DNA of 36,748 nt from Bacteroidales bacterium (GTDB taxonomy: Bacteria > Bacteroidota > Bacteroidia > Bacteroidales > F082): positions 1 to 36,748 of the forward strand of contig JAKSMW010000019.1 in NCBI GenBank assembly GCA_024400395.1. Reading direction: 5' to 3'. Below the pieces are notes generated by a model. The model had not been told where the DNA came from, made no database searches, and saw nothing but the letters and a program-made list of their open reading frames with translations. Shown here piece by piece: positions 1-36,748 of the stretch (position 1 is its first letter; each line of letters opens with the position of its first letter). A program made the position numbers and the translations under genes.

Positions 1-2
1 TG

Positions 3-425
3 AGCCAGAAAACAGGCAAGACATATACATTGCCAACCGAAGCCCAATGGGAATATGCAGCTCGTGGCGGCAACAAAGCCGACGGTACAAAATACGCTGG
101 CAGCAATATGATTGACGCAGTGGCGTGGTACTATGACAACAGCGGTAACAGTACGCACCAAGTTGGCACAAAGCGCGGCAACGCCCTCGGCATTTACGAC
201 ATGAGCGGTAACGTATGGGAGTGGTGCAAAGACTGGTACAGTAGCAGTTATGTCAGTTATGACACGAACAATCCAACGGGGCCGTCTTCCGGGTGGTCCC
301 GCGTGTTCCGTGGCGGCAGCTGGAGCCTCAACGCGAGGTACTGCCGTGTTTCGTCTCGCTTCAACAACATTCCAGACTACCACCGCGACAGCGACCTTGG
401 CTTCCGCGTGGTTCTTGTCCCATAG
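3..425 (+). CDS. SUMF1/FGE-type (formylglycine-generating enzyme family) protein, 3' part
   Basis: This is the C-terminal part of a protein of the SUMF1/EgtB/PvdO fold. The reading frame is open to the window edge, so the true start lies outside. Family landmarks are LPTEAQWEYAARGG near the start, DMSGNVWEWCKDWY in the middle, then VFRGGSW and a terminal LGFRVV. These match the core of FGE-sulfatase domains, which in genuine FGE oxidise a sulfatase cysteine. The terminal segment here has one Cys (ARYCRVSSR) and lacks the paired catalytic cysteines of true FGE. A non-FGE member, such as a surface or structural protein, is therefore at least as likely. The ending (RVVLVP) is the usual C-terminus of the family. 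A 12-bp stem hairpin follows about 140 bp downstream. Confidence 0.85.
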   Translation, partial: SQKTGKTYTLPTEAQWEYAARGGNKADGTKYAGSNMIDAVAWYYDNSGNSTHQVGTKRGNALGIYDMSGNVWEWCKDWYSSSYVSYDTNNPTGPSSGWSRVFRGGSWSLNARYCRVSSRFNNIPDYHRDSDLGFRVVLVP

Positions 426-562
426 CTTAATATATCGCCACGGGAGAGACGGATGTCCAATATGTTAAACAAATGCCTGTCCTGCATGGTGAAATTTCCG
501 ACTACGGCATTGTCCGTTAGGGAAATGAGACACCATGTGAAAATGAGTGAACGTGTTTCACC

Positions 563-620
563 AAAGAATCTGCCTTAGTAGCTTCAGTCGGATGACTTTT
601 GCCGAAAGGGCAGATTCTTT
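563..620. terminator. Large hairpin downstream of the SUMF1-like gene
   Basis: Positions 563-574 (AAAGAATCTGCC) and 609-620 (GGCAGATTCTTT) form a perfect 12-bp stem. The 34-nt loop contains a smaller TCGG/CCGA stem. The run flanking the stem is short, so it could be a terminator for the upstream gene or a structured RNA element. Between 426 and 562 I see only a possible 29-codon open stretch with no start and no recognisable family. Confidence 0.5.
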
Positions 621-675
621 CCTAAATTCAAGATACAATTACAACTTTAGCAAACCTAATCGCTGAAAATCATAA

Positions 676-1275
<600 letters not shown>

Positions 1276-1288
1276 GGTATTTGTGTAA

Positions 1289-1321
1289 AAAAGAGGAGAG
1301 ACATCACATCTCTCCTCTTTT
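1289..1321 (-). terminator. Rho-independent terminator of the T9SS/thioredoxin gene
   Basis: A perfect 13-bp stem (1289-1301 pairing with 1309-1321) with a 7-nt loop is followed on the minus strand by a T run. It starts 17 nt beyond the stop codon of the 461-residue gene, so it is the terminator of that gene. Confidence 0.85.
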
Positions 1322-1337
1322 GAATTTAATCTTTAAA

Positions 1338-2723
1338 CTATCTCACGACAAGTTTCTGTGTCTTTGTCCCGTTGACTTTCACGAAATAGACACCCGATTC
1401 GAGGCTTTCAGTTGAGATTGTCGTTTCGTTGCCGCCGACTTCCTGTCTAATGATGGTCTGGCCTGTCATGTTGAAGATTTCGACAGTCTGGATGTTGTTT
1501 CCTTCAATCTTCACGAAATTGTCAGCCGGGTTAGGGAAGATGTTGAATGACAATGCGTTGACATCTTCGATTGCGTTAGGCATTGTGGTGAAGGGAACGA
1601 GTGTTATTGTGCCCCATTCACCGTTTGCGTTAAAGCCCCGTGCGAAGCCATAGTATTCTGTTTCAGGCGAAAGATCAAGCCATATCCATTCGCTGTATTC
1701 ATAGTAAGGATATATGTCTTCCTGGATTATCTGGATGAGACCTTCTTCGCCGATTTCTTCGTAATATGCCTTTTCGATAAGTCCGTAGTGGTATTCCGCT
1801 GTCTGGTTGTTAGGTGTGGTGTATGTCTTGACTTCTGTTGGAGAAAGCACCTCGACGGTCATCTCGATTTCTGAGACGCCGGGGCCGCCCGCTGCCGTCG
1901 TCGTGGCCGTGGCTGTCACCATCTCGCCGAGGGTCTCGTCAGCGTTCACAGGCACTACGTAGATGGTGTATTCGGTGCCCGGAGCCTGGTCTGTCCATGT
2001 GTATGTCTCGACACCGGTCGTCTGGATGCCCCACTGCATGACGAGCTGTTCCAATGGTGTCTGCATCATCTGCACCCACATCGCCATTTCAGCCTCCGTG
2101 CCGATCATGTAGTAATATGAAGCGCAGTTTTCGTTAGGCGTGAAGGTCGCGGTCACTGTTGTGTTTGTCGTTGTGATGTCTGAAATCTCGACGCTCGCGC
2201 CCGCCGTGCCGGTGCAGTCATGCTCCTCGATGCCGTAAGGTGCAAGTGCGGTGATAATTGTCTGTGCGTTGTTTATTGGCCACAGGTCGTTGATGACGAT
2301 GGAACGGTCTGGCTTGATTAATATCACTGTCGGATAAGCAGAAATTCCGTAGGTGCTGCAGATGGAACCGCCTCCGCTTGAAGTGCCGATGGTCGGATAC
2401 TCAACGCCATACTGATTGCACCAGTTCTGGCATTGTGTGTCGTTGTCAGACGGGCTGATTTCCATGAAGAAAACATCGTGCATGTTGCAACCTAAAAGCT
2501 GGTAGGCTTCAACAACTTTCGGGCATGCTGTGTTGCAAGGGCTGCATGTGGTGTAGAAGAAATCGATGAGAACACACTGTCCGCCGTCGAGAATGTCGAA
2601 GAGATGTACTTCCGTGCCGTGGCAGTCTGTTGCTGTGAAATCAACGGCTGTTGAAAGCGGACATTGAGCGAATACATTGATACTCAATAATGTAGCTAAG
2701 ATAAATGTAAAGAATTTTTTCAT
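1338..2723 (-). CDS. Thioredoxin-fold protein with T9SS type A sorting domain
   Basis: The product is 461 residues. A signal peptide (residues 1-19, ending VFA) precedes a redoxin domain with FFYTTCSPC (C60 and C63 as the CxxC pair, C67 following). This resembles TlpA/SCO-like thiol-disulfide proteins. Residues of about 175-385 form two fibronectin III-like beta domains (the TEYTIYVVPVN and TEYYGFARGFN strands). The last 70 residues are a T9SS type A C-terminal domain: FNIFPNPADN, VEIFNMTGQ, LESGVYFVKV, ending KLVVR. The expected route is Sec export, then T9SS secretion or surface attachment. It could act on surface or secreted disulfides; the substrate is unknown. It stands alone, followed by its own terminator. 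Confidence 0.9.
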   Translation of the reverse strand: MKKFFTFILATLLSINVFAQCPLSTAVDFTATDCHGTEVHLFDILDGGQCVLIDFFYTTCSPCNTACPKVVEAYQLLGCNMHDVFFMEISPSDNDTQCQNWCNQYGVEYPTIGTSSGGGSICSTYGISAYPTVILIKPDRSIVINDLWPINNAQTIITALAPYGIEEHDCTGTAGASVEISDITTTNTTVTATFTPNENCASYYYMIGTEAEMAMWVQMMQTPLEQLVMQWGIQTTGVETYTWTDQAPGTEYTIYVVPVNADETLGEMVTATATTTAAGGPGVSEIEMTVEVLSPTEVKTYTTPNNQTAEYHYGLIEKAYYEEIGEEGLIQIIQEDIYPYYEYSEWIWLDLSPETEYYGFARGFNANGEWGTITLVPFTTMPNAIEDVNALSFNIFPNPADNFVKIEGNNIQTVEIFNMTGQTIIRQEVGGNETTISTESLESGVYFVKVNGTKTQKLVVR

Positions 2724-2827
2724 AAAATGATAAATTTAGTTAGTAAAATGATGAAAATTTTCAAGCCGTAAAAGTATAAAATTTTTCAATATTACAGTAT
2801 GTTTTAATTATTAAAATCAAAATTTCG

Positions 2828-2835
2828 TATTTTTG
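2828..2835 (+). promoter_or_regulatory. Bacteroidota -7 box for HMG-CoA reductase
   Basis: TATTTTTG followed by CAGCC fits the TAnnTTTG consensus and lies about 38 nt before the ATG. The -33 element is not well conserved. Confidence 0.7.
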
Positions 2836-2873
2836 CAGCCGATTTATTAACCGCGTAGCGGTTACACATCAGT

Positions 2874-4223
2874 ATGAGTGAAGAGAAACCGATAAGAAAG
2901 CGTGACCGCATCATCAAAGGGTTTTCGAAGTTGCTGAAGGAGGACAAGTTAAAGGTCGTTTCAGAGTACATCGAGAACCCGGGCGAGTTCATCGCCTTGC
3001 TGAAGAGTTTCTGGTATTCCGACGCCGAGAAGCAGCGGCAGTTTGATGAGTTCAGCGAGAACACCATCTCCAACTTTCACATCCCGTATGGCGTGTCGCC
3101 CAACGTCTTGATAAACGGCAAGCATTATGTCGTGCCGATGGTTATTGAGGAGAGCAGCGTCATCGCGGCGGCCTCGGCCGCCGCGAAATTCTGGGGCGAC
3201 CGCGGCGGATTCCATGCCGAAGTGGTTGATACACAAAAGGTCGGACAAGTGCATTTTTGCTACCAAGGGAGAAAAGAAATACTCTTCTCTCTCCTTCCGG
3301 AAATAAAACAGACACTGCGTGACGCGACAAAGCCTCTCACCGAGAAAATGGAAAAACGCGGTGGCGGAATCATCGACATACAACTGATCGACTTCACCGA
3401 CAAACTGCCCGACTATTATCAGCTGCGCGTCACCTTCTGCACCTGCGACTCGATGGGCGCGAATTTCATCAACTCGTGCCTCGAGACCTTCGCCCACGCC
3501 CTACAAGACTTCTTCCTGCGTCAGAACCAACTGCCTGAGAATGAACGCCATGTGGAGATAGTGATGTCGATACTTTCCAACTACACTCCAGAATGCCGCG
3601 TAAAAGTCTGGGTCGAATGCCCCGTCTATGACCTCGACGGCGTTGACGAACATCTTGACGGACAGGCGTTTGCGGAGAAATTCAAGAAGGCTGTTGACAT
3701 CGCACACATCGACGTATATCGTGCGACGACACATAACAAAGGTATATATAACGGCATCGATGCGGTCGTCATCGCCACCGGCAACGATTTCCGCGCCACC
3801 GAAGCTGCCGGTCATTCTTACGCCGCCCGTAACGGACAGTACGAATCGCTGTCATCGGTTGAGATTAATGACGGAAAATTCAGGTTCATCCTCGAAGTCC
3901 CGATGGCTCTAGGCACCGTCGGCGGCCTCACTTCGCTTCATCCTTTAGCGAAAGAATCGCTCGAACTGCTCGGAAAACCATCGGCTCCAGAACTGATGAT
4001 GATTGCCGCCACGATGGGTCTCGCAAATAACTACGCAGCCGTCAAGTCACTGACAACCAAAGGAATACAGCAAGGTCACATGAAAATGCACCTCGCCAAT
4101 ATCCTTAATCAGATGAATGCCACCGATGAAGAAAAAGCCGCGGCACTCGTTCATTTCAAAGACGTCACCGTGACATACGCCGGCGTTGAGGAGTTCCTGA
4201 AGGAGGTTAGGAGTTTGAGGTAA
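2874..4223 (+). CDS. Hydroxymethylglutaryl-CoA reductase, class II (annotated in databases as 'degradative' type)
   Basis: The 449-residue product interconverts HMG-CoA and mevalonate with NAD(P)H. The class II catalytic set is visible: the Glu in VIEESSV (92/93), Lys in HNKG (289), Asp in GNDFRATEA (305) and His in QQGHMKMH (402). The DSMGAN nucleotide-binding motif sits at 192-197. The start is the first ATG after the -7 promoter. The next gene on the same strand is a GHMP kinase, a pairing known in Bacteroidota, so a biosynthetic role in the mevalonate route is likelier than mevalonate catabolism. The last codons (VRSLR-stop) lie inside a 17-bp tandem repeat array; the TAA is the first three bases of the second unit. 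Confidence 0.93.
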   Translation: MSEEKPIRKRDRIIKGFSKLLKEDKLKVVSEYIENPGEFIALLKSFWYSDAEKQRQFDEFSENTISNFHIPYGVSPNVLINGKHYVVPMVIEESSVIAAASAAAKFWGDRGGFHAEVVDTQKVGQVHFCYQGRKEILFSLLPEIKQTLRDATKPLTEKMEKRGGGIIDIQLIDFTDKLPDYYQLRVTFCTCDSMGANFINSCLETFAHALQDFFLRQNQLPENERHVEIVMSILSNYTPECRVKVWVECPVYDLDGVDEHLDGQAFAEKFKKAVDIAHIDVYRATTHNKGIYNGIDAVVIATGNDFRATEAAGHSYAARNGQYESLSSVEINDGKFRFILEVPMALGTVGGLTSLHPLAKESLELLGKPSAPELMMIAATMGLANNYAAVKSLTTKGIQQGHMKMHLANILNQMNATDEEKAAALVHFKDVTVTYAGVEEFLKEVRSLR

Positions 4224-4305
4224 TTAGGAGTTTGAGGTAATTAGGAGCTTGGGGTAATTAGGAGCTTGAGGTAGTTAGGAGTTTGAGGTAATTAGGAGCT
4301 TGAGG
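4206..4305 (+). repeat. 17-bp tandem repeat overlapping the 3' end of HMG-CoA reductase
   Basis: Six units of TAATTAGGAGTTTGAGG (the first lacking two bases) begin inside the last coding codons and continue past the stop. Variants carry GCTTG for GTTTG or a TAG for TAA. Each later unit supplies a TAA or TAG in the HMGR frame or near it. Confidence 0.9.
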
Positions 4306-4330
4306 AGTTTTAGGTGGTCGTTCAGTATAA

Positions 4331-4425
4331 AACTTGTGCAACTCGTGTTAAAAAACTCGTGCAACTCGTGTTAAAAAAACTCGTGCAACTCGTGTTAAAA
4401 AAACTCGTGCAACTTGTGTTAAAAT
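4331..4425 (+). repeat. 23/24-bp tandem repeat abutting the GHMP kinase start
   Basis: Four units of AACTCGTGCAACTCGTGTTA plus an A run start at 4331, 4354, 4378 and 4402 and end 3 nt before the kinase ATG. Each unit contains ACTCGTG twice. The same family occurs in the same orientation relative to the downstream gene at 24099-24143 and 31281-31325 (minus strand). Confidence 0.9.
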
Positions 4426-4428
4426 AGT

Positions 4429-5376
4429 ATGGAAAAATTCAGAGCTAACGGAAAATTCTTATTGACTGGCGAATATCTCGTGCTTCAAGGTGCTTCAGCC
4501 TTGGCGTTGCCGTTGAAATTTGGGCAGACTCTTGAAGTCAATGCATTGGAAATCAACAACGGAGTGCTTCACTGGGACGCTTTCACTCCAAAAGGTTTCT
4601 GGTTTTCAGCGATGCTCAACAAAAGCGACCTCACCGTCCGCGCCTCCGATGACATGGAGAAAGCCGAGATGCTGAGTAAGATTTTTCAAACCATTAAATT
4701 ATTGAATCCCAATATTTTACAAGAAAATCACGATTATTCATTCACTACTCATCTTGAATTTGACAAAGACTGGGGTCTTGGCAGCAGCTCTACTTTGATT
4801 TCATGTCTCTCACAATGGGCGAAGGTCAATCCATACGAAGTTTTGAAAAGGACAATGGGCGGCTCCGGATACGACATTGCATGTGCAACGGCAACAAAAC
4901 CAATAATTTATCGTTTGGAAAACGGCAATCCTGTCGTTGAAGAGATTGATTTCAAACCTGATTTTTCCGATAAACTGTATTTCGTTTATCAAAACCACAA
5001 GCAAAGTTCCGGCAGGGAAGTGAAGTCGTTTAAGGAACGCCTGAAAACCAACGATTTTTCAAAGGAAATCAGCGAGGTATCCGAAATCACGATGAAACTT
5101 TGTACCATTGAAACTTCAGAAACTCTTGAAACTTCTGAAACCCTTGAAACCCCTGAAACCCTTTTCAACCGTCACGAAGAAATCATCGGAAGTTGCATTT
5201 GTCAAAATCCATTGAAGAGTCAATTTTCCGATTTTCAAGGAGTTATAAAGTCACTCGGTGCCTGGGGCGGCGACTTCTTCATGGTGATGACAAACCTTCC
5301 TGAAACGGAAGTGCGTCGGTATTTTGAAAAGAAAGGATTGACGACGATATTCAGATATGACGAAATTGTGATTTGA
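4429..5376 (+). CDS. GYDIA family GHMP kinase
   Basis: The 315-residue product belongs to the GHMP (galacto-/homoserine/mevalonate/phosphomevalonate) kinase superfamily. The N-terminus (ANGKFLLTGEYLVLQGASAL) matches the family's first motif. WGLGSSSTL is the phosphate-binding loop, and GGSGYDIACA is the signature of the Bacteroidota GYDIA subgroup. Next to HMG-CoA reductase it is expected to phosphorylate mevalonate or phosphomevalonate; which one cannot be read from the sequence. Oddity: residues of about 228-245 are a Thr/Ser-Glu-Thr-rich insert (ETSETLETSETLETPETL) encoded by a simple repeat found between genes elsewhere in the window. The 5' untranslated region is also repeat. The stop abuts the convergent lipoprotein gene. 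Confidence 0.88.
   Translation: MEKFRANGKFLLTGEYLVLQGASALALPLKFGQTLEVNALEINNGVLHWDAFTPKGFWFSAMLNKSDLTVRASDDMEKAEMLSKIFQTIKLLNPNILQENHDYSFTTHLEFDKDWGLGSSSTLISCLSQWAKVNPYEVLKRTMGGSGYDIACATATKPIIYRLENGNPVVEEIDFKPDFSDKLYFVYQNHKQSSGREVKSFKERLKTNDFSKEISEVSEITMKLCTIETSETLETSETLETPETLFNRHEEIIGSCICQNPLKSQFSDFQGVIKSLGAWGGDFFMVMTNLPETEVRRYFEKKGLTTIFRYDEIVI
5109..5163 (+). repeat. TTTCA-family simple repeat inside the GHMP kinase reading frame
   Basis: Six imperfect 9-bp units (GAAACTTCA, GAAACTCTT, GAAACCCCT and similar) stay in frame. The reverse complement matches the intergenic arrays at 27.1, 28.7, 29.5 and 30.4 kb. Confidence 0.85.
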
Positions 5377-5377
5377 T

Positions 5378-5734
5378 TCATTTTTTCTTGTAAACCACCT
5401 TCATCCCGCCAATCGGCGTCTTGATGTCTGAGATGATTCTTCCGTTTTCCAACGTCCCGATTTTCATGTTTTCAATGAAAATTTCGTTGCCATCAATATA
5501 ATAAAGGTAGTCGCCGTTCATGTCGGACATTATTATGTTGACAATACTGTCGTTTTTGAAAATCAGAGAGTTATGCATCTCCTGCTCGCCTGATTGTTGA
5601 ATCATTTCAGGTGTGTTCCGCCTTTCGTCGAAGTCGAAAGTCACCTTTTCGACTGTCCACTTCCCGATGATTGTGTCGGGATGTGAACAGCCGGTGAGAA
5701 AAAACAAGGTTATTATGAATATTATTTTTTTCAT
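5378..5734 (-). CDS. Lipocalin-like small lipoprotein
   Basis: The product is 118 residues. The lipoprotein signal is MKKIIFIITLFFLTGC, with the modified Cys at residue 16. IIGKWTVEKV follows, a start typical of lipocalin-like proteins in which the G-x-W lies on the first strand. Alternating beta strands follow, including SLIFKNDSIVNIIMSD and IDGNEIFIEN. Anchoring to a membrane facing the periplasm or outside is expected; the ligand is unknown. The gene converges on the GHMP kinase with a 1-nt gap. No clear promoter box is seen; the upstream 80 bp is a repeat hairpin. Confidence 0.75.
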   Translation of the reverse strand: MKKIIFIITLFFLTGCSHPDTIIGKWTVEKVTFDFDERRNTPEMIQQSGEQEMHNSLIFKNDSIVNIIMSDMNGDYLYYIDGNEIFIENMKIGTLENGRIISDIKTPIGGMKVVYKKK

Positions 5735-5741
5735 TGGATAA

Positions 5742-5815
5742 AAGTTAAGAGTTAAAAGTTAAAAGAGAATCAGCGTGGCTTCGCTTCTTTTAACTTTTAA
5801 CTTTCTACTTTTGAC
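5742..5815. terminator. Repeat-built hairpin after aminopeptidase P
   Basis: Tandem TTAAAAG units on one arm pair with CTTTTAAC units on the other, around a loop containing CAGCGTGGCTTCGC. It lies immediately beyond the stop of the minus-strand aminopeptidase gene and upstream of the lipoprotein gene, so it probably works as a terminator or 3' mRNA stabiliser. Confidence 0.6.
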
Positions 5816-7236
5816 TAAAACAATCCCGGGATTCTTATCCATTCGCGTGCTTCGGCGCAGGTGGCTTCGACTTCCGCTATTGTCTTTGGTATCGGACGGC
5901 CGAGGATGCGGTTGCCTGTCTCGGTGATGAGCAGGTCGTCTTCGATGCGGATGCCGCCGAAGTCCTTGAAACTCTCGAGCTTGTCGTAGTTGATGAAGTC
6001 TTTGTGCTTGCCTTCTGCCTTGAAGATGTCGATGAGTGTCGGGATGAAATAGATGCCTGGTTCGTCGGTGACTACGAAGCCTGGTTTCAATGTCTTTCCG
6101 CAGCGGAGGCAGCTGAATCCTTGTTTCGTTGAGCGCGGGGTCTGCCTGTTGTAACCCACGTTGACTTCACCGAGTCCTTCCATGTCGTGGACGTCCATGC
6201 CGAGCATGTGGCCGAGTCCGTGAGGCTGGAACAGATAATGTGCGCCGGCTTCGAGGGCGTCGTCGGTGTTGCCTTTCATCAGTCCGATGCCTTTGAGACC
6301 GTCGATGAGGGTGCGTGCCGCGAGCCTGTGCATCTCCATGTATTCGATGCCGGGACGTGTGTTCTTGGCTACTTCGGTGTTGGCTTTCAACACTATCTCA
6401 TAGACGTCGCGCTGACGGGCGTTGAACTTGCCGCCGACCGGCGTGGTGCGCGTGAAGTCGCTGTCAAGGTAATTGCCTGTCTCCGCGCCGCAGTCGCAGA
6501 CCATCATGCGGCCTTCAACGAGGACGTTGCCGTGGTTGTGGTTGTGCAGCGTCTGGCCGTCCATGCTGACGATGTTCGGGAACGATACAACGCCGCCGCG
6601 TGCGATGGCGATGCCTTCAATCGTCCCGCTGATCTCCTGCTCGATGACACCCGGCTTACACATCTTCATGGCCGTGGTGTGCATGTAATAGGCAGTGTTT
6701 GCTGCATATTCCATCTCTTCAATTTCAATCTGGCTCTTTATTTCGCGGAGGCTCACGATGGCTTCGATGAGCTGCTGGCTCACGTATTTCTCAACCTCGC
6801 ACGTGCAGATGTCCATGTAATTCGCGATCTTGATGGTCATGTCGCCGCGGTATGTCGGGGTGATGTGGACCTGGCGGCCTTTCTCAACGGCTGCGCGGAT
6901 GTATTCCGGGAAACGGTTGATGTCGCGGCAGTCTTTGATGCCGATCATGTCGCCTTGCTCCTGTAACGACGGAAGCGGCCCGCACCAGATGACATCATCG
7001 ATGGTGACTTCCTGACCGAAGAGAATCTCCTCGCCGGTCTCAAAATCTATAACTCCAACTAAATCAGGGTGGTTGAGACCGAAGAAATAGGCGAAATTGC
7101 TGTCTTGACGGTAATGATAAGTGTTGTCAGGGTAATTCATTGCTGCCTCGTCGTTGGCTACGAAGAAAGCCAAACCCTTGTTCATCAGCTTCTTCAATGC
7201 CTCTCTGTGACCGGCGTAAAATTCTTTGGTAAACAT
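5815..7236 (-). CDS. Aminopeptidase P family protein (M24B metallopeptidase)
   Basis: The 473-residue product resembles Xaa-Pro aminopeptidases, which remove an N-terminal residue preceding proline in the cytoplasm. The N-terminal creatinase-like domain carries YRQDSNFAYFFGLNHPD. The C-terminal pita-bread domain holds the dinuclear metal ligands: D248 (VCDCGAE), D260 (SDFTRT), H343 (GLGHMLGMDVHD), E392 (TDEPGIY) and the Glu of GIRIEDD. All five are present. A second M24B gene lies 1.1 kb away (8381-9661), so the pair may differ in substrate. A TAACTTTG box sits 36 nt upstream of the ATG. Confidence 0.92.
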   Translation of the reverse strand: MFTKEFYAGHREALKKLMNKGLAFFVANDEAAMNYPDNTYHYRQDSNFAYFFGLNHPDLVGVIDFETGEEILFGQEVTIDDVIWCGPLPSLQEQGDMIGIKDCRDINRFPEYIRAAVEKGRQVHITPTYRGDMTIKIANYMDICTCEVEKYVSQQLIEAIVSLREIKSQIEIEEMEYAANTAYYMHTTAMKMCKPGVIEQEISGTIEGIAIARGGVVSFPNIVSMDGQTLHNHNHGNVLVEGRMMVCDCGAETGNYLDSDFTRTTPVGGKFNARQRDVYEIVLKANTEVAKNTRPGIEYMEMHRLAARTLIDGLKGIGLMKGNTDDALEAGAHYLFQPHGLGHMLGMDVHDMEGLGEVNVGYNRQTPRSTKQGFSCLRCGKTLKPGFVVTDEPGIYFIPTLIDIFKAEGKHKDFINYDKLESFKDFGGIRIEDDLLITETGNRILGRPIPKTIAEVEATCAEAREWIRIPGLF

Positions 7237-7271
7237 GATATTTTATTTTTTATGATTCAAAAATTATTTCG

Positions 7272-7279
7272 CAAAGTTA
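7272..7279 (-). promoter_or_regulatory. -7 box for aminopeptidase P (first copy)
   Basis: TAACTTTG on the minus strand, followed by C. A TTTG about 16 nt upstream (7296-7299) is a plausible -33 element. Confidence 0.75.
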
Positions 7280-7342
7280 TAAAAAAGACGTTAAACAAAA
7301 CCATCTTTTCGCATAAATTTAATGATTTGTTTTCAATGCGAT

Positions 7343-8365
7343 TCATTTGAATAGCATCTTGCAACGTGATTCTCTGTTTGTGACATCGTCTTTAATCCTG
7401 ATTATGACAGGCATGTTGACCCAATAATCGTTTATCTCACAACGATTTTGACCTTTGACAAGTGTTTTATAGATTTCATTTCCGTGGAAATCATATACGA
7501 AAATTGATGCGTTGATTTCTTTTTTTGACGTGATTATTATCTTGCCATTGGAATGGACGAACTCGAAATCATCTTCAATATCAGTTGTTTCTGAAATAGC
7601 GGAAGGCTCGAGTACTGTCTCCGTTGCGATTTTTTGAAGGTAGCTGGCTGTTTTCTCGCTCATGTTTTCCGGAAACCACAGACCGTTTGGACTTTCGTTC
7701 CATAGCAGAGCGTGTAATGTGCAGGCGGCAAGGTAACTGCCTTCGATTGTCGGATGACTGTCGTCGCCGCTGTGCAACACGATTTCTGATTCTGCCAAGA
7801 CTTTTCTCCAGGCTTCCCCGACAGGTGCCGTCAACCCGCCGAAAAGTTCGCGGCATTCATTGTAAGCACTTGACAATGAGTCCTGCATGTGGTCGAAGTC
7901 GCGGAAGTCTGCGCTGCAATACAGTCCCAAGCCGTAGTTTTCGCATTGTTGCCCGCCATGGCGGCGTCCCCATGTCATGTAACCGACAATCTGGGCGTCG
8001 GGGTTGTACAAAAGCACGGAGTCGCGCAGCTGTTGGTAACCACTGTGCATGAACTCATAACGGTAAAAGTCGATGCTCGGCAGCTGACTTTGTTCTTGCA
8101 ACACAACATAATCCCATTTTCCATTACGTATCAGATTGATACTCTGCGTGTTTTCGACATGTTGCTTGAGGAGATAACCTCCAGGAGTGTTGGCTGCCGT
8201 ATTCATGACTTTCCGGCTGCTTTCCGCAAGAGAAGCGCACAACTGCGGCAGGTTGTTGACATTGGTATATGAGTTTCCGAGAAATAAAACGTTGATGGTG
8301 TCTTGCGCCCATAAAATATTGGTTGCCAATAATATACAGATGATTATGTGTGCTTTTTTACGCAT
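7343..8365 (-). CDS. SGNH/GDSL-like hydrolase, exported
   Basis: The 340-residue product has a signal peptide (residues 1-20, ending LWA). Block I is VLFLGNSYT with nucleophile S32. A later DDSHPTIEGSYLAA supplies the D..H pair (D201/D202, H204), as in SGNH esterases and the DUF4886-like group found in Bacteroidota. The last 70 residues are beta-rich and resemble a T9SS-type C-terminal domain (INASIFVYDFHGNEIYK, ending KMLFK), but the match is weak. The ATG comes 15 nt after the stop of the second aminopeptidase gene, so the two probably share a transcript. The substrate, perhaps an acetyl or acyl ester on a glycan, is not determinable. Confidence 0.75.
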   Translation of the reverse strand: MRKKAHIIICILLATNILWAQDTINVLFLGNSYTNVNNLPQLCASLAESSRKVMNTAANTPGGYLLKQHVENTQSINLIRNGKWDYVVLQEQSQLPSIDFYRYEFMHSGYQQLRDSVLLYNPDAQIVGYMTWGRRHGGQQCENYGLGLYCSADFRDFDHMQDSLSSAYNECRELFGGLTAPVGEAWRKVLAESEIVLHSGDDSHPTIEGSYLAACTLHALLWNESPNGLWFPENMSEKTASYLQKIATETVLEPSAISETTDIEDDFEFVHSNGKIIITSKKEINASIFVYDFHGNEIYKTLVKGQNRCEINDYWVNMPVIIRIKDDVTNRESRCKMLFK

Positions 8366-8380
8366 ATTTCAGTATAATGT

Positions 8381-9661
8381 TTACAATCTTGCCAAATCTT
8401 CAATCTCAATCGGCAAATCACCGAAGAGGTTAATCGGTTCATTTTCAGTGATTAAGATGTCGTCTTCAAGTCTGATGCCGATACCTTCCTCGCGGATGTA
8501 AATGCCAGGCTCGCACGAAAGCACCATGCCCGCCTTGAACGGCTCGTACTTGTCGAGGTTGTCGTGGCAGTCCAAACCGACGTGGTGAGCCATGCCATGC
8601 ATGAGATATTTCTTGTACATCGGTTTTTCAGGCTCTTGATTATCAACGTCTTGCTGCGTGAAAAGTCCGAGTTTTATCATTTCTTTTTCCATCAAGGCGT
8701 ATGTCGTGCGGTTTATCTCGTCAATTGTGTGGCCGATTTTATAGAGCTTCGTAATCTCTTTTTTCACTCTTAAAACGGCTTCGTAACATTCTTTTTGCCG
8801 AGGCGTGAACTTGCCGTTCACCGTGATTGTCCTGCTTAAGTCGGAGGCGTAATTTTTATATTCGCAACCCATGTCGAAAAGCAGTAAGTCGTTGTCATTC
8901 AAGATGCTGTCGTTTTTGGAGTAATGCAGGCAACATGCGTTTCTGCCTCCTGCGACGATTGGGTGGAAAGCGTGTCCGGAAGCGTTGTTCATCTTGAAGA
9001 TGTATTCCATCTCGGCCTGCATCTCATATTCGTAACGTCTTGGTTTTACGGTCTTTACGCAATGCAGGAACGCTTTTCCAGTGATGTCGCAGGCCTGTTT
9101 GATGATTCCGATTTCCTCTTCCGACTTGATTTTTCGCAACGTATTTAATATAGGTGCTGAACGTTCAAATTTATGAAGTGGGTACTGATTCATGATTTCC
9201 TTCACGAAACGTTCTTGGATTGTCACGACCTTCGTCTCAAAACGTGAATATTCGTAAAGGTTCAGATAAACTGTTTCTGCATTGAGAATCAGTTCTTTGA
9301 GGATGTCGTTGAAACCGTCTGCATACATCACGTTTTCGCATCCCGATATTTTTTTGGCTTGTTTTGCGTCAAGCATTTCCCCGCGCCAGATGGCCTTCGT
9401 CTCGCTGTAAGGCTCAATGAAAAGTATCTCACGCATTGCCGGATTCGGGTGGTCGGGATAAATAATCAGAAATGCGCCCTCGCGGTCAATTCCGGTGAGG
9501 TAAAAGAAGTCGGAATTCTGACGGTAAGGATAGCATTGGTCGCCGTTTCTCGGCATCTCTTCGTTCGCAGTGAAGACGGCAATGGAGTTTTTTTTCATCG
9601 CCGAAGCGAAATTCTTTCTGTTCTTGACAAAAAGCGAATTTGGTATGTTGTTGATTGACAT
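8381..9661 (-). CDS. Aminopeptidase P family protein, second copy (M24B)
   Basis: I place the start at the ATG giving MSINNIPNSLFV (426 residues). A longer reading would overlap the -7 promoter at 9742-9749 and begin with an implausible basic stretch. The M24B metal ligands are visible in LLFDMGCEYKNYASDLSRT, HGMAHHVGLDCHD, CEPGIYI and GIRLEDDILIT. It resembles E. coli PepP-type enzymes (Xaa-Pro dipeptide or oligopeptide cleavage). Compared with the first copy it is shorter by about 45 residues. It leads an apparent two-gene unit with the SGNH-like hydrolase. Confidence 0.9.
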   Translation of the reverse strand: MSINNIPNSLFVKNRKNFASAMKKNSIAVFTANEEMPRNGDQCYPYRQNSDFFYLTGIDREGAFLIIYPDHPNPAMREILFIEPYSETKAIWRGEMLDAKQAKKISGCENVMYADGFNDILKELILNAETVYLNLYEYSRFETKVVTIQERFVKEIMNQYPLHKFERSAPILNTLRKIKSEEEIGIIKQACDITGKAFLHCVKTVKPRRYEYEMQAEMEYIFKMNNASGHAFHPIVAGGRNACCLHYSKNDSILNDNDLLLFDMGCEYKNYASDLSRTITVNGKFTPRQKECYEAVLRVKKEITKLYKIGHTIDEINRTTYALMEKEMIKLGLFTQQDVDNQEPEKPMYKKYLMHGMAHHVGLDCHDNLDKYEPFKAGMVLSCEPGIYIREEGIGIRLEDDILITENEPINLFGDLPIEIEDLARL

Positions 9662-9741
9662 TGTATTACGTTTATCTGATGATTTCAAATTTTTATGCGG
9701 ACAATGTTTTCTCAAATTTTGTCCGTTTTTTTTAATACGCA

Positions 9742-9749
9742 CAAAAATA
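9742..9749 (-). promoter_or_regulatory. -7 box for the second aminopeptidase P
   Basis: TATTTTTG on the minus strand, about 80 nt before the chosen ATG. It argues against the longer upstream start. Confidence 0.6.
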
Positions 9750-9826
9750 ATGAAATTTTTTGGAATAATTTTTTAATTTCAAATTTAAAAAAATTGTAAT
9801 TTTACGGAACTAAAATAAAAAGTCAA

Positions 9827-10486
9827 ATGAAAGCTAAATTTTTACTATTTGCATGCGTTATTGTGTTGAGTATCAATGTGTCGGCACAATATAAGGAATT
9901 CCAATTCGGTTTAATGGGACAGCCAGGTTGCAGCTGGTTCAAGGATTCAAACGATAACATCTCTGATGTCAAAAACAAATTCACCTCGAAATATGGGATT
10001 TTTGGTTCGTATTATTTGACCGAAAACTACGGTTTTACTTCTGGAATAGTCATTAAAAACATGGGTGCACGCTATGATTTCAACTATGTCACCGAAGCGT
10101 TTATGACCAAATATCGTCATGATTTCAAAAACACATATTTGGAAATTCCGGTTCTTTTCAAAGGCAGGACCGACCAGTTTTCGAGATTCAGGGTGCTTGG
10201 CGAGTTCGGTGTCGGCTTTGACTTCCTCGTCAGCAACAACGAATCTTTTTCCAATATCTTTGGCCCGGACGAACATCTGAAACTTAAATACCGCACTTTC
10301 TGCCCGACGTTGATGATTGGACTCGGAACGGAGATAAACATTTATAAATCAAGTTCTGTGCTGTTAGAACTCGTGTTCGACAAAGGCCTTGCAAACATGA
10401 TCAGGAAAACCGACGAAACCGAAAATTACTACGATTCCGCAATGAAGACGACCTGTCTATATCTGCAAATCGGTTTCATTTTCTAA
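9827..10486 (+). CDS. PorT-family outer membrane beta-barrel protein
   Basis: The 219-residue product has a signal peptide (MKAKFLLFACVIVLSINVSA). Repeated amphipathic beta strands follow (YGIFGSYYLTENYGFTSGIVI, NTYLEIPVLFKGR, RVLGEFGVGFDFLV) and the C-terminus is aromatic (LQIGFIF). This is the pattern of the Bacteroidota outer membrane beta-barrel domain related to PorT. LEIPVLFK is the most typical stretch. It inserts in the outer membrane; no transport substrate can be assigned. The stop is 5 nt before the nitrilase-like gene, which suggests one transcript. Confidence 0.85.
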   Translation: MKAKFLLFACVIVLSINVSAQYKEFQFGLMGQPGCSWFKDSNDNISDVKNKFTSKYGIFGSYYLTENYGFTSGIVIKNMGARYDFNYVTEAFMTKYRHDFKNTYLEIPVLFKGRTDQFSRFRVLGEFGVGFDFLVSNNESFSNIFGPDEHLKLKYRTFCPTLMIGLGTEINIYKSSSVLLELVFDKGLANMIRKTDETENYYDSAMKTTCLYLQIGFIF

Positions 10487-10491
10487 AAAAC

Positions 10492-11313
10492 ATGAAGATA
10501 ACTTTAGCTCAGAAAAGTTTCACTTCGTGTGATATTGACTTGAATGTCAACAAGATAATTGAGTCAGCACATGAGGCGAAAGGTTCGAGTCTTGTGATTT
10601 TTCCGGAATTTTCTGTTTGTGGTGTCAATCCATACGACCATCTTCATGATGAAAGTTTTGTTGAGAAATGCGAGAAAGCACTCGACCGAATCGCCGCCGA
10701 ATGTGAACACGTTGCGGTGTTGGTCGGTTGTCCGATAAGAAACATTTCCGGCAAAGGGAAACCGTTTTACAATGCAGCGGTGTATATGTTTCAAGGACAG
10801 CGTAAAGTGTTCAAAAAGAAACAGATAGGACTCGCTGACAAACGTGAACTCGACTTTTTCGAGCCTTCGGATGTGAATGAGATTCTTCAAGTCGGCTGCC
10901 ATAAATTCGCCGTCACAATCGGAAGCGACCTATATAATATAGGTGAAGACGAATTTCTGATTCAAAACAGAGTCGATGAACTGATGACCCTCGCACCTGA
11001 CGTGATTATCAACATGGCTTCTGAAGAATTTGATTATCATAAGATTACAAGACATCGTGATCAACTGCGGCAGAATGTTTTGAAGACAGAGCGTCCGTTG
11101 GTTTATGTCAACAATGTCGGCAAAAGCGAAGGGAAGATTTTTGGCGGCCATTCGATGATTTTTGGTTACGAAGGCTACGTCGTGGCGTCAAATCCTTTCT
11201 TTGAAGAAAAAGTCAACGATGTCGATCTGGTTTGCCTTATTTCAATGAAACAATCTGATATTCAAGATATTCCATCGGAAAAGGAATTGGAGAACTTAAT
11301 CAGTAAACTGTAA
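10492..11313 (+). CDS. Carbon-nitrogen hydrolase domain protein resembling the NadE glutaminase domain, lacking the catalytic Cys
   Basis: The 273-residue product aligns by motif with the N-terminal glutaminase domain of glutamine-dependent NAD synthetase. LVIFPEFSVCG carries catalytic Glu39, and the Lys cluster FKKKQIGLADKREL holds the Lys. The region PLVYVNNVGKSEGKIFGGHS matches NadE's VYVNQVGG segment. At the nucleophile site, where NadE has ICEDLW, this protein reads IGSDLY (residues 143-148), so Cys is replaced by Gly144. There is no synthetase (ATP-pyrophosphatase) domain. It is thus probably a pseudoenzyme or has a changed activity. It follows the PorT-like gene by 5 nt and converges on the phosphorylase gene. 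Confidence 0.8.
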   Translation: MKITLAQKSFTSCDIDLNVNKIIESAHEAKGSSLVIFPEFSVCGVNPYDHLHDESFVEKCEKALDRIAAECEHVAVLVGCPIRNISGKGKPFYNAAVYMFQGQRKVFKKKQIGLADKRELDFFEPSDVNEILQVGCHKFAVTIGSDLYNIGEDEFLIQNRVDELMTLAPDVIINMASEEFDYHKITRHRDQLRQNVLKTERPLVYVNNVGKSEGKIFGGHSMIFGYEGYVVASNPFFEEKVNDVDLVCLISMKQSDIQDIPSEKELENLISKL

Positions 11314-11318
11314 AGTTG

Positions 11319-11337
11319 AAAACCTTTTTTAGGTTTT
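11319..11337. terminator. Bidirectional terminator between convergent genes
   Basis: AAAACCT, a 5-T loop and AGGTTTT sit in the 33-bp gap between two convergent stops. Confidence 0.6.
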
Positions 11338-11346
11338 AACATCAAT

Positions 11347-12219
11347 TTATATTCTGTCTAAAACCGTGACAATCAGTTTTTCCATTGTCGGGTGATAGTT
11401 TGGCGAGAATTTTTCCAAGACGCGGTTCGCTGCTATTGCGCAGACTGTCAATGCGTTGTGTCCTAATATCTTAGCTAATAAAAACAATGCTGACGACTCC
11501 ATTTCGAAGTTGGTGATTTTCCATTCGTTGAATCTGAAGTTTTCAATGTTCGTGTTAAGATTCGGATAATTGAGTTCGGCTCGGACGCAACGTCCTTGCG
11601 GACCGTAAAAGCCTGGAGATGTGGCGGTTATGCCTTTGTTAAAACCTTCGGCAACTCTGTTGAAAAGATTTGATGACGATTCGACCATGTATGGTTTTGG
11701 CAAATCGGTGGGGTAGTTCAAGTCTCTGATGAAAGCATTAGTCATTTCATTGTCAATCACCGACTTATAACCTTTGTAGAAATATGCGAGACCGTCAAAT
11801 CCGACGGCATAACGTGAAGCGACGCAGGTGTCAACGTCAATTTCAGGTTGAAGTGCGCCGCTCGTCCCGATGCGTATTAGATTCAAAGTCCTGTGAGTGG
11901 CGTTTGGAATGCGTTTTTCAAAGTCGATGTTTGCCACGGCATCGAGTTCATTCACCACGATGTCAATGTTGTCGGTTCCCATTCCGGTTGACATCGCTGT
12001 GACGCGTTTTCCTTTGTAAGTGCCTGTGTGTGTGATTATTTCGCGGTTGCTTCTTTTATATTCTATGTTGTCAAAATATTTTGAAACCATCGAAACACGA
12101 TTTGGGTCGCCGACTAAAATCACATTGTCGGCCAACATTTCCGGAAACAAATTCAGATGATATATCGCACCTTCTTCATTGAAGACCAATTGCGAATTTG
12201 GTATGGGTTGAACGTTCAT
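11347..12219 (-). CDS. Nucleoside phosphorylase (uridine phosphorylase-like)
   Basis: The 290-residue product belongs to the PNP/UDP phosphorylase family, which splits nucleosides with phosphate for salvage. Motifs are VGDPNRVSMVSKYF (phosphate-binding loop), ITHTGTYKGKRVTAMSTGMG, IRIGTSGALQPEIDV and NFEMESSALFLLAKILG (the ribose-binding Glu-Met-Glu stretch). NP-I members are usually about 250 residues; this one is slightly longer, as in the Bacteroidota subgroup. Base specificity cannot be decided. A TATTTTTG box lies 18 nt upstream of the ATG. Confidence 0.88.
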   Translation of the reverse strand: MNVQPIPNSQLVFNEEGAIYHLNLFPEMLADNVILVGDPNRVSMVSKYFDNIEYKRSNREIITHTGTYKGKRVTAMSTGMGTDNIDIVVNELDAVANIDFEKRIPNATHRTLNLIRIGTSGALQPEIDVDTCVASRYAVGFDGLAYFYKGYKSVIDNEMTNAFIRDLNYPTDLPKPYMVESSSNLFNRVAEGFNKGITATSPGFYGPQGRCVRAELNYPNLNTNIENFRFNEWKITNFEMESSALFLLAKILGHNALTVCAIAANRVLEKFSPNYHPTMEKLIVTVLDRI

Positions 12220-12236
12220 TTGTAAAAAAATTTTTG

Positions 12237-12244
12237 CAAAAATA
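12237..12244 (-). promoter_or_regulatory. -7 box for the nucleoside phosphorylase
   Basis: TATTTTTG on the minus strand, very close to the ATG, implying a short leader. Confidence 0.55.
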
Positions 12245-12316
12245 ATGCTTTTTTATGGTAAAAAGTCCGCAAATGTTAAAAATTGTAAAAATCGTGAAAA
12301 CAAAGATTTTAATGTG

Positions 12317-12324
12317 TAACTTTG
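12317..12324 (+). promoter_or_regulatory. -7 box for cinA
   Basis: TAACTTTG followed by CAGCC, 30 nt before the cinA ATG. It probably drives the cinA-gldB-yifB run. Confidence 0.75.
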
Positions 12325-12354
12325 CAGCCTGAATTTTTAGTTTTTGACTTTATC

Positions 12355-13617
12355 ATGAAGACGAATAACGACTTTGTAAAAGCAAAGATAATCTCAATTG
12401 GTGACGAACTGCTGATTGGCCAGGTGGTGAACACCAATGCTTCTTGGCTCGGTAATAAATTGACAACCAATGGAATACAGGTTGTTTCGACATTGACTAT
12501 AGGCGATGGTGAGAAGGATATTTTGGATGCGCTGACAGCGTGTTCGGATGTTGATGTCGTGGCGATTACTGGCGGCCTCGGACCTACTGCCGATGATATT
12601 ACGAAGCCAACGATGTGCAAATATTTTGATACGGAGTTGGAATTTTGTCAGGATGCGTACGATAACATAATGAGTATCTTTAAGTTACGTGGCTATCCGA
12701 TGAGCAAGCGCAACGAAGGTCAGGCATATATCCCGAAAGCATGTAAATATATTCCAAATCGTTATGGCACAGCACCTTGCATGTGGTTTGAGAAAGGAAA
12801 GACGGTTTATGTCTCGATGCCGGGAGTGCCTTTTGAGATGAAAAACGTTTTTGAGAAAGAGATTTTGCCGATGCTTTTGGAACATTTCAAAGTGACACCT
12901 TATTTAAGTAAGGTGGTAATGACGACGGGTGTCGGCGAGTCGTTTCTTGCTGATAAAATCAAAGACTGGGAGGAGGCGTTGCCCGACTTCCTTTCATTGG
13001 CGTATCTGCCGCAATACGGAATGGTGAAACTGCGTTTGGACGGTCGTCATCCAGATAGAGATTTACTTCAGGAAACACTTGATAATGAAATAGATAAGCT
13101 TGTTTCGCTGATTGGCGACCATGTCTTCGGATATGATGAAATTTCGATTGCGGAGGCTGTTTTCAAACTTTTAAAAACAAAAGGTAAAACCGTCGCTTCA
13201 GCCGAAAGCTGTACCGGCGGAACCATCGCTAAAATGATAACGTCGATACCAGGAAGCTCGGCGGTGTTTAAAGGCACTGTCGTTTCGTATGCCACGGAGG
13301 TGAAAGAAAATGTCTTGAATGTCAGTCATTTAGATGTTGAAAAATATACAGTTGTGAGCAAGCAGGTCGTCGAGCAGATGGCTGCCGGAGTGAGAAATTT
13401 ATTGAAAACGGATTATGCCGTCGCGACTACAGGCGTCGCAGGTCCTGACGGCGGAACCGAGCTGACACCAGTCGGGACCGTGTGGATAGCCGTCGCGACA
13501 CCTGATGGCGTTGTCTCAAAAATCAATAATTTTGGCAAAGACAGAGGCAATAACATAGAACGCGCTTCCATCACGGCTTTGGAAATGTTGAGACAGGAAT
13601 TGAAAAAATTAAATTGA
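12355..13617 (+). CDS. cinA: CinA family nicotinamide mononucleotide deamidase-related protein
   Basis: The start is the ATG giving MKTNNDFVKAKIISIGDELL (420 residues), just after the promoter. The N-terminal half is the COG1058/MoCF-like domain: IISIGDELLIGQ and TGGLGPTADDITK, a putative ADP-ribose pyrophosphatase fold. The C-terminal half is the CinA amidase domain with SAESCTGGTIAKMITSIPGS and TTGVAGPDGGT, carrying the Ser nucleophile of NMN deamidases. The length fits full-length CinA. Its role is pyridine nucleotide recycling. The next gene starts 1 nt after the stop, so they are co-transcribed. Confidence 0.93.
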   Translation: MKTNNDFVKAKIISIGDELLIGQVVNTNASWLGNKLTTNGIQVVSTLTIGDGEKDILDALTACSDVDVVAITGGLGPTADDITKPTMCKYFDTELEFCQDAYDNIMSIFKLRGYPMSKRNEGQAYIPKACKYIPNRYGTAPCMWFEKGKTVYVSMPGVPFEMKNVFEKEILPMLLEHFKVTPYLSKVVMTTGVGESFLADKIKDWEEALPDFLSLAYLPQYGMVKLRLDGRHPDRDLLQETLDNEIDKLVSLIGDHVFGYDEISIAEAVFKLLKTKGKTVASAESCTGGTIAKMITSIPGSSAVFKGTVVSYATEVKENVLNVSHLDVEKYTVVSKQVVEQMAAGVRNLLKTDYAVATTGVAGPDGGTELTPVGTVWIAVATPDGVVSKINNFGKDRGNNIERASITALEMLRQELKKLN

Positions 13618-13618
13618 T

Positions 13619-14620
13619 ATGAGAAATATTTTAATTGCTTTGCTTGCAGTCATTTTTGTATCATGTTCAAATTCAACAGGATACAAAAAGAAACTTGACA
13701 TAAATTGCAGTGATAGAGAGCCTTTGGAATTGGTGGTCAAACAATACAACAAGGCACTTTTCAGCCTTGACACTGCAAATTTTGCTGAAGAAATATCAGC
13801 TTTGCATGATGATTTTCCTGAATTGATTCCGTCAGACCTTGATGAGGAACAGATAAATTTTCTTAAGTTGTTTGTAATTGACACTTTCTGCTTGAGAATC
13901 AATAAGATGGTAGAGCAGGCGTTTCCTGACATCGCTTTTGTTGAAGATGATGTGAAATCGGTTTATCAGCATTTGAATTATTATTTCCCTGAAATTCCGG
14001 TGCTTCCGACATACACATACGTCTCTGGAATTGACATGTCAAGTGGTCCGGTTATGCTTGCTGACAATTATGTGATGATAAGTCTCGATTATTATTTTGG
14101 GAATAAAAACCTGATTTACGATTATGTGGGGATGCCGCGTTTCATGTCGGTGCGTTGCAGGCCTGAGAATATGCCGCGAGATTTAGCACAAGCATTGTAT
14201 TTCAAGTATTTACGTCAGAATGTCATCTCAAAGGACGTTCTTTCTGAGATGATTGAGAGAGGGAAAATGTATTATTTCATTGAAGCGATGACACCGTCGG
14301 TGGCTGATTCTGTTTTGCTTGGATATTCTGCGAAACAGATGAAGTGGGCTGGCGATAATGAGGGTCAGGTTTGGGCTTCTGTTGTTGGAAACAAGATGTT
14401 GTATAGCAATAATTTGGAAATAAAACGGATGCTTTTCAATGAGGGGCCGTTTACGGCGGCGTTTTCGGAGGAGGCGCCGGCGCGTCTCGGCGATTTCCTC
14501 GGACTTCAGATTGTACGTTCGTTCATGTCGTCGAATGATGTCACACTGACTAACCTGTTGAATATCACTGATGAACAGGAGATTTTCCAGATGTCGCAAT
14601 ACAAACCGTCGAAAAGATAA
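13619..14620 (+). CDS. gldB: GldB-like lipoprotein
   Basis: The 333-residue product has a lipobox (VIFVSC) after a short signal peptide. The body carries GldB landmarks: ISLDYYFG after a strand reading MLADNYVMI, MIERGKMYYFIEAM, a NEGQVWASVVGNKMLYS stretch, and NEGPFTAAFSEEAPARLGDF followed by GLQIVRSFM near the end. GldB is an essential lipoprotein of the gliding/T9SS gene set in Flavobacteria; non-gliding Bacteroidota also keep it. Its presence agrees with the T9SS cargo proteins in the window. It sits in a cinA-gldB-yifB run. Confidence 0.82.
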   Translation: MRNILIALLAVIFVSCSNSTGYKKKLDINCSDREPLELVVKQYNKALFSLDTANFAEEISALHDDFPELIPSDLDEEQINFLKLFVIDTFCLRINKMVEQAFPDIAFVEDDVKSVYQHLNYYFPEIPVLPTYTYVSGIDMSSGPVMLADNYVMISLDYYFGNKNLIYDYVGMPRFMSVRCRPENMPRDLAQALYFKYLRQNVISKDVLSEMIERGKMYYFIEAMTPSVADSVLLGYSAKQMKWAGDNEGQVWASVVGNKMLYSNNLEIKRMLFNEGPFTAAFSEEAPARLGDFLGLQIVRSFMSSNDVTLTNLLNITDEQEIFQMSQYKPSKR

Positions 14621-14669
14621 GGATGAAATGACTGCCGCGGTCGCGTGACGGAGAACGCCGCCGCATTAC

Positions 14670-14736
14670 ACAATCGGGGCTGCCGCCTCGGTTGTTGGTA
14701 TTTTGAACATTGCACAGACAACCGCACAATTGTCTG
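14670..14736 (+). other. Two hairpins in the gldB-yifB gap
   Basis: 14670-14680 pairs with 14685-14695 (11 bp with two G-T pairs, loop TGCC), and AGACAA at 14716-14721 pairs with TTGTCT at 14730-14735. The 154-bp gap is locally GC-rich. The hairpins could attenuate or process the transcript before yifB; there is no strong T run. Confidence 0.35.
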
Positions 14737-14774
14737 AGCATGGTTATTGTCATTTTATTTTTAGAAATCAAATA

Positions 14775-16307
14775 ATGTTAGTAAAAACTTATGGAAGTGC
14801 CCTGAACGGCATTGATGCAATCACGGTAACAATTGAAGTGAACATCGACCGCGGTGTGCAGTTTTTTCTTGTCGGACTGCCCGACAGTGCGGTGAAAGAA
14901 AGCCAGCAACGAATTGAATCAGCATTGAGTAACAATGGGTTAAAGTATCCGAAGCGGAAAATTACGATTAATATGGCACCTGCCGACATCAGGAAGGAAG
15001 GCTCGCATTACGACCTTCCGTTGGCGATAGCCATCCTTGCCGCATCGGAACAGGTGAAGGACGACATGCTCGACAAATACGTCCTCATGGGAGAGCTGTC
15101 ACTCGACGGAAGCATCAACCCGATTAAAGGTGCGTTGCCAATCGCGATTAAGGCGGCGGAAGACGGATTCAAAGGAGTCATCATTCCGAAAGTGAACGCA
15201 AAAGAAGCCGCTGTCGTTGAAGACATCGAGGTTTACGGCGTTGAAACGATAATGGATGTCATCAACTTTTTCAATGGTTTTCAACATGTTGAGCCGACGA
15301 AGTTAAGCATGGATGACGAGCCTAACGGCGATTTCTATGACTTCGACTTCGCTGATGTGAAAGGGCAGGAGAACATCAAAAGGGCGTTGGAAGTGGCTTC
15401 CGCCGGCTCGCACAACGTGATCCTTATCGGCTCACCAGGTTCGGGAAAGACGATGTTGGCGAAACGTCTGCCGAGCATCTTGCCGCCGATGACGTTGAAG
15501 GAAGCGTTGGAAACCACGAAGATACATTCTGTCGTCGGACTGCTGGCGCATGACGTGTCGTTGCTTCGGACGCGTCCGTTCCGCAGCCCGCATCACACGA
15601 CGTCGTATGTCGGGCTTGTGGGCGGCGGCACTTACCCGCAGCCCGGCGAGGTGAGCCTTGCGCATAACGGCGTTTTATTTCTTGACGAGTTCGGTGAGTT
15701 CAAAAGAAACGTACTTGAAGTTCTAAGGCAGCCGATGGAAGACCGTGTCGTGACGATAGCGCGGGCGAAACAGACTGTCGAGTTCCCGGCGAGTTTCATG
15801 CTTGTCGCCGCGATGAACCCGTGTCCGTGCGGCTACTACAACCACCCGACAATGGAATGCACCTGCAAACCAGGCGTCGTCGAGCAGTATCTCAACCGCA
15901 TTTCAGGGCCGATTTTAGATAGAATCGACCTTCATGTAGAAGTGACGCCTGTACCTTTTGAAGACCTCACGAAAATCAAAACCGGAGAGAAAAGCTCCGT
16001 TGTCCGCGAACGCGTGGTGAAGGCGCGCATGATTCAGACACAACGTTTCGCCGACGTGCCGGGCGTTCACTGCAACTCGCAGATGACAACGAAACTAATA
16101 CAACAGTATTGCCAACTCGACAGGGAATGCAGTGCGTTGCTGAAAAACGCAATGGAACGGCTGAACCTCTCGGCACGTGCTTACGACAGAATCCTGAAAG
16201 TTTCAAGAACAATCGCTGACCTTGACAACTCATTGGAAATCAATGCTGGACATCTGTCGGAGGCGATACAATACAGAAGCCTGGACAGGGAGAACTGGGG
16301 AAAGTGA
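14775..16307 (+). CDS. YifB family Mg chelatase-like AAA ATPase (ComM homologue)
   Basis: The start is the ATG giving MLVKTYGSALNGIDA, the canonical family beginning (510 residues; the usual length is about 510). The N-terminal lon-like fold carries GVQFFLVGLPDSAVKESQQR. Walker A is GSPGSGKTMLAKR, followed by RPFRSPHHTTS, GEVSLAHNGVLFLDEFGEF (Walker B) and NPCPCGYYNHP with Cys residues. Family members such as ComM are hexameric helicases that promote branch migration in natural transformation. Nothing nearby indicates competence genes. It converges on the TonB receptor gene, with 15 bp between the stops. Confidence 0.92.
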   Translation: MLVKTYGSALNGIDAITVTIEVNIDRGVQFFLVGLPDSAVKESQQRIESALSNNGLKYPKRKITINMAPADIRKEGSHYDLPLAIAILAASEQVKDDMLDKYVLMGELSLDGSINPIKGALPIAIKAAEDGFKGVIIPKVNAKEAAVVEDIEVYGVETIMDVINFFNGFQHVEPTKLSMDDEPNGDFYDFDFADVKGQENIKRALEVASAGSHNVILIGSPGSGKTMLAKRLPSILPPMTLKEALETTKIHSVVGLLAHDVSLLRTRPFRSPHHTTSYVGLVGGGTYPQPGEVSLAHNGVLFLDEFGEFKRNVLEVLRQPMEDRVVTIARAKQTVEFPASFMLVAAMNPCPCGYYNHPTMECTCKPGVVEQYLNRISGPILDRIDLHVEVTPVPFEDLTKIKTGEKSSVVRERVVKARMIQTQRFADVPGVHCNSQMTTKLIQQYCQLDRECSALLKNAMERLNLSARAYDRILKVSRTIADLDNSLEINAGHLSEAIQYRSLDRENWGK

Positions 16308-16322
16308 TTTGGTTGGAGAAAT

Positions 16323-18848
16323 TTAAAACTCAACAATCAGTTTCAGATTCAACTGCCTGCCGGTCAAGTAGTTAGGGACGGCATACTGGATGTTGTAAAC
16401 GTCGGTGACCCACATGTATGAGCTTACGTTGTTCACGCCGAGCAGGTTGAATACCTCGAGGCTCAGCCAGCAGTTGTCGATGTATTTCAACGGGTTCTTC
16501 GGGTTTTTGAATTTGGTGCTTTCACCGATGAGCTGTTTGCTGAAGCCGATGTCAACGCGACGGTAAGGCGACATCCTCATTGTCTGCTGGTAACGTTCTG
16601 AATTTGAGGCCCCGAACGGAAGTCCGGTGCCGAAGATGAGTTTCAGGTTCACCCTGAATGACGGGATGAACGGGATGTAGTCCTGAAAGAAAATCGCGAA
16701 GTTGACGCGCTGGTCCGACGGACGCGGGATGCCGTTGATGATGGTGTCGTGGTCGAAGTCGGCACCGTTGTTGACATCGCTCTGCGACAGCACGCTTCCG
16801 TCGGCGGCGACGTAATATTTTATGTTCTCCGCCGTCTTCATCACCGAAAGCGACGCCCAGCTGTCGATGCCTTTCACAAACTCCCCGTTGATTTTCAAGT
16901 CGATGCCGGTGGCATAGCCGGTCGCTTTCTGGTCGGCGAAATATCTTATCCTGATGTTATCGACTTCGTAAGGCACGATGTCTTTAAGATATTTGTAATA
17001 AATCTCACTTGTCAGGACGAATGGTCTGTCCCACGCCATGAAGTTGAACTCGTGGCCGAGGACAATCTGGTACGATTTCTGCGACGAGGCGTTGTCGGGG
17101 TCAACGAGTGAGCCGTCGAACATCCTGATTTCCCTGTAGAACGGCTGTTGCACGTAAACGCCGCCGGAGAGTCTGAACACCATGTTGTGGTTCCAGTGCG
17201 GTTTCATTGCGAATCCGACGCGCGGGCTGACATCCGCTTTTTTGTTGTAACCCCAGTAGTTGGCGCGAAGTCCGGCCGTGATGACGAAGATGTCGTCTTT
17301 CTCGTTTTCAATCTGCCACGAGTCCTGGATGAAGGCGTCAACGTTGTTGATATGCAATATGTTATGTCCGTTGGCGACGTTTTTCAACTCAAGCGGTGTC
17401 TGCATCGGGTTCGACGGGTTCAAGATGGAATCGGTGGAGTGGGGGAGTGTGAACCCCGTTGAATCGACCATCTCCCATTCCCTGATGATGTCGTCAATGG
17501 CTTGATGTTGATAGCGGACGCCCCATTTCAGGGTGCTTCCGTTGTGGTTGTATGCGCCTTTGTGGTCGATGTTGGCGACTCTCGAATAGAAATAGTTGCG
17601 TGCGTGTTCGATGTACGTGCCGACACCTTGGTTTGTCACCACATCGCCTTCCTGCTCGGTGCTGTTGGTCGTTTCCAAAAGTCCGATCCAGTATTGACCT
17701 TGAATATCAAATGTTTCCGATTCCGAAGCCGAATACATCGAGCCGATGAGTTTCAGGTTGAGGTCTTCATTGGGGCTGTAGTTGAGTGTCACTGCGCCGA
17801 GGCCGGTGTTATAATGGCTGGCTTCTTTTCCGTCGAAATAGACCTTGAGTCGATACGAGGCTTGAAGGTTTCCGAAGTCGGTCTCACGTGTCTCCGGAAC
17901 CATGGTGTAGCTGTTTCTTGAGTAATATCCGAGAGCCGAAATTTCGAATTTCGGTGTGATGTTATATGTCATAAGTCCTTGTACATCAATGAAGTTCGGC
18001 TGGTAAACGCCTTTTGTCTCCATTTTTCCGAGAATGTATTTCGTGTTTTTGTAACGTGCTCCGATGAGGTAACTTATTTTATTACGTGCTGTGCGTCCTT
18101 CGGCGTGAACGTCGGCGCCGAGCATGCTGAGCGTCACCGAGCCTGCCGTTTTCGTCGGTTTTTTATAGGTGATGTCGAGCACTGACGACATCTTGTCGCC
18201 GTATTCGGCGGCGTATCCGCCTGCCGAGAACTCGATGTTTGAGATGAGTCGCGAGTTGATGAAGCTGAGGCCTTCCTGCTGGCCGGAGCCGACGAGGAAT
18301 GGTTTGTAAATCTCTATCCCGTTGACGTAGATGAGGTTTTCGTCGAAGTTACCGCCGCGGACGTTGTACTGTGAGCTGAGTTCGTTGGTCGAAGACACGC
18401 CCGGAAGCGTCTTCACCAAGTCTTCGATGCCGCCGGAACCTGACGACGGAAGCAGCACCGTCTCTCGTGCGTCGAGCCGCGTCACCGTCTCCGACTTCAC
18501 CGCCTGGTCGCTGACGGTGGCCTCTTCGAGCATCGTCGAAGTGACAGAAAGCCTCATGTCCTGTTTGCGTCTCTCTTTGTTTCTCAATTTTACGCTGACG
18601 CTTTTCTGTTCGTATCCGACGAATGAGTAAACGACTTCCAACGTGACATCGGCCGGAAGCGTCAGCGAATACTCGCCGCGACTGTCGGAGACAACGCCGT
18701 AAGGAGAGTCTATGACAGCAACGTTGACGTATTCAAGTGCCTTGCCGTCACCATCGGTTATCCTGCCGTACAAAACACCTTCGTTTTTCTGCCCGAAAGC
18801 AAAAAACGGAAGTAAAATCATTATGATAACCAACAGTTTAAATCTCAT
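16323..18848 (-). CDS. TonB-dependent receptor with carboxypeptidase-regulatory-like N-terminal domain
   Basis: The product is 841 residues. A signal peptide (ending FAFG) precedes a carboxypeptidase-D-regulatory-like beta sandwich (LYGRITDGDGKALEYVNVAV). Next comes a plug domain (LLPSSGSGGIEDLVKTLPGVSS, SQYNVRGGNFDENLIYVNG, SAGGYAAEYGDKMSSVLDI), then a barrel to the end (RQLNLKLIVEF). It transports an unidentified ligand across the outer membrane using TonB energy. No SusD partner is adjacent, so it is not a typical SusC/SusD polysaccharide locus. It lies downstream of rpmB but is separated from it by a terminator. Confidence 0.93.
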   Translation of the reverse strand: MRFKLLVIIMILLPFFAFGQKNEGVLYGRITDGDGKALEYVNVAVIDSPYGVVSDSRGEYSLTLPADVTLEVVYSFVGYEQKSVSVKLRNKERRKQDMRLSVTSTMLEEATVSDQAVKSETVTRLDARETVLLPSSGSGGIEDLVKTLPGVSSTNELSSQYNVRGGNFDENLIYVNGIEIYKPFLVGSGQQEGLSFINSRLISNIEFSAGGYAAEYGDKMSSVLDITYKKPTKTAGSVTLSMLGADVHAEGRTARNKISYLIGARYKNTKYILGKMETKGVYQPNFIDVQGLMTYNITPKFEISALGYYSRNSYTMVPETRETDFGNLQASYRLKVYFDGKEASHYNTGLGAVTLNYSPNEDLNLKLIGSMYSASESETFDIQGQYWIGLLETTNSTEQEGDVVTNQGVGTYIEHARNYFYSRVANIDHKGAYNHNGSTLKWGVRYQHQAIDDIIREWEMVDSTGFTLPHSTDSILNPSNPMQTPLELKNVANGHNILHINNVDAFIQDSWQIENEKDDIFVITAGLRANYWGYNKKADVSPRVGFAMKPHWNHNMVFRLSGGVYVQQPFYREIRMFDGSLVDPDNASSQKSYQIVLGHEFNFMAWDRPFVLTSEIYYKYLKDIVPYEVDNIRIRYFADQKATGYATGIDLKINGEFVKGIDSWASLSVMKTAENIKYYVAADGSVLSQSDVNNGADFDHDTIINGIPRPSDQRVNFAIFFQDYIPFIPSFRVNLKLIFGTGLPFGASNSERYQQTMRMSPYRRVDIGFSKQLIGESTKFKNPKNPLKYIDNCWLSLEVFNLLGVNNVSSYMWVTDVYNIQYAVPNYLTGRQLNLKLIVEF

Positions 18849-18923
18849 AAACCAATTAACGGCATTCTGCTTTAAAAATTACAATCAACAACGAAAAAAC
18901 CGACATGACATCCTGTCAGACTT

Positions 18924-18952
18924 AAAAAAAAAGCCGCCTTGATACAGACGGC
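18924..18952 (-). terminator. Rho-independent terminator of rpmB
   Basis: On the minus strand GCCGTCT (18946-18952) pairs with AGGCGGC (18933-18939), with one G-T pair, and is followed by nine Ts. It lies 24 nt past the rpmB stop. Confidence 0.85.
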
Positions 18953-18975
18953 ATTGATCTTTTTTAAGGTATATA

Positions 18976-19218
18976 TTACCAACGGTTCAGATTACCGGCA
19001 TCCTGTGCATCGCACATCGCCTTGTAAACACCCTTCTTGTCGATGGTGCGGAGACCTGCCGCTGAAACTTTCAATACTACCCACTCGTCCAACTCCGGAA
19101 CATAGAATTTCTTAATCTTCAAGTTCGGTTTGAACGTTCTCTTAGTCTTCTTGTTTGAGTGTGAAACGTTGTTTCCACTGATGACTTTCTTTCCTGTTAT
19201 CTGACAAATTCTTGACAT
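18976..19218 (-). CDS. rpmB: 50S ribosomal protein L28
   Basis: The 80-residue product begins [20 protein letters not shown], the classic L28 start, and continues with [14 protein letters not shown] and [13 protein letters not shown]. It is a component of the large ribosomal subunit. In many Bacteroidota rpmB is followed by rpmG and a small DUF4295 gene; here it is alone and closed by a terminator. It shares a divergent intergenic region with the aminotransferase gene. Confidence 0.97.
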
Positions 19219-19265
19219 AACTCTGACTTATTTATTGTTCAATTTATTCTTCCTAAAACGAGGTG

Positions 19266-19273
19266 CAAAAGTA
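19266..19273 (-). promoter_or_regulatory. -7 box for rpmB
   Basis: TACTTTTG followed by CACC on the minus strand, 48 nt upstream of the ATG, in a divergent promoter region. Confidence 0.7.
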
Positions 19274-19319
19274 CAACTTTTTTTGATTGAAAAACATGTT
19301 TGCGCAAAAAATTTTTTTC

Positions 19320-19327
19320 TATCTTTG
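19320..19327 (+). promoter_or_regulatory. -7 box for the DegT-type aminotransferase
   Basis: TATCTTTG followed by CAACC, with TTTG at 19299-19302 as a plausible -33 element, 24 nt before the ATG. Confidence 0.75.
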
Positions 19328-19350
19328 CAACCTGATTAAATCAAGCAAAA

Positions 19351-20481
19351 ATGCAACAGATTCCAATGGTTGACCTTGTCGGTCAATATAAAAAGATTAA
19401 GTCAGAGGTTGATGCCTCGATACAGCAGATTCTCTCGACAGCCGGCTTCATCGGCGGCCCTTTCGTGAAGAAATTCCAGGAAGATTTACAGGAATATTTG
19501 GGTGTGAAACACGTGATACCGTGCGCTAATGGCACTGATGCCCTGCAAGTTGCCATGATGGGCCTCGGCCTTGAACCCGGCGACGAAGTGATCACGACAT
19601 CGTTCACTTTCATCGCGACAGCAGAAATCATTGCACTCCTCCGTCTGAAACCTGTCGTCGTTGATGTTGAGCCTGACACTTATTGCATTGACCCTGAAGC
19701 AGTTGAACGCGCCATCACTCCGCGCACCAAGGCCATTGTGCCGGTGCATCTCTTCGGACAATGCGCCAATATGGACGCCATCATGGACATCGCGAAACGT
19801 CATAATCTGTATGTCGTTGAAGACAACGCGCAGGCAATCGGCGCACGTTACACTTTCAAAGACGGCACCGTGAAGAAGTCGGGCACGATAGGAAACGTCG
19901 GCTGCACCTCGTTCTTCCCGTCGAAGAACCTCGGTTGCTACGGCGACGGCGGCGCACTGTTCACCGACGACGACGCTCTCGCCGAGATGCTGCGCTGCGT
20001 CGTGAACCACGGCATGAAAGAACGTTACTATCACGACTACGTCGGCGTCAACTCACGTCTCGACGCAATCCAGGCCGCTGTCCTTGACATCAAGTTGAGA
20101 CATCTCGACGAATACATCCACGCCCGCCGGTATGTCGCGGCATGTTACGACGAGGCTTTCGCGCAGACAGAACACATCGTTACGCCGAAGCATCCGGCTT
20201 TCACCGACCACGTGTATCATCAGTATGTCGTTGTCTTGAAAGACGTTGACCGCGCCGGCCTCATGGCTCATCTTCAGTCGAAGGGCATCGCGAGTGCGAT
20301 TTACTATCCGGTGCCGCTCCACATGCAGAAGGCCTACGCCGACCCGCGCTACAAACAGGGCGACTTCCCGGTCTGCGAGTATCTCTGCGACCACGTCGTG
20401 GCACTCCCGATCCACACCGAGTTCACCGATGAACAGCTGAAATATGTGACAGATTCAGTGCTTGAATTTGTTGAGAAATAG
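19351..20481 (+). CDS. DegT/DnrJ/EryC1/StrS-family sugar aminotransferase
   Basis: The 376-residue PLP enzyme transfers an amino group to a nucleotide keto-sugar. The N-terminus (IPMVDLVGQYKKIKSEVD) and IPCANGTDALQVAMM are typical of the WbpE/WlbC-like branch. The PLP-binding Lys is K192 in FFPSKNLGCYGDGG. VVEDNAQAIGA is the cofactor-stacking motif and YHDYVGVNSRLDAIQAA the substrate loop. It probably makes an amino sugar for a surface glycan, LPS or a T9SS-linked A-LPS. No other sugar genes are beside it, so the exact product is open. Confidence 0.92.
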   Translation: MQQIPMVDLVGQYKKIKSEVDASIQQILSTAGFIGGPFVKKFQEDLQEYLGVKHVIPCANGTDALQVAMMGLGLEPGDEVITTSFTFIATAEIIALLRLKPVVVDVEPDTYCIDPEAVERAITPRTKAIVPVHLFGQCANMDAIMDIAKRHNLYVVEDNAQAIGARYTFKDGTVKKSGTIGNVGCTSFFPSKNLGCYGDGGALFTDDDALAEMLRCVVNHGMKERYYHDYVGVNSRLDAIQAAVLDIKLRHLDEYIHARRYVAACYDEAFAQTEHIVTPKHPAFTDHVYHQYVVVLKDVDRAGLMAHLQSKGIASAIYYPVPLHMQKAYADPRYKQGDFPVCEYLCDHVVALPIHTEFTDEQLKYVTDSVLEFVEK

Positions 20482-20581
20482 AGGCTCTTTCATATTGTGT
20501 TATTCAGCAGTAATTCTTTACTGCAATGTAATATTGAAAACGCGAACCATTTTCTGCCAAGGTCTTTCAGCGACGCACCGA

Positions 20582-20616
20582 GATGATATATTTCATCAAT
20601 GATGGAATATATCATC
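20582..20616. terminator. Near-perfect 35-bp palindrome between convergent genes
   Basis: GATGATATATTTCATCA pairs with TGATGGAATATATCATC with a single mismatch and a 1-nt centre. It lies 100 bp beyond the aminotransferase stop and 65 bp from the stop of the convergent surface-protein gene. No T run follows, so it may be a terminator or a protein-binding palindrome. I see nothing else in 20482-20681. Confidence 0.5.
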
Positions 20617-20681
20617 TTGATAAAGGCCCGCATGATTCTGATGTTGTCAATGACATCTTCTTCCTCTTTTCTATCAACCGT

Positions 20682-23588
20682 TTATCTTACTATTATCTTC
20701 TGCGTCTTCACTTCATTTCCCGTCAATCTCACGATGTATGCGCCGGTGGTGAGCTTGCTGACATCGACTTTCTGCCCGTGGATTTCTTCGCTGATGACGA
20801 CTCTTCCGAGTACGTCGAACACCTGGAGCGTGCCTTCGCCGTCGATGACCAGCTCGTTGCCGTACTGATACACGAACTGCCCGTTATCGTCGTCGCCGTT
20901 GCTGACACCGAGCCTCACCGTGAAACGGTCATCTCTGTCGGCAGGCGAGCCTATGAACGAATAGCTGCTTTCGAGAAGCATGTCGGTCTCTTCGCCTGTC
21001 ATGTTGTCGATGAGAACCAGATAGTTAAGGTTGTCGGTGGCCTTGACGCTGATGTTGTATTTGTCTGTCGTCATGGCCTTGAAGTTGAGCGGCATCTCTG
21101 AACGTCCCGTTGTACTTACAGAGGCGACGGCTAATTCTTCGTTATCCTGATAGAAACAGATTTCGGAGGTGTTGTCAAGCAGCCTGAACTTCGGCAGCGA
21201 TTCTCCGTTTGTATTCAGGATGGCGCGGTCGATGACGTTGCCGTTGGTAAAGAGTTCCACGCGGATGTCACGCAAGGCGTTCTTCTCGCCGCGGGTCACG
21301 TTGGCGGCGGCGTTTGTTGGGGTGAAGGTGACGGTGGCATCGCTGTTGGCGGCCACGGCGAAGACACCCGTGCAAGGTGCCAGCACCGGATTGGCGACGA
21401 CTTCAACGGCAGTGCCGTTTCCGTTCATCCTGTAGAAGTAATTGGTGCTCCGCAGGTTGCTGCCCGAGATGGTGGCGTTGCAAGGATAAGGGTTGCCCAC
21501 AAGGTTGAAGCCGGCGAAACGGGCGGCGCCGTCGTATGCCAATATCTTGGCATCGGTGGCGGCAAGCGCACCCCTGAAAATGAGTGTCGTGTTATTCTTG
21601 TTGGCATAAAGATAGCCGCTTTGGTTTTCGATGCCGAATGTAGCTGCCCTGTAGTTGCGCCATTCAGCATTTTCGCTTTGGTCGAAGCGGTAGAGGTCGT
21701 AGTTTTCGGCGGGATAGGTTATCATCCCTGAAGGAAGCGTTGCCGTTGCCACCGGCGACGAAACCAGATACCAGTTGCCATCGCCCGTGCCGTAGCCCGC
21801 AATAGCTTTCATTATGTTGTAATTACTGCAATTCACGCTTCCGTTGTTTATCAGTTGCGCACCGTCTTCAAGGATGATGCCGTCTGCCGTCAGAGTTTTG
21901 TCTTCGGCAATGGTGAACGTCTTGCCTGCGGCAACGGTTACTGTTCCAACTTCGGCATTAACATCTATTTGGCAGTTGGCGTTGATAAACACATTTGGGC
22001 AGTGCTGGGCAGGCACTTCGTTTTCATCCCAGTTGCTTGCAACACTCCAGGAGTTGCTGCCTATGCCATTGAAGTTGTAGGTTCCGCCATCGTATTCAAT
22101 GAAAGTGTAGCCATGTCCAATCCATGCGTTTTTGTATGATTCCGTTGTGTTTTTTGGAATGTAAACATTTTCCGAGTCATCTGGAATATAAGAACTTATG
22201 CTTGGTGCGATTTCGGCTTTGGAGATGATGTTGGTGAAATTGCAATTATTAAAAGCTCTGTATCCAATACTTGTCACGGCGTTGCCGATGGTGAGTGAGC
22301 CGGTGAAACCTTTACAGTATTCGAAAGCCCATTCTCCGATGTTTGTCACGGAATTCGGAATGGTGAGCGAGCCGGTTAAGCCTTCACAGTAGTAAAAGGC
22401 ACAGTCACCGATTGCTGTCACGGTGTAGCTTATGTCATTGTAGGTGACGGTTTCGGGCAGTTCGATTTGGCCTGTGGGTTTGGTGAAACCATCCCATCCA
22501 TTAGCGTTGTCGCCATTCGGTGCCACGACGCTCACCCAATGCTGTTCTGCATTGATGATTCTGTAGTAGAGTGTCTGGCCTGTGGCGCAAATGGCGGAGA
22601 AGTCGTATTGCCTGTAGAAAACGGCCACAAGGTTGTGGTCTCTGTCCAAGGTCAAGGTGTAAGGGTTGGCTGTTGATACCAGCTCACTGTTTTCGATCCA
22701 ATTGGAGAACCAATAGTCATCAGTGGGCGTGGCGGAAACGGTGACGATTGCACCTATAGGTGCCGATTCCACGGTTACGCCGCCGCAGGTAGCCTCAACT
22801 GTGCCGGCTTCTTGCGGGTCGGCCGAAACTGCAATGCTGCACTTCGGCTTGTCTGTGCATTTGAAGAAGCGCAGGTTGCCTTGGCTTGTCCCCGTATGTG
22901 TCGTAATGATGTTGCCGTTGTGGCAGACGGTGTAGCCAGATGAGCCAGCCGAAGAGATGTTGCCGTCCGTTATGGACAAAGCAAAAGGATCTGTCGAGTC
23001 AAATGGGCTGAATGTTGAGAGAGACACTCCCTGCGTGGTGATGGACAAATCTCCGTTATCGCAATATGCATAAACAAGATTGTAACTTTCAAAATCAGCG
23101 AATCTGTATTCGACAGGATTTGCAGGATATAATGACAGCTTCATTTCTCCGGCTTCCATTCCCGAAGAGTGCAGGTAGTAATTGTTGCCATCCTGATAGC
23201 CGAGCACATAAATGTCATTAGAGCTGATGTGCGAAGGCAAGGACTCGATAGGCTCGTAAATGTATTTCTTTTCCCAAAAGTTGGCCACAAGGTTGCGGTC
23301 GCTTTCCAAGGTGAAGGTGTATGGGTTGTCGGTTGAGACCACCTCGCCGTTTTCCGTCCAGCATGTGAACATGCAGTCTATGGCAAGCGGTGTGGCGCTA
23401 ACGGTGACTTGTCCGTTGTTCTGGCAGGTGGCGGTTTGGTCTATGCTTGCCGAGCCAAAATCAGGGTTGGCTGATGTCACCGTAAGTTCGAATTGAACAA
23501 AATCCTCCCATATAATGAGAAATTGGCTCCACCCCCTCGCGTTTTTATAATCACTGCCACTGCCGCAAGGCACAACGGGTTCATTCAA
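20682..23588 (-). CDS. BspA/InlB-repeat surface protein with T9SS type A sorting domain, main 3' part (frameshifted from 23585-24043)
   Basis: About 968 residues continue the gene that begins at 24043. The apparent TTG start is only the point where the frame opens after a T8 run. Order of parts: end of a BspA leucine-rich unit (VVPCGSGSDYKNARGWSQF), an InlB-type B repeat, a beta region, a second InlB-type repeat (DDYWFSNWIENSELVSTANP), BspA leucine-rich repeats (LTGSLTIPNSVTNIGEWAF), a beta-helix-like stretch (FTIAEDKTLTADGIILEDGA), a domain with GFNLVGNPYPCNATISG, and a T9SS type A tail ending TQKIIVR. It is a secreted or surface-bound adhesin-like protein. The C-terminal 75 residues are almost identical to the protein at 30484-31226. 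Confidence 0.85.
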   Translation of the reverse strand: MNEPVVPCGSGSDYKNARGWSQFLIIWEDFVQFELTVTSANPDFGSASIDQTATCQNNGQVTVSATPLAIDCMFTCWTENGEVVSTDNPYTFTLESDRNLVANFWEKKYIYEPIESLPSHISSNDIYVLGYQDGNNYYLHSSGMEAGEMKLSLYPANPVEYRFADFESYNLVYAYCDNGDLSITTQGVSLSTFSPFDSTDPFALSITDGNISSAGSSGYTVCHNGNIITTHTGTSQGNLRFFKCTDKPKCSIAVSADPQEAGTVEATCGGVTVESAPIGAIVTVSATPTDDYWFSNWIENSELVSTANPYTLTLDRDHNLVAVFYRQYDFSAICATGQTLYYRIINAEQHWVSVVAPNGDNANGWDGFTKPTGQIELPETVTYNDISYTVTAIGDCAFYYCEGLTGSLTIPNSVTNIGEWAFEYCKGFTGSLTIGNAVTSIGYRAFNNCNFTNIISKAEIAPSISSYIPDDSENVYIPKNTTESYKNAWIGHGYTFIEYDGGTYNFNGIGSNSWSVASNWDENEVPAQHCPNVFINANCQIDVNAEVGTVTVAAGKTFTIAEDKTLTADGIILEDGAQLINNGSVNCSNYNIMKAIAGYGTGDGNWYLVSSPVATATLPSGMITYPAENYDLYRFDQSENAEWRNYRAATFGIENQSGYLYANKNNTTLIFRGALAATDAKILAYDGAARFAGFNLVGNPYPCNATISGSNLRSTNYFYRMNGNGTAVEVVANPVLAPCTGVFAVAANSDATVTFTPTNAAANVTRGEKNALRDIRVELFTNGNVIDRAILNTNGESLPKFRLLDNTSEICFYQDNEELAVASVSTTGRSEMPLNFKAMTTDKYNISVKATDNLNYLVLIDNMTGEETDMLLESSYSFIGSPADRDDRFTVRLGVSNGDDDNGQFVYQYGNELVIDGEGTLQVFDVLGRVVISEEIHGQKVDVSKLTTGAYIVRLTGNEVKTQKIIVR

Positions 23589-24043
23589 AAAAAATTTTCC
23601 GGAAAAGCATCAGGCATCAAATTAGGCGGCGAGGAACATCTGGAAATGATTTGTGTAAAATGGGTATGTTCAAAAGCTTTGTAACCAATTTGTCTAACGG
23701 ATTCGCCGATGATGAGCGTGCCGGTGAGCTCACCACATTTTGCAAAAGCATAATTATCAATTCTTAACACGTTATTGCCGATGGTGAGCGTGCCGGTGAG
23801 CCTACCACCGTCTGCAAAAGCTCTTTCGCCAATTTCCATCACTTTGTAGGTCCTGCCTTCGTGATTTATGGTAGAAGGTATGACAAAATCATGGGCTTGG
23901 AAGTACCGGGTGCATTTCACCAGCTTAACGGCGGGTATGTAGTCATACAAAACGCTGTATATCAGGTCGTCGCAAATGAAATCTTGCGCCTTCAGCGCGA
24001 AGCAGCACAGCATGGCTGCAAGGATAAAGAATATTTTTTTCAT
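23585..24043 (-). CDS. BspA-like surface protein, 5' part with signal peptide (frameshifted)
   Basis: The ATG gives MKKIFFILAAMLCCFALKAQ, a signal peptide, then YKVMEIGERAFADGG and LTGTLTIGNNVLRIDNYAF, BspA-type leucine-rich repeats. The frame stops (TGA) directly after a run of eight Ts (8 A's on the plus strand, 23587-23594). The next frame starts in the middle of the same repeat motif (…VPCGS..). A -1 shift on T-TTT-TTT reads straight into the 3' part, and so would one more T. The unit is therefore one gene of about 3.36 kb (20682-24043) that is broken, phase-variable or frameshift-decoded. The 5' end is nearly identical to the gene at 31226. Confidence 0.8.
   Translation of the reverse strand: MKKIFFILAAMLCCFALKAQDFICDDLIYSVLYDYIPAVKLVKCTRYFQAHDFVIPSTINHEGRTYKVMEIGERAFADGGRLTGTLTIGNNVLRIDNYAFAKCGELTGTLIIGESVRQIGYKAFEHTHFTQIISRCSSPPNLMPDAFPENFF
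23587..23594 (-). other. T8 slippery run at the frameshift site
   Basis: Eight consecutive Ts in the coding strand follow AA, and a TGA stop follows immediately. The layout T-TTT-TTT-TGA matches a -1 slippery heptamer. Confidence 0.75.
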
Positions 24044-24077
24044 TGCTGTCAGTTTTAATTCATTTTGAAATCGGCTG

Positions 24078-24085
24078 CAAGGGTA
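24078..24085 (-). promoter_or_regulatory. Altered -7 box of the first BspA gene
   Basis: The site reads TACCCTTG, one change from TACCTTTG, which the duplicated copy at 31261-31268 keeps. The flanks (GCAGCCGA) are identical. Confidence 0.5.
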
Positions 24086-24098
24086 CGGAATTTTATAA

Positions 24099-24143
24099 CA
24101 CGAGTTGCACAAGTTTTTAACACAAGTTGCACGAGTTTTTAAA
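24099..24143 (-). repeat. ACTCGTG-type repeat (two units)
   Basis: On the minus strand this reads AAACTCGTGCAACTTGTG then AAACTTGTGCAACTCGTG. It belongs to the array family at 4331-4425 and lies directly upstream of the BspA promoter. Confidence 0.85.
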
Positions 24144-24157
24144 TACTGAATACCTAA

Positions 24158-24469
24158 TCACCTGTCCACCTGATTACCTGATTTCCGTCCCTGCCAGGTG
24201 TCGCGTTCCGCCATGCGTTTCTCTATCATCGACAGGACTTGGTCGTAACGCAGGCTCTTCCATGGCTTTGAGACGAGGAAACGCGGCGGCACCTCACCGG
24301 CGAAACGTTCTATCACGATATTGGGGTTTAGTCTTTCGATGAAATCAATCACGAAGTCAATGTATTCTTCGAGCGTGAACAGCCGGAAATCCGACGGGTT
24401 GGAGAGGTATTCGTCGGCTATCAGCAATATAACGCGGGCTATTTTCCGCCACAAGACATCATCTCTCAC
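24158..24469 (-). pseudogene. 3' fragment of a TIGR01212-type radical SAM gene, fused to a foreign start
   Basis: The 103-codon frame ends with VIERFAGEVPPRFLVSKPW and MIEKRMAERDTWQGRK, the hallmark C-terminus of TIGR01212 (YhcC-like) radical SAM proteins. The N-terminal radical SAM core with CxxxCxxC is missing. The first 30 or so codons (VRDDVLWRKIARVILLIADE, starting GTG) do not look like radical SAM sequence. They resemble the start of small DUF3791-like proteins. The GTG overlaps the TGA of a preceding short frame. It is read as a deletion fusion, not a functional enzyme. The final residues after QGRK derive from a short repeat. Confidence 0.7.
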
Positions 24470-24595
24470 AATAACTTAGCCTCCCTGTTTTGTAAAGCTT
24501 CCACAATGTCGTCTGTAACATATTCCACCATTTTCAATCGCCATGACCGCAAAATGCACTTTGTCGTACGCTTCTGTTCTGAAAAATACTTCCAT
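24466..24595 (-). pseudogene. Remnant of a small DUF3791-like gene (ends retained, middle lost)
   Basis: The ATG at 24595 gives MEVFFRTEAYDKVHFAVMAI, then the frame degenerates and stops at 24476. A second frame in the same stretch encodes EYVTDDIVEALQNREAKLL and stops at 24466. Together they look like the first and last parts of one small protein joined by an internal deletion with a frameshift. The DUF3791 assignment is by memory of motif style and is tentative. A good promoter (TACTTTTG) precedes the ATG. Confidence 0.4.
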
Positions 24596-24637
24596 AATAG
24601 TAATTGTTTTAAAGTCTGATTATTGTTTTTCCGGCTG

Positions 24638-24645
24638 CAAAAGTA
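24638..24645 (-). promoter_or_regulatory. -7 box for the 24.6-kb remnant
   Basis: TACTTTTG followed by GCAGCCGG on the minus strand, 43 nt before the ATG. Confidence 0.65.
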
Positions 24646-24682
24646 CTACATTTTCCACATACTTACGAAAAATAAACAAAAT

Positions 24683-24770
24683 TTAGTCGTTAGTCGTTAG
24701 CCATTAGCCATTAGTCCGTTGACCCTAAACACTAAAGACTAACGACTAAAGACTAAAAACTAAAAACTTT
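24683..24770. repeat. TTAGTC/GACTAA hairpin repeat with CGTTGACCCT loop
   Basis: Units of TTAGTCG on the left arm face GACTAAAGACTAACGACTAA on the right, around the conserved centre CGTTGACCCT. The same design recurs at 24899-24979 and 34599-34677. Confidence 0.8.
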
Positions 24771-24854
24771 TCAGTCATTTTCACCGAAAAAAGTGATGCG
24801 TATCACCATCATTCAGTCATTATGACCGAAAAAAGTGATGCGTATCACCATTTT
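24771..24854. repeat. 42-bp tandem duplication with palindrome GTGATGCGTATCAC
   Basis: Two copies (24771-24812, 24813-24854), each with TCAGTCATT, CACCG or GACCG, AAAAAA and the palindrome. On the minus strand each copy also encodes a 12-residue minicistron (MVIRITFFGHND and MVIRITFFGEND), probably by chance. Confidence 0.85.
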
Positions 24855-24898
24855 TGCAGGTTGCCAAAATAGTTTTTCATATAGGCGGCCCGCGGAAT

Positions 24899-24979
24899 CT
24901 TTAGTCTTTAGTCGTTAGTCGTTAGTCGTTAGCCCGTTGACCCTAAAAACTAAAGACTAACGACTAAAAACTAAAAACT
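24899..24979. repeat. TTAGTC/GACTAA hairpin at the 3' end of the beta-helix protein gene
   Basis: It abuts the stop codon of the minus-strand gene at 24980. Long imperfect stem with the conserved loop CGTTGACCCT; a likely terminator or 3' stabiliser. A half-hairpin GGCGGCCCGCGGAATC precedes it at about 24884. Confidence 0.75.
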
Positions 24980-27058
24980 TTATTCCATTTTCCTGAACTC
25001 CACTTTTTCGGGGCTGTAGAGTCTGATGGTGGTTGTGCCTTTCGTGACATCCACGGCGGGGCAGTCGTCGCATGGAACTCCCATCTCGCCGAGGGCGGAA
25101 TTATAAATCGCCTTGGCGGAAGCGATTGCAGCGAGGGCTTGTGCTTTGATGATTTCGATTTCATGCGGGTTGGCCGCCGCATTGATGGCATCAATCGCAT
25201 AAGTGGCGATGGCTATAATATCGGCATTGGTAACACCTATTATGGCAGCATTGATGGCGGCAATGGCTTCATTTTTTACATTGGTCATTTCATCTTTCAC
25301 TATTACATATCGTAATGCTGCGATATAAGATGCAATATCATTGTCGGTGTGTAATATTTCGTTTGTCGGAGGGGTAGTGTTGTCTGCATAAACGGTGAAC
25401 GCTGTAGCCACCTTGATGTTTGAGCCGGAACCTTCTTCTCCGCCACCGATACCAGCAGCATTTTGTCCACCATTTGCCGTAACCGTACCGCCATTGATGG
25501 TGATGTTTGAACCGGAACCTTCTTCACCACCACCGATGCCAGCAGCAGTGTCTCCACCTGTTGCCGTAATCGTGCCGCCATTGATGGTGATATTAGAACC
25601 AGAACCATTATATCCACCACCGATGCCGGCACCATGGTGACCACCATTTGCCGTAACCGTACCGCCATTGATGGTGATATTAGAGCCGCTACCATGATAT
25701 CCGCCACCGATGCTGGCACCGTCATATTCTCCGTTTGCGATAACTATACCGCCGTTGATGGTGATGTTAGAACCGTTACCATCTTCTCCACCACCGATGC
25801 CTGCACCAAATTTTCCACCGTTTGCAATGAGTTGGCCGGACTGGGCGGTCTGACCGTAGATGGTGAGAGACTTGCCGTCGCCTGATACGGTGATGCCGGC
25901 ATGTTTCTTTTCTCCCGTTGCCGTGAGTTTCGCACCGTCGGCAAGGATGAGGTGGACTTCGCCGTTGCAGACCGCACCTTTTGCGAGGGTGATGTCGGCA
26001 CCCTGCACTACATACCAGCCGGCAGACCAGGTGACCTTTTCGGAGGCATTCCTGATTATGGAGACATTGTCGTGCGTCTGCGGTTCACCATTGGCGTCGA
26101 TATACGCCACATTGTCGATTGACGACAGGGACTGTAGCGAATTTGAATATGTCAACACATCGCCGTCGTAACCGCGATACACGGTGCCGTGGCTGTTGTT
26201 CAGCACGGGGAAATTGTCAGTGTCCAATGTCTGATACCATTTCTGTGTGCCGTCGGTCACACTATAGTTGAGCATGTAGCACACTTCACCGGAAGCGAAG
26301 GCTGAGGCGGACTTTACCTCCACATTGGTAGCAGTTGGATTGCCATTCGGATCTGTCCATCCTATCGCATTCGTTGTTCCTGTTGAATTTATGCTTTTGG
26401 CATAGCAGTTCTCAATCGTTCCAGTCAAGGCACCGCAAACGAGGCCGCGGCTTCCGTTGCCGCTGACATTGCAGATTGAATAGCTGTCTTTTAGGACGGC
26501 ATTTGTAAAGACCGAGCCTGTCAGTCCGCCACCGTCACCAGAAGTCACATAGACTGCCACCTCACTCCAGCAGTTCTCTATCAGGCCATTTGCGAAGTCG
26601 CCGCAGATGCCGCCCACGTGGTCTTGGCCATAGAAGTAGCTGTCGCTGACGCCGAGGTCGTGGATATGCGCTCCGGATGCCGTCTTGCCGAAGAGACCAA
26701 CATTCTTCATCACTCCGTTATTAAAGTAAAGTCCGCTGATGGTGTGGCCGTTGCCGTTGAACTCGCCTGAATGGTCTTTGCCGTTCCCATTAAATCCGCC
26801 TATCGGGGTCCAAATAATTTGAGGAGTGCCGTTGAGGGTTCCGTCATCATTCAGCACGCCGCTGTTCACTACAATGTCCGCCATAAGCATGGCATTGGTC
26901 GATGCGTTTCCTGAGTTCACATGGTCGGCAAACCAGACGAGGTCTTCTTTCGTCTGCAATTGGTAGAAACCGTTCACTTGTTGAGGGTCCGCCCATGCAG
27001 TCATGCAGCACAGCAGGAGTGCTGCCGAGAATAATAGTTTTGTGATGTTCTTATTCAT
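24980..27058 (-). CDS. Exported GLUG/beta-helix repeat protein with conserved CxDCP...PEKVEF tail
   Basis: I use the ATG giving MNKNITKLLFSAALLLCCMT, a signal peptide ending AWA (692 residues); an ATG three codons upstream is also possible. A GLUG-like region follows (DHVGGICGDF, DGGGLTGSVF, GSRGLVCGALTGTIENCYA). Then come about five 27-residue Gly-rich units of the form SNITINGGTVTANGG..GAGIGGG, a predicted right-handed beta helix. An Ala/Ile-rich helical segment (DAINAAANPHEIEIIKAQAL) leads to the tail LGEMGVPCDDCPAVDVTKG..TIRLYSPEKVEF. It lacks a T9SS type A or B ending. Three other loci share the tail. It is a secreted surface protein of unknown function, and follows a DUF4143 ATPase gene on the same strand. 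Confidence 0.85.
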   Translation of the reverse strand: MNKNITKLLFSAALLLCCMTAWADPQQVNGFYQLQTKEDLVWFADHVNSGNASTNAMLMADIVVNSGVLNDDGTLNGTPQIIWTPIGGFNGNGKDHSGEFNGNGHTISGLYFNNGVMKNVGLFGKTASGAHIHDLGVSDSYFYGQDHVGGICGDFANGLIENCWSEVAVYVTSGDGGGLTGSVFTNAVLKDSYSICNVSGNGSRGLVCGALTGTIENCYAKSINSTGTTNAIGWTDPNGNPTATNVEVKSASAFASGEVCYMLNYSVTDGTQKWYQTLDTDNFPVLNNSHGTVYRGYDGDVLTYSNSLQSLSSIDNVAYIDANGEPQTHDNVSIIRNASEKVTWSAGWYVVQGADITLAKGAVCNGEVHLILADGAKLTATGEKKHAGITVSGDGKSLTIYGQTAQSGQLIANGGKFGAGIGGGEDGNGSNITINGGIVIANGEYDGASIGGGYHGSGSNITINGGTVTANGGHHGAGIGGGYNGSGSNITINGGTITATGGDTAAGIGGGEEGSGSNITINGGTVTANGGQNAAGIGGGEEGSGSNIKVATAFTVYADNTTPPTNEILHTDNDIASYIAALRYVIVKDEMTNVKNEAIAAINAAIIGVTNADIIAIATYAIDAINAAANPHEIEIIKAQALAAIASAKAIYNSALGEMGVPCDDCPAVDVTKGTTTIRLYSPEKVEFRKME
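25420..25800 (-). repeat. 81-bp in-frame tandem repeats coding ITINGG units
   Basis: About five degenerate 81-bp units encode SNITINGG..A.GG...GAGIGGG. Such repeats can change copy number by recombination. Confidence 0.8.
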
Positions 27059-27108
27059 TATCGTCATGTGTTTAATTTTCTTCAAAATTAAGTATGAATT
27101 TCGGGCGG

Positions 27109-27116
27109 CAAAGATA
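27109..27116 (-). promoter_or_regulatory. -7 box for the GLUG/beta-helix gene
   Basis: TATCTTTG followed by CCGCCC on the minus strand, 50 nt before the chosen ATG. Confidence 0.7.
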
Positions 27117-27131
27117 CGACAAAAATCTTTT

Positions 27132-27224
27132 TGATTCAAAGATTCAAAAATTTAAAGATTTAAACCTCTGAAACCTTGAAACCTTGAAACCTTGAAACCC
27201 TTGAATCTTTGAATCCTTAAATCT
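27132..27224. repeat. TTTCAA/TTGAAA simple repeat array
   Basis: Runs of GATTCAAAG, TTTAAAGAT and AACCTTGAA units fill the gap between an ATPase stop and the next promoter; no gene is present. Confidence 0.8.
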
Positions 27225-28499
27225 CTATGGTTTCAGGCAGCCGATGGGAATCACATATACGCCGTCTTTTCTGCGGTAGGCGAATTGTCCGACAGCGGTC
27301 ACGACCATAAGGAATGCCGGTTTCTTCATCTTGTCGGTATCAATTTTCTCTGCAAGTGTGTGCAATGTGGCTGCTGCTTTGTCGATATTATCCGGCCCGC
27401 CAAGTTTGATTTCTATCAATCCATAAGACCCGTTGCGTCTATGCAGGACAGCATCACATTCCAATCCGTTAACATCGCGGAAATGATAGATATTGCCGTC
27501 TAAAGCATCTGCATAAACACGCAAATCTCGGACAGCCATGTTTTCAAAAAGGAGTCCAAATGTCTGCAAATTGTTCACTATGTCTTTGGGGCTTGTTCCT
27601 AATGCTGCCGCCGCAATACTTGGATCGCTGAAATAGCGGACGTCCGAGGACTGAATTGCCGTCTTACTGCGCAGATTAGGATTCCATGCGGGCGAATCTT
27701 CCAACACAAAGAGTTTCTTCAATGCATCTACATAGTCGGAAATCGTCTCGTATGTAATGGATGCATTATCATTCTCTTTGATATCAGCGGCCATTTTATT
27801 GAAACTGACTGTCGCTGCTACATTCCGGGCGTATGAGCGAAGCAGCAATCGAGTCCGTTCACTATTGCGGCGTGTCTTGTCCACACGCTGAATATCCATT
27901 TTGTAAATGGTTTCATAGTAATCACGTGCCTGTTCCAACGCCACTCTTCCCGTCATGAAGGTGGCTTGAGGCCAACCTCCGCGACATAACAGGTAAGCTA
28001 TCTGATCCAAAGTCAGGGGATTATCCTGTGGCTCAATGTCTTTCCCTTCAAACAAGTCATCAAGAGACACGGAACCCGTTGACTCTCCCGATTCCCACAG
28101 ACTCATCGTTCGCATATTCAGTCTTCCGATGCGTCCGTTTCCGCTATGCCGTAGCTTATCTTGCTCTATCGGTGTGCTGCTGCCCGTGAGGATGAATTGT
28201 GCGACATCGCCTCGGTCATCCACTTCCGAGCGAACCATGTCCCACAATTCCGGAATGCTTTGCCATTCGTCTATCAGTTTTGGTGTTTCGCCTGCCAATA
28301 ACGACATCGGCTTGATTTGATATATTTCGAGAGCATCTCGCAGAATAGCGGTATTGCCTAAATCAAGCACACTTTTAGCCATTTGTTTGGCTGTCGTAGT
28401 CTTGCCACACCACTTGGGGCCTTCCAACAAAACGGCACCTTTCCCTTGTAGCTTTTGGTCAAGTAGAATATCCACTATTCGCTGTTTATATGTCCTCAT
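27225..28499 (-). CDS. AAA ATPase with DUF4143 domain (copy 1, intact)
   Basis: The start is the ATG giving MRTYKQRIVDILLDQKL (424 residues), just after the -7 box; upstream codons overlap the promoter. Walker A is GPKWCGKTTT (residues of about 27-36), Walker B PKLIDEWQ, and an arginine-finger-like LTGSSTP follows. The C-terminal DUF4143 has FRDVNGLECDAVLHRR and YGLIEIKLGG, giving a D..E-x-K PD-(D/E)XK-like core. Family members are cytosolic STAND-like ATPases of unknown substrate, often in accessory DNA. It is a clear paralogue of the gene at 35124-36404; both end VYVxPIGCLKP. A tail-family protein gene lies downstream. Confidence 0.9.
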   Translation of the reverse strand: MRTYKQRIVDILLDQKLQGKGAVLLEGPKWCGKTTTAKQMAKSVLDLGNTAILRDALEIYQIKPMSLLAGETPKLIDEWQSIPELWDMVRSEVDDRGDVAQFILTGSSTPIEQDKLRHSGNGRIGRLNMRTMSLWESGESTGSVSLDDLFEGKDIEPQDNPLTLDQIAYLLCRGGWPQATFMTGRVALEQARDYYETIYKMDIQRVDKTRRNSERTRLLLRSYARNVAATVSFNKMAADIKENDNASITYETISDYVDALKKLFVLEDSPAWNPNLRSKTAIQSSDVRYFSDPSIAAAALGTSPKDIVNNLQTFGLLFENMAVRDLRVYADALDGNIYHFRDVNGLECDAVLHRRNGSYGLIEIKLGGPDNIDKAAATLHTLAEKIDTDKMKKPAFLMVVTAVGQFAYRRKDGVYVIPIGCLKP

Positions 28500-28523
28500 A
28501 TCGGTATATTTTGAATTTGGCTG

Positions 28524-28531
28524 CAAAGGTA
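28524..28531 (-). promoter_or_regulatory. -7 box for DUF4143 ATPase copy 1
   Basis: TACCTTTG followed by CAGCC, 25 nt before the ATG. The palindromic array at 28555-28643 covers the -33 region and beyond. Confidence 0.75.
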
Positions 28532-28554
28532 CGAAAAATTTGATACATACAAAA

Positions 28555-28643
28555 TTATTCCGCAACTTTTGTAAAAGTTATTCCGCAACTTTTGTAAAAG
28601 TTATTCCGCAACTTTTGTAAAAGTTATTCCGCAACTTTAGTAA
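28555..28643. repeat. 23-bp palindromic iterons upstream of ATPase copy 1
   Basis: Three perfect copies and one partial copy of TTATTCCGCAACTTTTGTAA plus AAG at a strict 23-bp spacing. Each contains the inverted repeat AACTTTT-GT-AAAAGTT. The array begins 24 bp upstream of the -7 box. Confidence 0.92.
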
Positions 28644-28739
28644 AGATTTAAAGATTCAAAAGTTTCAAGGGTTTCAAAGTTTCAGGAGTTTCAAAGTTTC
28701 AGGAGTTTCAAAGTTTCAGGAGTTTCAAAGATTTAAAGA
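28644..28739. repeat. TTTCA-family simple repeat array
   Basis: Units such as GTTTCAGGAGTTTCAAA repeat about five times, flanked by GATTTAAAGATT. Confidence 0.85.
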
Positions 28740-28776
28740 TTCCGCGGGTCGCTGGTGATTTCGGCGGCTCGCGGAA
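28740..28776. terminator. GC-rich hairpin (TTCCGCG…CGCGGAA), copy 1
   Basis: A 7-bp perfect stem extendable with wobbles, loop containing GGTGATTTCGGCGG. Nearly identical over about 70 bp to 29545-29616, where it follows a tail-family gene. It is probably the terminator that accompanied the remnant at 28809-28867. Confidence 0.55.
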
Positions 28777-28808
28777 CCTTGATGATTTTACGGGGTTATC
28801 GACGCTGT

Positions 28809-28867
28809 TTATTCCGTTTTCCTGAACTCCATCATTGGCATCAATATGCACCACATTGTCGATTGAC
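28809..28867 (-). pseudogene. Deletion remnant of a GLUG/tail-family gene
   Basis: The last codons read MEFRKTE-stop, as in the 24980 gene (VEFRKME-stop). Directly upstream, a 34-bp stretch (28834-28867) matches 26090-26123 of that gene with four differences (coding SIDNVxxIDAN). Everything between, about 1.1 kb in the intact paralogue, is missing and the frame is broken at the junction. Confidence 0.7.
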
Positions 28868-28886
28868 TCAACTCTAAAGGGCACAA

Positions 28887-29333
28887 TTATTTGGCAAATT
28901 GCTCAAATCGAAAAACATAGTTGCTATTTTCATAAGACAAGGACAAATTACCGGTTGAGATAATATCCATCCCCATTACCATGTGCACCGGCAATGATGG
29001 GAGAACATCTACTTGAACACACCACTTGTCATTTTCCGACATCGCAACAATACATTCCGATTCCCATCCTTCTGCAACACCGGCACTACCTTCTACATGG
29101 ATTTCATCACCACGGTCGAGTTGCAGTACATCACTGACTTCTTGGCTAATGGCAGAGTGTTGAGACCCCGTATCCAAAATAGCATCAATTATACATTGCC
29201 TGCCAGTCAACGGATTCGCCAACAGACACGGAACGTATATCACGTCGCATTGGGCGGGTAAAACTAACTCTAACATATTCGTGTTCTTTTCCTGTAATAA
29301 TACTTTGTGCTTGTCGCCTTGGTCTATCACCAA
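28887..29333 (-). CDS. Retropepsin-like aspartic protease domain protein
   Basis: About 148 residues with the single-lobe aspartyl protease motif ILDTGSQHSAIS, then VHMVMGMDIISTGNLSLSY, the family's second conserved stretch. Such proteins act as dimers; substrates in bacteria are mostly unknown. The start is uncertain. The frame opens at a TTG or GTG (29333 or 29330), and the first ATG is at 29276. The promoter at 29418 and an ATG at 29406 (MKRLSQSICSKSENM) are in another frame that runs alongside. A 1-nt frameshift near 29335 would join that N-terminus to the protease. No signal peptide is seen. Confidence 0.75.
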   Translation of the reverse strand: MVIDQGDKHKVLLQEKNTNMLELVLPAQCDVIYVPCLLANPLTGRQCIIDAILDTGSQHSAISQEVSDVLQLDRGDEIHVEGSAGVAEGWESECIVAMSENDKWCVQVDVLPSLPVHMVMGMDIISTGNLSLSYENSNYVFRFEQFAK

Positions 29334-29417
29334 CCGGCAAACTGAATCCCATAAAATGTGTCATATTTTCAGATTTAGAGCAGATACTTTGTGATAGTCT
29401 TTTCATTTTCAGGCTGC

Positions 29418-29425
29418 AAAGATAC
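29418..29425 (-). promoter_or_regulatory. -7 box for the retropepsin-like gene
   Basis: TATCTTTG followed by CAGCC on the minus strand. Confidence 0.7.
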
Positions 29426-29437
29426 AACAATTTTTGG

Positions 29438-29544
29438 ATTCAAAGATTTAAAAATTTAAAGATTCAGGGGTTTCAGGGGTTTCAGAGGTTTCATAGTTTC
29501 AGGGGTTTCAAGGTTTCAAAGTTTCAGAGGTTTAAAGATTAAGA
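29438..29544. repeat. TTTCA-family simple repeat array
   Basis: GTTTCAGGG and GTTTCAAAG units between AAAGATTTAAA blocks. No coding sequence. Confidence 0.85.
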
Positions 29545-29581
29545 TTCCGCGGGTTGCCGGTGATTTCGGCGGCTCGCGGAA
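29545..29581. terminator. GC-rich hairpin (TTCCGCG…CGCGGAA), copy 2
   Basis: Same stem as 28740-28776, lying about 30 nt past the stop of the tail-family gene at 29615. Confidence 0.6.
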
Positions 29582-29614
29582 CCTTGATGTTTTTGCGGGC
29601 TTATCGTCGCTGTT

Positions 29615-29827
29615 TTACTGTTTCTTGAATTCCACTTTTTCAGGATTATACAGTCTGACGGTCTTGTCACCTTTCTTGATTTCCACCGTCGGACAGTCGG
29701 TGCAAGGTTCAGCCATTTCGCCGAGAAACTCCTTGACCGGGTCTGCGTATTCGCAATTGAAATATCCGCTATGCCAAAGGGTTGTACTATTGACCAGTCT
29801 GTCGTTTGCCAACCAGGTGGAAGGTAT
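29615..29827 (-). pseudogene. Tail part of a BspA/CxDCP-tail protein, behind a premature stop
   Basis: The frame continues that of 29828-30373 after an in-frame TAA. It encodes IPSTWLANDRLVNS, GYFNCEYADPVKEF and the conserved tail LGEMAEPCTDCPTVEIKKG..TVRLYNPEKVEF. The paralogue at 34678 reads LKIPSTW where this copy reads L-stop-IPSTW, so one AAA-to-TAA change cut the gene. The tail would only be made by read-through or internal initiation. Confidence 0.75.
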
Positions 29828-30389
29828 TTAAAGGGCGACCGGAGATTCGGCTGTGCCGATATCGCTTAAAGAAGCATTATCGAGCACCACAACCCCTGAA
29901 AATGTTACAGATGTTACATTGGTGCAAGTTGCGAATGCGTTATCTTTAATACTCGTCACACCTTTACCAAATGTGATTGTATTAAGGTTTGTGCAGTTTT
30001 GGAATGCATTATTTTCAATACTTCCTGCTTTTATAGTCAGATTGGTCAGTGATGTCCAACCTTTGAATGCTTCATATCCAATGTCGGTCACCGTGTTTGG
30101 CCATGCTACAGCAGTCAGGGTTGTGCTATTGGTAAATGCCCAATCACCAATGGTCGTTATATCGCCATCAAAAGAGATAACACCATAATCCTGCTCTGTA
30201 TAGTACGTACTATTGGCATCATTGTAAGTAGCGCCAAAAACGTTTTGATGATATGGCGTTATTTTTTGATGGTCAGATGACCTGTACATAATCTGGTTGT
30301 TGGCAGGCGTCGGCAGTGCCGGCGGTTCTTGTGCTTGCGCCAAGCACGCAGCAGTATATGACTGCAAGAACAAATAGAATTTTCTTCAT
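29828..30389 (-). pseudogene. BspA-type leucine-rich repeat protein with signal-peptide frameshift
   Basis: The ATG at 30389 gives a signal peptide start (MKKILFVLAVIYCCVLGA), but the mature protein is in another frame. That frame begins around AQAQEPPALPTPANNQIMY and runs through BspA repeats (ITTIGDWAFTNSTTLTAVAW, SIENNAFQNCTNLNTITFG) to GTAESPVAL-stop at 29828. So there is a frameshift between about 30340 and 30375 and a nonsense codon at the end. The intact ancestor would span 29615-30389: signal peptide, leucine-rich repeats and CxDCP tail. I see no promoter, so it may follow the gene at 30484. Confidence 0.75.
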
Positions 30390-30400
30390 TGATATTTTAA

Positions 30401-30447
30401 GATTCAAAGATTCAAGGGTTTCAAAGTTTCAGATGTTTCAAGTTTCG
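30401..30447. repeat. TTTCA-family simple repeat
   Basis: GATTCAAAG, GTTTCAAAG and GTTTCAGAT units between two minus-strand genes. Confidence 0.75.
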
Positions 30448-30483
30448 AAAAATGCCAAAATCGTGGTGTTTACTCTCAACCTT

Positions 30484-31226
30484 TTATCTAACAATAATCT
30501 TCTGCGTCTTGACTTCATTTCCAGTCATCCTCACGATGTATGCGCCGGTGGTGAGCTTGCTGACATCGACGCTCTGTCCGTGGATTTCTTCGCTGATGAC
30601 GACTCTTCCGAGGACGTCGAACACCTGGAGCGTGCCTTTGCCGTCGATGACCAGCTCTTTGCCGTACTGATACACGAACTGCCCGTTATCGTCGTTGCCG
30701 TTGCTGACACCGAGCCTCACCGTGAAACGGCTCTCACTGTCGGCGGGCGAGTTGAAGCCGTGCGCCGCGCCGGTTGTGAGGCTGCGTTCAATGTCTCCGG
30801 CATTGATTTTGCCATTGAATTCGAGTGTCGTGCTGTTTTCTATATGGTATATGTAGCCGACGCCTTTGTCGATTGTGGTGAAGTCGGGGTTGGCGATGAC
30901 TTGAGTGAAAAAGGTGCTTGCAAAAGCATTTTCTCCAATGCTTGTCACGGAATTCGGTATGGTGAGCGAGCCGGTCAAGCCTGTACAGTTATAAAGAGCA
31001 TGATCCTTAATGCTTGTCACGGAATAGGTCGTGCCTTCGCAGGTCACAGTGGCGGGAATGACAAAATCATGGGCGGTGAGGCCTGCGGTATGTCCCGTCA
31101 ACTCAACGGTGGGCGGGCTGGGTCTGTAACGCGGTAGTTCAGGCCATTAGATGTGAATTCTTCTTGCGCCTTCAGCGCGAAGCAGCCACACAGCATGGCT
31201 GCAAGGATAAAGAATATTTTTTTCAT
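30484..31226 (-). pseudogene. Second BspA/T9SS surface protein, frameshifted and internally deleted
   Basis: The ATG gives MKKIFFILAAMLCGCFALKA, almost the same signal peptide as the gene at 24043. The frame runs SNGLNYRVTDPARPPLS and stops at 31098. One base earlier the correct frame continues VELTGHTAGLTAHDFVIPAT, BspA repeats (LTGSLTIPNSVTSIGENAF) and a T9SS type A tail ending TQKIIVR. The site is a C-rich run (31109-31122). In the middle, AAHGFN jumps directly to SPADSESRF; the longer paralogue has about 185 residues between these points, so an in-frame deletion is inferred. The C-terminal 75 residues nearly match the 20682 gene. Confidence 0.78.
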
Positions 31227-31260
31227 TGCTGTCAGTTTTAATTCATTTTGAAATCGGCTG

Positions 31261-31268
31261 CAAAGGTA
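31261..31268 (-). promoter_or_regulatory. -7 box of the second BspA gene
   Basis: TACCTTTG followed by CAGCCGA, 35 nt before the ATG. Confidence 0.7.
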
Positions 31269-31280
31269 CGGAATTTTATA

Positions 31281-31325
31281 ACACGAGTTGCACAAGTTTT
31301 TAACACGAGTTGCACGAGTTTTTAA
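31281..31325 (-). repeat. ACTCGTG-type repeat (two units)
   Basis: Same as 24099-24143, upstream of the BspA promoter, within the duplicated segment. Confidence 0.85.
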
Positions 31326-31340
31326 ATACTGAATACCTAA

Positions 31341-31577
31341 TCACCTGTCCCCCTGATTACCTGATTTCCGTCCCTGCCATGTGCCGCGTTCCGCCATGCG
31401 TCTTTCTATCATCGCGAGCACGTGGTCGTAACGCAGGCTCTCCCACGGCTTCGAGACGAGGAAACGCGGCGGCACCTCGCCGGCGAAGCGTTCTATCACG
31501 ATGTCGATGCTGATCTTCTGCACACGCCCGCCGAAAACAAGTTTGAAATAGTCGCTGTAACTGTTAAAACGGCGCAT
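31341..31577 (-). pseudogene. TIGR01212-type radical SAM gene reduced to its two ends
   Basis: The 78-codon frame starts MRRFNSYSDYFKLVFGGRVQ, then KISID, the family's N-terminus. It passes directly into IVIERFAGEVPPRFLVSKPW, MIERRMAERGTWQGRK, the family's C-terminus. The whole radical SAM core (the CxxxCxxC loop and about 230 residues) is missing, but the frame is kept. The 3' half is about 95% identical to 24158-24318. It cannot be an active radical SAM enzyme. It starts 24 nt after the PreA-like stop. Confidence 0.82.
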
Positions 31578-31601
31578 CTTTATTATTAAGAAGATAGAAG
31601 T

Positions 31602-33065
31602 TTACATTCGATTGCTTGTCAGAATGGCTCCTGTCGGGCATACCAAGCGGCACAGATGACAGCCTGCGCAGTTGGCCCCGATGAGTCTCGGGGTGCGTTT
31701 CTCGTCAAAGACTATCGCCTGATGACCGGCGTCGGAACAAGCTAAATAACAGCGTCCGCATCCGACGCAGACTTCGCGGTCCCATCGTGGAAAAACCTTC
31801 GTGCTTCTGTCAAGGTCGCCCGGTTTGCCGAAACTCGGCAACTCACTCCCAACCAACTCGGAAATGTCTTTTACGCCTTTCTGACTCATATAAGTCTTCA
31901 TTCCGAGAACCAGGTCGTCGATGATGCGGTAACCGTACTGCATCACGGATGTGCAGACCTGAACGTTTCTGCAGCCAAGTTGAATGAAGTCCAATGCGTC
32001 ACGCCACGTCTCAATTCCGCCGATTCCGCTTATCTGCAAATCCTTGTTTGTCTTTCTTATTTCTTGGTCGGTCGCGATGTCGAGGATGAAGCGCAGGGCT
32101 ATCGGTTTGACGGCTTTTCCGGAATAACCGCTAATCGTCCGTTTCCCGCTGACGAGTGCCGATTCTGACAAAGTGACTGATTTTATGGTGTTTATGGCTG
32201 CAATGCCGTCGGCGCCGCCCGAATATGAGGCTAATGCCGGCTTGCAGATGTCGGTGATATTAGGCGTCATCTTCGCGATGACAGGCCTGCTGACGTTTCG
32301 TTTTACGGCTTCGGTGAATTTCTTGACGAGTCGCACGTTTTGCCCGACATCGGAACCCATTCCAGATTTCTTCATTTGCGGACAAGAGAAGTTCAGTTCG
32401 ATGATGTCGGCACCACTTTGCTCGGCTCTCTTTGCAAGTGTAATCCATTCATTATCAGTCTGTCCCATAATGCTCGCCACGATTATCTTTGAAGGATAAT
32501 TCTGTTTGAGTCGTCTCAAGATGTCGAAATTCTCATCGGCTGAGAGTTCGCTTATTTGTTCCATATTGCGGAATCCGAAGAAAGGTTGTCCGGAGTGGTT
32601 TTTAACGGCGTCAAAACGCGGTGAGACCTCATGAATTTCATCAAGTCCGATGGTTTTAAAGACAACGCCGCCCCAGCCTTGCTCGAATGCTCGGGCTACC
32701 ATTTCGTAGTTTGTGCATATCGCTGACGAGGCGAGGAAGAACGGGTTTTCGCAACGGACACCGCAAAAGTCAACCGATAAATCGATGTCGTCAATGTCAG
32801 GCAGATTTGAATATTTTGATATTACGGTTTTTGCTATCTCATTGATTCGTATTGGTTTGTCGGAATGGATGCAGTGTTTTTCGCAAGGCGCGTCGCAGTT
32901 GACGCAGGCATCCGAAAGCCATTTAGAGGCATTCGTTTTGTTGTCGAAACGGATGGCGCGGATGGCGCGGGCGGGTTGGAGATGATGTTTGCAAAACACA
33001 TCGCATGGTGCGTTGTGGCAAAGCAGGCAGCGAGATGACTCTGCACAAATGTCGAACATATTCAT
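31602..33065 (-). CDS. PreA-like dihydropyrimidine dehydrogenase/dihydroorotate dehydrogenase-type Fe-S flavoprotein
   Basis: The product is 487 residues. The N-terminal 80 residues carry Cys clusters (SRCLLCHNAPC, then CVNCDAPCEKHC) like the N-terminal Fe-S domain of eukaryotic DPD and PreT. Next is an FMN barrel of the DHOD/PreA type (NPFFLASSAICTN, IELNFSCPQMKKSGMG, PVIAKMTPNI, SGIGGIETWRDALDFIQLG). The C-terminus is a 2x[4Fe-4S] ferredoxin domain (CVGCGRCYLACSD, CAGCHLCRLVCPTGAI). It reduces pyrimidine bases or a related substrate. The FAD/NADPH half (PreT) is absent here, so electrons must come from elsewhere. MNM at the start leaves two possible ATGs. Confidence 0.88.
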   Translation of the reverse strand: MNMFDICAESSRCLLCHNAPCDVFCKHHLQPARAIRAIRFDNKTNASKWLSDACVNCDAPCEKHCIHSDKPIRINEIAKTVISKYSNLPDIDDIDLSVDFCGVRCENPFFLASSAICTNYEMVARAFEQGWGGVVFKTIGLDEIHEVSPRFDAVKNHSGQPFFGFRNMEQISELSADENFDILRRLKQNYPSKIIVASIMGQTDNEWITLAKRAEQSGADIIELNFSCPQMKKSGMGSDVGQNVRLVKKFTEAVKRNVSRPVIAKMTPNITDICKPALASYSGGADGIAAINTIKSVTLSESALVSGKRTISGYSGKAVKPIALRFILDIATDQEIRKTNKDLQISGIGGIETWRDALDFIQLGCRNVQVCTSVMQYGYRIIDDLVLGMKTYMSQKGVKDISELVGSELPSFGKPGDLDRSTKVFPRWDREVCVGCGRCYLACSDAGHQAIVFDEKRTPRLIGANCAGCHLCRLVCPTGAILTSNRM

Positions 33066-33093
33066 AGGTATTAATCAGATATTAAATCGCCGG

Positions 33094-33101
33094 CAAAATT
33101 A
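33094..33101 (-). promoter_or_regulatory. -7 box for the PreA-like gene
   Basis: TAATTTTG followed by CCGGCG on the minus strand, 29 nt before the ATG. Confidence 0.6.
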
Positions 33102-33156
33102 GAAAAAATGATGATAGCTGAAACCTTGTCTTTGATTTTTTTTTAGTCTTTAGTCT

Positions 33157-33222
33157 TTACGAAAAGAACCACGCGCCGATGCCGAGCGTCAGGGCGATGA
33201 TTGATAAAAGGAGTTTGTGCAT
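33157..33222 (-). CDS. Possible 21-residue hydrophobic peptide
   Basis: ATG to TAA encodes MHKLLLSIIALTLGIGAWFF plus Ser, a single predicted membrane helix with one basic residue at the N-terminus. It lies 24 nt after the stop of the DUF4143 frame on the same strand. No strong ribosome binding site is visible. It could be a small membrane protein or chance. Confidence 0.35.
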   Translation of the reverse strand: MHKLLLSIIALTLGIGAWFFS

Positions 33223-33246
33223 ATTTGTTATAATTCTTTAAGATAT

Positions 33247-33915
33247 TCATCCAATAAATTTTGCCGGATTCATAAGGAAATCCACTAAGTTGACGATAAA
33301 CAAGCCGTCATCATTCATATAGGTCGGCTGTAGTCCATAAACGACAACGAGTTTACGGAAACCATCGTTCAATTTGCGCAACGAAGCAAATTCCTGATTA
33401 CGTTTTTCATCGGTATCCATTGCAAACGCTGATTGAACATATACTCGATTATACCCTCGGTTGCACACGAAATCCACCTCTAATATGCTGCGCTGGCGTT
33501 TGCCGTCAGCATTCTTATGCTCGCTATATACTTGTCCGACATCAACAGTAAACCCCGCCTCTCGGAGTTCATTGTACAGCAGGTTTTCCATTATGTGCGG
33601 CAATTCGGTTTGACGGAATCCTACACGAACGTTCCGTAATCCCAAGTCTTCAAAGTAGTATTTATAAGGCGAATCAATATATTTACGCCCTTTAATATTA
33701 TAGCGGATAGATCTTTCAATCATGAATGCATCTTCCATATACTCCAAATACTGGCGAATAGTATCTGCGGAGATCTTACTTTGCTTGACAGTCTTGAAGG
33801 TGTTGGCTATTTTGGGGGGATTGGTAAGAGACCCAATACAGGATGATATTATGGTTATAAGTTCCAACAAGTCGCTATCGTTTTGAATATTATACCTATC
33901 TTTGATGTCACGCAA
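33247..33915 (-). CDS. DUF4143 half of AAA ATPase copy 2 (frameshifted)
   Basis: The frame encodes the DUF4143 domain: RDIKDRYNIQNDSDLLELIT, then a winged-helix region (SLTNPPKIANTFKTV, ISADTIRQYLEYMEDAFMIE) and the nuclease-like end with SILEVDFVCNRG. The usual E-x-K is replaced by VQSA. It begins inside the preceding ATPase frame (33908-34498). In intact relatives the two halves are one protein of about 410-420 residues with F..TYLRDI at the join. Inserting one AC unit at 33919-33926 restores exactly THTYLRDI. See the partner entry for the ATPase half. Confidence 0.8.
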   Translation of the reverse strand: MRDIKDRYNIQNDSDLLELITIISSCIGSLTNPPKIANTFKTVKQSKISADTIRQYLEYMEDAFMIERSIRYNIKGRKYIDSPYKYYFEDLGLRNVRVGFRQTELPHIMENLLYNELREAGFTVDVGQVYSEHKNADGKRQRSILEVDFVCNRGYNRVYVQSAFAMDTDEKRNQEFASLRKLNDGFRKLVVVYGLQPTYMNDDGLFIVNLVDFLMNPAKFIG

Positions 33916-34498
33916 GTAGGTGTGTGAATTGTTGTTTCAGGTATGCGACTTTGCGTGCAGGGTCGTTTTCCAATACCACTTGTGGGAGGCCGCCATACAA
34001 CATATATTCACGCAACATGGCGTCAGAATAAGATTGCCTATGCTCTGCAAACTCGCGGAACGAAAGTGGGTGAATACGGATTTCATCGCCTCGACCACGA
34101 AATTCGGTAATCACATCTTTGCTCAGGAATTTTGCGTTACTTCCCGTAACAAACACATCAACATTATCCTCTTTAAGAAAACTGTTCAGTACATCTTCAA
34201 ACTCACTCACCAACTGTACCTCGTCCAATAATACATAATAATGCTCCTTATCTACAATTCTATCAAATATGTGATTTAGCAGCACGTCCGGATTTCGCAA
34301 TGCCATATTCCGACGGTTTTCCAAATCGACCATAATGATATGGTCTTCCGGAATCCCGTTTCCCACAAGATAGTCATGAAAGATGGTGAACAGCAAATAC
34401 GATTTTCCACATCGGCGCATTCCGGTAATCACCTTAATCATGCGATTTCCGCATGCATTGATTAGTTCTTGAAGGTATTTTTCTCTTTTTATCTGCAT
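33908..34498 (-). CDS. ATPase half of AAA/DUF4143 protein copy 2 (frameshifted)
   Basis: The 196-residue frame starts MQIKREKYLQELINACGNRM. It has Walker A GMRRCGKSYLL (residues of about 25-35), Walker B YYVLLDEVQL, and sensor-like VFVTGSNAKFLS. FRGRGDEIRIHPLSFREFAE and YMLYGGLPQVVL are standard for this family. It ends FTHLLA-stop where relatives continue TYLRDI, because of a 2-nt contraction in an AC repeat. It is more distant from copies 1 and 3 than they are from each other, so it is a separate subfamily. The promoter is 56 nt upstream. Confidence 0.8.
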   Translation of the reverse strand: MQIKREKYLQELINACGNRMIKVITGMRRCGKSYLLFTIFHDYLVGNGIPEDHIIMVDLENRRNMALRNPDVLLNHIFDRIVDKEHYYVLLDEVQLVSEFEDVLNSFLKEDNVDVFVTGSNAKFLSKDVITEFRGRGDEIRIHPLSFREFAEHRQSYSDAMLREYMLYGGLPQVVLENDPARKVAYLKQQFTHLLA

Positions 34499-34553
34499 TG
34501 CAAAAATATATTGTATTCGTTGATTCCGTGTAAATACACGTTTTTAGCGACTG

Positions 34554-34561
34554 CAAAGATA
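34554..34561 (-). promoter_or_regulatory. -7 box for ATPase copy 2
   Basis: TATCTTTG followed by CAGTCG on the minus strand. Confidence 0.65.
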
Positions 34562-34598
34562 CTGCATTTTTTCATATATGCGAGAAAACCGGCAAAAT

Positions 34599-34677
34599 TT
34601 AGTTGTTAGTCGTTAGTCTTTAGTCGTTAGTCCGTTGACTCTCCAAACTAAAAACTAAAAACTAAAGACTAAAAACT
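34599..34677. repeat. TTAGTC/GACTAA hairpin repeat at the 3' end of a tail-family gene
   Basis: Abuts the stop codon at 34678. Same conserved loop (CGTTGACTCT) and arms as 24683-24770 and 24899-24979. Confidence 0.75.
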
Positions 34678-35087
34678 TCACTCCTTCTTGAACTCCACTT
34701 TCTCGGGGTTGTAAAGTTTGACGGTCTTGTCGCCTTTAGTGACTTCTATAGACGGGCAGTCCTCGCAAGGTTCTGCCATCTCGCCGAGAAATTCCTTGAG
34801 AGGATTCACGTATTCGCAGTTGAAATACCCACGATGCCAAGGGGTCGCGCTATTGACCGGCTTGTCGTTTGCCAACCAGGTGGAAGGTATTTTAAGGTTT
34901 GCGGGAGATTCGGCTGTGCCGATAGTGTTTAAAGAAACATCATCAAGTACCACATACCCTTGTCCGGTACACAATCTGGTTGTTTTCGGGTGTCGGCAAG
35001 GGGTCAGGTTCCGTGTTTCCTTGCGCGTGTGCCAGTCCTGCGTTCAGCGTCAGGGCGGCGAATAAAAAAGGGAAATAGTCTTTTCAT
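34678..35087 (-). pseudogene. CxDCP-tail protein with signal-peptide frameshift and deleted repeat domain
   Basis: The ATG at 35087 gives MKRLFPFF; with one T fewer in the T6 run (35064-35069) the frame becomes a good signal peptide, FLFAALTLNAGLAHAQ, followed by NTEPDPLPTPENNQIVYR. Shortly after, near 34956-34966, the sequence jumps to YVVLDDVSLNTIGTAESPAN, LKIPSTWLAND and the tail LGEMAEPCEDCPSIEVTKG..TVKLYNPEKVEF. The paralogue at 29615-30389 has leucine-rich repeats of about 120 residues between these points. This copy therefore lost its repeat domain and its frame. No promoter is seen; it probably follows the ATPase gene that ends 36 nt upstream. Confidence 0.78.
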
Positions 35088-35123
35088 ATTGATAATTACT
35101 TTTGTTTTGACAATAATATTAAT

Positions 35124-36404
35124 TCACGGTTTCAGGCAGCCGATGGGGACGACATACACGTCATCCTGACGGCGATAGGCATACTGACCTACACCCGTTA
35201 AGACCATCATAAACGATGGTGCGTTCATCTTATCCGTGTCAATCTTGGCAGACAGTGTTTTAAGGGTGGTTGCTCCTTTCTCTATGTTATCCGTTCCGCC
35301 CAATTTGATTTCGATAAGTCCGTATGAGCCGTTGCGACGATGGAGGACGGCATCACACTCCAAGCCGTTTTTGTCGCGAAAGTGGAAGACTTCCCCGTCT
35401 AAGGCATCGGCATAAACACGCAAATCGCGAACAGCCAAGGTTTCAAAATAAAAACCGAAGTCTGTCAGATTATTCAACAAATCTTTTGGCCCGATTCCCA
35501 ATGCCGATGTGGCGATGCTGGGATCGACAAAATAGCGTGTGTCACTGGTCCGTATGGCCGTCTTGCTGCGCAGATTGGGATTCCATGCCCGCATGTCCTC
35601 TTCTAAGAATATCTTACTCAGCACCCTTACATAATCCTCCACCGTGTCTGCGCTGATGGTGGCGTTTTCATTGTTGATTATGTCTGCACGAATAGTTGTG
35701 TAAGGGATCTGTTCGCCTTGGTTACGGGCCAGGCTTCGGATGATGCGCGACATCGTATTGGCATCGCGTCTTACATCATCAATTTTGGATATATCCGAAT
35801 TGAGCACTGCTTTCAGGTAGGCATGCGGGACACGAAGTGCGGCACGCTCAGATAATGAAAGTGCTCCGGGCCATCCGCCACGGCAAGTCAGATATGCCAA
35901 TCTGTTTAAATCTATTGTGGCTGCACCATCCGGCATCGCTCCGTTGAATAATGCTTGGAGACTGACATCGCCGGTGCTGTCTCCTGACTCCCAAAGCGAC
36001 ATGGTGCGCATTGTAATCCAGTCGAAACGACCGGCGCCGCTATGAAAAATCTGTTTCTTATCCTTCTCCTTTGGAACGGACGAACCCGTGAAAATAAATT
36101 GTCCTACATGCACTTGGCGATGGTCAATCTCAAAACGTGCGGCATCCCACAATTGCGGAGCCAACTCCCACTCGTCAATTACTCGCGGGGTGTCACCTTC
36201 TAACAAACGCTTTATATTAGTTTGCGCCAGCGAAAGATTTTGTTCTTTTTGCATTGGATCGTCCATATATAAAACACTTCCGGCATGATGGACGGACGTG
36301 GTGGTCTTGCCACACCACTTCGTTCCTTGCACAAGGACGGCACCCAATGCTTCCAAACTTTCAGACAACAACTGGTCTGCAATTCGGACTCTGTATTCTT
36401 CCAT
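35124..36404 (-). CDS. AAA ATPase with DUF4143 domain (copy 3, intact)
   Basis: The 426-residue product starts MEEYRVRIADQLLSESLEAL. Walker A is GTKWCGKTTT, Walker B PRVIDEWEL, and a sensor stretch FTGSSVPKEKDK follows. The nuclease-like end has FRDKNGLECDAVLHRR and GLIEIKLGG, with the D and E-x-K residues kept. It is close to copy 1 (27225-28499), most strikingly over the last 120 residues, including the shared end PIGCLKP. A TACTTTTG box lies 25 nt upstream of the ATG, and a 23-bp repeat array further upstream. The next gene downstream is a decayed CxDCP-tail gene, repeating the arrangement of copy 1. Confidence 0.9.
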   Translation of the reverse strand: MEEYRVRIADQLLSESLEALGAVLVQGTKWCGKTTTSVHHAGSVLYMDDPMQKEQNLSLAQTNIKRLLEGDTPRVIDEWELAPQLWDAARFEIDHRQVHVGQFIFTGSSVPKEKDKKQIFHSGAGRFDWITMRTMSLWESGDSTGDVSLQALFNGAMPDGAATIDLNRLAYLTCRGGWPGALSLSERAALRVPHAYLKAVLNSDISKIDDVRRDANTMSRIIRSLARNQGEQIPYTTIRADIINNENATISADTVEDYVRVLSKIFLEEDMRAWNPNLRSKTAIRTSDTRYFVDPSIATSALGIGPKDLLNNLTDFGFYFETLAVRDLRVYADALDGEVFHFRDKNGLECDAVLHRRNGSYGLIEIKLGGTDNIEKGATTLKTLSAKIDTDKMNAPSFMMVLTGVGQYAYRRQDDVYVVPIGCLKP

Positions 36405-36429
36405 TTGTGTTAAATTCTCAATTCGGGCG

Positions 36430-36437
36430 CAAAAGTA
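36430..36437 (-). promoter_or_regulatory. -7 box for ATPase copy 3
   Basis: TACTTTTG followed by CGCCCG on the minus strand. Confidence 0.65.
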
Positions 36438-36486
36438 TTAAAAATAAACGATATACACAAATAAATCTGCGATTTTTCTTTATTTC

Positions 36487-36555
36487 GTTCACCCAGTTGG
36501 CCAAATTTTGTTCACCCGGTTGGCCAAATTTCATTCACCCAGTTGGCGGTGACTT
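36487..36555. repeat. 23-bp tandem repeat with TTGGCCAA core upstream of ATPase copy 3
   Basis: Three units (TTCACCCAGTTGGCCAAATT type) at 36487, 36510 and 36533, the third diverging after TTGGCG. The palindromic TTGGCCAA occurs in the first two. Confidence 0.88.
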
Positions 36556-36570
36556 ACATGTTTGGCGACA

Positions 36571-36748
36571 TTACTCTTTCTTAAACTCCACTTTCTCCGG
36601 GTTGTAAAGTTTGATGGTCTTGTCGCCTTTGGTCACCTCGATAGATGGGCAGTCGGTGCAGGGTTCAGCCATCTCGCCGAGAAACTCCTTGACGGGATCT
36701 GTGTATTCGCAGTTGAAATATCCGCCATGCCAAGGGGTGGCGCTATCC
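36571..36748 (-). CDS. C-terminal part of another CxDCP-tail protein
   Basis: The frame is open to the window edge. It encodes ATPWHGGYFNCEYTDPVKEF followed by LGEMAEPCTDCPSIEVTKG..TIKLYNPEKVEF and a TAA. It is about 90% similar to the tails at 29615 and 34678. The body of the protein lies outside the window; by analogy it should have a signal peptide and a repeat domain. Confidence 0.8.
   Translation of the reverse strand, partial: DSATPWHGGYFNCEYTDPVKEFLGEMAEPCTDCPSIEVTKGDKTIKLYNPEKVEFKKE

Follow-up and report, generated by a model that had tools for sequence, protein, structure and literature searches.

A shared tail at four loci of one contig

The window, by which we mean the whole stretch of 36,748 nucleotides analysed here, belongs to a Bacteroidales genome of 2.1 Mb that is assembled into 61 contigs and is 83% complete. 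Four loci on its minus strand share a C-terminal tail of 36 residues, each ending at its own stop codon (Table 1), as the original prediction made from this DNA had proposed. With the tail ending at 29615 as query, the three other window copies were recovered at E values of 1.3e-18, 8.3e-18 and 7.4e-13, together with copies on contigs C55 (9.9e-17) and C46 (6.1e-13) of the same genome, and given these values the likeness is not due to chance. In total this search gave eight matches in the genome, namely six full tails (four in the window, one each on C55 and C46), in which 20 of the 36 columns are invariant, and two weak ones (E about 0.01) that turned out to be related endings lacking the CxDC cysteine pair.

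Table 1. Features of the tail-bearing loci in the window, with two contrasting genes.
Feature	Position	Strand	Basis
Intact 692-aa gene (counted from ATG) with signal peptide, Beta_helix_3 repeats, Ala-rich segment and tail	24980..27058	-	
Tail copy 1, CxDC subtype	24983..25093	-	search and alignment
Ala-rich segment, probably helical, with weak likeness to DUF1542 / GA-like; precedes the tail in many relatives	25094..25273	-	
Remnant: final seven codons (28832-28812) and stop (28809-28811)	28809..28832	-	
Scrap of body domain abutting the remnant; 87% like 26086-26123 of the 24980 gene (repeat family D17)	28830..28867	-	
LRR_5 gene, broken by an in-frame TAA (29828-29830), with tail copy 2	29615..30373	-	
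Tail copy 2	29618..29725	-	
Truncated relative of the 29615 gene, with tail copy 3	34678..34974	-	
Tail copy 3	34681..34788	-	
Gene fragment (3′ end) with tail copy 4, cut off by the contig end	36571..36748	-	
Tail copy 4	36574..36681	-	
Contrast: LRR_5 protein with type A T9SS domain (PF18962)	20682..23588	-	Pfam
Contrast: LRR_5 frame with type A T9SS domain (PF18962)	30484..31101	-	Pfam

Only the gene ending at 24980 is intact among the four. The frame ending at 34678 encodes 98 aa, and its signal-peptide-like start sits in another frame. The remnant predicted at 28809 does derive from the tail, but it amounts to the last seven codons next to a scrap of body domain. The beta helix predicted for the 24980 gene was recovered by Pfam as Beta_helix_3, whereas the predicted GLUG repeats gave no match.

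Subtypes of the tail

Among 37 tails picked with the CxDC profile, the first cysteine is kept in all 37 and the second in 36; 36 of these tails also retain the lysine at tail position 35. The pair had been taken as a constant feature of the tail, and this did not hold: related tails in the same and in other genomes do without it, including all four copies in genome G825, and the CxDC motif is the mark of one subtype only and is dispensable. We also found a second class of ending composed of two hairpins, the second of which aligns with tail columns 10-36 at a probability of 94%. Judged from its sequence, the tail itself resembles a single beta-hairpin whose end is rich in lysine.

The idea that such a hairpin is universal in Bacteroidota was rejected. 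In the fetched loci, a pattern adjusted to the tail matched 48 times, 47 of them within 32 residues of a stop codon (one of these, L094, looks unrelated) and one internal, and the two samples drawn at the level of class and order returned the window's genome only. The first, searched with the CxDC profile (A1), matched one of 395 genomes of the class, and the second, searched with the double-hairpin profile (A2), one of 393 genomes of the order. Both profiles have a narrow reach, and even sampling overlooks rare genera: a longer profile did match Bacteroidaceae.

Distribution among Bacteroidales

With the CxDC profile, 13 of 173 genomes of the window's family gave matches. Eight were strong and all lie in the window's genus; the five weak ones, in genus g12, were dropped as chance matches, and the two that were fetched are internal, in one protein type, 347-348 residues from the end. 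The longer profile (A3), which covers the Ala-rich segment plus the tail, matched eight of 99 genomes of the window's genus (relatives of Ca. Limimorpha) and eight of 399 sampled genomes of the Ca. Equicola family (NCBI: Bacteroidaceae); two of the latter eight were already in the scan of named genomes, and one of these two, G562, holds just 27 residues of it, at the start of a contig. The scan of named genomes returned 22 loci, of which 14 are Horse_feces records, five come from Ca. Limimorpha caballi, one from Ca. Equicola faecalis and two from ‘Bacteroidia bacterium S33M_St_15’.

The distribution over two families suggests horizontal spread. The tail was absent from the phages, plasmids and viral contigs searched. 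The genomes are mostly draft metagenome-assembled genomes, and absences are therefore soft. The tails from these two gut Bacteroidales families (such as L054 of Ca. Equicola faecalis, L057, L059, G825 and G680) include several from horse faeces. A literature search of titles and abstract openings, with subscription papers mostly outside its scope, found no publication on the tail.

Position in the protein and preceding domains

The position of the tail was scanned in 63,398 stop-to-stop frames from all fetched DNA, a set that is tail-enriched by design. Counting fragments, 80 distinct frames bear the tail core, and in 78 of them it lies 0-9 residues before the stop codon. The original prediction had named an internal copy as evidence against itself; of the two non-terminal copies, one (L061) is the first of the two hairpins in a double ending, whereas the other (L230) is truly internal. 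The protein with the internal copy (G825:C14, overlapping L206) consists of a signal peptide, LRR, a helical segment, the tail core and then about 195 further residues that resemble a FISUMP domain.

Signal peptides were called by a simple home-made rule on frames with a closed 5′ end and a length of 240 residues or more. By this rule 41 of the 43 long tail frames carry one, and the two exceptions start inside or just past a signal-peptide-like stretch. A lipoprotein box was not apparent by eye in the tail proteins.

The preceding domains differ, as had been anticipated, with LRR_5, Beta_helix_3 and List_Bact_rpt among those found by Pfam. An Ala-rich segment precedes many tails, and LRR proteins bear the tail without it. 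A search against solved structures gave only weak matches, the best of which (E 0.015) aligns the Ala-rich part with a helical surface protein from bacteria. The BspA-type LRR_5 proteins of four genomes and the fetched regions carry three kinds of ending: type A (the two window genes at the foot of Table 1; L121, L123, L125 and L126), the double hairpin (L010, L119, L122, L124 and L060) and the tail. A small number of LRR frames lack all three, such as 23585-24112 of the window and L120:2476-3177.

Selection on the tail

For 37 distinct tail DNAs, the mean pS was 0.53 and the mean pN 0.21, and pN was lower than pS in 654 of 666 pairs, which are non-independent and in which three tails with an insertion inflate pN. 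The tail is kept by purifying selection, its amino acids being conserved and its silent sites not. This bears on whether the likeness could be the residue of recent duplication or recombination in a family of surface genes, with no job of its own. Broken and truncated copies exist, repeats surround the copies, and in copy pairs other than those of copy 1 with copies 2 and 4 the DNA likeness takes in the 3′ flank or the body as well, all of which would fit such an origin. However, the silent sites are far diverged under conserved amino acids, divergent homologues occur in another family, and the likeness of copy 1 to copies 2 and 4 begins at the tail and stops within 8 bases of the stop codon. 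We consider a mere residue of duplication very improbable.

The relation of the tail to its genome was compared on two LRR proteins of G045 and G825, which are 52% identical over 492 residues, with tails that are 36% identical. Compared with other tails of its own genome, that of the G825 protein reaches 82% and 87% identity to two of them and 51% to the internal copy; of the two proteins with the closer tails, one has a body weakly LRR-like to the first and the other gives no match. In G825, by these comparisons, the tail goes with the genome and not with the body, and the two can become uncoupled. Among 36 chosen tails from eight genomes, mean identity was 0.62 within genomes vs. 0.49 between them. 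The tails of G000 and G045 are as alike between the two genomes (0.67) as within, and the tails of G680 (0.40) and G587 (0.36), two each, are no more alike than tails across genomes. We rejected ‘tail follows genome’ as a general rule; G825 alone shows the pattern.

A natural exchange of endings

A protein of Ca. Limimorpha caballi (L062:1924-4839, genome G045) and one of Ca. Equicola faecalis (L275:12024-14987, genome G561) are 71% identical over 909 aligned positions, whereas their last 70 and 69 residues are only 10% identical and align no better than shuffled sequences (score 14.0 vs. 11.4, s.d. 5.1). The Limimorpha protein has the double hairpin at its end and the Equicola protein what we call the ‘YNLxG..NGKK’ ending, a label coined here for an ending of Bacteroidaceae secreted proteins that corresponds to no named model; it takes the place of the double hairpin and has no sequence likeness to it. 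By this alignment, the C-terminal module can be replaced as a unit on the same protein. In a second pair (L062 and L255), 45.5% identity over 951 positions is followed by 57 and 47 unaligned residues. The contig that bears both hairpin tails and the swapped ending (G561:C28) might be mis-binned; its GC content of 0.456 is inside the range of other G561 stretches.

Matches to a loose pattern for ‘YNLxG..NGKK’ numbered 33 in G825 (1034 kb), 7 in G680 (392 kb) and 6 in G561 (338 kb); in Limimorpha DNA (427 kb) there were none. These endings may be a C-terminal signal of their own that has no model. The stretches of these three genomes (L217-L316) contain T9SS genes and many ‘YNLxG..NGKK’ endings, with type A domains being rare.

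Both the exchange and the position of the tail bear on the possibility that it is a structural cap or assembly hairpin, which would finish a stalk or pair with a partner, be selected for stability or oligomerisation, and go unread by any export machine. The frequent Ala-rich segment ahead of the tail would suit a cap, as would the internal copy between an Ala-rich-like segment and another domain, and the tail is unlike known export signals. Nevertheless, LRR proteins bear it with no Ala-rich segment, nearly all copies (78 of 80) are terminal, and on a 71% identical protein an unrelated ending replaces the module. We regard a cap as possible, yet unlikely.

Comparison with known C-terminal signals

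In ten full proteins and 32 tail segments, the tail lies outside every Pfam and NCBIfam model, in agreement with the prediction that it is not a named domain. In the same set neither TIGR04183 nor PF18962 matched the tail, while two type A proteins of the window do match PF18962, and the NCBIfam T9SS models, type B and type C included, gave no match. Aligned by hhalign with nine type A domains of the genus, the CxDC profile reached a probability of 0.2%. The distinction from type A that had been drawn by eye is therefore borne out by these models and profiles, and the tail as a known T9SS domain in disguise was rejected. Type A domains were found in none of the 80 tail frames and none of the 11 double-hairpin frames, vs. 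51 type A frames in the same DNA, a lack that is partly automatic because a protein has one C-terminus.

The tail shares with type A domains (TIGR04183 / PF18962) the extreme C-terminal position, the Sec signal peptide, the varied repeat proteins that carry it, a conserved lysine near the end and the genomes in which it occurs. It differs in size: type A domains have about 70-100 residues (size and fold are described in PMC12618676 and PMC10994853), and 36 residues are short for a seven-strand Ig-like fold. T9SS domains of type B and type C likewise have about 100 residues or more. PMC10202324 describes three unrelated types of C-terminal domain read by the T9SS, reports that the last 22 residues of the HBP35 type A domain are enough for export of GFP, and lists the recognition of different signals by the T9SS as an open question; PMC11285876 states that T9SS domains from different species can be incompatible.

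Sorting tails of the LPXTG or PEP-CTERM-like kind have a membrane-spanning stretch followed by a basic end; the tail sequence contains no hydrophobic stretch. The tail also has a likeness to SprF and PorG, envelope proteins of a T9SS organism with two cysteines close to the C-terminus; according to PMC12635249, their twin-cysteine C-tails bond to GldK. Their motif, however, is CxC on outer-membrane proteins, whereas that of the tail is CxxC on exported repeat proteins and is missing in one subtype.

T9SS genes in the hosts

All 11 tail-bearing genomes checked have T9SS genes (G562, G563, G587, G766, G905 and G929 lie outside this count). Within the genus, all 13 genomes tested have a sortase model above cut-off, eight with the tail and five without, and 57-148 type A domains each. 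In Bacteroidaceae, PorP and PorK-N were above the curated cut-offs in G561 and PorZ was above cut-off in G680, and PorU and PorZ were found in G825 by tblastn. Type A domains are rare in the sampled DNA of these three genomes (0 in G561, 1 in G680 and 4 in G825), and two of the four in G825 lie on the PorU and PorZ stretches. The co-occurrence of tail and T9SS was thus seen wherever it was checked, but since the five tail-less genomes of the genus have the T9SS as well, it proves little about the tail. Two adjacent PorU-like sortases lie above cut-off in nine of the 13 genus genomes (e.g., G000:C5:21146-27819) and one in the other four; the pairs occur in tail-bearing and tail-less genomes alike.

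Proposed role of the tail

We describe the tail as a new, short module to which no named-domain model corresponds and which probably has a sorting or attachment role. Because it is terminal like such signals, selected and replaceable as a unit, a module that sets the destination of the protein is the simplest reading. To the fuller proposal, that exported adhesin-like proteins carry it as an exchangeable C-terminal module for sorting or attachment, we give a probability of somewhat under one half (about 0.48). The sorting or attachment role named in the original prediction gains indirect support from purifying selection, the pattern in G825 and the natural swap, and is still one that we infer. 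Under this proposal, an ordinary signal peptide would take the protein through Sec and across the inner membrane; the tail, with one hairpin or with two in the second class, would be recognised by an envelope machine; and that machine would carry the protein across the outer membrane or fix it there.

In these bacteria the T9SS is the machine known to read C-terminal signals on non-lipoprotein surface proteins. By analogy it is possibly the reader of the tail, and the tail proteins would then be located at the surface. They show the general traits of T9SS substrates, namely a Sec signal peptide (by our home-made rule), a terminal tail and a host with the T9SS. Against a sorting role and a T9SS reader stand the one internal copy, the dispensable CxDC motif, the lack of likeness to type A, the unclear bond of tail and genome outside G825 and the presence of the tail in only eight of 99 genus genomes, vs. 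57-148 type A domains in each genome counted.

The tail could instead be a surface anchor only, with export by the T9SS or another route depending on some other feature, and with the hairpin or the cysteine pair binding an envelope component. The adhesin-like bodies and the conserved pair of the CxDC subtype are consistent with this. On the other hand, Pfam and NCBIfam found no other export signal in the ten proteins scanned, one subtype does without the pair, and the idea overlaps with the sorting or attachment module that we prefer; we think a pure anchor improbable. A bolder proposal, by analogy with the SprF and PorG tails, is that the CxDC subtype would be a covalent tether, forming a disulfide with the conserved PorK/GldK cysteine after Sec export and bolting adhesins to the secretion ring or a moving track, and that the subtype devoid of cysteines would be a released or freely anchored form. 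This we offer as a long shot.

Should the tail indeed signal export or attachment, its length would be unusually small for Bacteroidota, and it would define a further class of exported proteins that escapes present T9SS models. Since one protein occurs with two endings in two genera, whether unrelated C-terminal modules do the same job becomes directly testable.

DNA around the tail genes

ATPase genes of the AAA_14/DUF4143 type lie between the tail genes of the window (27225-28565, 33247-34498 and 35124-36404). DUF4143 matches number 34, 39, 37 and 36 in four tail-bearing genomes vs. 4, 0, 6, 6 and 14 in five tail-less ones, and in the fetched regions such an ATPase is the direct neighbour of 18 of 33 tail genes vs. 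8 of 89 other genes (Fisher p 3e-7, on non-independent genes). Short intergenic repeats also flank the tail genes (window positions 28551-28762, 29424-29545, 24677-24979 and 34593-34677), the kinds seen being a 17-base unit, a 23-base unit and GTTAGTC-like runs, and these repeats may aid recombination. Finally, two pairs of 300-base stretches, 20649-20948 with 30451-30750 and 24001-24300 with 31184-31483, are 90% and 94% identical, respectively; they are duplicated gene ends and gene starts, belonging to two type A LRR genes of the window.
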